Assembly: GCF_900091315.1 (NCBI RefSeq)
Contig: NZ_FLSP01000020.1
Span: 1 to 64,000, forward strand
DNA: 64,000 bases
Origin: Streptomyces sp. DI166
Lineage (GTDB): Bacteria; Actinomycetota; Actinomycetes; Streptomycetales; Streptomycetaceae
Direction: 5' to 3'
The translations under genes and the position numbers were made by a program. Numbering within the stretch: the stretch's first letter is position 1; each line of letters begins with the position of its first letter. A model generated the notes under the pieces. That model did not search any database. It saw nothing but the letters and a program-made list of their open reading frames with translations, and was not told the DNA's origin. Positions 1-64,000 of the stretch are shown here, piece by piece.

Positions 1-1040
1 GGCGGTACCGCGCCCAGCAGCCGCAGATCGGCGGCCGCGCGCCCGCCGACGGTGGTGAGCACGGGCGCCGACCGCAGCAGCCGCCGCGGCGCGGTCCCGC
101 CGATGTCCAGCGCGGCGGCGATACCGCGGGCCATCGGCGCCACCCACAGGTCCTCCTCCAGCGGCAGGAGCTGGTCCGGCAGGGTCTCCGCGACCGGCCC
201 GGGACCCAGCAGCCGCGCCCGGCGGGACGGCCGCGCCGCCATCGATGTGATCGGCCGGCTCTGGAACAGCCACAGCCTGCCGTCCTCGTCGAACCCGAAC
301 TCGATGTCCTGCGGCCCGCCGAACACCTGCCGGGCCCGGCGCGCGAGACGGGCCAGCCGGAACAGCTCACGCCGGGTGAGCAGCGGCTCCGCCTCCGCGG
401 CCTCGGTGCGCAGCAGCCGCCCGCGCCCGCTGAGCCAGTAGTTGGTGCCCTGCTGCTCCCCGCTGACCAGGCTGTCCGGACCGCCGCGCACCGCGCTGAC
501 CAGCATCCGGTCGGTCCGCCCCTCCACGGGGTCGGCACCGAACATCACCCCGCCGACCCGCGCGGTGAGCATCGGCTGCACCAGCACCGCCATCGGCGCG
601 ACGGAGCCGTCCGCCCGGCGTGCCGAGTCCAGCACGGTCCGCACGGCAGTACGGAAGTCCTGCCAGCCGCGCACATCGAGCACCGAGGTGAACTGGCCCG
701 CCAGCGAGGACTCCTCGGTGTCCTCCTGCGGTGACGAGGAGCGCACGACCAGGGGGCGGCTGCCGCCGTCGGACAGCGCCTGCCAGGCCCGGCGCAGGGA
801 GTGCGGATCACCTTGTGCTTGGTAAGGAATCACGAAGCCAGGGAGTACCGGAAGCCCGGCACCGGCCGCGCGGGCGAGATTCGCGGCCTTGGAACCGGCC
901 TTCGCCACGACGGCGGCGAGCGGCTCCTGCAGTGGGACGGTGGCCGGACCGTACGCGGGTGCCAGGCCGAGGGCCACCTCGCCCCGGGGCTCGTCCCCGT
1001 CGCGCGCACCTTCTCCGTGACGTTCATCGAGCGTCGTCAT
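1..1040 (-). CDS. PEP/pyruvate-binding domain enzyme (PEP synthase / PPDK-like), 3' end outside window
   Basis: Only the N-terminal ~346 residues are in the window; the reading frame stays open to base 1. The ATG at 1040 is preceded by GGAGGG six bases upstream. The protein shows the ATP-grasp nucleotide-binding domain of PEP-utilising enzymes: AGSKAANLARA near residues 48-58, a RSSSPQEDTEESSLAGQ block at 100-116 and the closing QDIEFGF...QSRPIT motifs at 244-265. The family transfers phosphate from ATP to pyruvate or another acceptor through a mobile swivelling His domain, which would lie beyond base 1. I cannot tell true PEP synthase from rifampin phosphotransferase-like relatives without the missing part. 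It lies downstream of the MocR gene in the same orientation, separated by 198 bp in which I see no further gene. Confidence 0.8.
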   Translation of the reverse strand, partial: MTTLDERHGEGARDGDEPRGEVALGLAPAYGPATVPLQEPLAAVVAKAGSKAANLARAAGAGLPVLPGFVIPYQAQGDPHSLRRAWQALSDGGSRPLVVRSSSPQEDTEESSLAGQFTSVLDVRGWQDFRTAVRTVLDSARRADGSVAPMAVLVQPMLTARVGGVMFGADPVEGRTDRMLVSAVRGGPDSLVSGEQQGTNYWLSGRGRLLRTEAAEAEPLLTRRELFRLARLARRARQVFGGPQDIEFGFDEDGRLWLFQSRPITSMAARPSRRARLLGPGPVAETLPDQLLPLEEDLWVAPMARGIAAALDIGGTAPRRLLRSAPVLTTVGGRAAADLRLLGAVP

Positions 1041-1238
1041 AGAACACCCTCCAGGACCGGCCGCCAACAGGGGGGACGCGCGGGATGGGCCCTGCGCCTG
1101 ACGGCGGAACGAAGGATGGGACGAATCACCACCGCCCACGGGTGAACGGCGGCCAAACGCCTCCTTGCTCCGATGATCCCACTGCCGCCCTGATCCATGC
1201 AGCCCGTTAAGCCGCTTTTCGGACAGACCGGAGAACCT

Positions 1239-2657
1239 TTACGGATTCGGGAAAGTCGTGCAGAGCGCGTCCAGCGCCGCCGCGTACGCGTGCTCGGAGG
1301 GCGTCGCGTATCCCACGACCAATCCGTCGTACGCCGGGACGGTCTCCGGGGCCCGCGGGTGCCGGAACCCGGACAGCCCGTCCAGTGCCACCCCGAGCCG
1401 CCCGGCCCGTGCCACGGTCGCCGCCTCGGTGCCGGGCGGCAGCCGCAGCACCGCGTGCAGCCCGGCCGCCACCCCGGTGACCTCGATGTGCGGCACCCGC
1501 TCGGCGAGCGCCGCGACCAGCCGGTCCCGGCGCTCGCGGTACCGCTGCCGCATACGCCGCACATGACGGTCGTAGGACCCGCGGGCGAGGAAGTCGGCGA
1601 GGCTCAGCTGGTCGAGGACGCTCGCCCAGGCCTCCCGTTCCCCCTTGACCGCGAGCACCTCCCCGACATGGCGTTCGGGCAGCACCATCCAGCCCAGCCG
1701 CACCGCCGGGGACAGGCTCTTGCTCACCGAGCCCACGAAGACCACCCGCTCTGGGTCCAGGCCCTGGAGCGCGCCGACGGGCTTGCGGTCGTAGCGGAAC
1801 TCCCCGTCGTAGTCGTCCTCCACGATCAGCCCGCCACGCGCGCGTGCCCAGTCGACGACGGCGGCGCGGCGCCCGGCGTGCAGCGGGCCGCCGGTCGGGA
1901 ACTGGTGCGCGGGCGTGAGCAGCACACCCCGCTCGCGCTCCAGCAGATCCACCCGCGCGCCCCGCTCGTCCAGGGGCAGCGGCACGGTCCGCACGCCCGC
2001 GCGGGAGAGCAGATCGCGGTGATAGGGGAGGCCGTACGCCTCCACCGCCAGCGGACCGCGCAGCACCCGCGCCTCGGACAGCAGCCGCAGCGCGTGCGCG
2101 AAACCGGAGCAGATCACGATGCGCTCCGGGGTGGAGCGCACGCCCCGCGCGCGTGCCAGGTACTCCGCGAGCGCCTCCCGCAGCTCCACGCGCCCGGCGG
2201 GGTCGCCGGGGCCGAACACCTCGTTCGGCGCCTGCTGAAGGGCCCGGCGGTAGGAGGCGAGCCAGGCCGTGCGCGGGAAGCCCGATACGTCCGGGGTGCC
2301 CTGGCGCAGGTCGTGCCGCGGGCCACGCGCGCGTGGAGGGGCCGTACCGGGCGCTTTCCCGGCTCGTCGCGACGGCGCCGCCCGCTCGGCGACCCGCGTC
2401 CCCGAGCCCTGCCGCGCGGTCAGCCACCCCTCGGCGACCAGCTCCGCGTACGCGTCGGCGACCGTGTTCCGGGCCACCCCGAGATCGGCGGCGAGCGAGC
2501 GGTACGGCGGCAGCCGGGTGCCGGGGGCGAGCCTGCCGCCGCGCACGGCGTCGCGCAGCGCGCGGGTCAGGGCGGCCCGCCGCCCGCCGGGTCCCGACAG
2601 CTCCAGATGCAGATCAGCGCCGATCCGCTCCGCCGAATTGACCCACGATCCAGACAT
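1239..2657 (-). CDS. MocR/GntR-family PLP-dependent transcriptional regulator
   Basis: The 472-residue protein has a GntR winged helix near residues 18-85 (LRDAVRGGRLAPGTRLPP, then DLGVARNTVADAYAELVAEGWL) fused to a fold-type I aminotransferase domain. The PLP signatures are VEDDYDGEFRYD, the SVSKSLSPAVRLGW block containing the PLP lysine, and the C-terminal LGVALDGLSGF region. This is the MocR architecture, in which the aminotransferase domain senses PLP or an amine ligand. The start at 2657 (MSGSWVNSAERIG) is chosen because a TAGGGT -10 element lies 8 nt upstream, which suggests a leaderless transcript. A longer open frame to 2768 would run into the divergent gene. It is divergent from an AhpD-like gene, its probable target. 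Confidence 0.88.
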   Translation of the reverse strand: MSGSWVNSAERIGADLHLELSGPGGRRAALTRALRDAVRGGRLAPGTRLPPYRSLAADLGVARNTVADAYAELVAEGWLTARQGSGTRVAERAAPSRRAGKAPGTAPPRARGPRHDLRQGTPDVSGFPRTAWLASYRRALQQAPNEVFGPGDPAGRVELREALAEYLARARGVRSTPERIVICSGFAHALRLLSEARVLRGPLAVEAYGLPYHRDLLSRAGVRTVPLPLDERGARVDLLERERGVLLTPAHQFPTGGPLHAGRRAAVVDWARARGGLIVEDDYDGEFRYDRKPVGALQGLDPERVVFVGSVSKSLSPAVRLGWMVLPERHVGEVLAVKGEREAWASVLDQLSLADFLARGSYDRHVRRMRQRYRERRDRLVAALAERVPHIEVTGVAAGLHAVLRLPPGTEAATVARAGRLGVALDGLSGFRHPRAPETVPAYDGLVVGYATPSEHAYAAALDALCTTFPNP

Positions 2658-2665
2658 GGAAATGC

Positions 2666-2697
2666 ACCCTACAGCCGGTCTATCCGGCCCGTAGGTT
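2666..2697. promoter_or_regulatory. Divergent back-to-back promoters inside an inverted repeat (candidate MocR operator)
   Basis: Between the two divergent starts (2657 and 2705) lies a dyad: CCTAC at 2668-2672 and GCCGG at 2674-2678 mirrored by CCGGC at 2684-2688 and GTAGG at 2691-2695. Each outer arm contains a -10 element, TAGGGT on the minus strand (2671-2666) and TAGGTT on the plus strand (2692-2697), 8 and 7 nt before the respective ATG. A protein bound to this dyad would cover both promoters. The link to the MocR protein is inferred from position only. Confidence 0.55.
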
Positions 2698-2704
2698 GGA
2701 GGAC

Positions 2705-3187
2705 ATGACGACGAACACGCTGATCGACGCCAAGACCCCACGGATGAACTTCGCCAAGGCCGCCCCAAGGATCAACCGCGCCATCGTCGCCTTCGACGCC
2801 GCCGCCCGGGAGGGCCTGGACCCCGCGCTCGTCGAGCTGGTCCAGATCCGCGCCTCGCTCCTCAACAACTGCGCGTACTGCCTGCACATGCACACCAACG
2901 ACGCCCGCAAGGCCGGGGAGAGCGAGGACCGGCTGCACCTGGTCGCGGTCTGGCGCGAGGCCCGCCACTTCTTCACCGAGAAGGAGCAGGCGGCCCTGGC
3001 CCTGACCGAGGCGGTCACCCTGGTCTCCGAGCGCGGCGTCCCGGACGACGTCTACGCCGAGGCCGCCGCCCACTTCGACGCGGACGAACTGCCCCACCTC
3101 ATCGCCCTGATCCTCGCCATCAACACCTGGAACCGGCTCGCGCTCACCGTGGGCAAGGTCGCGGGCACGGACGAACGCCGCGGCTGA
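2705..3187 (+). CDS. Carboxymuconolactone decarboxylase / AhpD-like alkylhydroperoxidase family protein
   Basis: A 160-residue all-helical protein with the AhpD core: residues 37-70 read EGLDPALVELVQIRASLLNNCAYCLHMH in sense, with the CxxC pair C56/C59 and H63 that make the redox/proton-relay centre of AhpD-type peroxidases. The family includes gamma-carboxymuconolactone decarboxylases and thiol peroxidases; the intact CxxC-x3-H favours a redox role, though the substrate is unknown. The ATG at 2705 lies 7 nt after a TAGGTT -10 element. An in-frame TTG at 2696 would fall inside the promoter, so it was rejected. The gene is divergent from the MocR regulator, its likely controller. Confidence 0.85.
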   Translation: MTTNTLIDAKTPRMNFAKAAPRINRAIVAFDAAAREGLDPALVELVQIRASLLNNCAYCLHMHTNDARKAGESEDRLHLVAVWREARHFFTEKEQAALALTEAVTLVSERGVPDDVYAEAAAHFDADELPHLIALILAINTWNRLALTVGKVAGTDERRG

Positions 3188-3193
3188 GGCCGG

Positions 3194-4684
3194 CTACACC
3201 GTCATCGGCCGGTCGTACGGGGATATCGGCGCCGGCAGCCGCGAGGTGCCCCCCGTCAGACGGCGGTCCACGGCCGCCGCCACCGCCCGGCCCTCGGCGA
3301 TCGCCCACACGATGAGCGACTGCCCCCGGGCCGCGTCCCCTGCCGCGAACACGCCGGGGACGTTCGTGGCGAAGTCCGCGTCCCGCGCGATCGTGCCCCG
3401 CGGCTCCAGTTCCAGCCCCAGCTGGTCGATCAGACCGTCCCGCCGGTCGGGCCCGGAGAACCCCAGCGCGAGCAGCACGAGATCGGCCGGAATCGCCCGT
3501 CCGGTGCCCGGCAGGGGCCTCCGGTTCGAGTCGACCTCGACCAGGTGCAGGTAACGCACGTGCCCCGACCTGTCGCCGGTGAAGCGCAGTGTGGACGCCG
3601 CGAACAGCCGCGCGTCCGCGTCCGCCGAGGGCGCCGTCCGCAACTGCCCCGCCTCCTCGTGCGCCGCCGAGAGCCGGTAGATCTTGGGGTACGTGGGCCA
3701 GGGCTCGGCGTCCTCGTCGCGCTCGTCGTCGGGCTTGGCGTAGATGTCGAGCTGGGTGACGGACGCGGCGCCCTCCCGCACCGCCGTGCCCAGACAGTCG
3801 GCGCCGGTGTCACCGCCGCCGACGATCACGACGTGCTTCCCGGCGGCGGACAGCGGCGAGGTCTCCAGGTCCCCCTCGCACACCCGGTTGGCCAGCGGCA
3901 GGTACTCCATCGCCTGGTGGATGCCGTCCAGCTTCCGGCCGGGCACCTCCAGCTCGCGCCACGCGGTGGCTCCGGTGGCGATCACCACGGCGTCGTAGCG
4001 GGACCGCAGCTCCGCGGCGCCGATGTCCCGCCCGACCACCGTGGACGTACGGAACTTGGTTCCCTCGGCCCGCATCTGCTCGATACGGCGCTGGAGGTGA
4101 CGCTTCTCCATCTTGAACTCGGGGATGCCGTACCGCAGCAGCCCGCCGACCCGGTCGTCCTTCTCGTACACGGCGACGGTGTGCCCGGCCCGGGTCAGCT
4201 GCTGGGCCGCCGCGAGCCCCGTGGGCCCCGACCCGATCACCGCGACCGTACGGCCCGACAGCCGGTCCGGCGGCCGGGGGGTGGTGAACCCCAGCTCCCA
4301 GGAGCGGTCGGCGACGGCGCACTCGACGTTCTTGATGGTGACCGCGGGCTGGTTGATGGCGAGCACGCACCCCGCCTCGCAGGGCGCCGGGCACAACCGG
4401 CCGGTGAACTCGGGGAAGTTGTTGGTGGCGTGCAAGCGGTCGGCGGCGGCCCGCCAGTCCTCGCGGGAGACCAGGTCGTTCCACTCGGGGATCAGATTGC
4501 CCAGCGGACAGGCGTCGTGGCAGAACGGTATGCCGCAGTCCATGCACCGGTCGGCCTGACTGCTCACGATGGGCAGCAGGGCCCCGGGGACATAGACCTC
4601 GTCCCAGTCCCGGACCCGCTCCTCGACCGGCCGCCGCGGCCAGTCCTGGCGGGGAGTGGTCATGAATCCCTTGGGATCGGCCAT
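3194..4684 (-). CDS. gltD: Glutamate synthase small subunit-like NADPH:flavin oxidoreductase
   Basis: A 496-residue protein with the complete GltD layout. An N-terminal ferredoxin-like region has cysteines at 47, 50, 55 and 59 and at 98, 102 and 106 for two [4Fe-4S] clusters. An FAD Rossmann motif GSGPTG is at 151-156, and an NADPH motif GGGDTG at 289-294 lies inside the second nucleotide-binding domain. In glutamate synthase this subunit passes electrons from NADPH to the large subunit, which makes glutamate from 2-oxoglutarate and glutamine. No gltB lies next to it here, so it either pairs with a distant large subunit or serves another electron acceptor. The ATG at 4684 has AAGGGAG upstream; an earlier in-frame ATG at 4723 lacks one. 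Confidence 0.9.
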   Translation of the reverse strand: MADPKGFMTTPRQDWPRRPVEERVRDWDEVYVPGALLPIVSSQADRCMDCGIPFCHDACPLGNLIPEWNDLVSREDWRAAADRLHATNNFPEFTGRLCPAPCEAGCVLAINQPAVTIKNVECAVADRSWELGFTTPRPPDRLSGRTVAVIGSGPTGLAAAQQLTRAGHTVAVYEKDDRVGGLLRYGIPEFKMEKRHLQRRIEQMRAEGTKFRTSTVVGRDIGAAELRSRYDAVVIATGATAWRELEVPGRKLDGIHQAMEYLPLANRVCEGDLETSPLSAAGKHVVIVGGGDTGADCLGTAVREGAASVTQLDIYAKPDDERDEDAEPWPTYPKIYRLSAAHEEAGQLRTAPSADADARLFAASTLRFTGDRSGHVRYLHLVEVDSNRRPLPGTGRAIPADLVLLALGFSGPDRRDGLIDQLGLELEPRGTIARDADFATNVPGVFAAGDAARGQSLIVWAIAEGRAVAAAVDRRLTGGTSRLPAPISPYDRPMTV

Positions 4685-4809
4685 GGCCGTCTCCCTTGCG
4701 TGCGGAGTGGAGCCGTACGTCATCGGGCGGCACTCTTCCGGCCACGATACGTCTCATCCGCCCCTTGCGCTTTCCCTCGGACGCCCGCTCCTGCTCGTCC
4801 TGGCGCTTC

Positions 4810-5289
4810 TCAGGCGAGCGCCAGGAGATAGGAGACGGAGGCCGCGGCCGAGGCCACCGCGCGCACGTGGTTCCAGGCCGTCCACTCGCGCACGTACGCG
4901 GTCCAGCGGGCGCTCGCCTCGGCGGTACCCGGCTCCAGCTTGGCCAGCGCGTCGTTGCGGGGGACGTTGGCGACCATGGTCACGCCGAACGAGCCGAACA
5001 GATACAGCGCGCTGCCCAGCAGCAGCTCCACGGTCCCCTCGTCCGGCCACAGCACGAACGTCACCACCGCGAGCACCGCGCACAGCACCGCGGAGCCGAG
5101 GAACACGATCATGAAGGCGGGCGTCACCGCGGCCACATTGACCGCCTGCATCGCCGCGACGCCCTGCGCGGGCGGCAGCGCGGCCAGCCCCTTCATCACG
5201 AAGGTGGAGAACGCGCAGAACACCCCGGCTACCAGGCCGGTACCCAGCACGCCCAGCACGGTCAGTACGAAGTACGGCCCATCGATCAT
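4810..5289 (-). CDS. DUF1772 (anthrone oxygenase-like) membrane protein
   Basis: A 159-residue protein with four hydrophobic segments (about residues 3-27, 44-68, 72-92 and 138-158), ending ASVSYLLALA. The sequence GLVAGVFCAFSTFVMKGL and the later MVANVPRNDALA...W..YVREWTAWNHVRA match the DUF1772 family, whose best known members are anthrone oxygenase-type proteins in polyketide clusters. No cluster surrounds it here, so function is unknown. The ATG at 5289 (MIDGPYF) follows GGGGAG at a slightly long spacing of 11; an ATG at 5340 would add an Arg-rich, unlikely N-terminus. Confidence 0.75.
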   Translation of the reverse strand: MIDGPYFVLTVLGVLGTGLVAGVFCAFSTFVMKGLAALPPAQGVAAMQAVNVAAVTPAFMIVFLGSAVLCAVLAVVTFVLWPDEGTVELLLGSALYLFGSFGVTMVANVPRNDALAKLEPGTAEASARWTAYVREWTAWNHVRAVASAAASVSYLLALA

Positions 5290-5431
5290 CGCAACGTCAA
5301 CTCCCCTTCGCCGCCGGGATCCTTCCGGCCGCCGCCTCACACCTCAAGTGAATTCCGCGGCGCGGCGGTATCCCATGGCCGGTCGACGCGGGGGCATAAG
5401 CGAGCGTCTCGCTACGAGGGGACCAGGGGGT

Positions 5432-6127
5432 TCAGCCCGTCTCCGAGTCCGGCTCCCGCCACCCCCTGAGCACCTCCTCCACCGCCGGTGCGATCCGCCG
5501 CCGCGCCTCGCGCCGCGGCACGCCGCTCATCAGCAGCTGGTCGTACGGCGTGTCCAGGTGCCGTACGGAGGCCGCCACCGCCGAGATCACGGCGCCCTCG
5601 GACAGCGCGCGCCCCGCCGCGCTCCGGCCGACCCGGCCGCTGCCCCGCACCGAGGTGTGCGCGGCCGTCGCGGCGGCCCGGTCCGGCGGGCAGCCCGGGA
5701 ACAGCCGCCGTATCTCCGCCGCGAACACCTCCGTGAACCGAGTGTCCTCGGCCGCCCTGCGCTGTGCGTCCCGCAGCCGCCGACGCCGCCTGGCCTCGGC
5801 GTCCGCGAGGCACCGCGCCTCGGCCCGGGCCAGCCCCGCCTCCTCCACCAGGACGCCCTGCCGCTCGTAGCGCCCCTTGCGCCGGTTGAACCGCACCACC
5901 ACCGCCGACAGCGTGCTCTCCTCCCGCGAGCGCCGGGTCAGCGCGGTGTCGCCGCGCGGCAGGAACACCAGATGCCCGAGGTCCGCGCAGTCCAGGCAGC
6001 GCGGCGCGCCGTCCTCCAGCACCAGCAGCGACAGCGGCCCGCCCCGGCAGGCGGCGCAGTACCGTCGTCGCAGCGGCTGGATGACGAGAAGTCCGGTCCG
6101 GTGCACGGAAGTTGACAGGTGTGCCAT
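5432..6127 (-). CDS. DUF2293 domain-containing protein
   Basis: A 231-residue basic protein. Two CxxC pairs near residues 25-45 (CAAC and CLDC) suggest a small zinc ribbon. The middle is rich in Arg, Ala and Glu and is probably a long helix. The C-terminal ~80 residues contain the DUF2293 hallmark, ALSEGAVISAVAASVRH, then YDQLLMSGVPRREARRRI and a terminal ..EEVLRGW. The function of the domain is unknown. The ATG at 6127 is preceded by GGAGGGG and is divergent from the uridine-kinase-like gene, with 58 bp between the two starts. Confidence 0.75.
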   Translation of the reverse strand: MAHLSTSVHRTGLLVIQPLRRRYCAACRGGPLSLLVLEDGAPRCLDCADLGHLVFLPRGDTALTRRSREESTLSAVVVRFNRRKGRYERQGVLVEEAGLARAEARCLADAEARRRRRLRDAQRRAAEDTRFTEVFAAEIRRLFPGCPPDRAAATAAHTSVRGSGRVGRSAAGRALSEGAVISAVAASVRHLDTPYDQLLMSGVPRREARRRIAPAVEEVLRGWREPDSETG

Positions 6128-6185
6128 ACCCGGATCATTCCCCTCCCGGTGCCCGCGCACCGTGCCCGGCCGCTCCTGGCGCATC

Positions 6186-6833
6186 ATGGGCGGTGTGCGA
6201 CTCGAAGCGATCACCTGGGACCGGCCCGGCGACGAGCTCGCCGAACGGCTGCTCGATCTGAAGCCCGCCGACGGCAGCCCCTGGCCGCGCATCGCCTTCG
6301 ACGGCGCCCCGGCGGCCCGCCCGGGCGACCTCGCCGAACGGGTCGCCGAAGCGCTGCGTACCCGCGGCCGCCCCTCGCTGGTCGTCGGCGCCGACGGCTT
6401 CCTGCGCCCCGCCTCCCTCCGGTTCGAGCACGGCCGCCGGGACGTCGAGGCGTACTACGACGGCTGGGTGGACACCGGCGCCCTGTGGCGCGAGGTGTTC
6501 GGCCCGCTCGAACCCGGCGGCGACGGCCGTGTCCTGCCCGACCTGTGGGACCCCGTCACCGACCGGGCCACCCGCAGTCCCTATGTCCCCCTCCCCTCCG
6601 GCGGCGCCCTGCTGCTGCACGGCCCGCTGCTGCTGCGGCACTGGTTCCCCTTCGACCTGACCGTCCACGTCCGGCTCTCCCCGGGCGCCCTGCGCCGCCG
6701 CACCCCCGAGGACGAGCACTGGACCCTGGCCGCCTTCGAGCGGTACGAGGACGAGAGCGACCCGGCCGGCACGGCGGACGTCCTCGTCCGCGCCGACGAC
6801 CCCCGCCACCCGGCCTGGAACGGCGGCCGCTGA
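6186..6833 (+). CDS. Uridine kinase-like protein lacking a P-loop
   Basis: A 215-residue protein that aligns by eye with actinobacterial 'uridine kinase' homologues: RIAFDGAPAA near residues 35-44, then DGFLRPASLRFEHGR at 70-84, AYYDGWVD, LPDLWDPVTDRATR and a final substrate-lid region with RTPEDEHW. The expected Walker A (GxxGxGKT/S) after the first strand is replaced by FDGAPAARPGDLAE, with no Lys-Ser/Thr pair. Classical ATP binding is therefore doubtful, and the enzymatic role is uncertain. The start could be ATG 6186 or GTG 6195; no strong ribosome site decides it. Confidence 0.65.
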   Translation: MGGVRLEAITWDRPGDELAERLLDLKPADGSPWPRIAFDGAPAARPGDLAERVAEALRTRGRPSLVVGADGFLRPASLRFEHGRRDVEAYYDGWVDTGALWREVFGPLEPGGDGRVLPDLWDPVTDRATRSPYVPLPSGGALLLHGPLLLRHWFPFDLTVHVRLSPGALRRRTPEDEHWTLAAFERYEDESDPAGTADVLVRADDPRHPAWNGGR

Positions 6834-6947
6834 AACGCCTCGGCTCCCGCGAGGTGCGGCCGGCCCCCGGCGCGGCGAGAATGTTTGGCGCCGGGACTAG
6901 CGGTGCGTCCTGCGCCGCGCCGGCCGTCCGGCATCGGGAGGTACTCC

Positions 6948-7376
6948 ATGACCACTGCCGGAGACATCATGCACCGGGGCGCCCAGTGGATCCCGGCGCA
7001 CGAGACCCTGGACCGCGCCGCCCAGCTGATGCGCGACCTCGGCGTCGGTGCCCTGCCCATCGGTGACTCGAACGACCGGCTCTGCGGCATCCTCACCGAC
7101 CGCGACATCGTGGTCGGCTGCGTGGCCATGGGACACGACCCGGCCAAGGTCACCGCAGGTGAGATGGCCCAGGGCACCCCGCGCTGGATCGCCTCGGACG
7201 CCGACGTCGACGATGTGCTGCACATGATGCAGGAGCACCAGATCCGCAGGCTCCCCGTCATCGAGGGCAAGCGGCTGGTCGGCATGATCAGCGAGGCGGA
7301 CCTGGCCCAGCACCTGTCGGAGGACCAGATCGCCGCCTGGGCCGAGAGCGTCTACGCCCGGTCGACCGCTCGCTGA
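6948..7376 (+). CDS. Two-CBS-domain protein resembling hypoxic response protein 1
   Basis: A 142-residue protein made of two CBS domains (about 7-58 and 72-125): TAGDIMHRGA...LTDRDIVV and ADVDDVLHMMQEHQIRRLPVIEGKRLVGMISEADLAQHL. By recall its layout and several blocks match mycobacterial Hrp1, a dormancy-regulon protein, including the TAGEMA linker and the short tail. CBS pairs usually bind adenine nucleotides and act as energy sensors. The ATG at 6948 has a strong GGGAGGT site. No partner domain is present. Confidence 0.85.
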   Translation: MTTAGDIMHRGAQWIPAHETLDRAAQLMRDLGVGALPIGDSNDRLCGILTDRDIVVGCVAMGHDPAKVTAGEMAQGTPRWIASDADVDDVLHMMQEHQIRRLPVIEGKRLVGMISEADLAQHLSEDQIAAWAESVYARSTAR

Positions 7377-7431
7377 ACCGGCCTGTGCATGGGGGCACGT
7401 CCGCACGCCGCGCGGCGCCGAGGGCGTGTCC

Positions 7432-8559
7432 TCACAGCCAGCCGTTGCGCCGGAAGCCGCGGTACAGGCTCAGACAGGCCACCGCTATCACCCCTATGAC
7501 CAGCGGGTACCCGAACTTCCAGTGCAGTTCCGGCATGTGCTCGAAGTTCATCCCGTACAGCCCGCAGACCATCGTCGGCACGGCGACCAGCGCGGCCCAC
7601 GCCGTGATCTTGCGCATGTCCTCGTTCTGCGCGACCGTGACCTGCGCGAGGTGGGCCTGGAGTATGGAGTTGAGGAGTTCGTCGAAGGAGGCGATCTGCT
7701 CCTTGACCCGCAGCAGGTGGTCGGCGACGTCCCGGAAGTACGCCTGTATCTCCGGGTCGACCACCCGTATCGGCCGCGTGGCCAGCTCCTCCAGCGGCCG
7801 GGTCAGCGGCGCCACCGCCCGCTTCAGCTCCAGCAGTTCACGCTTGAGCTGGTAGATCCGGCCCGGGTCGACGCGCGCGCCGTCCTCCGCGAACACCGCC
7901 GTCTCCACCTGGTCGACGTCCTCGTGGACCGATTCGGCGACGCTGAGATAGTCGTCCACCACATGGTCGGCGATGGCGTGCAGCACCGCCGCCGGACCCT
8001 GGGCGAGCTGCTCGGGCCGGGACTCCAGTTCCTCGCGCAGCGGACCCAGCGAACCGTGCCGTCCGTGCCGCACGGTGATGACGAAGTCGGTGCCGGTGAA
8101 CACCATGATCTCGCCGGTGCTCACCACCTCGCTGGTCGCCGTCAGCTCCTCGTGCTCGACGTAGCAGACGGTTTTGAACACCGCGAACAGCGTCTCGTCG
8201 TAGCGCTCCAGCTTGGGCCGCTGGTGGGCCTCGATCGCGTCCTCGACGGCCAGCGGGTGCAGCTCGAACAGCTCGGCGAGGTCCGCGAACTCCTCGGCCG
8301 TCGGCTCGTGCAGACCGAGCCAGACGAATCCGTCGCCGTGCTTGCGCACCCGCTCCACCGTCTCGACCACGTTGCCGCTCGCCGGCACCCGTACACCCTC
8401 GCGGTAGCTCACGCAGTTGACGACGGAGGAGCCGAGCGGGGAACGGGCCGGGTGGCTCAGGTCGACGCGCGGGCGGCGCCGGGCCAGCCGGGCCACTCTG
8501 CGCAGGCCGCCGACCGTGCCGAGGCTCGTGACCTTCCGCAGATTTCCTGCCATGGACAT
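7432..8559 (-). CDS. corA: CorA-family magnesium/cobalt transporter
   Basis: A 375-residue protein. The large N-terminal cytoplasmic funnel (residues 1 to about 310) includes WLGLHEPTAEEF, HPLAVEDAIEAHQRPKLERYD and a long coiled helix ending in SILQAHLAQVTVAQNEDMRKITAWAAL. Two C-terminal membrane helices are separated by the diagnostic GMNFEHMPE loop, the CorA ion-selectivity motif. It forms a homopentameric inner-membrane Mg2+ channel. The start is ATG 8559, with GGGGAG six bases upstream; a second ATG two codons later is possible. The frame stays open far upstream of this start only because of GC-rich bias. Confidence 0.92.
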   Translation of the reverse strand: MSMAGNLRKVTSLGTVGGLRRVARLARRRPRVDLSHPARSPLGSSVVNCVSYREGVRVPASGNVVETVERVRKHGDGFVWLGLHEPTAEEFADLAELFELHPLAVEDAIEAHQRPKLERYDETLFAVFKTVCYVEHEELTATSEVVSTGEIMVFTGTDFVITVRHGRHGSLGPLREELESRPEQLAQGPAAVLHAIADHVVDDYLSVAESVHEDVDQVETAVFAEDGARVDPGRIYQLKRELLELKRAVAPLTRPLEELATRPIRVVDPEIQAYFRDVADHLLRVKEQIASFDELLNSILQAHLAQVTVAQNEDMRKITAWAALVAVPTMVCGLYGMNFEHMPELHWKFGYPLVIGVIAVACLSLYRGFRRNGWL

Positions 8560-8768
8560 CTGGATCTCCCCGTGTGGATCTCCTCGCGCCGCTCTCCGCG
8601 CCGGTCGCGCCAGTGTGCCAGGTCCGCGGCACGGCCGTACGGGCCTGTGGGAGCAGGCCGTTCCGCTTGGTTCCCGGCTGTGGACAACCCGGTTCTCCCC
8701 GGGCGTGAACGGGTTCCCGGTGCGCGTCATCCACTCCGGACAAGAGGGATAACTGGGATGATCACGGC

Positions 8769-9563
8769 ATGACGCGAACCGACGGGTATCTCCTGGACAA
8801 CCGGCAGAGTGAAGCCGGCGAGCGTTTCGACGCCTTCGCCGCCCTCTTCGATCCCCCCACCTTCCGGCACTTCGAGGCCCTGGGCGTCGGCCCCGGCTGG
8901 CGCTGCTGGGAGGTCGGTGCGGGCGGCACCTCCGTGGTGTCCTGGCTGGCCAAGAAGGTCGGGCCGACGGGAAGGGTGCTGGCCACCGACATCGACACCT
9001 CGCGGCTCGCCACGGCCGCCCGGCCGCCGGTCGAGGTGCGCGTCCACGACGTGGGGACCGAAGAGCCGCCCGGGGAGGGCTTCGACCTGGTGCACGCCCG
9101 GCTCGTCCTCGTCCATGTCCCGGACCGGGAGCGGGCGTTGCGGTCGATGATCGCCGCGCTGCGGCCCGGCGGACGGATCGTCGTCGAGGACGCCGACCCC
9201 GCTCTGCAACCGCTGGCCTGCCCCGACGAGCACGGCCCCGAGGAGCAGTTGGCCAACCGGCTGCGGCAGGGCTTCCGCAAGCTGCTCGCCGACCGCGGCG
9301 CCGATCTCTCCTACGGCCGCAGACTCCCGCGCCTGCTGCGGGAGGCCGGGATGCAGCGGGTGGAGTCCGACGCGTACTTCCCGGTGGCCTCGGCCGCCTG
9401 CGCCGCGCTGGAGTCGGCGACGGTCCGTCAGGTCCGTGATCAGCTGGTCGCCGCGAACCTCGCCACGGACGAGGAGATCGACCGCCACCTCGCCAACGTC
9501 GCCGCGGGCGGCATGGACCTGGCGACGGCGCCGATGATCTCGGCGTGGGGCCGCAAGGGCTGA
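8769..9563 (+). CDS. SAM-dependent class I methyltransferase
   Basis: A 264-residue protein with a Rossmann methyltransferase core: motif I WEVGAGGTS at 47-55, acidic residues in LATDID at 71-76, motif IV FDLVHARLVLVHVPDRERAL and motif V LRPGGRIVVEDADP. The substrate cannot be read from the sequence. The ATG at 8769 is the first start after a short leader; the gene is divergent from corA, with 209 bp between the starts. It ends just before a hairpin shared with the convergent psuK gene. Confidence 0.88.
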   Translation: MTRTDGYLLDNRQSEAGERFDAFAALFDPPTFRHFEALGVGPGWRCWEVGAGGTSVVSWLAKKVGPTGRVLATDIDTSRLATAARPPVEVRVHDVGTEEPPGEGFDLVHARLVLVHVPDRERALRSMIAALRPGGRIVVEDADPALQPLACPDEHGPEEQLANRLRQGFRKLLADRGADLSYGRRLPRLLREAGMQRVESDAYFPVASAACAALESATVRQVRDQLVAANLATDEEIDRHLANVAAGGMDLATAPMISAWGRKG

Positions 9564-9581
9564 GCCGCACGCAGGGCAACC

Positions 9582-9600
9582 GGGGCGGCTCGACCGCCCC
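9582..9600. terminator. Hairpin between convergent genes
   Basis: GGGGCGG (9582-9588) and CCGCCCC (9594-9600) form a perfect 7-bp stem around a 5-nt loop, placed between the stops of the methyltransferase and the psuK gene. No U-run follows, as is common in Streptomyces. Confidence 0.5.
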
Positions 9601-9620
9601 GCGGCTCGCCCCCGCTCACC

Positions 9621-10529
9621 TCACCCCGGCGGTCTCCCGCCCACCTGCCGTACCGCGGACGCACCCGCCCGGCACCCCTCCCGTGCCGCCTCCTCGGGAT
9701 CCGCGCCCCTGAGCAGGGCGGCGAGGAAGGCGCCGGTGAAGGCGTCGCCCGCACCGGTCGTGTCGGTGGGGGTCACGGGCACCGCGGGGACCCGGGCGCG
9801 CACCGCCCCGTCCGCCGCGACGAGCGCGCCGGACGCGCCCAGCTTGACCACCACCAGCGGCACCTTTTGGCTCAACTCGGCCGCAGCGTCCGCCGGATCG
9901 GGCAGGCCCGTCAGCAGACAGGCCTCGTCGCGGCTGGGCAGCAGCACCTCGATCCCGTCGACGAGGGCGCGGAACCGGTCGGCGCCCAGGCCGGTCAGGA
10001 ACCCGGCCGAGGCGGGGTCCAGGCTCACCGGCACACCGCGCGACCGGGCCGACGCGAGGGCGGCGGCCACCAGGGCGCGGCTCGGCTCGGAGAACAGCAG
10101 ATAGCCCGACAGATGCAGCCGGGCGACGCCGTCCAGCAGCGTCTCCGACCAGTCACCGGCGTCCAGGCGCAGGGAGGCGCCGCTGTCGGTCAGGAACGTC
10201 CGCTCGGCCGCGGCACCGCTGTCGACCAGGCAGATCACCGTTCCGGTCGGCACCTTCGGATCGACCACCAGACGCGGCCGCACCCCGCAGGCCGTCAGCT
10301 CCCGCTCGTGCCAGGCCGCCGCCTCCGCGCCCACCCGGCCCAGCAGCCGGACCTCCGCGTCCGAGGAGTACGCCGCCCAGCACGCCACATTGGCGCCCGC
10401 CCCTCCCGGCACGGTCCGGATCGCGGCGGAAGTGTCGGTGCCCGGGGCGAGCGGTCCCCGGTGCCGGGCGATGACGTCCGTGACGACATCGCCCACGACC
10501 AGCAGGGCGCCGTCCGGCTCGGCCGTCAC
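9621..10529 (-). CDS. psuK: PfkB-family kinase, probable pseudouridine kinase
   Basis: A 302-residue ribokinase-fold protein: LLVVGDVVTDVIARH at the N-terminus, the glycine pair VPGGAGANVA near 43-52, and the C-terminal PfkB signature PTDTTGAGDAFTGAFLAALL with the catalytic Asp in DTTGAGD. The GTG start at 10529 overlaps the TGA stop of psuG in a GTGA arrangement, so translation is coupled. That pairing supports pseudouridine to pseudouridine-5'-phosphate phosphorylation, the first step of pseudouridine breakdown. Other PfkB substrates cannot be excluded from sequence alone. Confidence 0.82.
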   Translation of the reverse strand: MTAEPDGALLVVGDVVTDVIARHRGPLAPGTDTSAAIRTVPGGAGANVACWAAYSSDAEVRLLGRVGAEAAAWHERELTACGVRPRLVVDPKVPTGTVICLVDSGAAAERTFLTDSGASLRLDAGDWSETLLDGVARLHLSGYLLFSEPSRALVAAALASARSRGVPVSLDPASAGFLTGLGADRFRALVDGIEVLLPSRDEACLLTGLPDPADAAAELSQKVPLVVVKLGASGALVAADGAVRARVPAVPVTPTDTTGAGDAFTGAFLAALLRGADPEEAAREGCRAGASAVRQVGGRPPG

Positions 10530-11434
10530 GCCCGGACCCAGGCCGCCGCGATCCGCGCCGCCAGCCGTACGTTGCCGCGCACGGCCGCCAGGTTGGCCTC
10601 CAGCGAGGCCCCGTCGGTGTGCCGCACCAGGTAGTCGAGGAGGAACGGCGTCACGGCCTGACCGGTGATCCCCTCCGCCTCGCACGCGTGCAGCGCGTCG
10701 GCGAGCACACGCGCGTGCAGCGCCGGATCCAGCTGCTCGTCCTCCGGCACCGGGTTCGCGACGATCAGCGCCGACTCGGGGCCGCCGAGCCCGTCCTGTG
10801 CCCGCATCACCCCCGCCACCTCCTCGGGAGAGCCGAGCGTCCAGTCCACCGGATGGCCCGAGTCCGACAGGTAGAAGCCGGGGAAGCGGTCGGTGCCGTA
10901 CCCGGCGACCGCGACTCCCAGCGTCTCCAGCCGCTGGAGCGTGGCCGGCACGTCCAGGATCGACTTCACGCCCGCGCAGACCACCGTGATCCGGGTCCGG
11001 GCCAGCAGCCCCAGGTCGGCCGACTCGTCCTGGGTCACCGTCCACTCCCGGTGCACCCCGCCGAGCCCGCCCGTCGCGAACACCCGCACGCCCGCCAGCG
11101 CCGCCAGCAGGGCCGTCGCCGAGACGGTGGTCGCCCCGCTCACCCCGGCCGCCACCGCGAGCGGCAGATCGCGGTGGCCGAGCTTGCGGATGCCGTCCTC
11201 GTTGGCGATCCGCTCCACCTGTTCCTTGTCCAGTCCCACATGGGGCACGCCGTCCAGCACGGCGATCGTCGCGGGCACCGCGCCCTCGCCGCGTACGACG
11301 TCCTCCAGCTCCAGGGCCACCTGGAGATTGCGCGGACGGGGCAGCCCGTGCGCGATGATCGTGGACTCCAGAGCCACCACGGGTCGACGCGCGTTGATCG
11401 CCTCGCGCACCTCTTCCGACACCACCAGAACCAC
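10526..11434 (-). CDS. psuG: Pseudouridine-5'-phosphate glycosidase
   Basis: A 302-residue protein with the PsuG landmarks: PVVALESTIIAHGLPRPRNLQVA at its N-terminus (containing the catalytic Glu), VGLDKEQVERIA, the LPLAVAAGVSGATTVSAT and VFATGGLGGVHR blocks, CAGVKSILDVPATLQRLETLGV with a catalytic Lys, and NPVPEDEQL. The enzyme splits pseudouridine-5'-phosphate into uracil and ribose-5-phosphate. The start is GTG 11434, with GGAGG seven bases upstream; an open frame to 11620 has no ribosome site. It is the upstream gene of the psuG-psuK operon. Confidence 0.9.
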   Translation of the reverse strand: MVLVVSEEVREAINARRPVVALESTIIAHGLPRPRNLQVALELEDVVRGEGAVPATIAVLDGVPHVGLDKEQVERIANEDGIRKLGHRDLPLAVAAGVSGATTVSATALLAALAGVRVFATGGLGGVHREWTVTQDESADLGLLARTRITVVCAGVKSILDVPATLQRLETLGVAVAGYGTDRFPGFYLSDSGHPVDWTLGSPEEVAGVMRAQDGLGGPESALIVANPVPEDEQLDPALHARVLADALHACEAEGITGQAVTPFLLDYLVRHTDGASLEANLAAVRGNVRLAARIAAAWVRA

Positions 11435-11535
11435 GCGCCCGCCTCCTGTCGTTCGGTCTCTCCCACATCCCTGGCGAGCAGCGCGCCCGGTCAAACCACT
11501 TGCGGCCTGTGGTGGTCGCCACGAGCCTGGGACGC

Positions 11536-11964
11536 ATGAGCGACCACACCGCACGCCTCGACCATGTCGTCCTCTGGGTGAACGACCCGGTCGCGTCGGC
11601 CGAGTTCTACGAGAGGACACTCGGCACCGAGCCCGTGCGGCTGGCCGAGTACACCGAGGGCAAGGTTCCCTTCCCCTCGGTACGGCTGAACGAGGAGACC
11701 ATCATCGATCTGATGCCGTGGACCATGGCGGCCCGGATGACGATGCTCCCGGGCGCCGCGGACAGCGCGGGACACCCCGTCAACCACATCTGCGTCGCCC
11801 TGTCCGGGGCCGCCTTCGACGACCTGCTCGGCCGTCTGCGGGGCAGCACGGTGCCGGTCTCGGAGATCTCCCACGGCTCCTTCGGCGCCCGCGGCCCGGC
11901 CGCGCGCAGCTTCTACTTCCGCGACCCGGACGGCAACGTCTTCGAGGCCCGCCACTACGACTGA
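11536..11964 (+). CDS. VOC-superfamily (glyoxalase/bleomycin resistance-like) protein
   Basis: A 142-residue two-module VOC protein. RLDHVVLWVNDPVASAEFYERTLG opens the first beta-alpha-beta-beta-beta unit, and VNHICVALSGAAFDDL opens the second, ending FYFRDPDGNVFEARHYD. H10, H84 and E137 sit where the metal ligands of glyoxalase-type members usually lie. The substrate is unknown. The ATG at 11536 is preferred over one at 11500, since the family begins shortly before LDHV. It is divergent from psuG, with 101 bp between the starts. Confidence 0.8.
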   Translation: MSDHTARLDHVVLWVNDPVASAEFYERTLGTEPVRLAEYTEGKVPFPSVRLNEETIIDLMPWTMAARMTMLPGAADSAGHPVNHICVALSGAAFDDLLGRLRGSTVPVSEISHGSFGARGPAARSFYFRDPDGNVFEARHYD

Positions 11965-11997
11965 GGCCCCCGGGACCGCCCCGAGGGGTGCCGTGGC

Positions 11998-12552
11998 TCA
12001 GAACAGCGGCTCGGGCAGCACGCCCTCCAGCGCCAACAGCCTCCGCTTGGTCTCCACACCGCCGCCGAAGCCGCCGATGCCGCCGTCGCTCTCCACCACC
12101 CGGTGACAGGGCACCACCACCGGCAGCGGATTGGCGCCCATCGCCATGCCCACCGCCTGGGCCGCCCCCGGCTGCCCCACCCGCCGGGCCAGATCGCCGT
12201 AGCCCACCACGGAGCCGTACGGCACCCCGCCGGCCAGCTCGCGCAGCACCTCCCGGTTGAAACCCGAGATCAGCGACCAGTCCAGGGGCAGCTCGAAGCC
12301 CTGCCGCTCACCCGCGAAGTACGCCTTCAGCTGGCGTATCGCCTCGGCGAGCAGGGGGGAGCCGGGCTCCTCGACCGGCTCGCCGCCCAGCCGGGACGCG
12401 AGCCGTTCCAGAGCCCTGTCGCACACCGCGTCGGTGGCGTGGAAGACGACGTTGACCAGGCCCTCGCGGGTCGCGGCCAGCAGCAACGGACCGATGTCGG
12501 TACCGACGACGGCCCACACCACCCGCTGTTCGTACTGCCCATGGCTGTCCAT
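11998..12552 (-). CDS. ogt: Methylated-DNA--protein-cysteine methyltransferase
   Basis: A 184-residue suicide repair enzyme that moves alkyl groups from O6-alkylguanine to its own cysteine. The PCHRVV motif has the acceptor C149; the preceding region FNREVLRELAGGVPYGSVVGYGDLARRVG is the DNA-binding helix-turn-helix, with the arginine finger region at AAQAVGMAMGANP. The N-terminal domain is the usual RNase H-like fold. The ATG at 12552 lies 7 nt downstream of the -10 of a DNA-damage promoter, so the message is probably leaderless. Confidence 0.92.
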   Translation of the reverse strand: MDSHGQYEQRVVWAVVGTDIGPLLLAATREGLVNVVFHATDAVCDRALERLASRLGGEPVEEPGSPLLAEAIRQLKAYFAGERQGFELPLDWSLISGFNREVLRELAGGVPYGSVVGYGDLARRVGQPGAAQAVGMAMGANPLPVVVPCHRVVESDGGIGGFGGGVETKRRLLALEGVLPEPLF

Positions 12553-12559
12553 GCGTCCC

Positions 12560-12582
12560 ACCGTACGGCCCGCCACTGACAA
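12560..12582 (-). promoter_or_regulatory. PafBC-type DNA-damage promoter of ogt
   Basis: Read on the minus strand: TTGTCAGTG (12582-12574), 8 nt, then TACGGT (12565-12560), 7 nt before the ATG. This matches exactly the RecA-independent damage promoter described in mycobacteria (tTGTCRgtg-N8-TAnnnT). Confidence 0.8.
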
Positions 12583-12623
12583 CGCCCCGGGGCCGGTGCC
12601 GCGGCGGCCCCGGGGCGCGCCCG

Positions 12624-13499
12624 TCAGCCGTCCTGGACCGCCTCGCGGACCGCGTCGGGCTTGTTGGAGATGATCCCGTCCACCCCGTACCCGGCGACCC
12701 GCCGGGCGTCGGAGGCCTTGTCGACGGTCCAGGCGAAGACTTCCAGCGGACTGCCGTGCGCCCCGGTGAAGGCGTGCACGGCGGCCACCCAGCCGGTCGA
12801 GATCGAGCCGTGCGAGGGGTTGATCAGGTCGGTGAACTCGGAGTACGCGGGCAGCTCCGCCACGCTCGGCGTGCCGAGGAAGCCGGTCCTGACGGACGGC
12901 TTGAGCGCGTGCACGGTCCGGATGCTGTCCGCGCTGAAGCTCTGCACGATCAGCCGCGTGCCGACATGCTTCCGGTCGAGCCAGCCCTCGTTGCCGAGCA
13001 CCTTCAGGGTCTGCTGCTCGATGCCCGGGTACAGCACCGGGTTCTTGATCTCCAGCAGCAGCTTCTGGTGGTGCCGCTCGACCCGGCGCAGGTACTGCTC
13101 CAGCGTCGGCACGCGCGTGCCCGCGTATTCGGGGCCGAACCAGCTCCCGGCGTCCAGCCGGGCGATCTCCGCGGTGGTGAAGTCCTTCACCTTCCAGGGC
13201 GCCCGGTCCGGGAAGACCTCCTCGACGTCGGTGGTGCGCCGCAGATTGTCGTCGTGCAGGACGACCAGCTCACCGTCCTTGGTGCGCTGGACGTCGTTCT
13301 CGACCCATTCGATGTCCCGCTCGGCCGCCTCGTCGACGGCGGCGAGGGTGTTCTCGGGCGCGTAGGCCGAGGCGCCCCGGTGGGCGATGACCAGCGGCGG
13401 TTCCCCGCCGATGCCGCCCGCCAGGGCGGAGGTCGGCATCAGGACGGCGACGGCCCCCAGGAGCGCGGTGGTCGTGGCGGCGATGGCGCGCGCGTGCAT
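12624..13499 (-). CDS. glpQ: Secreted glycerophosphodiester phosphodiesterase
   Basis: A 291-residue protein with a signal peptide of about 27 residues (MHARAIAATTTALLGAV then PTSALA). The TIM-barrel GDPD catalytic set follows: the IAHRGASAYAPENT block with H40/R41, the acidic pair in EWVENDVQRTKDG, and LVVLHDD with H82. The family hydrolyses glycerophosphodiesters to glycerol-3-phosphate and an alcohol, usually for phosphate scavenging outside the cell. The ATG at 13499 has GAGGGAG six bases upstream. It is divergent from the MHYT gene, with 277 bp between; nothing else is recognised in that gap. Confidence 0.88.
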   Translation of the reverse strand: MHARAIAATTTALLGAVAVLMPTSALAGGIGGEPPLVIAHRGASAYAPENTLAAVDEAAERDIEWVENDVQRTKDGELVVLHDDNLRRTTDVEEVFPDRAPWKVKDFTTAEIARLDAGSWFGPEYAGTRVPTLEQYLRRVERHHQKLLLEIKNPVLYPGIEQQTLKVLGNEGWLDRKHVGTRLIVQSFSADSIRTVHALKPSVRTGFLGTPSVAELPAYSEFTDLINPSHGSISTGWVAAVHAFTGAHGSPLEVFAWTVDKASDARRVAGYGVDGIISNKPDAVREAVQDG

Positions 13500-13776
13500 G
13501 CGTACTCCCTCTGTCGAGGTCACGGACAGCACCACTGTGACAGCAGAGGGTGAACAACACGGGGTTGCGCGAGTGGCCGGAATGGCGTGGGGTGGTCCAA
13601 GTCCGTTCACCGCAGCCGCACAACTGGGGCAGGGCCGTGTTTCTTTGCCGGAAAATCGTTCGACCATTCCGGTGGGGGTCATACTCTCTGCCTCAACCCT
13701 GACCGCTCGGGCGGTCCTGGGAGGGGGCTCCTATCAGCACATTCCGGGACGTAAGAGGGCGGAAGGACAGCCGCGC

Positions 13777-14646
13777 ATGCAGGGCACGGTCGATGGATTC
13801 AGCTACGGCCTCGTCACACCCCTCGTGGCCTTCCTCATGGCCTGTCTCGGCGGTGCCCTCGGCCTGCGCTGCACCACCAGAGCCATGCTCGTCACCCGCT
13901 CCTGGCGGCCCGGCTGGCTCGCCCTCGGCTCGGCGGCCATCGGCTCCGGCATATGGACCATGCACTTCGTCGCCATGATGGGGTTCACCGTCGCGGAGAC
14001 CCCGATCCACTACGACCGGCCGATGACCTTCGCCAGCCTCGCCGTCGCCGTCGTCATGGTCGGCGTCGGGATCTTCATCGTCGGCTACAAGGGCGCCAGC
14101 GGCACCGCCCTGTTCACCGGCGGCACCATCACCGGACTCGGCATCGCGTCCATGCACTACCTGGGCATGGCGGGAATGGAGCTCAACGGCAGGCTGGAGT
14201 ACAACACGCTCACCGTGGCCGCCTCGGTGGTGATCGCCATGGCCGCGGCCACCGCCGCCCTGTGGGCCGCCGCACAGGTCCGGGGCTTCAGGTGGACCGT
14301 GGGCGCGAGCCTGGTCATGGGGCTCGCCGTCAGCGGCATGCACTACACGGGCATGGCCGCCCTGAGCGTCCATGTGCACGGCAGCGGGATCCCCGCGGAA
14401 GGCGACTCGCCCGCCGCCCTGCTCGCGCCCATGATGATCGGCCCGCTCGCCTTCCTGCTGCTGGCCGCGGTCGTCATGATGTTCGACCCTCTGATGGTCA
14501 TGGGCCGGCCCCACCCGGCCTCCGTCGACGACCACAAGCCCGGCATCCCCGCCCACCCCGCCGGCCCGCACACCGCCCGCCGCCCCCAGCTGCGCACCCG
14601 CCGCACCATCGCCGAACGCCGCCCCCGGACCCCGCAGAACCGCTGA
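13777..14646 (+). CDS. MHYT-domain integral membrane sensor
   Basis: A 289-residue protein with seven or more membrane segments and the repeated MHYT signature: MHFV at 62-65, MHYL at 126-129 and MHYT at 188-191. These Met/His motifs were proposed to bind copper and to sense a diatomic gas at the membrane. There is no attached output domain (no GGDEF, EAL or kinase), only a short basic, proline-rich tail. The ATG at 13777 follows GGAAGGA at a spacing of about 9. The role in Streptomyces is unknown. Confidence 0.85.
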   Translation: MQGTVDGFSYGLVTPLVAFLMACLGGALGLRCTTRAMLVTRSWRPGWLALGSAAIGSGIWTMHFVAMMGFTVAETPIHYDRPMTFASLAVAVVMVGVGIFIVGYKGASGTALFTGGTITGLGIASMHYLGMAGMELNGRLEYNTLTVAASVVIAMAAATAALWAAAQVRGFRWTVGASLVMGLAVSGMHYTGMAALSVHVHGSGIPAEGDSPAALLAPMMIGPLAFLLLAAVVMMFDPLMVMGRPHPASVDDHKPGIPAHPAGPHTARRPQLRTRRTIAERRPRTPQNR

Positions 14647-14656
14647 CCGGACCGCG

Positions 14657-14679
14657 TTGTCAGTGGGTGGCCGTACGGT
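14657..14679 (+). promoter_or_regulatory. PafBC-type DNA-damage promoter of uvrB
   Basis: TTGTCAGTG at 14657-14665, exactly 8 nt, then TACGGT at 14674-14679, with only 6 nt to the uvrB ATG. It is a perfect match to the RecA-independent damage promoter and implies a leaderless uvrB transcript. Confidence 0.85.
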
Positions 14680-14685
14680 GGATCC

Positions 14686-16809
14686 ATGCGGCCCGTTTCC
14701 AGCATCGAACGCACGGTGGCGCCCTTCGAGGTCGTCAGTCCCTACCAGCCCAGCGGCGATCAGCCGCAGGCCATCGCCGAGCTCGCCCGGCGCATCGAGG
14801 CGGGCGAGAAGGACGTCGTCCTGCTCGGCGCGACCGGCACCGGCAAGTCCGCCACCACCGCGTGGATGATCGAGCAGCTCCAGCGCCCCACCCTGGTCAT
14901 GGCGCCGAACAAGACCCTGGCCGCCCAGCTGGCGAACGAGTTCCGCGAGCTGCTGCCGAACAACGCCGTCGAATACTTCGTCTCGTACTACGACTACTAC
15001 CAGCCCGAGGCGTACGTCCCGCAGTCGGACACCTACATCGAGAAGGACTCCTCCATCAACGAGGAGGTCGAGCGGCTGCGCCACTCCGCCACCAACTCGC
15101 TGCTCACCCGCCGCGACGTCGTCGTGGTCGCCTCCGTCTCCTGCATCTACGGCCTGGGCACCCCGCAGGAGTACGTGGACCGGATGGTCCCGCTCAGGGT
15201 CGGCGAGGAGACCGACCGCGACCAGCTGCTGCGCCGCTTCGTGGACATCCAGTACACGCGCAACGACGCCGCCTTCGCCCGCGGCACCTTCCGGGTGCGC
15301 GGCGACACCATCGAGATCTTCCCGGTCTACGAGGAGCTGGCCGTCCGCATCGAGATGTTCGGCGACGAGATCGAGGCGCTGTCCACCCTGCACCCGATCA
15401 CCGGCGAGATCATCAGCGACGACCAGCAGCTCTACGTCTTCCCGGCCTCCCACTACGTCGCAGGCCCCGAGCGCATGGAGCGGGCCGTCAACGACATCGA
15501 GAAGGAGCTGGCCGAGCGCCTGGCCGAGCTGGAGAAGCAGGGCAAGCTCCTGGAGGCGCAGCGGCTGCGTATGCGCACCACCTACGACATCGAGATGCTC
15601 CGCCAGATCGGCACCTGCTCCGGCGTGGAGAACTACTCGATGCACTTCGACGGCCGCGAGCCCGGCTCCCCGCCGAACACGCTGCTGGACTACTTCCCGG
15701 ACGACTTCCTGCTCGTCATCGACGAGTCGCACGTGACCGTGCCGCAGATCGGCGCCATGTACGAGGGCGACGCCTCCCGCAAGCGCACCCTGGTGGAGCA
15801 CGGCTTCCGGCTGCCCTCGGCGCTGGACAACCGCCCGCTGAAGTGGGAGGAGTTCCAGGAGCGCATCGGCCAGACCGTCTATCTGTCGGCCACCCCGGGC
15901 CAGTACGAGCTCTCCCGCTCCGACGGCGCGGTCGAGCAGATCATCCGCCCCACCGGCCTGGTCGACCCCGAGGTCGTGGTCAAGCCGACCGAGGGGCAGA
16001 TCGACGACCTGGTGCACGAGATCCGCAAGCGCACCGAGAAGGACGAGCGGGTCCTGGTCACCACCCTCACCAAGAAGATGGCCGAGGACCTCACCGACTA
16101 CTTCCTGGAACTGGGCATCCAGGTCCGCTACCTGCACAGCGACGTCGACACCCTGCGCCGTGTGGAGCTGCTGCGCGAACTGCGCGCCGGTGAGTACGAC
16201 GTCCTGGTCGGCATCAACCTGCTGCGCGAGGGCCTGGACCTGCCCGAGGTGTCCCTGGTGGCCATCCTCGACGCCGACAAGGAGGGCTTCCTCCGCTCGG
16301 GGACCTCCCTCATCCAGACCATCGGCCGTGCCGCGCGCAACGTCTCCGGCCAGGTCCATATGTACGCCGACAAGATCACCCCGGCGATGGAGAAGGCCAT
16401 CGAGGAGACCAACCGCCGCCGGGAGAAGCAGGTCGCCTACAACAAGGCCAACGGCATCGACCCGCAGCCGCTGCGCAAGAAGATCAACGACATCGTGGCG
16501 CAGATCGCCCGCGAGGACGTCGACACCGAGCAGCTCCTCGGCACCGGCTACCGCAAGACCAAGGACGGCAAGGGCGCCAAGGCCCCGGTGCCCTCGCTCG
16601 GCACCAAGGCGAAGGCCAGGGGCAAGGCCAAGGAGACGGTGCCCACCGATCGCCCGGCCGCCGAACTGGCCGAGCAGATCGAGGAGATGACCGAGCGGAT
16701 GCGTGCCGCCGCGGCGGATCTGCAGTTCGAGATCGCGGCCCGGCTGCGCGACGAGGTCTCCGAGATGAAGAAGGAACTGCGCCAGATGAAGGAGGCGGGC
16801 ATCGCGTGA
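14686..16809 (+). CDS. uvrB: Excinuclease ABC subunit B
   Basis: A full-length 707-residue helicase-like subunit of the UvrABC excinuclease, which verifies damage and loads UvrC. Walker A GATGTGKS is at 48-55, the DEAD-like DESH box at 346-349, the beta-hairpin region [14 protein letters not shown] near 96-110, and the C-terminal helicase half includes [12 protein letters not shown] domain that contacts UvrC lies at about 660-700 ([16 protein letters not shown]...F.IAARLRDE). A Lys/Ala-rich linker around 620-655 ([10 protein letters not shown]) is typical of Streptomyces. The start is ATG 14686, placed directly after the damage promoter. Confidence 0.97.
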
Positions 16810-16880
16810 CGGGGCGGGCGGTACACCCGGGGACGCGCAGTGTTGCAAGACCGACACAAAGTGCGGCCCTGGGTACGGCA

Positions 16881-16903
16881 CTGTCAGTGCCCCTGCGTAG
16901 GGT
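16881..16903 (+). promoter_or_regulatory. PafBC-like promoter upstream of terD
   Basis: CTGTCAGTG at 16881-16889, 8 nt, then TAGGGT at 16898-16903. It differs from the uvrA/uvrB/ogt version only at the first base. The terD start is 57 nt downstream of the -10, with a normal ribosome site, so this transcript would have a leader. Confidence 0.65.
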
Positions 16904-16960
16904 TCAGGTCATCCGCGGGCTCCGCGGCCAACAGGGGACGTTCGAGAGGGGAAACAGCGC

Positions 16961-17539
16961 GTGACCGTCAACATGACCAAGGGTCAGGCCATCAGTCTGC
17001 AGAAGAGCGACGGCGGCAGCCTGACCGCGGTGCGCATGGGTCTCGGCTGGCAGGCGGCCCCGCGGCGTGGCCTGTTCGGCTCGCGCACCCGGGAGATCGA
17101 CCTGGACGCCTCCGCGGTCCTGTTCGCCGACAAGCAGCCGGTCGACGTGGTCTTCTTCCGTCACCTGGTGAGTGACGACGGCTCGGTCCGGCACACCGGT
17201 GACAACCTGGTCGGCGGTGTCGGCCAGGGCGGCGACGACGAGGCCATCCTCGTCGACCTGCAGCGGGTCCCGGTCCACATCGACCAGATCGTCTTCACCG
17301 TGAACTCCTTCACGGGCCAGACCTTCCAGGAGGTGCAGAACGCCTTCTGCCGCCTGGTCGACGAGACCAACGGCCAGGAGCTGGCCCGCTACACGCTCGC
17401 GGGCGGCGGCGCCTACACGGCCCAGATCATGGCCAAGGTGCACCGCAACGGCACCAACTGGACGATGACGGCCCTCGGCACGCCCGCCAACGGCCGCACC
17501 TTCCAGGACCTGATGCCCGCGATCCTGCCGCACCTGTAA
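16961..17539 (+). CDS. terD: TerD-family tellurium/stress resistance protein
   Basis: A 192-residue single TerD domain. It contains the conserved strand pattern KGQAISLQK, GLGW, EIDLDASAVLFA, and the acidic calcium-binding segment around GGVGQGGDDEAILVDLQRVP, then QIVFTVNSFTGQTFQEVQNAFCRLVD. TerD proteins bind Ca2+ and are linked to tellurite, phage and envelope stress. GTG 16961 follows GAGAGGGGA. A strong hairpin separates it from the larger TerD fusion gene downstream. Confidence 0.92.
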   Translation: MTVNMTKGQAISLQKSDGGSLTAVRMGLGWQAAPRRGLFGSRTREIDLDASAVLFADKQPVDVVFFRHLVSDDGSVRHTGDNLVGGVGQGGDDEAILVDLQRVPVHIDQIVFTVNSFTGQTFQEVQNAFCRLVDETNGQELARYTLAGGGAYTAQIMAKVHRNGTNWTMTALGTPANGRTFQDLMPAILPHL

Positions 17540-17557
17540 AGCCCAGGGGCATTCCGT

Positions 17558-17606
17558 CCGGATCGGCCCGGTGCCGCGGCCGCCCCGCGGTACCGGGCCG
17601 ATCCGG
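17558..17606 (+). terminator. Strong intrinsic hairpin after terD
   Basis: A perfect 15-bp stem: CCGGATCGGCCCGGT (17558-17572) pairs with ACCGGGCCGATCCGG (17592-17606), with further GC pairing inside the 19-nt loop. No U-run is present. Confidence 0.7.
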
Positions 17607-17680
17607 GTGACAGACCACAGTGGCGCGCGCGTACGCGCACCGCACGACACCGGACACAGCGACACAGGGGGACGAAGGCG

Positions 17681-19681
17681 ATGACGGCCGAGCTGGTGCG
17701 GGGGCAGAACCACCCGCTTACCCAGGTCCGTCTGGAGATCCGGGTCTCGGCCGGCGCGCCGATCGTGGCGGGAGCCACGCTCGGCGACGAGGACGGCCGG
17801 ATCCACGGCACGGAGTGGGTGGCCCATCCGGGCTCGCCCACCCTGCCGGGCCTGGAGGTCTCCCGGCAGGCCGCGGCGGACCACCGTCTCGCGGTGGACC
17901 TGGACGCCGTACCGGAAGCCGTGCACCGGGTCAGCGTGCTGCTCGCCCTGCCCACGGGCGTGGGCGGACCGGTCCGCTTCGGCGCGCTCGCCGCCCCCTT
18001 CGTCGCGGTCACCGGACTGGACGGCTCCGAGGTGGCCAGCTACACCATCACCGGCCTGGACGCCGAGTCCGCCGTCATCGCCCTGGAGCTCTACCGCCGC
18101 CAGGGCGCCTGGAAGGTGCGCGCCATCGGCCAGGGCTACGCGGGCGGCCTCGCCGAGCTCCTCGCCGACCAGAACCTGCCCGAGGCCGGACCGCTGGCAG
18201 GCCGCATCAACGAGGCGGTGGCCCAGGGCCTGGCCCGTTCCGTCCCGGCCCCGCCCAGCCGCACCGCCGACACCAGCGACCGGCACCGGCCGCAGACCGC
18301 GCCCGCGGTCGGCCCCGACCAGAACGGCACCGCACCCACCTCGCCCTACGGCACCCAGGGCGCCCCGGGGCCCGTACCGCCCACGCCGCCCGCCGCGCCG
18401 TACGGAGGACAGCCGCCGCAGAACACGACCCCGGCGCAGGGCGACCCGTCCGCCACCGGCGGCGGCGTCAACTACAGCCACCCGCGCCGCCAGACCGCCC
18501 CGCCGCCCCCCGCCCCGCCCGCGCCCCCGGCGCAGCCCGGTCAGCCGGGGCAGCCCGTCGCCGGTGACGCGACCGGCTGGTCCATGGAGGAGCGGCTCTA
18601 CAACCAGGTCTGGGGCATGTTCGAGGACCTGGCCCGGACCGCGGCGGCCTACCGCAGCGCCGTCGACTTCGCCGACTCGCGCATGGAGAAGGAGCTGGAC
18701 CACGTCCTGTCCGACCCGCGCAGCCGGATCGGCGGCCAGGGGGACGCGGCCCGTGAGGCGGCCCAGGCCAAGCGGGCCCAGCTCGTGGACCAGGCCCGGG
18801 CCGGTCTCGACCGGGACGTCGCCCAGCTCAAGGCGGAGTCGGACGTCGTCGAGCCCGCCCTGCCCCCGGCGTACGCCCGCTGGGACAACCCGGTCTGGCA
18901 CGCCTACCGGGTGCCGATGGAGACGCCCATGGCGCTGCGTCTGGGCGATCTGCGGCTGCCCGAGGCCGAGGAGCTGAGCATCCCGATGCTGGTCCGGCTG
19001 CCGCTGGAGCGGGGCCTGTGGATCGACAGCGGCCAGTCCCCTTCGCTGGACGGCGCCTTCCACGACTCGCACGAACTGCGCCGGCTCGCCCTGGACGCGG
19101 CCGTGGCACACGCGGCCCGGCTGCTCGCCGTGTACCCGGCCGGGGACTTCACTGTCCATGTCATCGACCCGGCCGGTTCCGGCGCCCAGGCGCTCGCGCC
19201 GCTGGTGCAGACCGGAGTGCTGGCGGGGCCGCCTGCGGCCGGCGCGGCGGGGGTGACCGATGTGCTCGGCCGGCTGACCCAGCGCGTGGACCTGGTGCAG
19301 ATGGCGGTGCGCGGCGGCGCCCCGGAGTCGCTGCCGCCCGGCTTCGACACCTCCGAGCAGCTGCTGATCGTCAACGACTTCCCGCACGGCTTCGACGACC
19401 GGGCCGTGAACCAGCTGCGCTACCTCGCCGACGAGGGCCCGTCCGTCGGGGTCCATCTGATGATGGTCGCCGACCGCGAGGAGGCCTCCGCCTACGGCCC
19501 GCTGCTGGACCCGCTGTGGCGTTCGCTGCTGCGCCTCACGCCGGTGCCCGAGGACCACCTCGCCGACCCCTGGGTGGGGCACGCCTGGACCTACGAGCCC
19601 CCGCTCGTGCCGCCCGGCAGCCAGGTGCTCCAGCAGGTGCTGACCCAGGTCGCCGAGGCGCGCCGCGCATGGAACCGGTGA
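17681..19681 (+). CDS. TerD-domain protein fused to a degenerate FtsK/SpoIIIE-like domain
   Basis: A 666-residue mosaic. Residues 1-185 are a TerD-like beta-sandwich (VRLEIRVSAGAPIVAG, VASYTITGLDAESAVIALELYRRQGAWKVRAIGQGYAGGLAELL). Residues 190-298 are a Pro/Ala/Gly/Gln-rich linker, and 300-395 are helical and charged. Residues 430-650 resemble an FtsK/SpoIIIE RecA fold: SIPMLVRLPLERGLWID, then LRRLALDAAVAHAARLLAVY, FTVHVIDPAG, LTQRVDLVQ and SVGVHLMMVADR. The Walker A GxxGxGKS expected after the first strand is missing (IDSGQSPSLDGAFHDSHE instead), and the Walker B strand ends LLIVNDF rather than DE. ATP hydrolysis is therefore unlikely. The ATG at 17681 is the only start near the domain edge. 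Confidence 0.8.
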   Translation: MTAELVRGQNHPLTQVRLEIRVSAGAPIVAGATLGDEDGRIHGTEWVAHPGSPTLPGLEVSRQAAADHRLAVDLDAVPEAVHRVSVLLALPTGVGGPVRFGALAAPFVAVTGLDGSEVASYTITGLDAESAVIALELYRRQGAWKVRAIGQGYAGGLAELLADQNLPEAGPLAGRINEAVAQGLARSVPAPPSRTADTSDRHRPQTAPAVGPDQNGTAPTSPYGTQGAPGPVPPTPPAAPYGGQPPQNTTPAQGDPSATGGGVNYSHPRRQTAPPPPAPPAPPAQPGQPGQPVAGDATGWSMEERLYNQVWGMFEDLARTAAAYRSAVDFADSRMEKELDHVLSDPRSRIGGQGDAAREAAQAKRAQLVDQARAGLDRDVAQLKAESDVVEPALPPAYARWDNPVWHAYRVPMETPMALRLGDLRLPEAEELSIPMLVRLPLERGLWIDSGQSPSLDGAFHDSHELRRLALDAAVAHAARLLAVYPAGDFTVHVIDPAGSGAQALAPLVQTGVLAGPPAAGAAGVTDVLGRLTQRVDLVQMAVRGGAPESLPPGFDTSEQLLIVNDFPHGFDDRAVNQLRYLADEGPSVGVHLMMVADREEASAYGPLLDPLWRSLLRLTPVPEDHLADPWVGHAWTYEPPLVPPGSQVLQQVLTQVAEARRAWNR

Positions 19682-19731
19682 CCTCACACGGCCTTTACAA
19701 AGCAATCGTAAAGCGGTCCTGACCTGGGATT

Positions 19732-19762
19732 TTGGTCTTTATTTTACTTAGCTCTTTACCTT
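19732..19762 (+). promoter_or_regulatory. Candidate terC promoter in an AT-rich patch
   Basis: TTGGTC (19732-19737), a 19-nt spacer, and TACCTT (19757-19762) sit in an AT-rich stretch (19690-19770) that contrasts with the rest of the window. Transcription from about 19769 would include the whole riboswitch. Spacing is slightly long, so this is tentative. Confidence 0.3.
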
Positions 19763-19792
19763 TCCTTGGTGGTGGGGGTACTCTCGTCCGTA

Positions 19793-19936
19793 CGGAGGGG
19801 AGTACTCCCTGACTGCTGCGGCGTACCCGTCAATACGGATCCGGTCGGATCCCGGGGCGCCGGCCCGACCTTGGGTGGAAGAGACCTCCGGCAGCGACGA
19901 CAACGCTGACTCATTGCCGTGACGTACTGCCGGAGG
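19793..19936 (+). promoter_or_regulatory. Probable yybP-ykoY (manganese) riboswitch with SD-masking expression platform
   Basis: The leader of terC has the hallmarks of the yybP-ykoY aptamer: a closing stem CGGAGG (19793-19798) with CCTCCG (19885-19890), a GGGGAGTA loop element (19797-19804) just inside it, GC-rich hairpins in between, and AAGAGACC just before the closing strand. The 3' closing strand CCTCCGGCAG (19885-19894) is also perfectly complementary over 10 nt to CTGCCGGAGG (19927-19936), which contains the terC ribosome-binding GGAGG. The two pairings are mutually exclusive, so ligand binding would release the ribosome site (translational ON). The aptamer call rests on motif recall; the alternative pairing is directly visible. 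Confidence 0.7.
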
Positions 19937-19940
19937 CGCA

Positions 19941-20942
19941 GTGGATGTTTCCGTGACCCTGTGGGTCCTCACGATCGTGGGCCTCGCCGCCCTGATCGCG
20001 GTCGACTTCTTCATCGGCCGCAAACCGCACGACGTGTCCATCAAGGAAGCCGGCATCTGGACCGTGGTCTGGATCGCCCTGGCCGGGCTCTTCGGCCTCG
20101 GCCTGCTGGTCTTCGGGGGCGGACAGCCCGCCGGTGAGTTCTTCGCCGGCTTCATCACCGAGAAGTCGCTGAGCGTCGACAACCTCTTCGTCTTCGTGCT
20201 GATCATGGCGAAGTTCGCCGTGCCCTCGCAGTACCAGCAGCGCGTGCTGCTCGTCGGTGTGCTCATAGCCCTGGTGCTGCGCGCGATCTTCATCGCCGCC
20301 GGAGCCGCGATCCTCGCCAGCTTCGCCTGGGTGTTCTACCTCTTCGGCGCCTTCCTGATCTGGACCGCCTGGAAGCTCATCCAGGAGGCCCGGTCCGGCG
20401 ACGAGGAAGAGGAGTTCGAGGAGAACAAGCTCCTCAAGGCCGCCGAGCGCCGCTTCGGCGTCGCCGACCGCTACCACGGCACCAAGCTGTGGATCCAGCA
20501 GAACGGCAAGCGGGTCATGACCCCGATGCTCGTCGTGATGCTCGCGATCGGCACCACGGACGTCCTGTTCGCCCTGGACTCCATCCCCGCGATCTTCGGC
20601 CTGACCCAGGACCCGTACATCGTCTTCACGGCCAACGCCTTCGCCCTGATGGGCCTGCGGCAGCTGTACTTCCTCATCGGCGGCCTGCTCAGGAAGCTGG
20701 TCCACCTCAGCTACGGCCTGTCGATCATCCTCGGCTTCATCGGCGTGAAGCTGGTGCTGCACGCCCTGCACGAGTCCGGGGTGCACGTCCCGGAGATCAG
20801 CATCCCGGTCTCCCTCGGCGTGATCTGCTCGGTCCTGGTCGTCACCACGATCACCAGCCTCCGGGCCTCGCGGAAGCAGGCGGAGGCGGAAGCGGCGCGC
20901 ACGGAGAGCGAGGGCGCTCCGAAGGACAGCATCGGCGCCTGA
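19941..20942 (+). CDS. terC: TerC-family integral membrane metal (probably Mn2+) exporter
   Basis: A 333-residue protein with about nine membrane helices. The paired acidic membrane motifs of the family are visible: SLSVDNLFVFVLIMAKF near 73-90 and IGTTDVLFALDSIPAIFGLTQ near 195-215, followed by RQLYFLIGGLLRKL. A charged cytoplasmic loop (GDEEEEFEENK) splits the two halves. Characterised relatives (Alx, MeeF/MeeY) export manganese, which fits the riboswitch-like leader. GTG 19941 lies four bases after GGAGG; a second GTG at 19953 is too far from it. Confidence 0.9.
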   Translation: MDVSVTLWVLTIVGLAALIAVDFFIGRKPHDVSIKEAGIWTVVWIALAGLFGLGLLVFGGGQPAGEFFAGFITEKSLSVDNLFVFVLIMAKFAVPSQYQQRVLLVGVLIALVLRAIFIAAGAAILASFAWVFYLFGAFLIWTAWKLIQEARSGDEEEEFEENKLLKAAERRFGVADRYHGTKLWIQQNGKRVMTPMLVVMLAIGTTDVLFALDSIPAIFGLTQDPYIVFTANAFALMGLRQLYFLIGGLLRKLVHLSYGLSIILGFIGVKLVLHALHESGVHVPEISIPVSLGVICSVLVVTTITSLRASRKQAEAEAARTESEGAPKDSIGA

Positions 20943-20966
20943 CCACGTCGGACGTAGAAAGAACCG

Positions 20967-21012
20967 TCACCGGGAGGGGTGCCTGGCGATTGCCGCGCAC
21001 CGCTCCCGGTGA
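20967..21012 (+). terminator. Two-part hairpin downstream of terC
   Basis: TCACCGGGAG (20967-20976) pairs with CTCCCGGTGA (21003-21012), and the inner GGTGC (20978-20982) pairs with GCACC (20997-21001). It is followed by TTGCTTTGTTC. Confidence 0.6.
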
Positions 21013-21071
21013 TTGCTTTGTTCTGAGCGCGTTCCCCGGCCCGGGGGCGCAGTGGCCGGCGGAGGTTTTCC

Positions 21072-21371
21072 GTGAAGTTCGTGCAGATCATCGACTTCGA
21101 GACCGAGCGGCTCGACGAAATGGAGCAGCTGGTCGAGGAGGCGCGGCAGGGCATGGCGGCCAAGGAAGGCGGTCCCACCCACCGCATCCTCCTCAAGGAC
21201 CGTGACACGCCGGGGCGTTACCTCGCCCTCATCGAGTTCGACTCCTACGAGGAGGCCATGCGCAACAGCGCGGACCCCGACACGAGCAAGATGGCCGAGC
21301 AGATGGGCGCGCTGTGCACGCGTGAGCCCCGCTACGTCAACTGCGATCTGGTGGAATCCAGCGACCTGTGA
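21072..21371 (+). CDS. Small ferredoxin-fold (ABM/dimeric alpha-beta barrel-like) protein
   Basis: A 99-residue protein starting at GTG 21072 with GGAGG six bases upstream. KFVQIIDFETERLDEMEQLVEEARQ, THRILLKDRDTPGRYLALIEFDSYEEAMRNS and RYVNCDLVE give the beta-alpha-beta pattern of stress-response or antibiotic-biosynthesis-monooxygenase-like dimers. There is no clear catalytic residue, so I assign the fold only. It sits between two hairpins and is probably monocistronic. Confidence 0.65.
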   Translation: MKFVQIIDFETERLDEMEQLVEEARQGMAAKEGGPTHRILLKDRDTPGRYLALIEFDSYEEAMRNSADPDTSKMAEQMGALCTREPRYVNCDLVESSDL

Positions 21372-21389
21372 CGGTCCGGCACCCGGGTG

Positions 21390-21422
21390 ACGGGCCCCGT
21401 ACGGCCGACGTGCGGGGCCCGT
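21390..21422 (+). terminator. Hairpin between the ABM-like gene and the antiporter gene
   Basis: A perfect 10-bp stem ACGGGCCCCG (21390-21399) / CGGGGCCCGT (21413-21422) with a 13-nt loop, followed by TCCCCTTT. Confidence 0.65.
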
Positions 21423-21444
21423 TCCCCTTTGCGACGATCACTGC

Positions 21445-22545
21445 ATGATCACTCGGGTCAGGGCGCTCACCCTTCCGTGGACGTCCGTCGTGCCGGTGCT
21501 CGCGGTCGTCCTGCTGGTGTTCACCTGGGGCCGGGACCTGCCCGGCGTGGTCGTCGGCGTGGTGACGGTGGTGCTCGCCGGGGCCGTCCTGGCCGCCGTC
21601 CACCACGCGGAGGTCGTCGCCCACCGGGTCGGGGAGCCCTTCGGCTCCCTGGTCCTGGCGGTCGCCGTGACGGTCATCGAGGTCGCCCTGATCGTCACCC
21701 TGATGGTGGACGGCGGCGCCAAGGGCGCGACCCTGGCCCGCGACACCGTGTTCGCGGCCGTGATGATCACCTGCAACGGCATCGTCGGCCTGTGCCTCCT
21801 GGTCGGCTCCCTGCGCCACGGCACCGCGGTCTTCAACCCCGAGGGCACCGGCGCCGCCCTCGCCACCGTGGCCACCCTCGCCACCCTCAGCCTGGTCCTG
21901 CCGACCTTCACCACCAGCAAACCCGGCCCGGAGTTCTCCAGCGTCCAGCTGACCTTCGCCGCGCTCTCCTCGCTGATCCTGTACGGCCTGTTCGTCGCGA
22001 CCCAGACCGTCCGGCACCGCGACTACTTCCTGCCCCTCACCAAGCACGGTGAGGTCATCACCGCCGACAGCCACGCCGAGGCGCCCTCCGCGCGCACCGC
22101 GCTGATCAGCCTGGGCCTGCTGGGCCTGGCGCTGATCGGGGTGGTCGGCCTGGCCAAGGCGGTGTCGCCCACCATCGAGTCGGTCGTGGAGTCGGCCGGC
22201 CTCAAACACGCCGTCGTCGGCGTCATCATCGCCCTGCTGGTCCTGCTGCCCGAGACAATCGCCGCACTGCGCGCCGCCCGCCGCGACCGGGTGCAGACCA
22301 GCCTCAACCTCGCCCTCGGCTCCGCGATGGCCAGCATCGGACTGACCATCCCCGCGGTCGCCCTGGCCACGATCTGGCTCTCCGGACCACTGATCCTGGG
22401 TCTCGGCCCCACCCACATGCTGCTGCTCGTGCTGACCGTCGTGGTGGCCTCCCTGACGGTGGTGCCGGGGCGGGCCACACCCCTCCAGGGAGGGGTGCAC
22501 CTGGTGATCTTCGCCGCCTACCTGGAGCTGGCGATCAATCCATGA
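21445..22545 (+). CDS. chaA: Ca2+(Na+)/H+ antiporter, ChaA family
   Basis: A 366-residue CaCA-superfamily antiporter with about eleven membrane segments. The two alpha-repeat signatures are GEPFGSLVLAVAVTVIEVALIV, with the membrane Glu, in the first half and LPETIAALRAARRDRVQ then LGSAMASIGLTIPAV in the second. It would extrude calcium or sodium in exchange for protons. The ATG at 21445 is the first start after the upstream hairpin. Its last 11 bases overlap the 3' end of the convergent MFS gene. Confidence 0.88.
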   Translation: MITRVRALTLPWTSVVPVLAVVLLVFTWGRDLPGVVVGVVTVVLAGAVLAAVHHAEVVAHRVGEPFGSLVLAVAVTVIEVALIVTLMVDGGAKGATLARDTVFAAVMITCNGIVGLCLLVGSLRHGTAVFNPEGTGAALATVATLATLSLVLPTFTTSKPGPEFSSVQLTFAALSSLILYGLFVATQTVRHRDYFLPLTKHGEVITADSHAEAPSARTALISLGLLGLALIGVVGLAKAVSPTIESVVESAGLKHAVVGVIIALLVLLPETIAALRAARRDRVQTSLNLALGSAMASIGLTIPAVALATIWLSGPLILGLGPTHMLLLVLTVVVASLTVVPGRATPLQGGVHLVIFAAYLELAINP

Positions 22546-23839
22546 CCGGCTCCCGCGCGGGGACCGACGCCGGGCGGGTCTCCGGCAGCAGCGCGAAGCA
22601 GCACAGGCTGAGCAGCGCGATCCCGGTCAGATACGCCCCCACGCCCCACGGCACCCGACCGCCCTGCTCGGTGAGCGCGGTCGCCGCGATCGGCGTGAGC
22701 GCCCCGCCCAGCACCCCGCCGAGGTTGTAGCCGACAGCCGCCCCGGTGCAGCGCACCCGGGGCTCGTACAGCTCCGGCAGATAGGCGGCGATCACCGCGA
22801 ACATCGTGATGAACGCCAGCATCGCCCCCAGGAACCCGACGAACATCAGCACCGGCTCCCCGGTCGCCAGCAGCGCCACCAGCGGAAGCATCCAGACCGC
22901 CGCTGCCGCGCACCCCGCCAGGCACAGCGGCCGCCGCCCGTACCGGTCCCCGAGCAGCGCGAACACCGGCGTCAGCGCCCCCTTCACCAGGACCGCCGCC
23001 ATGATGCAGACCAGCATGACCGTACGGCTCACCCCGAGCCGTTCGGTCGCGTAGGCGAGGGACCAGGTGGTCACCGCGTAGAAGATCGCGTACCCGATGG
23101 CCAGGGCCCCGGCCGTCAGCAGGACCAGCCGCCAGTGGTCGCGCACCACTTCGGCGAGCGGCACGCGCGCGGGCTCGTCGATCTGCAGGAACTGCGGGCT
23201 CTCGGCGAGCGAGGACCGCAGCCACAGTCCGGCCACCGCGAGCACGCCCGCCGCCCAGAACGGGACCCGCCAGCCCCACTCGGCGAACTGCGCCTCCGAC
23301 AGCGTGGCCGCCAGCAGCAGCGTCACCCCGTTCGCCAGCAGGAAGCCGACCGCCGGGCCGATCTGCGGAAAGCTCGACCACAGCCCGCGCCGCCCGGCGG
23401 GCGCGTGCTCCGCCGTGAGCAGCACCGCCCCGCCCCACTCCCCGCCGAGCCCGAGCCCCTGCAGGAACCGCAGCACGAGCAGCAGCACCGGGGCCGCCAC
23501 GCCGATCGTGTCGTACGTCGGCACACAGCCGACCGCCACCGTGGAGGCCCCTGTCAGCAGCAGCGAGGCGACGAGCACCGGCCGCCGCCCGTGCCGGTCG
23601 CCGATGTGCCCGAACAGCACGGAGCCGAGCGGCCGGGCCACGAACCCGACCCCGAACGTCCCGAACGCGGCGAGGGTCCCCGCGACCGGCGAGAACGTGG
23701 GGAAGAACAGCGGCCCCAGGACCAGCGCCGCCGCGGTCCCGTAGACGAAGAAGTCGTAGAACTCGATGGCCGTCCCGGCGAGCGAGGCAGCCGCGAGCCG
23801 GAGCATGGAAGGCGCCTTTGCGGTGCGTACGTCGTGCAT
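22535..23839 (-). CDS. MFS transporter of the metabolite:H+ symporter (MHS) family
   Basis: A 434-residue 12-helix transporter. Residues 22-34 (GTAIEFYDFFVYG) are the first-helix signature of the MHS family (KgtP, ShiA, ProP), followed by GVGFVARPLGSVLFGHIGDRHGRRP in the loop between helices 2 and 3, RFLQGLGLGGEWGGAVLL in helix 4, and GDRYGRRP in the second half. The substrate is probably an organic acid, shikimate or a compatible solute. The ATG at 23839 is chosen because the family starts close to this position. Confidence 0.85.
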   Translation of the reverse strand: MHDVRTAKAPSMLRLAAASLAGTAIEFYDFFVYGTAAALVLGPLFFPTFSPVAGTLAAFGTFGVGFVARPLGSVLFGHIGDRHGRRPVLVASLLLTGASTVAVGCVPTYDTIGVAAPVLLLVLRFLQGLGLGGEWGGAVLLTAEHAPAGRRGLWSSFPQIGPAVGFLLANGVTLLLAATLSEAQFAEWGWRVPFWAAGVLAVAGLWLRSSLAESPQFLQIDEPARVPLAEVVRDHWRLVLLTAGALAIGYAIFYAVTTWSLAYATERLGVSRTVMLVCIMAAVLVKGALTPVFALLGDRYGRRPLCLAGCAAAAVWMLPLVALLATGEPVLMFVGFLGAMLAFITMFAVIAAYLPELYEPRVRCTGAAVGYNLGGVLGGALTPIAATALTEQGGRVPWGVGAYLTGIALLSLCCFALLPETRPASVPAREPVMD

Positions 23840-23892
23840 GCCGCGTCAACCACCCGCGGTGACCGAGGGTTACGGGGGCGCGGCCCGGATGC

Positions 23893-24939
23893 TCAGTACG
23901 TGACGGTGATGCGCCGGGCCGGGCCGTCGACGCGGACCAGACCGCCGTAGGGGATCACGAGTTGCGGGTCGGTGTGGCCGAAGTCCACGTCGAACACGAT
24001 GGTGGTGTCGGGCGCGTAGATGCGCATGGCGCGCAGTACCGCCTCGCGCTGCTCCTCGGCGTAACGCGCCGCCTCCTCGGGGCTGTTGGGGCGGTCGAAG
24101 GACCAGGTCCTCGCGCGGCCCATCAGCAGCGCGGAGAAGCGCTGGAGCAGTCCGCGCTCGCCCATGTTGCGCAGGGTGCGGAAGACCTCCGCGCCGCTCG
24201 GCATCTCCTCGGAGGTCTCCAGGAACAACACGCCGCCGTCGTAGACGCTCAGGTCGTGGGAGATCTCGCGGTCGGCCATCAGCAGCCAGCCCAGGATCTC
24301 CAGACAGCCGCCCCAGCTGCGGCCCTCCACCACGCGCTCGGCGTTCACCCAGGACCAGTCGGCGGCCGGACGCATCGGCGGTTCCGACTGGAAGGCGGCG
24401 GGGTCGGCCCAGTCGCGGCTGATGTCGTTCCAGCTCTCGGCGGGCGTGAGTTCGTAGGGGCCCGAGGTGAACAAAGCCGCGCGCAGCGAGTGCGCCGTCA
24501 GCGGGTTCATGGCGCCGGGGCGGCCCAGTTCACACATGACGGTAGCGCCGTGGTAGCTGACGATGCCGGTGTTCCACAGATAGGCGAGCAGGTTGGTGTT
24601 GTCGCTCATCCCGATGAACGGCTTGGGGTTGGCGCGGATCAACTCCCGGTCCAGGTACGGCAGTACGGTGATCTGGTCGTCGCCGCCGATGGACGCGATC
24701 ACCGCCTTGACGTCCGGGTCGGCGAAGGCGGCGTTGACGTCGGCGGCCCGTGCCTGGGGCGTGGCGCCCATGGTGCGGGTCGTCGGGTACTCGACGGGTT
24801 CGAGGTCGTACTCCTTGCGCAGCCGCTCCAGCCCTAGTTCGTAGGGGAGCGGGAAGAGTCCGGGCAGACCGGCTCCGGCCGAGATGACGGCTATGCGGTC
24901 GCCGGGGGAAGGCTTGGGCGGATACGAGATCGTCGTCAT
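23893..24939 (-). CDS. S66-family LD-carboxypeptidase / MccF-like peptidase
   Basis: A 348-residue cytoplasmic hydrolase with the S66 Ser-Glu-His triad: S112 in FIGMSDNTN, E214 in GGCLEILGWLL and H322 in DVDFGHTDPQ. Members remove the terminal D-Ala from the murein tetrapeptide during cell-wall recycling (LdcA) or cleave microcin C-like aminoacyl-nucleotides for self-immunity (MccF). The extended middle part (about 160-210) is nearer to MccF-type proteins, but no antibiotic cluster is near. The ATG at 24939 is 8 nt from a TACGCT -10-like element. Confidence 0.87.
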   Translation of the reverse strand: MTTISYPPKPSPGDRIAVISAGAGLPGLFPLPYELGLERLRKEYDLEPVEYPTTRTMGATPQARAADVNAAFADPDVKAVIASIGGDDQITVLPYLDRELIRANPKPFIGMSDNTNLLAYLWNTGIVSYHGATVMCELGRPGAMNPLTAHSLRAALFTSGPYELTPAESWNDISRDWADPAAFQSEPPMRPAADWSWVNAERVVEGRSWGGCLEILGWLLMADREISHDLSVYDGGVLFLETSEEMPSGAEVFRTLRNMGERGLLQRFSALLMGRARTWSFDRPNSPEEAARYAEEQREAVLRAMRIYAPDTTIVFDVDFGHTDPQLVIPYGGLVRVDGPARRITVTY

Positions 24940-25046
24940 GCCGTCGCAGCGTACGGGCCGTCACCGTCCGCTCGCACCGTGATAAACCGGGTCCCAGCAG
25001 CGGCCCTTCGAACGGGGCCGCCCACGTCTGACGGACCGGAGGAACC

Positions 25047-25520
25047 GTGCCCCGCACCCTGGCCAACGCCCCGATCATGATCCTCAACGGCCCCAATCTG
25101 AACCTGCTCGGGCAGCGGCAGCCCGAGATCTACGGCTCCGAGACGCTCGCCGACGTCGAGGCGATGTGCGCGAAGGCGGCGGCCGCGCACGGCGGGACGG
25201 TGGACCTGCGCCAGTCCAACCACGAGGGGCAACTGGTCGACTGGATCCACGAGGCGCGTACCGGCCACTGCGGCATCGTGATCAACCCGGGCGCCTACTC
25301 GCACACGTCCGTCGCGATCCTGGACGCGCTCAACACCTGCGACGGCCTGCCAGTGGTGGAGGTCCACATTTCCAACATCCATCGCCGGGAGTCCTTCCGG
25401 CACCACTCCTACGTCTCGCTACGCGCCGACGGGGTCATCGCCGGCTGCGGGGTGCAGGGCTATGTGTTCGGAGTGGAGCGGGTGGCTGCCCTGGTGGGGG
25501 CGGGGCGGGCCGAGGCCTGA
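25047..25520 (+). CDS. aroQ: Type II 3-dehydroquinate dehydratase
   Basis: A 157-residue type II dehydroquinase, third step of the shikimate pathway and a homododecamer in this family. The active-site segment [17 protein letters not shown] carries the flexible-lid Arg and the catalytic Tyr. [17 protein letters not shown] and [19 protein letters not shown] carry the substrate-binding Asn/Ser and the catalytic His. GTG 25047 follows GGAGG. It stands alone, apart from other aro genes. Confidence 0.95.
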
Positions 25521-25654
25521 CAGCCCTGGGCCGCCGGTCGAGGGCGGGGATGTGACCGGCGGCCCGTACCGCGCAGGAGCCGTCATCCTGCTGCGGAATG
25601 CTTTCAGTTGACTACGCCACGGCACGCGCCGGGAGCGCGCGCGGTGCGCGGGTA

Positions 25655-25673
25655 CGTGTGAATGATTCACACG
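25655..25673. repeat. Perfect 19-nt palindrome
   Basis: CGTGTGAAT-G-ATTCACACG is a perfect inverted repeat with a single central base, in the 296-bp gap between aroQ and the convergent metallo-hydrolase gene. It is not followed by a U-run, so it looks more like an operator or replication/structural site than a terminator. Confidence 0.6.
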
Positions 25674-25740
25674 GGGCGCGCGGAACGTGTCGTACGCCCC
25701 GCGCGCGCACTGTGCCGAGCCACCGGCGCGCGTGAATCGT

Positions 25741-25842
25741 CACGCGCCCCGCGTGCACTCCGAAGTTCACTACCGGCGCGCGCCCCGAAGTGCACAACCC
25801 GCGCGCAGCCCGCGGCTCACCACCCGCGCGCGTGCCACTCCG
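25741..25842. repeat. Degenerate ~25-bp tandem repeats reaching into a gene 3' end
   Basis: Units start with CAC at 25741, 25768, 25793 and 25818 (spacings 27, 25 and 25) and share an ACCCGCGCGC / CCGGCGCGCG core; less regular copies extend back to about 25670. The last unit covers the stop codon and final residues (HARGW) of the minus-strand metallo-hydrolase gene, so the array looks like degenerate copies of that gene's 3' tip. Confidence 0.6.
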
Positions 25843-26473
25843 GCAGACGCGGGCGCTCCGCGCCCAGCGTCGTGTCCTTGCCGTGCCCCGGGTACACCCA
25901 GGTCTCGTCCGGGAGCGCGTCGAAGATCTTCGTCTCGACGTCGTGGATCAGGCTCGCGAACGCCTTCGGGTCCTTGAAGGTGTTGCCCACCCCGCCGGGG
26001 AAGAGGCAGTCCCCGGTGAACACATGGGGATGCCCGTGCGGGTCGTCGTAGACCAGGGCGATCGAGCCCGGCGTGTGCCCGACCAGGTGGCGCGCGGTCA
26101 GCTCCACGCGCCCCACGCGGATCACATCGCCGTCGTCGACCAGGACGTCGGTGGGCACGGGGATGCCCTCGGCGTCCTCGCGCCCCGCGTAGGTGCGCGC
26201 GCCGGTGGCCTCGACGACCTCCGCGAGCGCCTGCCAGTGGTCGCCGTGCCGGTGGGTGGTGACGACGGACCTGATGCCGTCGTCACCGATCATGCCGAGC
26301 AGCACCCGCGCGTCGTTCGCCGCGTCGATCAGCAGCTGCTCGTCCGTGGCCCGGCAGCGCAGCAGATAGCAGTTGTTGTCCATCGGGCCGACCGCGATCT
26401 TGGTGATCATCAGGTCCTTGAGCTCGTGCACGTCCGCCGGGCCGCCGACCGTCACCTCTCCGCTGTACGTCAT
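25817..26473 (-). CDS. MBL-fold metallo-hydrolase (glyoxalase II-like)
   Basis: A 218-residue metallo-beta-lactamase-fold protein. The THRHGDH motif (H74, H76, D78, H79) binds two metal ions, with further ligands in LVGHTPGSIAL, VFTGDCLFPGGVG and VYPGHGKDT. The size and the GDCLF...PGHG pattern fit hydroxyacylglutathione-hydrolase-like enzymes; in a mycothiol organism a mycothiol thioester is a plausible substrate, which is inference. The next gene upstream belongs to the mycothiol-dependent isomerase fold. The ATG at 26473 is the first Met before the domain. Confidence 0.85.
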   Translation of the reverse strand: MTYSGEVTVGGPADVHELKDLMITKIAVGPMDNNCYLLRCRATDEQLLIDAANDARVLLGMIGDDGIRSVVTTHRHGDHWQALAEVVEATGARTYAGREDAEGIPVPTDVLVDDGDVIRVGRVELTARHLVGHTPGSIALVYDDPHGHPHVFTGDCLFPGGVGNTFKDPKAFASLIHDVETKIFDALPDETWVYPGHGKDTTLGAERPRLPEWHARGW

Positions 26474-26482
26474 GTCCTGAGC

Positions 26483-27172
26483 CTATAGCGGGGGGAGCGC
26501 CGGGAGCGGCCCGCCGGCGGCGGTCAGCGCCGCGCCGTCCCGGCGGCCGCAGAGCCAGCCGAGCAGATCCGCCCGGCGCCCACTGACCGCGATCGGGTCC
26601 CCCTCGCCGCGCCGCCCGGTGAAGAGCTGCCGGCCGTCGTCCTGGGTGATCGTCACGGCGGGTACGTCGGGGTGGTCCCGGAACCGCTCCGCGAGGAAGT
26701 TGATCTCGCGCTGGGTGAACTCCTCGGACAGATCCTCCAGCTCGTAGCCGATACCGAGGTCCACGTGGTGCAGCTCCACCTCGACCCACCGCCGGAACGG
26801 CACCCGGGCGGCGCTGTCGGTGACGCCGCCCCGCAGCTCCACGGTCCTCGACCAGTCCGCGGGCGCCTGCGCGGCCCGCGCGAACCGGGCCGCGCTCTCG
26901 CGCACGTCCGCGAGCTGGACGGCGAGGGGGCGCGGCGCGTCCCGCTCGATGTCGGCGTCCCGGGCCTCGCCGCTGACGTACATGGGGCGCCCTTCGAACA
27001 CGTTCACGAGGGCGTCCGCGTTGCGGGCGAGGTGGGCGAGGACATGGCCGCGGGTCCAGCCGGGCAGCCGGGACGGCTCGGCGACCGCGGAGTCGTCCAG
27101 TTTCGCGGCAGCGGTGAGCAGCCGTTCGGTCGCTTCCTGTACAGACGCCAGGTCATGAGCGTGATCAATCAT
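26483..27172 (-). CDS. Maleylpyruvate isomerase-family (DinB/MDMPI fold) protein
   Basis: A 229-residue protein with the mycothiol-dependent maleylpyruvate isomerase N-terminal four-helix bundle. LPGWTRGHVLAHLARNADAL supplies H47, and RRWVEVELHHVDLG supplies acidic and His residues (E131, H135) for a metal site; the C-terminal region DGRQLFTGRRGEGDPIAVSGRRADLLGWLCGR matches the family's tail. Real isomerase activity is unproven; many members are thiol-dependent transferases. The ATG at 27172 is set by TAGGGT (27185-27180) 7 nt upstream. The gene ends 9 bp before the metallo-hydrolase start, so the two form an operon. Confidence 0.82.
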   Translation of the reverse strand: MIDHAHDLASVQEATERLLTAAAKLDDSAVAEPSRLPGWTRGHVLAHLARNADALVNVFEGRPMYVSGEARDADIERDAPRPLAVQLADVRESAARFARAAQAPADWSRTVELRGGVTDSAARVPFRRWVEVELHHVDLGIGYELEDLSEEFTQREINFLAERFRDHPDVPAVTITQDDGRQLFTGRRGEGDPIAVSGRRADLLGWLCGRRDGAALTAAGGPLPALPPL

Positions 27173-27316
27173 GATGCTGACCCTAGTCCCGCCACTCCTT
27201 CGGGTGAAGGTGGCGAAGGAGTGCCGTAAATCGAATGCACGTGCTATATGGTCGGACGTGGCGTCGGGCATTCTGGAGGGCTGGGGATTGTTACGCCTCT
27301 CGGAATCCGACCGGCG

Positions 27317-27339
27317 TTGTCAGTGGCTCCCCCTAGTCT
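27317..27339 (+). promoter_or_regulatory. PafBC-type DNA-damage promoter of uvrA
   Basis: TTGTCAGTG at 27317-27325, 8 nt, then TAGTCT at 27334-27339. It is a perfect match in both halves and in spacing; the GTG of uvrA is 56 nt downstream of the -10. Confidence 0.85.
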
Positions 27340-27395
27340 GAGAACGACGGGGGCCTCGCCCCTGTCACTTCTCCCAAAGAAAGGTGCGGACCGGC

Positions 27396-30461
<3,066 letters not shown>

Positions 30462-30481
30462 CCCCGTCCGGCCGAGCACGC

Positions 30482-30520
30482 CGAAGCGCCCCTGCGGAGA
30501 CCTCCCGCAGGGGCGCTTCG
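30482..30520. terminator. Bidirectional terminator between uvrA and the sugar kinase gene
   Basis: A perfect 16-bp stem: CGAAGCGCCCCTGCGG (30482-30497) and CCGCAGGGGCGCTTCG (30505-30520) with a 7-nt loop, between convergent stops. Confidence 0.85.
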
Positions 30521-30536
30521 CCGTTCGGCCCGAAGG

Positions 30537-31442
30537 TCAGGCCAGTTCGGCCGCGTACGGGGGTTCCGCCCCCGCGCGGGAGCAGGTGATCGCCGCCGCG
30601 CGCGCCGCGAACCGCAGCAGCCCGGCCCAGTCCTCCGCGCCGAGCCCGGCCAGCGCCTCGGGGGAGAGCGCGTCCCGTACGGCCAGCCCGTGCAGCAGGG
30701 CCGCGTTCACGGTGTCCCCGGCCCCGATGGTGTCCACGACCTCGACCTTCTCGCCCGGTACGGAGTACTCGGAGCCGTCACGGGTGAGGACGGTGAGCCC
30801 GTCGCCCCCGTGGGTGATCACCACGGCCGCGGGGCCCTCGGCCAGCCACGCGCGCGGGGTGCCGCCGAGCCAGTCGGCGTCCTCCGCGGACAGCTTCAGC
30901 AGGGACACCGACGGCAGCCAGCCGCGGAACCGGGCCCGGTAGGCGTCCGGGTCGGGGATCAGCCCCGGCCGGATGTTCGGGTCGAGGGCCGTGAAGACGC
31001 CCTGCGCCGCCGCCTTCCGCAGCAGTCGCTCGTAGGCGGAGGCGCCCGGTTCCAGGACCAGCGAACAGGTCCCGAAGGACACCGCGCGGGTGCCCTCGGG
31101 CAGCGCGTCCGGAGCGGTGAACAGACGGTCGGCGGTGCCCTCGACGTAGAAGGAGTACGCGGCGGAACCGCCCTCGTCGATGGTGGCGACCGCCAGCGTG
31201 GTCGGCTCCGGCCCGCGCTGCACGTGCGAGACGTCCACCCCGGCCTGCCGCAGCCCGTCCAGCAGGGCCTCGCCGAAGGCGTCGAGGGACGTCCGGGAGC
31301 AGAAGGCGGTGGGGGAGCCGAGGCGGCCGAGGGCGACGGCCGTGTTGTAGGGGCCGCCGCCGAGCGCCGGGCGCAGGCTCGCCAGGGCGCCCGTGCCCTG
31401 CGGCACGAGGTCGATCAGGGCCTCACCGGCGACGACGATCAC
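30537..31442 (-). CDS. PfkB-family carbohydrate kinase, probable fructokinase
   Basis: A 301-residue ribokinase-fold kinase: IVVAGEALIDLVPQG, the LGGGPYNTAVALGRLG glycine region near 31-46, DPNIRPGL, and the C-terminal signature VVDTIGAGDTVNAALLHGL with the catalytic Asp. The sequence is typical of bacterial fructokinases and fits sugar phosphorylation under a LacI regulator. GTG 31442 overlaps the TGA of the LacI gene as GTGA, so it is translationally coupled to its own regulator. It ends at a strong bidirectional terminator. Confidence 0.86.
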   Translation of the reverse strand: MIVVAGEALIDLVPQGTGALASLRPALGGGPYNTAVALGRLGSPTAFCSRTSLDAFGEALLDGLRQAGVDVSHVQRGPEPTTLAVATIDEGGSAAYSFYVEGTADRLFTAPDALPEGTRAVSFGTCSLVLEPGASAYERLLRKAAAQGVFTALDPNIRPGLIPDPDAYRARFRGWLPSVSLLKLSAEDADWLGGTPRAWLAEGPAAVVITHGGDGLTVLTRDGSEYSVPGEKVEVVDTIGAGDTVNAALLHGLAVRDALSPEALAGLGAEDWAGLLRFAARAAAITCSRAGAEPPYAAELA

Positions 31443-32473
31443 GGGACGGTTCCTTTCGCGGGGGGCTGCTCGGGGCAGCCGCACGAGGTGCGGTGGACGA
31501 AGGCGCAGTCCAGCCGCACGGTCCGGGCGGGCCGGTCCGGCTCGGCGAGCCGGTCCAGGAGCACCTGTACGGCGCGGGCGCCGATCTCCCTGCTGGGCTG
31601 GGCGATCGCGGTGAGCCGGGGCGTGAACAGATCCGCCCAGGCGAAGTCGTCGAAGCAGCACAGGGCGATGTCGTCGGGCACGGAAAGCCCGTGCGCGCGC
31701 AGGCTGCGCAGGGCGCCGATGGTCATCGCGTTGTTGGCGGTCACCAGGGCCGTGGGCGGCGCGGCGAGGGAGAGCAGGCCGTCGGTGGCGCGTTCGGCAC
31801 CGGCGGACTCCGAGTCGCCGTGCACGACCAGCCGCTCGTCGTGGGCGAGCCCGGCGTGCGCGAGGCCGTGCCGGTAGCCGGTGATCCGCTCGCGGGTGGT
31901 GCTGAGCCCGGCGCGGCCCGCGACCAGGCCGATCCGCCGGTGACCCAGCTCGGCGAGATGGGTGACCAGCCGGGTCGTCGGTTCGGCGCTCTCGGCGCAC
32001 ACCTGGTCGAAGAGCGGCCCCGCGTCCTCGACCAGCCGGTCGAGGAACACGGTCGGCACCGAGTGGCGGCGCAGGTGGGCCAGGAGGGCCTGGGGCTCGG
32101 CGGAGGGCGCGACGATCATGCCGTCCACGCGCCGCTCGTGCAGCAGCTGGACCGCCTTGCGCTCGTGCTCGGGGTCGTCGTGCGGGTCCGCGATGAGCAG
32201 GCCGTACCCGTGCTCCAGGGCGGCGGCCTCCACGCCCTGGAGGATCTCGGTGAAGTAGGGATTGCTGATCGCCGACACCGCGAGGCCGATGGAGCGGGTG
32301 CGCGCGGTCACCAGTGAGCGGGCGAGGGAGTTCGGGGTGTAGCCGAGCCGTTCGATCGCGTCCAGGACGGCCTGGCGGGTGTGCGGAAGGACCGGGCGGG
32401 TGCCGTTGAGGACGTGCGAGACGGTCGCCACGGAAACGCCCGCGTCCCGGGCCACGTCGGCCATGGTCGCCAT
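31439..32473 (-). CDS. LacI-family transcriptional regulator
   Basis: A 344-residue repressor. The N-terminal helix-turn-helix and hinge helix are clear (MADVARDAGVSVATVSHVLNG...VLDAIERLGYTPNSLARSL), followed by a periplasmic-binding-protein-like effector domain with RTRSIGLAVSAISNPYF, DGMIVAPSA and the IGLVAGRAG strand. The tail ends in Cys-rich FVHRTSCGCPEQPP, as in many LacI proteins. The ATG at 32473 has GGGGAGG six bases upstream. It likely controls its own promoter and the coupled sugar kinase through the operator just upstream. Confidence 0.9.
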   Translation of the reverse strand: MATMADVARDAGVSVATVSHVLNGTRPVLPHTRQAVLDAIERLGYTPNSLARSLVTARTRSIGLAVSAISNPYFTEILQGVEAAALEHGYGLLIADPHDDPEHERKAVQLLHERRVDGMIVAPSAEPQALLAHLRRHSVPTVFLDRLVEDAGPLFDQVCAESAEPTTRLVTHLAELGHRRIGLVAGRAGLSTTRERITGYRHGLAHAGLAHDERLVVHGDSESAGAERATDGLLSLAAPPTALVTANNAMTIGALRSLRAHGLSVPDDIALCCFDDFAWADLFTPRLTAIAQPSREIGARAVQVLLDRLAEPDRPARTVRLDCAFVHRTSCGCPEQPPAKGTVP

Positions 32474-32520
32474 GGCGTGCCTCCCCTTCACGGACTGTCC
32501 TCGCGCTGCCTCTGGCCGGG

Positions 32521-32569
32521 AAGGTATCGCATCCGGAGGCAGACGTAAACGCTTACGCAAGCGTTTACG
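32521..32569 (-). promoter_or_regulatory. LacI promoter with double operator
   Basis: TACCTT (32526-32521 on the minus strand) is a -10. About 17 nt upstream begins an 11-bp-arm palindrome, CGTAAACGCTT (32544-32554) ACGC AAGCGTTTACG (32559-32569), so a bound repressor would cover the -35. The palindrome itself is two adjacent LacI-type sites, GTAAACGCTTAC and GCAAGCGTTTAC, each with the CG-centred core typical of the family. Confidence 0.75.
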
Positions 32570-32684
32570 CGTCCTCGGCCCCGCCCCCCGGTGCCGTACC
32601 CGCTCCCCACCCGACCCCGCCCCGGCCCGGGGATCACCGCCCGGTATCGTCGCGTTGCCCGCCCTTTGACCTGTGGAGACCCGC

Positions 32685-33113
32685 ATGACCGGCCACTCGA
32701 CCCCGTCTCGCCGTACCGTCCTGCGCGGAGCGGCCCTCGCCCCCGTCGCCGGGCTGGGCCTGGCCGCGTGCTCACCGGGCGGGGAGACGGTGGACGCCGA
32801 GCCGACCGCGCCGGTCGACCTGGGCGCGGAGGGCGAGGTCGCCAAGGGCGGGGCGAAGCTCTACAAGGACCACAACGTGGTCGTCAGCCGGGACGACAAG
32901 GGCGCCCTGAAGGCGTACAGCACGATCTGCACGCACGCGCGGTGCCCCATCAACACGCTGGACGGGACGAAGCTCGTCTGCTCCTGCCACGGCAGCGAGT
33001 TCGACGCCACGAACGGCGAGGTGCTGCGCGAGCCCGCGAGCGTGCCGCTCAAGGAACTGCCGGTGGAGGCCAAGGACGGCCGGATCGTGGTGAGCCCGGC
33101 GACCGACGCCTGA
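32685..33113 (+). CDS. Tat-exported Rieske [2Fe-2S] lipoprotein
   Basis: A 142-residue protein. The N-terminus has a twin-arginine motif SRRTVL at 8-13, a hydrophobic core and a lipobox LAAC with C29, so it is exported folded and lipid-anchored. The Rieske domain has C82-T-H84 and C99-x-x-H102 for the [2Fe-2S] cluster, plus C87 and C101 for the stabilising disulfide. It is a single-domain Rieske protein not linked to cytochrome genes here; its electron partner is unknown. The ATG at 32685 follows GTGGAG; an upstream GTG at 32673 adds only four residues. Confidence 0.9.
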   Translation: MTGHSTPSRRTVLRGAALAPVAGLGLAACSPGGETVDAEPTAPVDLGAEGEVAKGGAKLYKDHNVVVSRDDKGALKAYSTICTHARCPINTLDGTKLVCSCHGSEFDATNGEVLREPASVPLKELPVEAKDGRIVVSPATDA

Positions 33114-33119
33114 TCCGCC

Positions 33120-33187
33120 CGATCAGCCGTCCCGCCCGATCATCGGTCCCGTCCGCTCAGCCGTCCCGTCCGCTCAATCCCAGTCCC
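33120..33187. repeat. Four 17-bp tandem repeats, partly in coding sequence
   Basis: Units of 17 bp start at 33120, 33137, 33154 and 33171; the first three read CGATCAGCCGTCCCGCC, CGATCATCGGTCCCGTC and CGCTCAGCCGTCCCGTC, and the fourth is more divergent. The last unit overlaps the stop and final codons of the minus-strand HTH gene. Confidence 0.65.
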
Positions 33188-34166
33188 ACCCGATCCCCAC
33201 GATCCCGGTCCGCAGCCGCGGCTCGACGAGGTGGGCGGAGTGGTGCAGCGGGCTGAGCGGGAGTTCCTGCCGGCCGCTGCGCGGGGCCGCCGCCGAGTGC
33301 TGGACGAACCGGTGGCAGCGCAGCGGCAGTTGGCGCCCGTCGAAGCGGACCTGGAGCGCGTACTGGCCGCCCGCCTGGCGGAACCCGCGCGCGTACTCGT
33401 GGGACACCCCGGCCGTGCCGTCCTCGACGCCGTACCGGAAGAGGAAGGTGTCGCCGGAGCGCAGGCGGGTGCCGAAGAGCAGCTCGGCGACGAGGACCCC
33501 GGTGTCGTGGTGCGCCCGGACCCGGCCGGTGCGGCAGTTCTCCAGCGCCTGGACCCGCATCAGGTCGGGCGTACAGCCCGGGTCGCCGTGGTAGACGGCC
33601 ATGAAGCGGTCGACGCCGTCGCGGTGGGCGCGCACGATGTGCTGGGCCTCACGGCCCGCCAGCTCGCGCCGGGCGCCGATCCGTATCCGCTCGTGCAGTC
33701 CGAGGGTGTGCAGACCGCCGTCGACCGGGGCCTCCAGGTCGGCCAGCAGTGAGGCCAGGACGCCGTCGGCCTCGACGAGGGACCGGTAGGAGCGGGCGGC
33801 GGGCGGGCGTTCCCCCGCCGCGTCCTCGCCGTCGGCGAGCAGGCGGATCAGGGACTCCTCGGGCAGCTGGAGTATCTCCTCCAGCGCGCGCACCGCGCGC
33901 AGCGACTCGGGGCGCTGGGGTCTGCGGGCGCCCTGCTGCCAGTAACTCAGACTGGTGACGCCGACCTTGACCCCGTGGCGCGAGAGATGGTGCTGGACGC
34001 GCTGGAGGGGCAGCCCGCGTGCGGCGATGGCGGCGCGCAGGGCGACGTGGAAGGGGCCGCCGTTCAGTACCGCGTTCAGTTCCTGGTCCGGCTTCGCGTC
34101 CCTGTCCGCGACCGGCTCCGCGGTGGCGACGGCGGCGGCGTCCGCGTGCTGGGGGGCCTGCGGCAT
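33174..34166 (-). CDS. XRE-like helix-turn-helix regulator of a Streptomyces-type family
   Basis: A 330-residue protein. Residues ~30-115 form a helix-turn-helix domain: LPLQRVQHHLSRHGVKVGVTSLSYWQQGARRPQR, with EILQLPEESLIRLL after it. The remaining ~210 residues (..RSYRSLVEADGVLASLLADLE.. to ..RTGIVGIGWDWD) form an uncharacterised beta-rich domain with several conserved Gly/Trp/Arg positions; I cannot assign a ligand. The ATG at 34166 has AAAGG seven bases upstream, with a 13-bp palindrome just before it. It is divergent from uvrC. Confidence 0.65.
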   Translation of the reverse strand: MPQAPQHADAAAVATAEPVADRDAKPDQELNAVLNGGPFHVALRAAIAARGLPLQRVQHHLSRHGVKVGVTSLSYWQQGARRPQRPESLRAVRALEEILQLPEESLIRLLADGEDAAGERPPAARSYRSLVEADGVLASLLADLEAPVDGGLHTLGLHERIRIGARRELAGREAQHIVRAHRDGVDRFMAVYHGDPGCTPDLMRVQALENCRTGRVRAHHDTGVLVAELLFGTRLRSGDTFLFRYGVEDGTAGVSHEYARGFRQAGGQYALQVRFDGRQLPLRCHRFVQHSAAAPRSGRQELPLSPLHHSAHLVEPRLRTGIVGIGWDWD

Positions 34167-34180
34167 GCGGGGGCCTTTCT

Positions 34181-34193
34181 GTGAAGCGTTCAC
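34181..34193. promoter_or_regulatory. 13-bp palindrome in the leader of the HTH gene
   Basis: GTGAA-GCG-TTCAC is a perfect inverted repeat, 14 nt upstream of the HTH gene's ATG; a candidate autoregulatory site. Confidence 0.4.
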
Positions 34194-34319
34194 GACGGCT
34201 GGTCGGACCGAGCGTGCGGGCGAGGGGCGGGCCCGAGTTCCCCCGCATTGAAGCGTGTTGACCAAGCCCCGACAACACCTGAAGCCCAACCACCGTGTTC
34301 GATTGGCCGGTCATGCACA

Positions 34320-34418
34320 TGTTGTACGCACCACACGCCCGCCGGGCGCCGCTGCTCTACGCACCCCATGCCCGCCCGCCGCCGCTGTTGTACGCACCGC
34401 ACGCCCTCCCGCCGCCGC
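34320..34418. repeat. Three tandem 33-bp repeats upstream of uvrC
   Basis: Units at 34320-34352, 34353-34385 and 34386-34418 each begin TGTTGTACGCACC or TGCTCTACGCACC and end in CCGCC-rich sequence. Since 33 is a multiple of three, all frames stay open; the plus-strand frame would read an 11-residue LLYAPHAR-type repeat, but it has no ribosome site. The array fills most of the 330-bp gap between the HTH gene and uvrC. Confidence 0.8.
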
Positions 34419-34466
34419 CCCGCCACCCCGGCGTCCGCCCGGGCCGTCGTCCACAGCCCCGACGTG

Positions 34467-34489
34467 CTGTCACCCCTCGCCAGTAGGGT
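34467..34489 (+). promoter_or_regulatory. uvrC promoter with degenerate PafBC-like element
   Basis: TAGGGT (34484-34489) lies 7 nt before the uvrC ATG, suggesting a leaderless transcript. Exactly 8 nt upstream of it is CTGTCACCC (34467-34475), which keeps TGTCA but not GTG of the damage element. Confidence 0.5.
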
Positions 34490-34496
34490 GTGAAGC

Positions 34497-36533
34497 ATGG
34501 CCGACCCCTCCAGCTACCGCCCCCGGCCGGGACAGATCCCGGACTCTCCCGGGGTGTACCGCTTCCGCGACGAGCACCGCCGGGTGATCTACGTCGGAAA
34601 GGCGAAGAGCCTGCGCCAGCGCCTGGCCAACTACTTCCAGGACCTGGCCGGACTCCACCCGCGCACCCGGAGCATGGTCACCACGGCCGCGTCCGTGGAG
34701 TGGACGGTGGTGTCCACGGAGGTCGAGGCGCTCCAGCTGGAGTACTCCTGGATCAAGGAGTACGACCCCCGCTTCAACGTCAAGTACCGCGACGACAAGA
34801 GCTACCCGTACCTCGCGGTGACGATGAACGAGGAGTTCCCGCGCGTCCAGGTGATGCGTGGTCACAAGAAGAAGGGCGTGCGCTACTTCGGTCCGTACGC
34901 GCACGCGTGGGCCATCCGCGACACCGTCGACCTGCTGCTGCGCGTCTTCCCGGTACGCACCTGCTCGGCCGGGGTCTTCAAGAACGCCACCCGCACTGAC
35001 CGCCCCTGCCTGCTCGGCTACATCGGCAAGTGCTCCGCGCCGTGCGTGGGCCGTGTCGAGCCCGAGGAGCACCGCGAACTCGCCGAGGAGTTCTGCGACT
35101 TCATGGCCGGCCGCACCGGCACGTATCTGCGCCGCCTGGAGAAGCAGATGATGCGGGCGGCCGACGAGCTGGAGTACGAGCGGGCTGCCCGGCTCCGCGA
35201 CGACATCGAGGCCCTGAAGAAGGCCATGGAGAAGAACGCGGTCGTGCTCGCCGACGCGACCGACGCCGACCTGATCGCCGTCGCCGAGGACGAGCTGGAG
35301 GCGGCGGTGCAGATCTTCCACGTCCGCGGCGGACGCGTGCGCGGCCAGCGCGGCTGGGTCACGGACAAGGTCGAGGAGATCACCACCGGCGCCCTCGTGG
35401 AGCACGCCCTCCAGCAGCTCTACGGCGAGGAGAGCGGGGACGCCGTCCCCAAGGAGGTCCTCGTCCCGGCCCTGCCCGACCCGGTGGAGCCGGTCCAGCA
35501 GTGGCTCACCGAGCGCCGGGGCTCGGGCGTCTCCCTGCGCATCCCGCAGCGCGGCGACAAGAAGGCGCTGATGGAGACCGTCGCGCGCAACGCCCAGCAG
35601 GCCCTCGCGCTGCACAAGACCAAGCGCGCCTCGGACCTCACCACGCGCTCGCGCGCGCTGGAGGAGATCGCCGACGCCCTCGGCCTGGACAGCGCCCCCC
35701 TGCGCATCGAGTGCTACGACATCTCCCACCTCCAGGGCGACGACGTGGTGGCCTCCATGGTCGTCTTCGAGGACGGCCTCCAGCGCAAGGGCGAGTACCG
35801 CCGCTTCCAGATCCGCGGCTTCGCCGGACAGGACGACGTGCGGTCCATGCACGAGGTGATCTCCCGCCGCTTCAAGCGCTACATCGCCGAGAAGGAGAAG
35901 ACCGGCGAGTGGGTGGACGAGGAGTCCGCCGTGCCGGGCGAGAACGGCCTGAAGGACGACGAGGGCCGCCCCAAGAAGTTCGCCTACCCGCCGCAGCTCG
36001 TGGTCGTCGACGGCGGACAGCCCCAGGTCGCCGCCGCCAAGCGGGCCCTGGACGAGCTGGGCATCGACGACATCGCCGTGTGCGGCCTGGCCAAGCGGCT
36101 GGAGGAGGTCTGGCTGCCCGGCGAGGACGACCCGGTCGTCCTGCCCCGCACCAGCGAGGGCCTGTACCTGCTCCAGCGGGTACGTGACGAGGCTCACCGC
36201 TTCGCCATCACCTACCAGCGCGCCAAGCGCGCCAAGCGCTTCCGGTCCGGCCCGCTGGACGACGTACCGGGCCTCGGCGAGACCCGCAAACAGGCGCTGA
36301 TCAAGCACTTCGGTTCCGTGAAGAAGCTCCGGTCGGCGACAATCGACCAGATCTGCGAGGTTCCGGGCATAGGTCGCAAAACGGCCGAGACCATCGCCGC
36401 GGCCCTCGCCCAGGCGGCCCCGGCCGCACCCGCCGTGAACACGGCGACTGGAGAGATCATGGAAGACACGGAAGACGGGGCGCCCGACCCGACCGAGGGC
36501 ACCCCGGACGAACGACGGGGGCAGGAGACATGA
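34497..36533 (+). CDS. uvrC: Excinuclease ABC subunit C
   Basis: A 678-residue dual nuclease that makes both incisions around UvrB-marked damage. The N-terminal GIY-YIG nuclease (GVYRF at 19-23, [17 protein letters not shown] at 31-47) makes the 3' cut. A UVR motif around 205-240 ([18 protein letters not shown]) contacts UvrB, the RNase H-like domain ([19 protein letters not shown], then [12 protein letters not shown]) makes the 5' cut, and tandem helix-hairpin-helix motifs ([33 protein letters not shown]) end the core. It ends in ATGA overlapping rapZ. Confidence 0.97.
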
Positions 36534-37483
36534 CCGAGCAGGACAAGCAAGAGCGACCAGAGCGACCGAAGGAAAACGGAGCACAGGTGAGTACCGGCGA
36601 GAACGTCGTGGTCCCCGAGGCCGCCATCCCCGAGCTGGTGATCATCTCCGGCATGTCCGGAGCGGGTCGCTCCACGGCCGCGAAGTGTCTGGAGGACCTC
36701 GGCTGGTTCGTGGTCGACAACCTGCCGCCCGCGCTGATCCCCACCATGGTGGAGCTCGGCGCCCGCTCCCAGGGCAACGTCGCCCGCATCGCCGTCGTCG
36801 TCGACGTCCGCGGCCGCCGCTTCTTCGACAACCTCCGCGAGTCGCTCGCCGACCTCGACACCCGGGGCGTCACCCGGCGCATCGTGTTCCTGGAGTCCTC
36901 CGACGAGGCCCTGGTGCGCCGCTTCGAGTCGGTGCGCCGCCCGCACCCCCTCCAGGGCGACGGCCGCATCGTCGACGGCATCGCCGCCGAGCGCGAGCTG
37001 CTGCGCGAGCTGCGCGGCGACGCCGACCTGGTGATCGACACCTCCAGCCTCAACGTGCACGAGCTGCGCGCCAAGATGGACGCCCAGTTCGCGGGCGAGG
37101 AGGAGCCCGAGCTGCGGGCCACCGTGATGTCCTTCGGCTTCAAGTACGGCCTGCCCGTGGACGCCGACCTCGTCGTCGACATGCGCTTCCTGCCCAACCC
37201 GCACTGGGTCCCGGAGCTGCGCCCCTACACCGGCCTGAACGAGGAGGTGTCGGCGTACGTCTTCAACCAGCCCGGCGCCAAGGAGTTCCTTGACCGGTAC
37301 ACCGAGCTTCTGCAGCTGATTGCCGCAGGCTACCGTCGTGAGGGGAAGCGCTATGTGACCATCGCGGTCGGCTGCACGGGCGGCAAGCACCGGTCGGTGG
37401 CCACCTCGGAGAAGCTCGCCGCACGGCTCGCCGCGCAGGGTGTGGAGACGGTGGTGGTCCACCGGGACATGGGACGCGAATGA
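36530..37483 (+). CDS. rapZ: RNase adapter protein RapZ (YvcJ-type P-loop protein)
   Basis: A 317-residue nucleotide-binding protein with Walker A GMSGAGRS at 41-48, the [22 protein letters not shown] segment, a [26 protein letters not shown] block and the C-terminal [14 protein letters not shown] motif that in E. coli RapZ senses glucosamine-6-phosphate. In Gram-positives this gene is always beside yvcK and whiA. The ATG overlaps the uvrC stop (ATGA). An in-frame GTG 20 codons in is possible, but the coupled start is preferred. Confidence 0.94.
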
Positions 37484-38547
37484 CAGGACGTACACCGCGG
37501 CTGATCCGGGTGGGCCGGGTCGTGCCGGTGGGGCGGATCGGCCGCCCCGTGGAGGCCCGCGGCGGCCGGCCGCGCCGCCGGGGCACCCAGCCCAAGGTCG
37601 TCGCCCTCGGCGGCGGCAGGGGGCTGTCCGCCTCGCTTGCCGCGCTGCGCCGGATCACCGGCGACCTCACCGCCGTCGTCACCGTGGCCGACGACGGCGG
37701 CTCCAGCGGGCGCCTGCGCGCCGAGCTGGGCGTACTGCCGCCCGGCGACCTGCGCAAGGCGCTGGCCGCGCTGTGCGGCGACGACGACTGGGGCCAGACC
37801 TGGTCACGCGTGATCCAGCACCGCTTCACCTCCCACGGCGACCTGCATGACCACGCGCTCGGCAACCTGCTGATCGTCGCCCTGTGGGAGCAGCTCGGCG
37901 ACCACGTCCAGGCCCTGGACCTGGTCGGCAAGCTGCTCGGCGCGCACGGGCGCGTGCTGCCCATGTCCGCCGTGCCCCTGGAGCTCCAGGCGCTGGTCAA
38001 GGGCCACGACCCGGAGCGGCCCGAGGACGTCGAGACCGTACGCGGCCAGGCCACCGTCGCCCTTACCCCGGGTGAGGTCCAGTCCGTGCACCTGGTCCCG
38101 AACGACCCGCCCGCCGTCCCCGAGGCCGTCGAGGCCGTCCTGGACGCCGACTGGGTCGTGCTGGGCCCCGGCTCCTGGTTCTCCTCCGTCATCCCGCACC
38201 TGCTGGTGCCCCAGCTGCTGGACGCGCTGACCGAGACCAAGGCGCGCCGGGTACTCTCGCTGAACCTCGCCCCGCAGCCCGGAGAAACCGAAGGTTTCTC
38301 CCCGCAGCGTCATTTGGAGGTTTTGGGACGACACGCCCCTAAACTCGCCCTGGACGTGGTGCTGGCCGACGAGGCCGCCGTGCCCGACCGCGAGGTCCTC
38401 ACCGAGGCCGCCAAGCGGTTCGGGGCCGCGGTCGAGCTGGCTCCGGTCGCCCGGAGGGACGGAACCCCGCGGCACGACCCGGAGCTGCTCGCCGCCGCGT
38501 ACGACCGTATTTTTCGGATGCATGGAAGGATCGGCCCATGGCGATGA
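37480..38547 (+). CDS. yvcK: YvcK/CofD-like gluconeogenesis/cell-shape factor
   Basis: A 355-residue Rossmann-type protein. [42 protein letters not shown] near 40-80 is the nucleotide-sugar binding segment, followed by [21 protein letters not shown] and the [20 protein letters not shown] block. In Bacillus and mycobacteria YvcK binds UDP-sugars and supports cell-wall synthesis on gluconeogenic carbon. A basic ~38-residue N-terminal extension precedes the core. The ATG overlaps the rapZ stop (ATGA), and the 3' end overlaps whiA by 10 bases. Confidence 0.93.
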
Positions 38548-39527
38548 CGGCAGCGGTGAAGGACGAGATCTCCCGGCTCCCCGTCACCCGGACCTGCTGC
38601 AGAAAGGCGGAGGTCTCCGCCATTCTGCGGTTCGCCGGCGGCCTCCACCTGGTCAGCGGGCGCATCGTGATCGAGGCGGAGCTGGACACCGCGATGGCCG
38701 CCCGGCGGCTCAAGCGGGACATCCTGGAGATCTTCGGCCATGCCTCCGAACTGATCGTGATGGCGCCGGGCGGGCTGCGCCGCGGCTCGCGCTACGTCGT
38801 CCGGGTCGTCGCGGGCGGTGACCAGCTGGCCCGGCAGACCGGCCTGGTCGACGGCCGGGGCCGCCCGATCCGCGGTCTGCCCCCGCAGGTCGTCTCCGGC
38901 GCCACCTGCGACGCCGAGGCCGCCTGGCGCGGCGCCTTCCTGGCGCACGGCTCGCTCACCGAGCCCGGCCGCTCCTCCTCCCTGGAGGTCACCTGCCCCG
39001 GCCCCGAGGCCGCGCTCGCCCTGGTCGGCGCCGCCCGCCGCCTGTCCATCGCCGCCAAGGCCCGCGAGGTGCGCGGCGTGGACCGCGTGGTCGTCCGCGA
39101 CGGCGACGCCATCGGCGCGCTGCTCACCCGGCTCGGCGCCCATGAGTCGGTGCTGGCCTGGGAGGAGCGCCGGATGCGCCGCGAGGTACGGGCCACGGCG
39201 AACCGGCTCGCCAACTTCGACGACGCCAACCTGCGCCGCTCGGCACGCGCCGCTGTGGCCGCCGGTGCCCGTGTCCAGCGGGCCCTGGAGATCCTCGGCG
39301 ACGACGTCCCCGAGCACCTCGCCGCGGCCGGCCGGCTGCGCATGGAGCACAAGCAGGCCTCCCTGGAGGAGCTGGGCGCGCTCGCCGACCCGCCGCTGAC
39401 CAAGGACGCCGTCGCCGGCCGTATCCGCCGGCTGCTCGCCATGGCCGACAAGCGCGCCCAGGACCTCGGCATCCCGGGCACGGAGTCCAGCCTCACCGAG
39501 GAGATGGCCGACAACCTCGTCGGCTGA
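38538..39527 (+). CDS. whiA: Sporulation transcription factor WhiA
   Basis: A 329-residue protein. The N-terminal two-thirds is a degenerate LAGLIDADG homing-endonuclease fold ([27 protein letters not shown]-like strands, [20 protein letters not shown]). The C-terminal helix-turn-helix is [31 protein letters not shown]. In Streptomyces WhiA works with WhiB to halt growth and start septation of aerial hyphae. The ATG at 38538 lies inside the yvcK 3' end, with GGAAGG eight bases upstream; a perfect terminator follows the gene. Confidence 0.96.
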
Positions 39528-39538
39528 CGCCCGTTCAG

Positions 39539-39585
39539 AACGCCGGTGAACACGCCCACTTGGGGGACGTTCACCGGCGTTTTCG
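39539..39585 (+). terminator. Terminator of the uvrC-rapZ-yvcK-whiA operon
   Basis: A 13-bp stem AACGCCGGTGAAC (39539-39551) / GTTCACCGGCGTT (39569-39581), followed by TTCG with a short T-run (TTTT at 39580-39583). Confidence 0.85.
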
Positions 39586-39673
39586 TGGCTGTGAGGCGCC
39601 CTTGACTCGATCTTGGTGTGACATGAGCCTGGCAACTGTTCGCTGACGTGGCGAACCCACGCTAGGGGGGTTC

Positions 39674-42631
39674 ATGAGACACAGAGCGAGATCGATCCTC
39701 GCTGTCGGCGCGCTCCTGATCGGCGGAGCGAGCATCGCACCCATTGCCCAAGCACAGGACGAGAACCCGGACGCACCCGGTCCGGAGCAGGTCAAGGTCT
39801 TCCGCGCCGAGGTCACCAAGAAGCAGATACCGCTGCTGCTGGCCGCCGGACAGGACGGCCACGAACTCGGCGAGCAGGCACCCGCCAGGGGCACCGCCAC
39901 GGTCGAGGTCTACCTCACCGACAAGCAGGCGGAGAAGCTTCAGGACCAGGGCGTACGGCTCACCGAGCACGAGCTGTCCGCCAAGTCCGAGCGGCGCGTG
40001 GAGGCCGCCGCCGAGGGCGTCTTCCGCCCGTACAGCGGCAGCGGCGGCCTGAAGGAGGAGATCCTGCGCACCGGCCGGGACAACCCCGGCCTGACCAAGG
40101 TCGTCTCCATCGGGAAGACGATCAGCGGCCAGGACATCCTCGCGGTGAAGCTCACCAAGAACGCCCAGCGGGTCAAGGACGGGTCCCGGCCCGCCGTGCT
40201 GTACATGTCCAACCAGCACGCGCGCGAGTGGATCACCCCGGAGATGACCCGGCGTCTGATGCACCACTACCTGGACAACTACCGCACGGACAAACGGATC
40301 AGGAAGATCGTCGACCGCACCGAGCTGTGGTTCGTGCTCTCCGCCAACCCCGACGGCTACGACCACACCTTCGGTGAGGACGGCGACCGCCTCTGGCGCA
40401 AGAACCTCCGCGACGTCAACGCCGACGGAGTCATCGGCACCGGCGACGGCGTCGACCTCAACCGCAACTTCCCCTACAAGTGGGGCTACGACGACGAGGG
40501 CTCCTCGCCGCACCCCGCCAGCCAGACCTACCGTGGCGCGTCCCCCGGCTCCGAGCCGGAGACCAAGGCGATCGACGCCCTGCAGAAGCGCATCGGCTTC
40601 GCCTTCGGCATCAACTACCACTCGGCCGCCGAACTCCTCCTGTACGGCGTCGGCTGGCAGGTCGCCACCGACACCCCCGACGACGTCCTGTACAAGGCGC
40701 TCGCCGGAACCCCCGGCAACTCCGCGATCCCCGGCTACCACCCGCAGGTCTCCTCGGAGCTGTACACCACCAACGGCGAGGCCGACGGACACGCCTCCAA
40801 CGTCAACGGCATGGCGATGTTCACCCCCGAGATGTCCACCTGCCAGACCGCCTCCGACGTCGACCCCGACGACGAGTGGCGCGCCTCCGACTGCCGGTCG
40901 GTGTTCAACTTCCCGGACGACGAGAAGCTGATCCAGCAGGAGTTCGCCAAGAACATCCCCTTCGCGCTCTCCGTCGCCGAGTCCGCCGCCCACCCCGACC
41001 GGCCGGTCTCCGCGATCGGCGCCGAGGCCGCCGACTTCACCCCGGCGCCCTTCACCACCTCCTACTCGCGCGGCGCCGACCAGGAGGTCTCCGTCGTCGC
41101 CCGCAAGTCGCTGCGCGACAAGGAGCTCAAGTACCGCGTCAACGGCGGTCGTACGCTCGACATGGCGCTCAAGCGGTGGAAGGGCGGCGAGACCTACGGC
41201 GGTGAGGACAACCTCCACTTCGACGAGTACCGCGCCAAGGTCGCCGACGGCGACGTGGGCGACAAGGTCGAGGTGTGGTTCACCGGCGAGACCCGCGGCG
41301 GCAAGAAGGTCTCAAGCGAGCGCTTCACCTACACCGTGGCCGAGCGCCCGCGCGCGGACGTTCTCGTCGTCGCCGAGGAGGGCGCCGCGGCCACCGCGAC
41401 GAAGACCTACGTCGACGCCCTGAGGGCGAACGGCCACCGGGCCGCCGTCTGGGACGTCGCCACCCAGGGCGCGCCGCACGCCCTCGGCGTACTCGGCCAC
41501 TTCGAGACCGTCGTCCACTACACCGGCGCTTCCGCCCCCGGCAACGCCACCCAGCTCCAGCTCCGCGCCTACCTCAACGAGGGCGGCAAGCTGATCGAGG
41601 CCGGCGAACTGGCCGGCGGCAGCGTCAGCCTCGCCGACGGCACCCCGTCCAACGACTTCAGCCAGTACTACCTCGGCGCCTACACCCGTACGTCGCTGTC
41701 CGGCGCCACCGCCTTCGAGGGCTCCGGCGCACTCGCGGGCGCCAAGGGCGCGCTGGCCGGGGCGCCGGGCAACCCGCTGAACGCGGCCGGGACCTACAGC
41801 GTCACCTCCGAGACCCTGGCCCCGGACCGGTTCCCGCAGTTCGCCAGCTCCGGGGCGGGCGGCTACCCGGGCACGGTCAACCCGTACGGCCCGTACGAGG
41901 GCGAGGCCATGGCGGCCGTCACGCACAGCGACTACGCCTGGAACCGGCTCACCCGCACCGTCGACCTCACCTCGGTCACCGCCTCCCAGGCGCCCACCCT
42001 GCGCGCCCGCATGCTGTGGAGCACCGAGCCGGGTTACGACCACGCCGTGCTGGAGGCCCGGACGGCGGGCGGCGACGACTGGACCACGCTGCCGGAACTC
42101 GGTGGCGCGACCGGCACCGCCGTGCCCGAGGAGTGCTCGGCCGGGTTCTTCATCCAGGCCCACCCGGCACTCGGCCGGTACCTCACGCTCGACGGCGGTG
42201 CCTGCGCGGCGAGCGGCCGGAGCGGCGCCTGGAACAGCTTCACCGGGGCCTCGGACGGCTGGCAGGAGGTCTCCTTCGACCTGTCCGCGTACGCGGGCCG
42301 GACCGTGGAGCTGTCCTTCAGCTACATCACCGACCCCGGCTCCGGCGGCCGCGGCGTCCTCGTCGACAACGCCTCCGTCGTGATCGGCGGCGGCGCGGCC
42401 GAGACCGAGGGCTTCGAGACCTCGCTCGGCGCCTGGACCACCCCCGGCCCGCCCGCGGGCAGCCCCGCGGTGGTCAAGGACTGGTCGCGCGTGGGTCAGC
42501 TCTTCCGGACCTACGGCGCGGTCACCACCCACGACACCGTGCTGCTGGGCTTCGGCCTGGAGCACGTGGTCGCCCCGGCCGACCGAACGGCACTGATCGG
42601 CGAGGCACTCGCCTCCCTCGACTCCGAGTGA
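39674..42631 (+). CDS. Secreted zinc carboxypeptidase (M14) with C-terminal beta domains
   Basis: A 985-residue exoenzyme. The signal peptide is MRHRARSILAVGALLIGG... ending near AQA at 27. A propeptide-like region follows to about 110. The M14 domain has the zinc site H182-x-x-E185 (NQHARE) and H316 (INYHSAAE), with the general base E386 in FTPEMS. After about 460 come beta-rich modules, including an LF-type GAT-like segment (ADVLVVAEEGAAATATKTYVDALRANGHRAAVWDV) and a lamin/CBM-like sandwich (WQEVSFDLSAYAGRTVELSFSYITD..GRGVLVDN). It would degrade extracellular peptides. The ATG at 39674 follows GGGGGG. A GTTCGC...GCGAAC inverted repeat lies upstream at 39638-39656. Confidence 0.9.
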   Translation: MRHRARSILAVGALLIGGASIAPIAQAQDENPDAPGPEQVKVFRAEVTKKQIPLLLAAGQDGHELGEQAPARGTATVEVYLTDKQAEKLQDQGVRLTEHELSAKSERRVEAAAEGVFRPYSGSGGLKEEILRTGRDNPGLTKVVSIGKTISGQDILAVKLTKNAQRVKDGSRPAVLYMSNQHAREWITPEMTRRLMHHYLDNYRTDKRIRKIVDRTELWFVLSANPDGYDHTFGEDGDRLWRKNLRDVNADGVIGTGDGVDLNRNFPYKWGYDDEGSSPHPASQTYRGASPGSEPETKAIDALQKRIGFAFGINYHSAAELLLYGVGWQVATDTPDDVLYKALAGTPGNSAIPGYHPQVSSELYTTNGEADGHASNVNGMAMFTPEMSTCQTASDVDPDDEWRASDCRSVFNFPDDEKLIQQEFAKNIPFALSVAESAAHPDRPVSAIGAEAADFTPAPFTTSYSRGADQEVSVVARKSLRDKELKYRVNGGRTLDMALKRWKGGETYGGEDNLHFDEYRAKVADGDVGDKVEVWFTGETRGGKKVSSERFTYTVAERPRADVLVVAEEGAAATATKTYVDALRANGHRAAVWDVATQGAPHALGVLGHFETVVHYTGASAPGNATQLQLRAYLNEGGKLIEAGELAGGSVSLADGTPSNDFSQYYLGAYTRTSLSGATAFEGSGALAGAKGALAGAPGNPLNAAGTYSVTSETLAPDRFPQFASSGAGGYPGTVNPYGPYEGEAMAAVTHSDYAWNRLTRTVDLTSVTASQAPTLRARMLWSTEPGYDHAVLEARTAGGDDWTTLPELGGATGTAVPEECSAGFFIQAHPALGRYLTLDGGACAASGRSGAWNSFTGASDGWQEVSFDLSAYAGRTVELSFSYITDPGSGGRGVLVDNASVVIGGGAAETEGFETSLGAWTTPGPPAGSPAVVKDWSRVGQLFRTYGAVTTHDTVLLGFGLEHVVAPADRTALIGEALASLDSE

Positions 42632-42664
42632 CGAAAAGATGACGAGGAGTCAACCCTGAGGGGT

Positions 42665-42694
42665 GGTCCGTACCCCTACTGGCGGGTACGGACC
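42665..42694 (+). terminator. Hairpin after the M14 peptidase gene
   Basis: A perfect 11-bp stem GGTCCGTACCC (42665-42675) / GGGTACGGACC (42684-42694), 33 bp after the stop codon, no U-run. Confidence 0.6.
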
Positions 42695-42748
42695 GCCTGC
42701 CCGTGTATGGGACATCTCGATGTCACCAAGGGGGCCTCAGGGAGGTAG

Positions 42749-43834
<1,086 letters not shown>

Positions 43835-43864
43835 TCCACAGAGCGGACACCTCGATGTGAGTGC

Positions 43865-43902
43865 AGGGCTCGTGCGGCGCGATGATGCGTTGCACGAGCC
43901 CT
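43865..43902 (+). terminator. Hairpin between gap and pgk
   Basis: AGGGCTCGTGC (43865-43875) pairs perfectly with GCACGAGCCCT (43892-43902) across a 16-nt loop, followed by TACTCG. Confidence 0.65.
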
Positions 43903-43955
43903 TACTCGCGTGATCAGCTTTCGCACGACCAGAGCCTCTTCAGGAGTCCCCTTAT

Positions 43956-45167
43956 ATGAAGACGATCGACGAACTCCTCGCCGAAGGTGTCGCCGGCAAG
44001 CGGGTCTTCGTCCGCGCCGACCTGAACGTGCCGCTGGCCGGCACCACGATCACCGACGACGGCCGGATCCGCGCCGTGCTGCCCACCGTCAAGGCCCTCG
44101 CCGAGGCGGGCGCCCGCGTGGTCGTCGCCTCCCACCTGGGCCGCCCCAAGGGTGCCCCGGACCCGGCGTTCTCCCTCGCGCCCGCCGCCGCACGGCTCGG
44201 CGAACTCCTCGGCGCCGAGGTGGCCTTCGCGACCGACACCGTCGGCGAGTCCGCGCAGGCCGTCGTCGCCGGCCTGGGCGACGGGCAGGTCGCCGTCGTC
44301 GAGAACCTGCGCTTCAACGCCGGCGAGACCTCCAAGGACGACGCCGAGCGCGCCGCGTTCGCCGACCGGCTCGCCGCCCTCGCCGACGTCTACGTCGGTG
44401 ACGGCTTCGGCGCCGTGCACCGCAAGCACGCCTCCGTCTTCGACCTCCCGGCGAAGCTGCCGCACTACGCGGGCTACCTCATCGCCACCGAGGTCGGCGT
44501 GCTGAAGAAGCTCACCGACGAGGTCCAGCGGCCCTACGTCGTGGCCCTCGGCGGCGCCAAGGTCTCCGACAAGCTCGCCGTCATCGACCAGCTGCTCGGC
44601 AAGGCCGACCGGCTGCTCATCGGCGGCGGCATGGCGTACACCTTCCTCAAGGCCAAGGGCTACGAGATCGGCAACTCGCTGCTCCAGGAGGACCAGATCC
44701 CGGCCGTCCAGGAGTACCTGGAGCGCGCCGAGAAGAACGGCGTCGAGCTGGTCCTGCCGGTCGACACGCTGGTCGCGGCCGACTTCCCGGACCTGAAGAC
44801 CAAGGCCCCGGCCAACCCCACCGCCGTCGCCGCGGACGCCATCCCGGCCGGCCAGCAGGGCCTGGACATCGGTCCGGAGACCCGCAAGCTCTACGCCTCG
44901 AAGCTCGCCGACGCGGCCACCGTCTTCTGGAACGGCCCCATGGGCGTCTTCGAGCACCCCGACTACGCCGAGGGCACCAAGGCGGTCGCCCAGGCTCTCC
45001 TCGACTCCCCGGCCTTCACGGTGGTCGGCGGCGGAGACTCCGCCGCCGCCGTGCGCATCCTGGGCTTCGACGAGACCGCATTCGGCCACATCTCGACCGG
45101 CGGCGGCGCCTCCCTCGAATACCTTGAGGGCAAGACGCTCCCCGGCCTCGCCGCACTGGAGGACTGA
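43956..45167 (+). CDS. pgk: Phosphoglycerate kinase
   Basis: A 403-residue glycolytic kinase making ATP from 1,3-bisphosphoglycerate: the N-terminal RVFVRADLNVPL signature, SHLGRPKG, a NLRFNAGE block, VVALGGAKVSDK with the nucleotide-binding Gly/Lys, the NGPMGVFE motif and the C-terminal VVGGGDSAAA loop. The family length is normal. The gene ends 6 bp before tpiA, so the two are co-transcribed; a shared ribosome site is close to the pgk stop. Confidence 0.97.
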   Translation: MKTIDELLAEGVAGKRVFVRADLNVPLAGTTITDDGRIRAVLPTVKALAEAGARVVVASHLGRPKGAPDPAFSLAPAAARLGELLGAEVAFATDTVGESAQAVVAGLGDGQVAVVENLRFNAGETSKDDAERAAFADRLAALADVYVGDGFGAVHRKHASVFDLPAKLPHYAGYLIATEVGVLKKLTDEVQRPYVVALGGAKVSDKLAVIDQLLGKADRLLIGGGMAYTFLKAKGYEIGNSLLQEDQIPAVQEYLERAEKNGVELVLPVDTLVAADFPDLKTKAPANPTAVAADAIPAGQQGLDIGPETRKLYASKLADAATVFWNGPMGVFEHPDYAEGTKAVAQALLDSPAFTVVGGGDSAAAVRILGFDETAFGHISTGGGASLEYLEGKTLPGLAALED

Positions 45168-45173
45168 CCCTCA

Positions 45174-45950
45174 ATGACCACCCGTACGCCGCTGATGGCG
45201 GGCAACTGGAAGATGAACCTCAACCACCTTGAGGCCATCGCCCACACCCAGAAGCTCGCCTTCGCTCTGGCCGACAAGGACTACGAGGCCGTCGAGGTCG
45301 CCGTCCTGCCGCCCTTCACCGACCTGCGCTCCGTGCAGACCCTGGTCGAGCACGACAAGCTGCGGATCAAGTACGGCGCCCAGGACATCTCCGCGCACGA
45401 CTCCGGCGCCTACACCGGCGAGATCTCGGGCCCGATGCTGGCCAAGCTGCGGTGCACCTACGTGGCGATCGGCCACTCCGAGCGCCGCCAGTACCACAAC
45501 GAGACCGACGAGATCGTCAACAGCAAGGTCAAGGCCGCCTACAAGCACGGCCTGACCCCGATCCTGTGCGTCGGCGAGGAGCTGGAGGTCCGTGAGGCCG
45601 GCAACCACGTCGCGCACACCCTCGCCCAGGTCGAGGGCGGTCTGAAGGACCTCCCGGCCGAGCAGGCCGAGACCGTCGTGATCGCCTACGAGCCCGTGTG
45701 GGCCATCGGCACCGGCAAGGTCTGCGGCGCCGAGGACGCCCAGGAGGTCTGCGCGGCCATCCGCGGCAAGCTCGCCGAGCTGTACTCCCAGGACGTGGCC
45801 GACAAGATCCGCATCCAGTACGGCGGCTCGGTGAAGTCGGGCAACGTGGCCGAGATCATGGCCCAGGCCGACATCGACGGCGCCCTGGTCGGCGGCGCGT
45901 CGCTGGACGCGGACGAGTTCGTCAAGATCGTGCGCTTCCGCGACCAGTGA
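45174..45950 (+). CDS. tpiA: Triosephosphate isomerase
   Basis: A 258-residue TIM barrel interconverting dihydroxyacetone phosphate and glyceraldehyde-3-phosphate. Active-site residues are visible: N and K in AGNWKMN near 10-16, the electrophilic His in IGHSERR, the catalytic Glu in [11 protein letters not shown] followed by the mobile lid, and the phosphate-binding YGGSVKSGN and LVGGASL loops. Very close to pgk (6 bp), it is the last gene of that operon before a GC-rich hairpin. Confidence 0.97.
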
Positions 45951-45984
45951 GTATGCCTTAACGGCGATCCGTCGTACCCTTGCG

Positions 45985-46009
45985 GGGGCACAGCCCGTGG
46001 CTGTGCCCC
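45985..46009 (+). terminator. Hairpin between tpiA and secG
   Basis: A perfect 11-bp stem GGGGCACAGCC (45985-45995) / GGCTGTGCCCC (45999-46009) with a 3-nt loop, followed by TGTCGTCC. It may attenuate read-through into secG. Confidence 0.65.
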
Positions 46010-46045
46010 TGTCGTCCATCCAGATCCGAGGAAGTTGGTCCAGCC

Positions 46046-46282
46046 GTGGTTATGGGGTTCTCGATCGCCCTGATCGTGTTCAGCGGGCTGCTGATGCTGC
46101 TGGTGCTGATGCACAAGGGCAAGGGCGGCGGCCTCTCCGACATGTTCGGTGGCGGCATGCAGTCGTCCGTCGGCGGCTCCTCGGTCGCCGAGCGCAACCT
46201 CGACCGGATCACGGTCGTGGTCGGTCTGCTGTGGTTCGCGTGCATTGTCGTGCTCGGCCTTCTGATGAAGGTCAACAACTGA
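46046..46282 (+). CDS. secG: Protein translocase subunit SecG
   Basis: A 78-residue protein with two membrane helices (about 4-22 and 55-74) around the conserved cytoplasmic loop MHKGKGGGLSDMFGGG. It assists SecYE during protein export. The GTG at 46046 (reading MVMGFSIALI) follows GAGGAAG; an ATG two codons later is an alternative. Linkage downstream of tpiA is the normal actinobacterial order. Confidence 0.93.
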   Translation: MVMGFSIALIVFSGLLMLLVLMHKGKGGGLSDMFGGGMQSSVGGSSVAERNLDRITVVVGLLWFACIVVLGLLMKVNN

Positions 46283-46299
46283 CCCGCGCGCACATTCCG

Positions 46300-46453
46300 T
46301 ACGTAAGGCCCCATGTTCGGTACGCGCGGCAGAGCGCGGCCTATCATGGGGCTTGCGTCTTGATATGGGGCCTGTAACTCCAATCACTGGACGTGCGTTG
46401 GGCCTTACGTAGACTGAGGCGCTCGCAACGAAGCGACACGCCGACTCGCTTCG
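46300..46453. promoter_or_regulatory. Nested inverted and direct repeats between secG and the RbpA-like gene
   Basis: TACGTAAGGCCC (46300-46311) is mirrored exactly by GGGCCTTACGTA (46400-46411). Between them are two imperfect further copies of the right-hand motif, starting with ATGGGGC at 46346 and 46365. Two -10-like hexamers, TATCAT (46342-46347) and TAGACT (46410-46415), overlap copies. Further on, CGAAGCG (46429-46435) and CGCTTCG (46447-46453) form a leader hairpin before the ribosome site of the RbpA-like gene. Confidence 0.5.
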
Positions 46454-46480
46454 CGGCACCATCACGCAGGGAGTTACACC

Positions 46481-46816
46481 GTGGCAAGTGGCAACGCGAT
46501 CCGAGGAAGCCGGGTCGGGGCGGGGCCGATGGGCGAGGCCGAGCGCGGCGAGTCCGCGCCCCGGCTGCGCATCTCCTTCTGGTGCTCCAACGGGCACGAG
46601 ACTCAGCCCAGCTTCGCCAGCGACGCGCAGGTTCCCGACACCTGGGACTGCCCGCGCTGTGGCTTCCCCGCCGGTCAGGACCGGGACAACCCGCCGGACC
46701 CGCCGCGCACCGAGCCGTACAAGACGCATCTGGCGTACGTACGGGAGCGGCGCAGCGACGCGGACGGCGAGGCGATCCTCGCCGAGGCGCTCGCCAAACT
46801 GCGCGGCGAGATCTAG
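46481..46816 (+). CDS. RbpA-family RNA polymerase-binding protein
   Basis: A 111-residue protein. IRGSRVGAG at the N-terminus, the FWCSNGHETQPSFASDAQVPDTWDCPRCG core and the C-terminal PYKTHLAYVRERRSDADGEAILAEALAKLR follow the RbpA pattern (basic linker, core, sigma-interacting helix region). C35, H39, C57 and C60 could bind zinc. RbpA stabilises RNA polymerase holoenzyme with the principal sigma factor in actinobacteria. It differs from canonical RbpA in the linker and the tail, so it may be a paralogue with a different sigma preference. GTG 46481 follows GGGAG. Confidence 0.8.
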   Translation: MASGNAIRGSRVGAGPMGEAERGESAPRLRISFWCSNGHETQPSFASDAQVPDTWDCPRCGFPAGQDRDNPPDPPRTEPYKTHLAYVRERRSDADGEAILAEALAKLRGEI

Positions 46817-46895
46817 CAGTTCACCACCGGCCGGGCACCGAGGCGTGCCTGGCCGAAGCTGTCTCACCGGCCACCGCCGTGCAGGTCACGGCCGA

Positions 46896-46918
46896 TTGTC
46901 AGTGGTGCCCTCTACGGT
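46896..46918 (+). promoter_or_regulatory. PafBC-type DNA-damage promoter of an MFS exporter
   Basis: TTGTCAGTG at 46896-46904, 8 nt, then TACGGT at 46913-46918: identical in both elements and spacing to the uvrB promoter. Transcription would begin near 46925. Confidence 0.75.
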
Positions 46919-46936
46919 TTGTGCATCGGGCGGACC

Positions 46937-48202
46937 GTGAGGGGGAGACGTGGCGGTCGGGACGGGGGACGTGCGCGCGTCGGCGTGGCGCGGTGGGTTC
47001 GGGCGGCTGTGCTCTCCAGCTTCGGCGACGCCCTGCGCACGGCCGCGCTGCCGCTGCTGGCGGCGACCCTGACGGACCGGCCGCTGCTCATCGCCGCCGT
47101 CACCGCCTGCGGCTATCTGCCCTGGATCGTCTTCGGGTTGCTCGGCGGCGCCGTCGCCGACCGGGTGGACCAGCGGCGCGCGATGTGGACGGTCGACGCG
47201 GTACGGGGAGTGCTGGTCGCCGCCTTCGCGCTCGCCGTGGCACTCGGGCACGCCTCGATCGGACTGCTGATCGCCCTCGCCTTCGCCCTGACCACGCTGC
47301 AGACCCTCTTCGACAACGCCTCCACCGCCCTGCTGCCCGCCCTGGTCGGCCCCACCGAGCTGGGCGGCGCCAACGCCCGGCTGATGACCGGGCAGCGCAT
47401 CGCCGGCGGGCTGCTCGGCGCCCCCGCGGTACCCCTGCTGCTCGCCGCCGAGGCCGCGGCGCCCTTCGCCGCCGACGCCGTCACCTTCCTGCTCGCCGCC
47501 GCCCTGATCGCCTCCCTGCGCACCGCGCCGCCCGAGCGGGCGCCCCGCCCGGCGGGCAGCACCCTGCGCCGGGAGATCGCCGAAGGACTGCGCGCCCTGA
47601 TACGGGACCGGGCCCTGCGCGGCCTGTGCGCCGCGACCGCCCTGTGCAACATCGGCATGGGCGCGCTGATCGCCACCCTGGTGCTCCTGGTGACGGGCTG
47701 GCTGGACGCCGGCAACACCGGTTACGCGCTCGCGATGACCGCGTACACCGTCGGCAGCCTGGCTGGCGGATTCGCCGGGGGAGCGGTGGTCGCCCGGGTG
47801 GGACGGGTGCGGGCGGTACTGCTGGCCGGGGTCGCGCAGATCGCCGCGCTCCTCGTCATGGGCTTGGTGCGGCATCAGGCCGCGCTCTGTCTGGCGCTCG
47901 CCGTGTTCGGGTTCATGGGCATGGTGTGGAACGTCAACACCACGACCCTGATGCAGCAGCGCACCCCCGCCGAACTGCTCGGCCGGGTCAGCTCGGCGTT
48001 CCGCACCCTCGGCGTGGCCGGGGCACCGCTCGGCGCGCTCCTCGGCGGCGCCGTCGCCACCGCCTGGGGCCTGAACACCCCCGTGCTGCTCGCCGCAGCG
48101 TTCTTCGTCCTGTCCGTGCTCGCGCTGATACCTGTGCCCAGGGCCGACGTACTTGTTGTCGACCCGCACGACGACAGCACGACCGCTCACGTCGCCCGCT
48201 GA
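46937..48202 (+). CDS. MFS exporter (EntS/tetracycline-type)
   Basis: A ~421-residue transporter with 12 predicted membrane segments. The segment GLLGGAVADRVDQRRAMW after the second helix is the MFS motif A, and GFMGMVWNVNTTTLMQQRTPAELLGRVSSAF in the second half is typical of enterobactin/multidrug exporters. GTG 46937 is the first in-frame start after the predicted transcription start (about 46925); GTG 46985 (MARWVRAAVLSSFGDAL) is an alternative with a cleaner N-terminus. The damage-type promoter links it to the repair genes of the window. The substrate is unknown. Confidence 0.8.
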   Translation: MRGRRGGRDGGRARVGVARWVRAAVLSSFGDALRTAALPLLAATLTDRPLLIAAVTACGYLPWIVFGLLGGAVADRVDQRRAMWTVDAVRGVLVAAFALAVALGHASIGLLIALAFALTTLQTLFDNASTALLPALVGPTELGGANARLMTGQRIAGGLLGAPAVPLLLAAEAAAPFAADAVTFLLAAALIASLRTAPPERAPRPAGSTLRREIAEGLRALIRDRALRGLCAATALCNIGMGALIATLVLLVTGWLDAGNTGYALAMTAYTVGSLAGGFAGGAVVARVGRVRAVLLAGVAQIAALLVMGLVRHQAALCLALAVFGFMGMVWNVNTTTLMQQRTPAELLGRVSSAFRTLGVAGAPLGALLGGAVATAWGLNTPVLLAAAFFVLSVLALIPVPRADVLVVDPHDDSTTAHVAR

Positions 48203-48256
48203 TCAACTAGGTTGGGGAACCGCGGGGACAGGTACGAAAGAAGGCTGAAGTCCGAG

Positions 48257-49909
48257 ATGAACCAAGACGGCCGTACCCGGCTCAACCAGACGCCCGAGTG
48301 GACCGCACTGGCCAAGCATCGCGAGCAGCTCGAAGAGGCGGACCTGCGCGCGCTGTTCGCCGCCGACCCCGGGCGCGGCACCGGGTACACGCTCCAGGTC
48401 GGCGACCTGTACATCGACTACTCCAAGCACCTCGTCACCGACGAGACGCTGCGCCTGCTGCGCGAGCTGGCCGCCGCCACCGATGTGTTCGGGCTGCGCG
48501 ACGCCATGTTCCGCGGCGAGAGGATCAACACCACCGAGAACCGTGCGGTCCTGCACACCGCGCTGCGCGCCCCGCGCGACGCGGTCGTCGAGGTCGACGG
48601 GGAGAACGTCGTCCCGGGTGTGCACGCCGTCCTCGACAAGATGAGCGACTTCGCCGAGCGGGTCCGCTCCGGCGAGTGGACCGGGCACACCGGCAAGCGG
48701 ATCAGGAACGTTGTCAATGTCGGCATCGGCGGCTCCGACCTCGGCCCGGCCATGGCCTACGAGGTGCTGCGGGCCTTCACCGACCGCGATCTGACGGTCC
48801 GCTTCGTCTCCAACGTCGACGGCGCCGACCTGCACGAGGCGACCCGCGACCTGGACGCGGCGGAGACGCTGTTCGTCATCGCCTCCAAGACCTTCACCAC
48901 CATCGAGACCATCACCAACGCCACCTCGGCCCGCAACTGGCTGCTGGGCGAGCTGAACGCCGGTCAGGAGGCCGTCGCGCGGCACTTCGTCGCCCTGTCG
49001 ACGAACACCGAGAAGGTGACGGAGTTCGGCATCGACCCGGCCAACATGTTCGAGTTCTGGGACTGGGTCGGCGGACGCTACTCCTACGACTCGGCGATCG
49101 GCCTCTCGCTGATGATCGCCATCGGCCCGGACCGCTTCCGCGAGATGCTCGACGGCTTCCGGCTGATCGACGAGCACTTCCGCACCGCGCCCGCCGAGTC
49201 CAACGCCCCGCTGCTGCTGGGCCTGCTGGGCATCTGGTACGGCAACTTCCACGACGCCCAGTCGCACGCGGTGCTGCCCTACAGCCACTACCTGTCGAAG
49301 TTCACCGCCTACCTCCAGCAGCTCGACATGGAGTCCAACGGCAAGTACGTCGGCCGGGACGGGCAGCCGGTGGACTGGCAGACCGGGCCGGTGGTGTGGG
49401 GCACGCCGGGCACCAACGGGCAGCACGCCTACTACCAGTTGATCCACCAGGGCACCAAGCTGATCCCGGCGGACTTCATCGGGTTCGCCGAGCCGGTCGC
49501 GGAGCTGAGCGAGGAGCTCAAGGCGCAGCACGACCTGCTGATGGCGAACTTCTTCGCCCAGACGCAGGCGCTGGCCTTCGGCAAGACCCCGGACGAGGTC
49601 CGCGCGGAGGGTGTCCCGGAGGAACTGGTCGCCCACAAGACCTTCCAGGGCAACCACCCGACGACCACCATCCTCGCCCGCGAGCTGACCCCGTCGGTGC
49701 TCGGCCAGCTCGTCGCGCTCTACGAGCACAAGGTGTTCGTGCAGGGCGCGGTGTGGAACATCGACTCCTTCGACCAGTGGGGCGTGGAGCTGGGCAAGGT
49801 CCTCGCCAAGCGCGTCGAGCCCGCGCTCACCGAGGGCGCCGAGGTGCCGGGCCTGGACGCCTCCAGCAAGGCGCTCGTCGCCAAGTACCGCGAGCTGCGC
49901 GGACGGTGA
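48257..49909 (+). CDS. pgi: Glucose-6-phosphate isomerase
   Basis: A 550-residue enzyme interconverting glucose-6-phosphate and fructose-6-phosphate. Landmarks: [10 protein letters not shown] near 155, the [16 protein letters not shown] segment, [13 protein letters not shown], the catalytic Glu in the ..DMESNGK block, the [15 protein letters not shown] signature with the catalytic His, and the [11 protein letters not shown]-terminal motif. The ATG at 48257 sits 43 nt after a TAGGTT -10 (48208-48213), with AAGAAGG upstream. It starts 54 bp after the MFS stop but has its own promoter-like sequence. Confidence 0.96.
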
Positions 49910-49916
49910 GCCGGGC

Positions 49917-49951
49917 GGCGGGGAGCGGGCGGGGCCCGTCCGCTCCCCGCC
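49917..49951. terminator. Hairpin between convergent pgi and the FtsX permease gene
   Basis: A perfect 12-bp stem GGCGGGGAGCGG (49917-49928) / CCGCTCCCCGCC (49940-49951). Confidence 0.75.
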
Positions 49952-49968
49952 ACGCGGCGCCCGCCTTC

Positions 49969-52254
49969 CTACGCGACCGTGTTCAGCGCGTCCGTCAGCC
50001 GGTGCCGGGCCGCCCGCGCCGCGGGTACCGCCGCGACGGCGGCCGCTCCGGCCACCGCCGCCGCGCCGAGCGCCAGCAGGATCACGGCGGGCGGTCCGCT
50101 CGCGATACCGGCCCCGACGCCGCTCGAACTGCCCTGCGCGTCGATCAGCCACCGGCCCAGCACACTGCCCAGCGCCGTGCCCACCAGGACCGCGCCGAGC
50201 GCCGTGACGGCCGTCGCCGTGACCGTGATGCCGGTGATCTGGCGCGGAGACAGACCGATCGCCTTCAACGCGAGAAGATCCCGCTCGCCCTCGCGGACCA
50301 TGCCGCCGATCGCCGTCAGCAGTTCGATCAGCCCGATCAGGGCGAGCACGGTGATGACGCCGATCACCACGCCCCGCAGCGGGGACAGCCCGTCGGCCGG
50401 GTTGGGAACCGTGTGCACGTCCAGGTGCCCGCGGCCCGCCTCGGTCAGCCGGGCCGCGACCTCGGAGGCCTCGGCGTCCTCGCCCAGCCGCAGCTCGTAG
50501 CGGCTCGGGGTGAGGTCCGGGTCGTTCTCGCGGAGGGTGTCCAGGGACGTGGAGATGCTGCGCCCGGCGTTCTCCGGCTCGATGCTGCGGCCGACGATGT
50601 GCAGGATCTGCACGTCGTCGCCCACGGTCATCCGCACCCAGTCGCCGACCTTCGCGTCCAGCAGGTTCAACAGGCCCTGGCCGGCCACCGCCTCGTCCGG
50701 GCCGCGAGCCGCGCGGCCCTCGGCGAGGGCGTGCGGATAGGGGTTGTCCGCGGTGCCCAGGCCGCGCAGCGCGATCGTGGAGGTCTGGCCCGGCACCAGC
50801 GCCGCCACCTCGGCGCTCGGGTAGACGTCGGCGACCTGCGGGTCCTCGTCCAGGATCGCGCGGGCCTCCCCGGCGGCGATGCCGGAGTCGGTGTGCACGG
50901 TGAGCGCGGTGGGCAGTCCGATCCGCTCGGGGTGGCTCTGGAAGCGGTCGATGGTGCTCCAGGCGCTCAGCGCCACGACGATCAGCAGCAGCGGCAGGGC
51001 GAGCCGGGCGACCGTGGCGAGGGTGCGCGGACGACGGGCGAACGCGGTGTGCCAGCCCAGCACCAGCGCGGGCGACAGCCGTACGCCGAGCAGCCGCCGG
51101 ACCGGGCGGGACAGCCCGCCGCCCGCCGACGACAGCCGCCGGGGCACCGGCACCGGCGGCACCCGGCCCGCCCGCCAGGCCGCGAGCCCGGTCGTGGCCG
51201 CGATGAACAGCACCGCGCCGACCGGGACGGCGAACAGCGCCACCGCGTGCCCCGGCAGCCCCTGCCACACCCCGACCGCGTCACCGAGCCGTCCGGGGAG
51301 CCGGTTGCCCAGCGCCTCGGTGAGCGCCGCCGCGGAGACCGCGCCCAGCAGGGCGTAGGCGAGATGCTGGAGCAGGTAGACCCGGACCACCTGGCCCGGG
51401 GTGAAGCCGATGGCCTTCAGGATCGAGATGTCGCGCAGGTGGCCGCGGATCCGGGTGGCGATCGCCCCGTGCACGGCGAGCCCGGCGGCGATCAGCGCGC
51501 CCAGCCCGAACAGGCCGAGCACCTGGCCGAGCAGCCGGTCGCTGCCCTGCTCCTCGGCGCGCGCCTGGGTCCAGGTGGAGACCTTGGTGACCGCGCCGGC
51601 ACCGAGTTCGGTGACCGCGCGCTGGACCATGTAGTCGGTGTCCTCGGGGTCGGCCAGGCGCAGCCCGGTGACCTGGCCGACCGGGTCGTGCACGGCGGAC
51701 GGCAGGGCCCAGACCAGCCCGGGGCGCTCGCCCGGCCGGTAGCGCGGCTCCGGGCTGTCGGCGACGCCGAGCACCGTCAGCTTCCGGGCCGTGCCGGGGA
51801 GGGTGAGGGTGTCGCCGGGGCCCGCGAGCAGGGCGTGGGCGAGACGGGACTCCAGGACCACGCCGTCGGGGTTCTCCGGGTCCAGCCAGTGCCCCGAGGT
51901 GAGCAGCGGACGGCCGACGGAGGGACGGTCGGGGGTGCCGCGCAGTTCGACCGAGGCGCGGGCGCCGCCGCCGGAGGCCAGGGTCGCGGGGGCGGTGGGG
52001 TAGGGGCCGGCGACGGAGGCGACGCCGTCCAGCGCGTTCAGCCGGCCCGCGTCGGCGGTGTCGGCCGTGTGCAGCCAGACATGGGCGCCGCGGGACTGGG
52101 TGAACAGACGCTGCCAGGGGTTGGTGGCGTAGCCGAACAGGGCCGTGGCCAGCAGCAGTGAGACGACCACACCGGCGGTGGCGAGGACCAGGAACAGCGC
52201 CTCGCCGCGGTGCGTGCGCAGATCGGAGTGCGCCCAGCGCAGAGTGGCTCGCAT
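49969..52254 (-). CDS. FtsX-like (MacB-type) ABC transporter permease
   Basis: A 761-residue permease with two FtsX domains. The N-terminal helix (residues 18-42) is followed by a large extracytoplasmic domain, then three helices around 245-345 containing LRDISILKAIGFTPGQVVRVYLLQHL. A second external domain (about 425-600) and three final helices containing ERDLLALKAIGLSPRQITGITVT follow. The duplicated 'LKAIGxxPxQ' block marks the coupling helices to the ATPase. The ATPase gene lies just upstream in the same operon. Such systems move lipids, peptides or transmit envelope signals; the substrate is unknown. Confidence 0.88.
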   Translation of the reverse strand: MRATLRWAHSDLRTHRGEALFLVLATAGVVVSLLLATALFGYATNPWQRLFTQSRGAHVWLHTADTADAGRLNALDGVASVAGPYPTAPATLASGGGARASVELRGTPDRPSVGRPLLTSGHWLDPENPDGVVLESRLAHALLAGPGDTLTLPGTARKLTVLGVADSPEPRYRPGERPGLVWALPSAVHDPVGQVTGLRLADPEDTDYMVQRAVTELGAGAVTKVSTWTQARAEEQGSDRLLGQVLGLFGLGALIAAGLAVHGAIATRIRGHLRDISILKAIGFTPGQVVRVYLLQHLAYALLGAVSAAALTEALGNRLPGRLGDAVGVWQGLPGHAVALFAVPVGAVLFIAATTGLAAWRAGRVPPVPVPRRLSSAGGGLSRPVRRLLGVRLSPALVLGWHTAFARRPRTLATVARLALPLLLIVVALSAWSTIDRFQSHPERIGLPTALTVHTDSGIAAGEARAILDEDPQVADVYPSAEVAALVPGQTSTIALRGLGTADNPYPHALAEGRAARGPDEAVAGQGLLNLLDAKVGDWVRMTVGDDVQILHIVGRSIEPENAGRSISTSLDTLRENDPDLTPSRYELRLGEDAEASEVAARLTEAGRGHLDVHTVPNPADGLSPLRGVVIGVITVLALIGLIELLTAIGGMVREGERDLLALKAIGLSPRQITGITVTATAVTALGAVLVGTALGSVLGRWLIDAQGSSSGVGAGIASGPPAVILLALGAAAVAGAAAVAAVPAARAARHRLTDALNTVA

Positions 52255-52293
52255 CCGGATCAGGCCCCCAGGGGATCGTCGTAGGCCCGCATG

Positions 52294-53046
52294 TCAGTCC
52301 CTGAGCTCCAGGACGCCCGATATGCCGCCGCGGCGCGGCGGAGCGGTGTCGGTGAGGGCCGCGTCGTCGGCTATGCGGCCGTCGAAGAAGCTGATCACGC
52401 GGTCGGCGGCGCTGGCCAGCCGGGCGTCATGGGTGACCAGCAGGATCGTCTGGCCGCGCTGGTGGAACCGGGACAGCAGCCGCATCACCTCGCGGGTGCC
52501 CTTGCTGTCCAGGCTGCCGGCGGGTTCGTCGGCCAGCAGCAGCGGGGGGTGGTTGACCAGGGCGCGGGCGAGCGCGACGCGCTGCTGCTCACCGCCGGAC
52601 AGCTCGCCCGGCATGCTGCGCTCCTTGCCGTCCAGGCCCAGCTCCGCCAGCAGCTCCTCCCGCTCGGTGCGCGCCTTCTTCGGCGACGCCCCGGCGAGCA
52701 GGGCGGGCAGCTCGACATTGTCGGCGACCGACACGTTGGAGACCAGGTTGAAGAACTGGAAGACGATGCCGATGCGCTTCCTGCGCTCGACCGCCCAGCG
52801 GGCCTCGCTCCAGTTGTCGGTGGACACCCCGTCCAGTTCGATCCGGCCGCTGTCCGGCCGCAGCAGGCCGCCCAGCAAGTGCAGCAGCGTCGACTTCCCG
52901 GCGCCCGACGGACCGGTGATCGCCACGAACTCACCACGGGTCACGGACAGGTCGACACCGCGCACGGCGTGTGCCGGGGCGCCCTCGCCGTAGTGGGTCT
53001 TGACCAGGCCCTCGGCGTGCAGCACGGGAGCGGGACCGTCGCTCAT
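52294..53046 (-). CDS. ABC transporter ATP-binding protein (LolD/MacB type)
   Basis: A 250-residue ATPase partner of the FtsX permease: Walker A GPSGAGKS at 45-52, Q-loop in IGIVFQFFNLVSNVSVADNVELP, signature LSGGEQQRVALARALV, Walker B LLLADEPAGSLDS and the H-switch in LLVTHDARLA. The VFQFFNL and DNVELP wording is typical of MacB/LolD. The ATG at 53046 overlaps the padR stop (ATGA) with GAGGAG upstream, so padR, ATPase and permease are one coupled operon. A 9-residue-longer start at 53073 lies inside padR and was rejected. Confidence 0.92.
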   Translation of the reverse strand: MSDGPAPVLHAEGLVKTHYGEGAPAHAVRGVDLSVTRGEFVAITGPSGAGKSTLLHLLGGLLRPDSGRIELDGVSTDNWSEARWAVERRKRIGIVFQFFNLVSNVSVADNVELPALLAGASPKKARTEREELLAELGLDGKERSMPGELSGGEQQRVALARALVNHPPLLLADEPAGSLDSKGTREVMRLLSRFHQRGQTILLVTHDARLASAADRVISFFDGRIADDAALTDTAPPRRGGISGVLELRD

Positions 53047-53558
53047 TCCAGCTCCTCCAGCTCTTCCTGACAACGCTCCAGCCAGTCGAGATCTGCCTGG
53101 AGATGCAGCATCGCGCCCTCGATGAGCAGATGCGCTATGCGGTTGTCGCGGTCTTCGGCGGCGGCCAGCTTGGAAAGGTTGCGCATGGTGGTGAGGTACT
53201 GGCGCCGCTGTTTGTTGATGAGGGCGATCTGGTCGGCGAGGCCGGTCTGGGGCGCGAGAGCCAGCTTCATGAAGAACTCGTCCCGCACCCGCGGCTCGTC
53301 CTCGGTCTCCTCGAACCAGGCGCTCAGCGCCTCGCGCCCGGCGTCCGTGAGGTGGTAGACCTTCTTGTTGGGCCGGCTGGACTGCTCCACGTCCTCGCCC
53401 TCGATCAGTCCCGACTTTTCGAGGCGGCCGAGGGTGACGTAGATCTGGCCGACGTTCGGCTGAGGGTACGCCGAGCCCAGCATCCGCTCAAGGTCCTGCT
53501 TCAGCTCGTAGCCGTGGGCGGGACCGCGCGCGAGGAGTGCCAGGAGGGGCAGGCGCAC
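53043..53558 (-). CDS. PadR-family transcriptional regulator
   Basis: A 171-residue regulator. The winged helix covers residues 1-80 (LPLLALLARGPAHGYELKQDLERMLG, VGQIYVTLGRLEKSGLIEGE.., KKVYHLTDAGREALSAWF); the C-terminal PadR_C-like helices (LALAPQTGLADQIALINKQRRQYL...LIEGAMLHLQADLDWLERC) drive dimerisation. GTG 53558 follows GAGGAGG. PadR proteins usually repress an adjacent export system and their own gene, which fits the coupled ABC genes. A palindrome in the divergent promoter region is its probable operator. Confidence 0.9.
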   Translation of the reverse strand: MRLPLLALLARGPAHGYELKQDLERMLGSAYPQPNVGQIYVTLGRLEKSGLIEGEDVEQSSRPNKKVYHLTDAGREALSAWFEETEDEPRVRDEFFMKLALAPQTGLADQIALINKQRRQYLTTMRNLSKLAAAEDRDNRIAHLLIEGAMLHLQADLDWLERCQEELEELE

Positions 53559-53611
53559 TCGTGCTGTCCTCCTCGGGTCTCCGCCAGTGCGACAGGCGTA
53601 ATGTGCGACAG

Positions 53612-53646
53612 ACCCTAGTATCGCGCATACCTAACAGGTATACATG
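53612..53646. promoter_or_regulatory. padR promoter and candidate PadR operator
   Basis: TAGGGT (53617-53612, minus strand) is a -10 for padR. Next to it lies ATACCT-AAC-AGGTAT (53627-53641), a perfect inverted repeat like known PadR sites. The 19-mer TACCTAACAGGTATACATG (53628-53646) recurs at 55108-55126 with 17 of 19 bases the same. Confidence 0.6.
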
Positions 53647-53695
53647 GCCTCTGACCCGGGCGACGAAGCCCGAGCCGGTGTACAGGGAGGAACCT

Positions 53696-54958
53696 ATGCG
53701 GTGGATACGCGCCGCCGGTAGGGGGCTCCTCGCACTGATGGTGGTTCTGACCGGATACGCGGCCTCCGGAGTGCAGTCCGGCGAGGACTCCGGGCGCGGT
53801 CCGCTGACCCTGGCCACCGCCGGCGACCTCACCGGATATCTCGGCCCCCTGCTGGAGGGCTGGAACCGCGAGCACCCGGACGAACGGGTCACCCTGGTCG
53901 AGCTGCCGGACTCCGCCGACGAGACCCACGCCCAGATGACCACCGACCTGCGCGACGGACGCGGCCGGTTCGACCTGCTGAACATCGACGTCAACTGGAC
54001 CTCGGAGTTCGCCGCGGCCGGCTGGATCCGGCCCCTGCCGCGCGACCGCTTCCCGCTGGACTCCTTCCTGCGCCCGGTCGTCGACACCGCGACCTACGAC
54101 GGACGGCTGTACGCCGTGCCGTACGTGACCAACGCGGGCCTTCTGCTCTACCGCAAGGACGTCCTGGCCGAGGAGGGCGTGCCGCCGCCGCGGACCTGGG
54201 CCGAACTGGAACACCTGGCCGAGACCGTCGCCCCGAAACACGGGCTGGACGGCTACGCGGGCCAGTTCCTGCCGTACGAAGGACTCACCGTGAACGCCGC
54301 CGAGGCCGTCTACTCGGCGGGCGGTTCCATCCTCGGCGGCGAGGGCGAGACGGTCACCGTGGACTCGGCCGCCGCGCGCGAGGGCATCGGTTTCCTGGCG
54401 CGCGGGGTGCGCGAGGGCTGGATCCCCGAGCGGGCGCTGGCCTTCAAGGAGGAGGAGTCCAAGCAGGCCTTCCAGGACGGCCGTCTGCTGTTCCTGCGCA
54501 ACTGGCCCTACGCCTATGTCGTGACCTCCGCGCAGGGCTCGCCGGTCGCCGGGAAGGTTGGCGCGGTGCCGCTGCCGGGGCCCGACGGCCCGGGCACCAG
54601 TGTGCTCGGCGGCTCCAACCTGGCCGTCTCCACGCACGCCCGGCATCCCGACTCCGCCGCGCGGCTGATCGCGTACCTCACCAGCGAGCCCGTCCAGCGC
54701 CAGGTGCTCACGCGCGGCGCGCTGCCGCCGGTGCGGGCCGCGCTGTACGAGGATCCGGACCTGATCCGGCAGTTCCCCTATCTGCCGACCCTGCGCCAGA
54801 GCGTGCTCACGGCCGCCCCGCGCCCCAAGAGCCCGCGCTACGACCAGGTCAGCCTGGTGGTGCAGGCCGTCGTGCGGGACGCCATGACCGGGCACGCGAC
54901 GCCCGAGGCGGCGGTCCGCCGACTGGCGCGCGAGCTGGCCGACGTCTCCGGCCGCTGA
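53696..54958 (+). CDS. Sugar ABC transporter solute-binding protein with altered lipobox
   Basis: A 420-residue family 1 extracellular binding protein: TLATAGDLTGYLGPLLEGWNREHPDERVTLVELP, DLLNIDVNWTSEFAAAGWIRPL, YAVPYVTNAGLLLYRKDVL, and LGGSNLAVSTHARHPDSAARLIAYLTSEPVQRQV. The N-terminus looks like a lipoprotein signal (basic start, hydrophobic core, VLTG) but the Cys is a Tyr (Y21, TAC at 53756-53758), so lipid anchoring is doubtful. The ATG at 53696 has GGGAGG five bases upstream. It lacks its own permeases; the nearest are in the operon that begins 165 bp downstream. Confidence 0.85.
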   Translation: MRWIRAAGRGLLALMVVLTGYAASGVQSGEDSGRGPLTLATAGDLTGYLGPLLEGWNREHPDERVTLVELPDSADETHAQMTTDLRDGRGRFDLLNIDVNWTSEFAAAGWIRPLPRDRFPLDSFLRPVVDTATYDGRLYAVPYVTNAGLLLYRKDVLAEEGVPPPRTWAELEHLAETVAPKHGLDGYAGQFLPYEGLTVNAAEAVYSAGGSILGGEGETVTVDSAAAREGIGFLARGVREGWIPERALAFKEEESKQAFQDGRLLFLRNWPYAYVVTSAQGSPVAGKVGAVPLPGPDGPGTSVLGGSNLAVSTHARHPDSAARLIAYLTSEPVQRQVLTRGALPPVRAALYEDPDLIRQFPYLPTLRQSVLTAAPRPKSPRYDQVSLVVQAVVRDAMTGHATPEAAVRRLARELADVSGR

Positions 54959-54987
54959 CCTCCCCGGACCTCCCGCGCACCCCTCTA

Positions 54988-55126
54988 GTTACTTGTTAAG
55001 TAACGCGGACATCTCAATGGCCCTCAGTCTGGCCCGGTAAGTCCGAATTTGTTACCCCAACTCCCCGGTAACGTGTGTTCTTTTCATTGACACCCCTCTG
55101 ACACGGCTACCTAACATGCATACATG
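54988..55126 (+). promoter_or_regulatory. Promoter and operators of the alpha-glucosidase/transporter operon
   Basis: TTGACA (55087-55092) is a perfect -35 and TAACAT (55112-55117) a -10, spaced by 19, ending 6 nt before the GH13 ATG. AACATG-CATA-CATGTT (55113-55128) is a perfect inverted repeat across the -10 and start codon. TACCTAACATGCATACATG (55108-55126) nearly repeats the padR-side operator. Upstream, GTTACTT-GTT-AAGTAAC (54988-55004) is another perfect dyad. Confidence 0.65.
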
Positions 55127-56731
55127 TTGAGTAAGTACCGCTGGTGGCGTGACGCGGTGATCTACCAGGTCTACGTCCGCAGCTTCCTGGACAGCACCGG
55201 AGACGGAGTCGGCGACCTCGCCGGCGTCCGCACGGGGCTGCCGTACCTGAAGAAGCTGGGCGTGGACGGGATATGGCTGAGCCCCTGCTACCCCTCACCG
55301 CAGCACGACCACGGCTACGACGTCGCCGACTACCGCGACGTCGACCCCCTCTTCGGCGACCTCGCCGAGTTCGACCTGCTGATGGCGGCCGCCCGGCGGC
55401 TCGGCATCAAGGTGCTCCTGGACATCGTTCCGAACCACTGCTCCATCGAGCACCCGGCGTTCCGCGCCGCGCTCGCCGCCGCCCCCGGCAGCCCGGAGCG
55501 CGCCCGCTTCCACTTCGCCGACGGCCGCGGCCCGGACGGCGCCGAGCCCCCGAACAACTGGCACGCCATGTTCGGCGGCCCGGCCTGGACCCGGGTCGAG
55601 GACGGCCAGTGGTACCTGCACATGTTCACGCCCGAGCAGCCCGACTGGAACTGGCGCGACCCGGCCGTCGGCGCCGACTTCGAGCAGACCCTGCGCTTCT
55701 GGCTGGACCGGGGCGTCGACGGCTTCCGGATCGACGTGGCGGCCGGGCTCTTCAAACACCCCGACCTGCCCGACTCCGACGACCCGGAGGCCGACGCCCG
55801 CACCCGTGACTCGGTCAACCCGCTCGCCTGGAACCAGCCCGAGGTGCACGAGGTGTGGCGCCACTGGCGGGCCATCTGCGAGGAGTACACCGCCCGCGAC
55901 GGCCGCGAGCGGCTGCTGGTCGGCGAGGTCTCCGTGCCCACCGCCCGTGAGCACGCCCTCTACGTCCGCGCGGACGAACTCCACCAGGCGTTCTTCTTCG
56001 ACCTGCTGGGCGCCCCCTGGGACGCCGACGCCTTCCGCAAGGTCATCTCCGAGGCCATGGAGGACATCGCGGGCACCGGCTCCACCGTCACCTGGGTGCT
56101 CAACAACCACGACCAGGTCCGCACCGTCACCCGCTACGGCGGACCCACCCCCGAGGGCAGCGGCCTCGGCGCCGCCCGCGCCCGCGCCGCCGCGCTGCTG
56201 ATGCTGGCGCTGCCAGGTGCCGCGTACATCTACCAGGGCGAGGAGCTGGGGCTGCCCGAGGTCGACCTGCCCGACGACGTGCTCACCGACCCCATCTACC
56301 GGCGCACCGGCAGCCGGGCCCGCATCCGCGACGGGTGCCGGGTGCCGCTGCCCTGGTCGGGACAGGCGTCCCCGTTCGGCTTCACCTCCGGCGTCGAGGG
56401 CGCCAAGCCCTGGCTGCCGCAGCCGGACTACTTCGCCGAGTACGCCACCGACCGCGCCCTCTCCGACACCCGCTCCTTCTGGCACCTGTACCGCGACGGC
56501 CTCCAACTGCGCTCCTCGCTGCCGCAGTTGGGCGAGGGAGAACTGCACTGGCTGGACAGCCCGCCGGACGTCCTCACCTTCTCCCGCGGCGACGGATTCG
56601 TCTGCGCCGTCAACTTCGGGACCACCCCCGCTCCCGCACCCGTCTCCGGCGCCCCGCTGCTGTCCAGCGGACCCTGCCCGGCCGGAGTGCTGCCCGGTTC
56701 CACGGCCGCCTGGTGGCTCGGCGACCTCTGA
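55124..56731 (+). CDS. GH13 alpha-glucosidase
   Basis: A 535-residue cytoplasmic glycoside hydrolase with the GH13 (beta/alpha)8 barrel. WWRDAVIYQVYVRSFLDSTGDGVGDLAGV opens it; DIVPNH is region I; the nucleophile D204 lies in GFRIDVAAG, the acid/base E268 in VGEVS, and D330 in LNNHDQ. QPDWNWRDP is the fifth conserved region of the oligo-1,6-glucosidase subfamily. It would hydrolyse imported short alpha-glucosides to glucose. There is no signal peptide. It heads an operon with the binding protein and two permeases. The ATG at 55124 is inside the operator-like dyad, and the transcript is probably leaderless. Confidence 0.9.
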   Translation: MLSKYRWWRDAVIYQVYVRSFLDSTGDGVGDLAGVRTGLPYLKKLGVDGIWLSPCYPSPQHDHGYDVADYRDVDPLFGDLAEFDLLMAAARRLGIKVLLDIVPNHCSIEHPAFRAALAAAPGSPERARFHFADGRGPDGAEPPNNWHAMFGGPAWTRVEDGQWYLHMFTPEQPDWNWRDPAVGADFEQTLRFWLDRGVDGFRIDVAAGLFKHPDLPDSDDPEADARTRDSVNPLAWNQPEVHEVWRHWRAICEEYTARDGRERLLVGEVSVPTAREHALYVRADELHQAFFFDLLGAPWDADAFRKVISEAMEDIAGTGSTVTWVLNNHDQVRTVTRYGGPTPEGSGLGAARARAAALLMLALPGAAYIYQGEELGLPEVDLPDDVLTDPIYRRTGSRARIRDGCRVPLPWSGQASPFGFTSGVEGAKPWLPQPDYFAEYATDRALSDTRSFWHLYRDGLQLRSSLPQLGEGELHWLDSPPDVLTFSRGDGFVCAVNFGTTPAPAPVSGAPLLSSGPCPAGVLPGSTAAWWLGDL

Positions 56732-56770
56732 GTTTCCGTCAGTTTCCCACCCCTTGAAGGGACATCAACG

Positions 56771-58099
56771 ATGATGCGACGACGCTCCACCCTGCTCCTC
56801 AGCTGCACCGCCCTCGTCCTGGCCCTCGGCGCGACCGCCTGTGGCAGCGACGACCCGGTCACCGCCGGCGGCGGCGACCAGAACCTGAGCGGCCAGACCA
56901 TCACCGTCGCCGGTGTCTGGTCCGGCAGCGAGCAGAAGAACTTCCAGAAGGTCCTGGACGCCTTCTCCGAGAAGACCGGTGCCAAGACCCAGTTCGTCTC
57001 CACCGGCGACAACGTCTCCACCGTCGTCGGCAGCAAGATCGAGGGCGGCAACGCCTTCGACGTCGTGCTGGTCCCGCAGGTCGGCGTGCTCAAGCAGTTC
57101 GCGGAGCAGGGCTGGCTGGTGCCGCTGTCCAAGAAGACCGAGAGCGAGGTCGACGCCAACTTCGCCGAGGTCTGGAAGAACTACGGCACCGTGGACGGCA
57201 AGTTCTACGGCCTCTACTTCAAGGCCGCCCACAAGTCGACCGTCTGGTACAGCCCCGAGGCCCTGGAGCAGGCCGGCGTCGAGCCGCCGCGCGACTTCAA
57301 GGGCATGCTGGAGGCCGGCCGCACCGTCTCCGACTCCGGGCTCTCCGCCTTCGCCGTCGCCGGACAGGACGGCTGGACCCTCACCGACTGGTTCGAGAAC
57401 ATCTACCTCTCCCAGGCCGGACCCGAGAACTACGACAAGCTCGCCGCGCACGAGCTGAAGTGGACCGACGAGAGCGTCGTCAAGGCGCTCACCACGCTCG
57501 GCACGGTCTTCAAGGACGAGCAGCTCATAGCCGGCGGCCGCAAGGGCGCCCTGAACACCGACTTCCCGGGCTCGGTGGAGAAGGTCTTCGGCCCCAAGGC
57601 CGAGGCCGGCATGGTCTACGAAGGCGACTTCGTCGCGGGCGTCGCCAAGGACCAGTTCGGCCGCTCCATCGGCGACGACGCCAACTTCTTCCCCTTCCCG
57701 GGCGTCGACGGCGGTGAAGCACCCGTGGTCAGCGGTGGTGACGCGGCCGTCGTCCTGAAGGACGGCAAGAACCAGAAGGCCGCCCAGGCGCTGGTGGAGT
57801 TCCTGGCCACCCCGGAGGCCGCCGCGGTGTGGGCCGACGCGGGCGGCTTCCTCTCCCCGAACAAGAAGCTGGACCCGGCCGCCTACAGCGACGCTGTCAC
57901 CCGGGCGACCGCCAAGTCCCTGGTCGCCGCCGGTGACTCGGTCCGCTTCGACATGTCCGACCAGGCACCCGCCGCGTTCGGCGGCACCAAGGGCGCGGGC
58001 GAGTGGAAGATCCTCCAGGACTTCCTGCGCGACCCCTCCGACCCGAAGGCGACCGCCGCGGAGCTGGAGAAGGCCGCGGCCAAGGCGTACAAGGGCTGA
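56771..58099 (+). CDS. Alpha-glucoside-type ABC transporter binding lipoprotein
   Basis: A 442-residue family 1 binding protein with a normal lipoprotein signal and lipid-acceptor C24 (GATACGSDD). The mature part has QTITVAGVWSGSEQKNFQKVLDAF, GNAFDVVLVPQVGVLKQFAEQGWLVPL, KAAHKSTVWYSPEALEQAG, WTLTDWFENIYLSQAG and GGDAAVVLKDGKNQKAAQALVEFLATPEA. This resembles AglE-type alpha-glucoside receptors. It lies 39 bp after the GH13 gene with AAGGGA before the ATG. It captures the sugar outside the membrane for the two permeases downstream. Confidence 0.9.
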   Translation: MMRRRSTLLLSCTALVLALGATACGSDDPVTAGGGDQNLSGQTITVAGVWSGSEQKNFQKVLDAFSEKTGAKTQFVSTGDNVSTVVGSKIEGGNAFDVVLVPQVGVLKQFAEQGWLVPLSKKTESEVDANFAEVWKNYGTVDGKFYGLYFKAAHKSTVWYSPEALEQAGVEPPRDFKGMLEAGRTVSDSGLSAFAVAGQDGWTLTDWFENIYLSQAGPENYDKLAAHELKWTDESVVKALTTLGTVFKDEQLIAGGRKGALNTDFPGSVEKVFGPKAEAGMVYEGDFVAGVAKDQFGRSIGDDANFFPFPGVDGGEAPVVSGGDAAVVLKDGKNQKAAQALVEFLATPEAAAVWADAGGFLSPNKKLDPAAYSDAVTRATAKSLVAAGDSVRFDMSDQAPAAFGGTKGAGEWKILQDFLRDPSDPKATAAELEKAAAKAYKG

Positions 58100-58105
58100 C
58101 GCGCC

Positions 58106-59467
58106 ATGACCGCGACCGTCGTCAAGGAGACGAACCCCCCGCCGCCACCGGCGACCTCGCAGCCGCCACGGGTACGGCGGATGCGGCGGCGGGGCTGGCT
58201 GATCGCCTCCCTCTTCGTCCTCCCCGCGCTGCTGCTGCTCGGCGCGCTCGTCGTCTACCCGGTGCTGTTCTCCATCGGCCGCAGCTTCTTCGACGCCTCC
58301 GGCGACAAGTTCGTGGGCGGCGAGAACTACACCGAGATGTTCCAGGACCCGGCCACCCTCAAGGCCGTCCGCAACACCGCGATCTGGGTGGTGGTGGCCC
58401 CCGCCCTGCTCACCGGCCTCGGTCTGATCCTCGCCGTGCTGGTGGAGAAGATCCGCTGGGCCACCGCGTTCAAGCTGCTGCTGTTCATGCCGATGGCGGT
58501 GTCCTTCCTGGCCGCCGGAATCATCTTCCGGCTCGCCTACGACGAGGACCCCGACAAGGGCGTCCTCAACGCCGCCGTCGTGGCCGTCCACGACGCGGTC
58601 AAGGGCACCTCCTCCTATCCGACGGCCCGTGCCCGTGAGGGGCAGGGCCTGACCAAGGAGTCGGACGGCTCGTACCGGGCCACCGGCTCACCCGGGGACA
58701 CCCTGGCCCTCGGCCTGGTCGGCGTCGCCCCCAAGGACCTGCCCTCCGGCGCCGAACCGGCCGCCGGGGCGGCGGCCCGGCCCGCCGAGCCCGGCGCGCT
58801 GAGCGGTGTCGTCTACCTGGACTTCACCCCCGGCGGGGGCGGGGAACAGGGCAAGGTCGACCCGAAGGAGAGCGGACTGCCCGAGGTCAAGGTCGAGGCG
58901 GTGCGCGACGGTGAGAAGGTCGCGAGCACCACCACGGCCTCCGACGGCTCCTTCCGCTTCACCGGCCTGGAGCAGGGCGAGTACGAGGTCCGCCTGCCGG
59001 CCTCCAACTTCTCCCCGCCCTACGACGGGATCTCCTGGCTCGGGCCGGCGCTGGTCACCCCGGCGATCATCGGGGCGTACCTGTGGATCTGGACCGGGTT
59101 CGCGATGGTGCTGATCGGGGCAGGGCTGTCCACCCTGCCGCGGGACGCGCTGGAGGCGGCGCGGATGGACGGCGCCAACGAGTGGCAGATCTTCCGCAAG
59201 ATCACCGTGCCGCTGCTGGCGCCCGTGCTCACCGTGGTCTTCGTGACCCTCGTGATCAACGTGATGAAGGTCTTCGACCTCGTCTACATCATCGCGCCGG
59301 GACCGGTGCAGGAGGACGCCACCGTGCTCGCCACCCAGATGTGGCTGGTGTCCTTCGGCGGCGGCAACAACCAGGGGCTCGGCAGTGCCCTCGGTGTGCT
59401 CCTGCTGCTGCTCGTGGTGCCGGCCATGGTCTTCAACCTCCGCCGCTTCCGAAGGAGTCAGCGATGA
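58106..59467 (+). CDS. Sugar ABC permease (MalF/AglF type) with inserted Ig/prealbumin-like domain
   Basis: A 453-residue permease. Membrane helices lie near 32-55, 92-115 and 119-143, then a ~140-residue insertion at about 165-305, then helices at 313-340, 370-398 and 428-448. The EAA coupling loop is LEAARMDGANEWQIFRKITVPL at about 349-370. The insertion contains LSGVVYLDF...GLPEVKVEAV..STTTASDGSFRFTGLEQGEYEVRLP, the pattern of SdrD_B / carboxypeptidase-regulatory-like beta-sandwiches normally found on secreted proteins. It precedes the helices carrying the EAA loop and should face outward. The 3' end overlaps the next permease (ATGA). Confidence 0.9.
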   Translation: MTATVVKETNPPPPPATSQPPRVRRMRRRGWLIASLFVLPALLLLGALVVYPVLFSIGRSFFDASGDKFVGGENYTEMFQDPATLKAVRNTAIWVVVAPALLTGLGLILAVLVEKIRWATAFKLLLFMPMAVSFLAAGIIFRLAYDEDPDKGVLNAAVVAVHDAVKGTSSYPTARAREGQGLTKESDGSYRATGSPGDTLALGLVGVAPKDLPSGAEPAAGAAARPAEPGALSGVVYLDFTPGGGGEQGKVDPKESGLPEVKVEAVRDGEKVASTTTASDGSFRFTGLEQGEYEVRLPASNFSPPYDGISWLGPALVTPAIIGAYLWIWTGFAMVLIGAGLSTLPRDALEAARMDGANEWQIFRKITVPLLAPVLTVVFVTLVINVMKVFDLVYIIAPGPVQEDATVLATQMWLVSFGGGNNQGLGSALGVLLLLLVVPAMVFNLRRFRRSQR

Positions 59468-60303
59468 ACGCGGTGCGCAAGGCCCTCGGCAGCAGCGCGG
59501 TCCAGGCCTTCCTCGTACTGATCGGGCTGATCTGGCTCACCCCGCTGGCCGGGCTGCTGCTGTCCTCGCTGCGGTCCGCCGAGGACACGGCGCGGGGTGG
59601 GTGGTGGACGGTGTTCACCAGTCCCGGGCAGCTGTCCTTCGACAACTACTCGGCGCTGCTGGACAACGCCGGGATCACGCGGGCGTTCTGGAACACCGTG
59701 CTGATCTCGGTCCCGGCGACCGCGCTGGTCGTGATTCTGGCGGCGCTGGCCGGATACGCCTTCGCCTGGCTGGACTTCCCCGGGCGGGACGCGATCTTCC
59801 TGGTCGTGGTGGCGTTGCTGGTGGTGCCGGTGCAGGTCGGTCTGCTGCCGGTGGCCAAACTCTTCGGTCAGCTGGGGCTGTTCGGGACGATCCCGGGTGT
59901 CGTGCTCTTCCACGTGGCCTACGGGCTGCCCTTCGCGGTGTTCCTGTTGCGGAACTACTTCGCGGAGATGCCGAAGGAGATGCTGGAGGCGGCGCGGATG
60001 GACGGGGGTGGGGAGTGGCGGATCTTCACGCGGCTCGTGCTTCCCGTGGGCCGTCCGGCGATCGCGAGCCTCGCCATCTTCCAGTTCCTGTGGGTCTGGA
60101 ACGACATGCTGGTGGCGCTGCTGTTCGCCGACAGCTCCTCGCAGCCGTTGACGGTTGAACTCCAGTCGCAGATCCGGCAGTTCGGAAGCAACATCGATGT
60201 GCTGGCGCCGGGGGCGTTCCTGTCCCTGGTGGTGCCGGTGGTCGTGTTCTTCGCCTTCCAGAAGCACTTTGTGCAGGGGGTGATGGCGGGTTCGGTGAAG
60301 TGA
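59464..60303 (+). CDS. Sugar ABC permease (MalG/AglG type)
   Basis: A 279-residue second permease with six helices. The EAA loop is MLEAARMDGGGEWRIFTRLVLPVGRPA near 170-196, followed by FLWVWNDMLVALLFA. The ATG at 59464 overlaps the previous stop. The operon has no ATPase gene; in Streptomyces sugar importers normally share the MsiK ATPase, so that is the likely partner (known family behaviour, not seen here). Confidence 0.92.
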   Translation: MNAVRKALGSSAVQAFLVLIGLIWLTPLAGLLLSSLRSAEDTARGGWWTVFTSPGQLSFDNYSALLDNAGITRAFWNTVLISVPATALVVILAALAGYAFAWLDFPGRDAIFLVVVALLVVPVQVGLLPVAKLFGQLGLFGTIPGVVLFHVAYGLPFAVFLLRNYFAEMPKEMLEAARMDGGGEWRIFTRLVLPVGRPAIASLAIFQFLWVWNDMLVALLFADSSSQPLTVELQSQIRQFGSNIDVLAPGAFLSLVVPVVVFFAFQKHFVQGVMAGSVK

Positions 60304-60811
60304 CGGGGTGGTTGCGCGGGGGCGTTTCCTCGCCCCCGCCGCCCCTACCCGTCCCATCCTCCAGGGGCTCCGCCCCTTCGACCCCGAGGGGTTGTTCTTT
60401 GGGTGCGGGTGGGTGGGGGCTGGTCGCGCAGTTCCCCGCGCCCCTTCGGGACCACCGGTTGTGCCTCGGGTGCGGGCCGGTGGGGGCTGGTCGCGCAGTT
60501 CCCCGCGCCCCTTTTTGCTGGGGCTCCGCCCCAGATCCCGCTCCTCAAGCGCCGGAGGGCTGAAATTTCCCGCGTACCTGACAGCGCTCGGGAGCCCTCA
60601 GCCCTCCGGCGTTTGGGGACGAGGCTCTTGCCGTCCCTAGCCCCCACCCACCCGTTGGTGGCTACGCCGCCCGGCGACTCTCAGCCCGTCCGGCGTTTGA
60701 GGACGAGGCCCGTTCAGGGCCGGTTGGGGGTTTGGGGGCGGGGCCCCCAAGGGTCGGGAATGGGGAGGGGCGGCGGGGGCGAGAAAGACCGGGCCCCCGC
60801 CGCCCCCCACC
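60304..60811. repeat. 508-bp non-coding region with dispersed intergenic repeats
   Basis: No gene is supported here. Two 46-bp near-identical copies containing GGGGCTGGTCGCGCAGTTCC lie at 60401-60446 and 60468-60513. A 14-bp inverted repeat, CGCCGGAGGGCTGA (60550-60563) and TCAGCCCTCCGGCG (60598-60611), forms a terminator-like hairpin. A third related unit with TCCGGCGTTTGAGGACGAGG lies at 60690-60709. These match short repeats I recall from many Streptomyces intergenic regions, at convergent gene ends. Confidence 0.75.
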
Positions 60812-61594
60812 TCACGGTGACGCCGGTGGGTACAGCGACCGGGGGAGTTGGGACGCTGCCGCCGCGTCCAGGAGCCACAGGGTGCGCTGGCGGCCGTACG
60901 CGCCCGCCGCCGGGGCCTGGATCTCGCCGGCGCCCGACAACGCGATCGCCGCCGCCTGCGCCTTGTCCTCGCCCGCCGCCAGCAGCCAGACCTCGCGGGC
61001 CGATCGGATCGCCGGGAGGGTCAGGGAGACGCGCGTCGGCGGGGGCTTCGGGGCGCCGTGCACCCCCACCACCATCCGCTCCGTCTCACGGACCGCCGGC
61101 AGCTCCGGGAACAGGGACGCCACATGCGTGTCCGGCCCTACGCCCAGCATCAGCACGTCGAACACGGGAACCGTCCCGTGGTTCTCGGGACCCGCCGCCC
61201 GCGCCAGCTCCTCGGCGTAGGCGGCCGCCGCCGCGTCCGCGTCCGCCCCGTGCGGACCGTCCGACGCGGGCATGGCGTGCACCCGCTTGGGGTCCAGGGG
61301 CACGGAGTCCAGCAGGGCCTCGCGCGCCTGGGTGACATTGCGCTCCGGATCGCCCTCCGGCAGGAACCGCTCGTCACCCCACCACAGGTCCAGCCGCCCC
61401 CAGTCGATGGCGTCCCGCGCCGGCGCGGCGGCCAGCGCGGCCAGCAGACCGTTGCCGTTGCGCCCACCCGTGAGGACCACCGACGCGGTACCGCGCGACG
61501 CCTGGGCGTCCACGATCCGCGTGATGAGGCGAGCCGCGGCGGCCTGCGCCATCAGCTCCTTGTCGCGGTGCACGACCAGCTGCGGAGTGCTCAC
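60812..61594 (-). CDS. pgl: 6-phosphogluconolactonase
   Basis: A 260-residue NagB-fold enzyme, second step of the oxidative pentose-phosphate pathway. ASVVLTGGRNGNGLLAAL, IDWGRLDLWWGDERFLPEGDPERN and FDVLMLGVGPDTHVASLFPE are the family motifs; the usual DGH in the last block is DTH here. The GTG at 61594 overlaps the opcA stop in GTGA, so translation is coupled. The order zwf-opcA-pgl on this strand is standard for actinobacteria. Confidence 0.92.
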   Translation of the reverse strand: MSTPQLVVHRDKELMAQAAAARLITRIVDAQASRGTASVVLTGGRNGNGLLAALAAAPARDAIDWGRLDLWWGDERFLPEGDPERNVTQAREALLDSVPLDPKRVHAMPASDGPHGADADAAAAAYAEELARAAGPENHGTVPVFDVLMLGVGPDTHVASLFPELPAVRETERMVVGVHGAPKPPPTRVSLTLPAIRSAREVWLLAAGEDKAQAAAIALSGAGEIQAPAAGAYGRQRTLWLLDAAAASQLPRSLYPPASP

Positions 61595-62634
61595 TGCGCG
61601 GCCGCCTTCTTCGCCGGGCCCTTCTTCGCGGCCAGCGCGGCAGGCGACGCCTCCACAGCGGGCTTCGGCTCGGGTGCCGACCCCGGCTCCGGCTCCGGCT
61701 CGTCCGCGGCCGTCTTCAGCCGCGACACCCCGTACCGCAGCGCCGACGCGTACGTGTCGTCCGGGTCCAGCCGCCGCAGCTCCTCCGCGATCAGCTCGGC
61801 CGTGTCCCGCCGCTTCAGCGCCACCGCACGGTCCGGCTGGCCCTGGATGGACAGCGTCGCCAGCGAGCCGTCCGCCCGGTCCAGCACGATCGGGCCGCAG
61901 TCGGTGGCCATCCGTACCGCCGTCAGACCGGGGCCCGACGACAGCGACCGCTTCACCGGCACGTCCAGCCGGTCCGCGAGCCACATCGCCAGCAGCTCGC
62001 AGCTCGGGTTGAACTCCTCGCCCTCGACCTCGACGGCCTTGACCTGGCACACGACCTGGTCGAGGGCCGCCGCCAGCATCGAACGCCACGGCGTGATGCG
62101 GGTCCACGACAGGTCCGTGTCACCGGGCGTGTAGGCACCGGCCCGTGCCTCCAGCTCGCGCACCGGCTGCTCGCAGGCGTAGGTGTCGGTGACCCGGCGC
62201 TGTGCCAGTGCGCCCAGCGGGTCGTTCGCCGGGTCCAGCGGCGCGTTCACCGGCCACCAGACCACGACCGGCGCGTCCGGCAGCAGCAGCGGCAGCACCA
62301 CCGACTGGGCGTGGTCCACCACCTCGCCGTACAGGCGCAGCACGATCGTCTCGCCGGTGCCCGCGTCGGCACCCACCCGCACCTCGGCGTCCAGGCGCGA
62401 GGACGTACGGTCCCGGGGCGAGCGCGAGACGCGCTTGATGACCACCAGCGTGCGCGAGGGGTGCTCGCGCGAGGCGTCACCGGCGGCCTTGAGCGCGTCG
62501 TACGCGTTCTCCTCGTCCGTCACGATGACCAGCGTCAGCACCATGCCGACGGCAGGCGTGCCGATGGCGCGGCGGCCCTTCACGAGGGCCTTGTTTATCT
62601 TGCTGGCCGTGGTGTCCGTCAGATCGATCTTCAT
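61591..62634 (-). CDS. opcA: Glucose-6-phosphate dehydrogenase assembly protein OpcA
   Basis: A 347-residue protein with the OpcA landmarks: MKIDLTDTTASKINKALVKGRRA at the start, VLTLVIVTDEENAYDALKAA, HPSRTLVVI, VVLPLLLPDAPVVVWWPVNAP, SLDLSWTRITPWR-like WTRITPWRSMLAAALD, and GPIVLDRADGSLATLSIQGQPDR. It is required for full glucose-6-phosphate dehydrogenase activity in actinobacteria and cyanobacteria. The C-terminus adds a ~45-residue Pro/Glu then Lys/Ala-rich tail. The ATG overlaps the zwf stop (ATGA), and the end overlaps pgl. Confidence 0.94.
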   Translation of the reverse strand: MKIDLTDTTASKINKALVKGRRAIGTPAVGMVLTLVIVTDEENAYDALKAAGDASREHPSRTLVVIKRVSRSPRDRTSSRLDAEVRVGADAGTGETIVLRLYGEVVDHAQSVVLPLLLPDAPVVVWWPVNAPLDPANDPLGALAQRRVTDTYACEQPVRELEARAGAYTPGDTDLSWTRITPWRSMLAAALDQVVCQVKAVEVEGEEFNPSCELLAMWLADRLDVPVKRSLSSGPGLTAVRMATDCGPIVLDRADGSLATLSIQGQPDRAVALKRRDTAELIAEELRRLDPDDTYASALRYGVSRLKTAADEPEPEPGSAPEPKPAVEASPAALAAKKGPAKKAAAQ

Positions 62635-64000
62635 GGCCGGCGCCAGCTCCGTCCGTCTCGCTCCAGCATCTCGTCCGCCTCGACGGGACCCCAGGTGCCG
62701 GCCGGGTACTGGGCCGGCCTGCCGTGCCTGTCCCAGTACTCCTCGATCGGGTCGAGGATCTTCCAGGACAGCTCGACCTCCTCGGTGCGCGGGAAGAGGT
62801 TGGCGTCGCCGAGCAGGACGTCCAGGATGAGACGCTCGTACGCCTCGGGGCTGGACTCGGTGAAGGACTCGCCGTAGGCGAAGTCCATGGACACGTCCCG
62901 GATCTCCATCGAGGTGCCGGGCACCTTGGACCCGAACCGGACCGTGACGCCCTCGTCCGGCTGGACGCGGATCACGATCGCGTTCTTGCCCAGCTCCTCC
63001 GTCGCCGTGTGGTCGAAGGGGGAGTGCGGCGCCCGCTGCAGCACGACCGCGATCTCGGTGACCCGGCGGCCGAGGCGCTTTCCGGTGCGCAGATAGAAGG
63101 GGACGCCCGCCCATCGGCGGTTGTCCACCTCCAGCTTGATCGCGGCGTAGGTGTCGGTCTTCGACTGCGGGTCGATGCCCTCCTCCTGGAGGTAGCCGAC
63201 CGCCTTCTCGCCGCCCTGCCAGCCCGCCGCGTACTGCCCGAACACGGTGTCCCGGCCCAGGTTCTTCGGCAGCCGGACGGCACCGAGCACCTTGGTCTTC
63301 TCCGCGGCGAGCGCGTCCGCGTCGAAGGACGCGGGCTCCTCCATGGCGGTGAGCGCCATCAGCTGGAGGAGGTGGTTCTGGATGACGTCACGGGCGGCGC
63401 CGATGCCGTCGTAGTACCCGGCCCGGCCGCCGATGCCGATGTCCTCGGCCATGGTGATCTGGACGTGGTCCACGAAGGACCGGTTCCAGATCGGCTCGAA
63501 CATGGTGTTGGCGAACCGCAGCGCCAGGATGTTCTGGACGGTCTCCTTGCCCAGGTAGTGGTCGATGCGGAAGACCTGGTCCGGGGAGAAGACCTCGTGG
63601 ACGACCTTGTTGAGCTCCTCGGCCGACTTCAGGTCGTGGCCGAAGGGCTTCTCGATGACCGCGCGGCGCCAGGACCCGCCCGTCTGGTCGGCGAGGCCGT
63701 GCTTCTTCAGCTGCTGGATGACCACCGGGAAGGAGCGCGGCGGCACGGACAGGTAGAAGGCGAAGTTGCCGCCGGTGCCCTGCTGCTTGTCCAGCTCCTG
63801 GATGGTGTCGCGCAGCCTCTCGAACGCCTCGTCGTCGTCGAAGGTGCCCTGCACGAACCGCATGCCCTGGATGAGCTGGTGCCAGACCTCCTCACGGAAG
63901 GGGGTGCGGGCGTGCTCCTTGACCGCGTCGTGGACCTCCTGCGCGAAGTCCTCGTGCTGCCATTCCCGCCGGGCGAAGCCGACCAGCGAGAAACCCGGCG
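62631..64000 (-). CDS. zwf: Glucose-6-phosphate 1-dehydrogenase (5' end outside window)
   Basis: The C-terminal ~456 residues are present; the frame is open to base 64000, and the N-terminal NADP-binding GASGDL-type motif lies beyond it. Visible landmarks: FSLVGFARREW at the edge, the active-site RIDHYLGKE with the catalytic Lys/His, VDHVQITMAEDIG, GYYDGIGAARDVIQNHLLQL, VPFYLRTGKRL and PEAYERLILDVLLGD. It makes 6-phosphogluconolactone and NADPH and heads the zwf-opcA-pgl operon. An internal Met at 63863 is not the start, because conserved sequence continues upstream. Confidence 0.95.
   Translation of the reverse strand, partial: PGFSLVGFARREWQHEDFAQEVHDAVKEHARTPFREEVWHQLIQGMRFVQGTFDDDEAFERLRDTIQELDKQQGTGGNFAFYLSVPPRSFPVVIQQLKKHGLADQTGGSWRRAVIEKPFGHDLKSAEELNKVVHEVFSPDQVFRIDHYLGKETVQNILALRFANTMFEPIWNRSFVDHVQITMAEDIGIGGRAGYYDGIGAARDVIQNHLLQLMALTAMEEPASFDADALAAEKTKVLGAVRLPKNLGRDTVFGQYAAGWQGGEKAVGYLQEEGIDPQSKTDTYAAIKLEVDNRRWAGVPFYLRTGKRLGRRVTEIAVVLQRAPHSPFDHTATEELGKNAIVIRVQPDEGVTVRFGSKVPGTSMEIRDVSMDFAYGESFTESSPEAYERLILDVLLGDANLFPRTEEVELSWKILDPIEEYWDRHGRPAQYPAGTWGPVEADEMLERDGRSWRRP

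Follow-up and report, generated by a model that had tools for sequence, protein, structure and literature searches.

What can a protein do that joins a TerD domain to a DNA-translocase-like domain when both parts lack the functional residues typical of their families? This question is raised by one open reading frame of Streptomyces sp. DI166 (17681-19681, + strand, 666 aa plus stop codon; labelled TFs here), which was analyzed within a window of 64,000 nucleotides (NZ_FLSP01000020.1, positions 1 to 64,000). An earlier sequence-only reading had placed it between terD and terC and proposed a TerD sensor joined by a long flexible linker to a catalytically dead domain of FtsK/SpoIIIE type. Family profiles verified the placement, with terD (16961-17539) and terC (19941-20942) on either side, and TFs is a real gene that also has uvrB as a close neighbor. 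The features of the locus are:

14686-16809, + strand: presumably uvrB (named from its sequence), in the same direction as terD, TFs and terC
16961-17539, + strand: TerD, 192 aa, acidic residues kept, proposed partner of TFs (Pfam, 145.8 bits)
17681-19681, + strand: TFs, 666 aa, degenerate TerD domain, linker, coiled coil and predicted pseudo-FtsK domain
17681-18175, + strand: TFs residues 1-165, TerD fold without most of the conserved acidic positions (PF02342, 3ibz, acidic-position count)
18236-18577, + strand: TFs residues 186-299, disordered Pro/Gly/Ala-rich linker
18584-18859, + strand: TFs residues 302-393, two long helices predicted to form a coiled-coil or stalk-like hairpin (models of the full-length protein and of the domain alone)
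18878-19660, + strand: TFs residues 400-660, predicted FtsK/EssC-type RecA-fold pseudo-ATPase (EssC and FtsK structure alignments)
19025-19066, + strand: TFs residues 449-462, site of the missing Walker A motif or P-loop (no GK[ST] in 115/115)
19355-19420, + strand: TFs residues 559-580, Walker B-equivalent strand and (N/H)DFPxG motif (identity, dN/dS, residue counts)
19941-20942, + strand: TerC/Alx family membrane protein, 333 aa, syntenic neighbor (TIGR03718, 384.2 bits, cut-off 246.4)

The linker was confirmed as long and flexible (residues 186-299, pLDDT <50, 27% Pro). Structure prediction added an element absent from the earlier reading, a coiled coil between linker and pseudo-ATPase, whose hairpin helices span residues 302-343 and 353-393 in the full-length model. 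No transmembrane segment was found in TFs by hydropathy, as its highest 19-residue Kyte-Doolittle mean was 1.37, compared to 2.86 for TerC and 1.30 for UvrB; the protein is probably cytosolic.

In the predicted model, the C-terminal domain presents its RecA elements in the order strand 446-449, P-loop site, helix 463-484 and strand 490-495, followed by helix 521-544, strand 559-567, helix 573-585 and strand 591-597. Residues 408-665 aligned to EssC (5fv0_A, 968-1228, D2 by position) with a Z score of 18.8 over 221 residues (3.8 Å), and the model gave Z 18.1 with D2 of EccC (also by position), 17.4 with D2 of EccCb1 (9jv8), up to 17.3 with FtsK motors (6t8b_B), 17.1 with the conjugation coupling protein TcpA and 12.2 with the DUF of EccC5 (8rin_A). 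The ESX-3 EccC chain 6sgz_J, with an alignment spanning both stalk-DUF and D2, reached Z 11.7 at an rmsd of 10.0, and unrelated RecA proteins reached at most Z 9.7 among the best 50 matches. Modeling the C-terminal domain alone produced a similar list of structures (Z up to 15.1). Foldseek likewise matched the predicted model to the FtsK type (prob 1.00), and its first list also included ABC transporters, which had lower probabilities and high rmsd values. Model confidence was moderate, with a mean pLDDT of 59 for the full-length protein and 64 for the domain alone, most core blocks of the domain lying at about 65-89. Pfam and NCBIfam identified no C-terminal family in TFs; PF01580 was absent from TFs and from 18/18 C-terminal domains, and a profile of the domain searched against PDB sequences returned chance matches only (best E 1.2). 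At the level of predicted structure, an FtsK/EssC-type RecA fold is confirmed for residues 400-665: model, structure alignment and distant homology agree with the FtsK/SpoIIIE-type strand order seen in the sequence, and the combined structure and profile comparison with FtsK gave a RecA-like rather than an unrelated fold.

The nucleotide site of this fold has degenerated. Between strand 446-449 and helix 463-484, the P-loop site reads DSGQSPSLDGAFHD, which contains no lysine, and neither GxxxxGK[ST] nor GK[ST] occurs anywhere in 115 homologous sequences (108 of them distinct, window copy included). The Walker B pair is N565-D566, so the hhhhDE pattern is missing; position 565 is N in 108/115 sequences, H in 7/115 and never D, and position 566 is D in 113/115 and E in 2/115. 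The missing Walker A lysine and the ND pair, both noted beforehand from the sequence, therefore hold. V564, F567, P568 and G570 are kept in 115/115 sequences. Across regions (median dN divided by median dS, 28 pairs each), the P-loop site (449-462; median identity 57%, dN/dS 0.44) drifts like the linker (186-297; median identity 58% to homologues, dN/dS 0.45), and its loop, variable in both sequence and length, shows much lower conservation than the remainder of the domain. The Walker B strand (559-580), which ends in (N/H)DFPxG, is nearly invariant (median identity 95%, dN/dS 0.16), and the whole pseudo-FtsK domain has a dN/dS of 0.19. With the three folded parts at 0.19-0.26 over 28 comparisons, TFs is under purifying selection. 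Since the P-loop site drifts and the Walker B strand is near-invariant, selection keeps a surface and not a nucleotide pocket. Judged by sequence and predicted model, the C-terminal domain qualifies as an FtsK fold in which neither Walker A nor Walker B is functional, as in the EccC DUF. The proposed dead FtsK/SpoIIIE-type domain is thus upheld as regards its predicted RecA fold and a P-loop absent from every homologous sequence examined.

The same data bear on a receptor reading, in which the dead ATPase fold or the TerD fold would bind a nucleotide-like ligand or metabolite non-canonically, without hydrolysis. PMC7159879 lists TerD among nucleotide-binding domains and proposes that it recognizes specialized nucleotide derivatives, which would fit such a receptor; the variable P-loop-site loop argues against it, as does the comparable DUF of EccC5, which was reported not to bind nucleotide (PMC11154593). 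On balance, we regard a receptor function as improbable.

Genome searches provided distant relatives of the dead domain, with all tallies being lower bounds because part of the first-look candidates was scored (e.g., 6/31 for the C-terminal-half profile). This profile matched at least 13/296 genomes of the phylum: nine of the same genus, two from another family of the same class (G374 and G195), whose TerD-coiled coil-pseudo-domain proteins follow the same plan as TFs, and two with larger proteins (G319 and G277). A profile extended by distant relatives matched at least 23/396 genomes. In the larger protein of G319 (L142), a helical N-terminus is followed by the pseudo-domain and then by an FtsK_SpoIIIE motor with an intact GAVGQGKS; its pseudo-domain matched TFs with an E value of 8e-14 in a single BLAST comparison and an hhalign probability of 97.2, and a D(F/Y)PxG motif is common to TFs, L142 and L143. 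A local profile aligned nine segments outside the genus, from eight proteins that include the TFs orthologues L140 and L141. GxxxxGK[ST] was present in 5/9 segments and lay within the best match in none, and in L142, L161 and L162 (L161 and L169 being parts of one protein) the best match to the TFs profile precedes the intact P-loop motif. Homologues therefore bear out the absent Walker A, their motifs falling outside the best-matching stretch. The nearest exception is the G007 match to the TFs C-terminus (E 7.8e-5), an EccC-like protein and not a TFs orthologue, in which the matching stretch (1019-1200) is preceded by GATRSGRS at 1001, a Walker A with Arg for Lys. Weak matches that the local profile search did not recover (L163, L165, L166 and L168) were left uncounted; L167 gave short, weak alignment pieces only, and L164 gave short matches and has no P-loop. 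Because the P-loop of the larger relatives lies in another domain, the pseudo-domain was probably dead before it joined TerD, and by sequence the loss of the P-loop is probably old. A recent loss of ATPase function was dropped as an explanation, since the motor-bearing relatives also have no P-loop in this domain.

This architecture invites a reading in which TFs regulates a split motor: the pseudo-FtsK domain would dock in trans on an active FtsK-, HerA- or EccC-type ATPase, replacing the cis motor of its relatives, and TerD input would gate that motor. L142, L161 and L162, which carry the same domain N-terminal to one with an intact P-loop, speak for it, as do 14 FtsK_SpoIIIE profile matches in the DI166 genome, several of them within single large proteins. 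However, none of the 14 lies beside TFs on the contig of the window and none is TFs itself, and a second pseudo-domain was not found in this genome among the first-look candidates scored (5/63). We consider a split motor unlikely, if worth keeping in view.

The motor parts of L142, L188 and L189 matched SspH and mad8 models in PADLOC, and those of four relatives matched SspH, mad8 and HerA models; TFs and TerD themselves matched no PADLOC model. Around the FtsK-like relatives, the neighboring genes at three loci encode HSP70 and a DnaJ-like protein, a kinase and a ClpB-like ATPase, and a thiolase among other products. At L189:5769-11775, the FtsK-like motor with pseudo-domain follows an HSP70 gene and a zinc-ribbon/DnaJ/TPR gene. 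At L190:7531-17722, genes for a protein kinase and a ClpB-like AAA protein lie near an FtsK-like motor; L190 is the neighborhood of L163, whose relation to TFs comes from one profile search (E 1.3e-7). A linked defense or stress theme among these relatives was dropped, as their gene neighborhoods differ. A search of seven genomes that carry FtsK-like or other distant matches yielded no TerD gene, and TerD matches numbered 12 in G374 and 13 in G195.

The N-terminal half is degenerate as well. Pfam TerD (PF02342) matched TFs with 67.5 bits (cut-off 25.3) over profile positions 85-185 only, and in the predicted model residues 9-168 aligned to S. coelicolor TerD (3ibz) with Z 18.0 over 154 residues, and the domain to 2kxt with Z 14.1. 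In canonical TerD, acidic residues act as Ca2+ ligands. Numbered on the TerD of L001:1501-2055, the positions D38, D40, D68, D76, D85 and E87 are kept in 84/84 neighboring TerD proteins, and D, E or N occupies them in 1, 0, 0, 0, 0 and 0 of 84 TFs proteins, respectively; a shortened segment of the TFs domain falls among the lost positions. Two alignments gave the same count for these six positions and differed at N77 (E in 82/84 versus a gap). D86 is D, E or N in 80/84 TFs proteins and E137 in 78/84, so a weak residual ion binding by these two is possible as far as residue identities indicate. Since the acidic residues conserved in the neighboring TerD are lost, Ca2+ sensing by the TFs TerD domain is unlikely. 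Of the TerD sensor proposed earlier, the domain is clearly present and the sensor role is what falls away.

TFs is conserved in most of the Streptomyces examined. A match to its C-terminal part was obtained in at least 124/147 genomes of the order, 123 from the same genus and one being the EccC-like protein of G007, and TFs occurs in at least 123 of at least 132 genus-mates. It is not universal, as nine listed genus-mates gave no TFs match, nor did the other listed genera of the order except for G007. Such gaps could suggest an ordinary TerD paralogue whose function resides in the TerD part alone, the C-terminal half being a neutral relic that could be lost. That reading is highly improbable: by dN/dS, the constraint on the tail is no weaker than that on the TerD domain (0.19 and 0.21 versus 0.26), and it is the TerD part of TFs that has lost its typical acidic residues.

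Gene context links TFs to an intact TerD. The terD gene lies directly upstream of TFs in 84/84 genus loci (median gap 62.5 bp, range 36-261) and terC is present in 82/84, although synteny within one genus is expected anyway and independent linkage comes from two genomes of a single further genus. A close TerD persists in seven of the nine listed genus-mates that have no TFs match, so TerD can do without TFs; in 9-kb slices of these seven genomes, three showed uvrB-terD-terC, three showed uvrB-terD with terC missing and one showed only terD. In the two genomes of the other genus, G374 and G195, the TFs orthologue is preceded by a gene for a TerD-TerD fusion protein. Its first domain shares 39.6% (G374) and 39.5% (G195) identity with the TerD domain of window TFs, and its second domain 58% and 54% with window TerD. 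In the G374 fusion, the one whose acidic positions were compared, the first domain has lost most of them but retains D40, and the second has them intact. At the sequence level, the fusion gives the strongest hint that both TerD types may act together in pairs.

Other features of these neighborhoods were also recorded. In G374, the genes for the TerD-TerD fusion and the TFs orthologue have three divergent, Pfam-confirmed AIM24 genes as neighbors (L144:5266-7360), and open reading frames similar to AIM24 genes lie divergently beside the corresponding genes at L145:7818-9901. In the DI166 genome, a TerD gene (L013, G000:C26:1344-1730) lies about 1 kb from an AIM24 gene (G000:C26:2701-3246), so the TerD-AIM24 association recurs. 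The TerD domain of Streptomyces TFs is closer to the degenerate TerD of the fusion at L144:7622-8113 (39.6%) than to the TerD domain of the TFs orthologue from the latter's own genome (34.2%), a similarity hinting at domain shuffling. The S. coelicolor orthologue of TFs is, we assume, SCO1964. In published lists, SCO1965 is given both as export-associated and as a protein of tellurium resistance.

Control of the locus by damage- and metal-responsive elements, as the sequence-only reading had it, found no support. Allowing one mismatch, the LexA-like motif GAACNNNNGTTC was absent upstream of terD, TFs and uvrB and matched 19 times in the window versus 17.07 expected; only two one-mismatch matches fell within 12100-27000, one inside uvrB and one inside terC, which is chance frequency. 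Rfam returned nothing at gathering score for 10000-26000 and a single chance match for 19600-20000 (12.4 bits versus 37.8), and no sigma-70 promoters or terminators were found in 16700-20100. Much of the gap between terD and TFs is filled by a 22-bp inverted repeat (17558-17606, 95% complementary, 5-nt loop), equal to 21 pairs in the pair count, where 100 shuffles gave at most 15. A conserved terminator at this place was dropped, as the best terD-TFs hairpin over 84 loci has a median of 6 pairs (at least 12 pairs in 17/84) and most of these gaps are shorter than that of the window.

To our knowledge, it is unclear how TerD proteins pass on a signal. Because both the TerD acidic residues and the ATP-binding site are lost, TFs is probably a building or linking part and not an enzyme. 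Our tentatively preferred reading, which we rate slightly short of an even chance, is a non-catalytic adaptor that combines a docking or oligomerizing pseudo-FtsK surface with a TerD domain that pairs with the intact TerD encoded upstream. The C-terminal half would then be a stand-alone relative of the N-terminal pseudo-ATPase module of larger FtsK-like motors, and the conserved (N/H)DFPxG strand region would provide the oligomerizing or docking surface. The degenerate TerD domain would serve as an assembly domain; an ion or ligand would be sensed by the intact TerD, and TFs would relay the resulting state to a partner, with linker and coiled coil carrying a pseudo-FtsK domain that binds itself or that partner. 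Pairing with TerD, oligomerization and the downstream partner are the steps that we infer, and the scaffold role in a Ter-type stress complex that the sequence-only reading suggested is plausible. A more specific sensor-scaffold complex, in which the Ca2+-blind TerD domain of TFs caps the Ca2+-binding TerD and pseudo-FtsK domains form a non-hydrolyzing full or partial ring, seems doubtful to us. If it were true, the Ter stress response of most Streptomyces examined would use an ion-gated scaffold derived from a ring that once translocated DNA or protein. Returning to the adaptor, TFs has two domains without their typical functional residues and stands beside an intact TerD in every locus examined. 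It offers a definite candidate for how the Ter response is wired, and TerD and TFs form a testable protein pair in tractable Streptomyces.

The individual parts of TFs are of known kinds, and their combination was not found described. In the literature searched, with most subscription journals outside its scope, no description of a TerD-pseudo-FtsK fusion, no paper on a TerD domain as a pseudoenzyme and no occurrence of SCO1964 were found. Canonical TerD (3ibz, 2kxt) has the TerD beta-sandwich in common with the TFs N-terminus and differs in its six conserved acidic positions, which TFs has lost. PMC7159879 describes FtsK-related domains predicted to be inactive in conflict systems of multicellular prokaryotes, but no system of this kind was recognized beside TFs. 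The FtsK-like proteins L142, L143, L161/L169 and L162 bear an N-terminal pseudo-domain homologous to TFs, and in L142, L161/L169 and L162 an intact P-loop follows in a downstream domain, whereas TFs ends after the pseudo-domain. By predicted structure, the best known counterparts of the TFs tail are the degenerate domains of EccC. EccC/EssC of type VII secretion shares with TFs an FtsK-type RecA fold with a degenerate nucleotide site, and in the EccC stalk-DUF a helical hairpin precedes the dead domain, as in TFs. For EccC5, PMC11154593 reports a DUF that comes after stalk helices, has degenerate Walker motifs and is proposed to play a structural role; an extended helix occupies its P-loop site, in place of the variable loop predicted for TFs. 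EccC/EssC differs further in having transmembrane helices, of which TFs has none by hydropathy, and in placing three RecA domains (D1-D3) after the DUF, whereas TFs has a single RecA domain and an N-terminal TerD. Degenerate FtsK domains have until now been characterized best as parts of type VII secretion ATPases, and TFs adds a stand-alone member to them.
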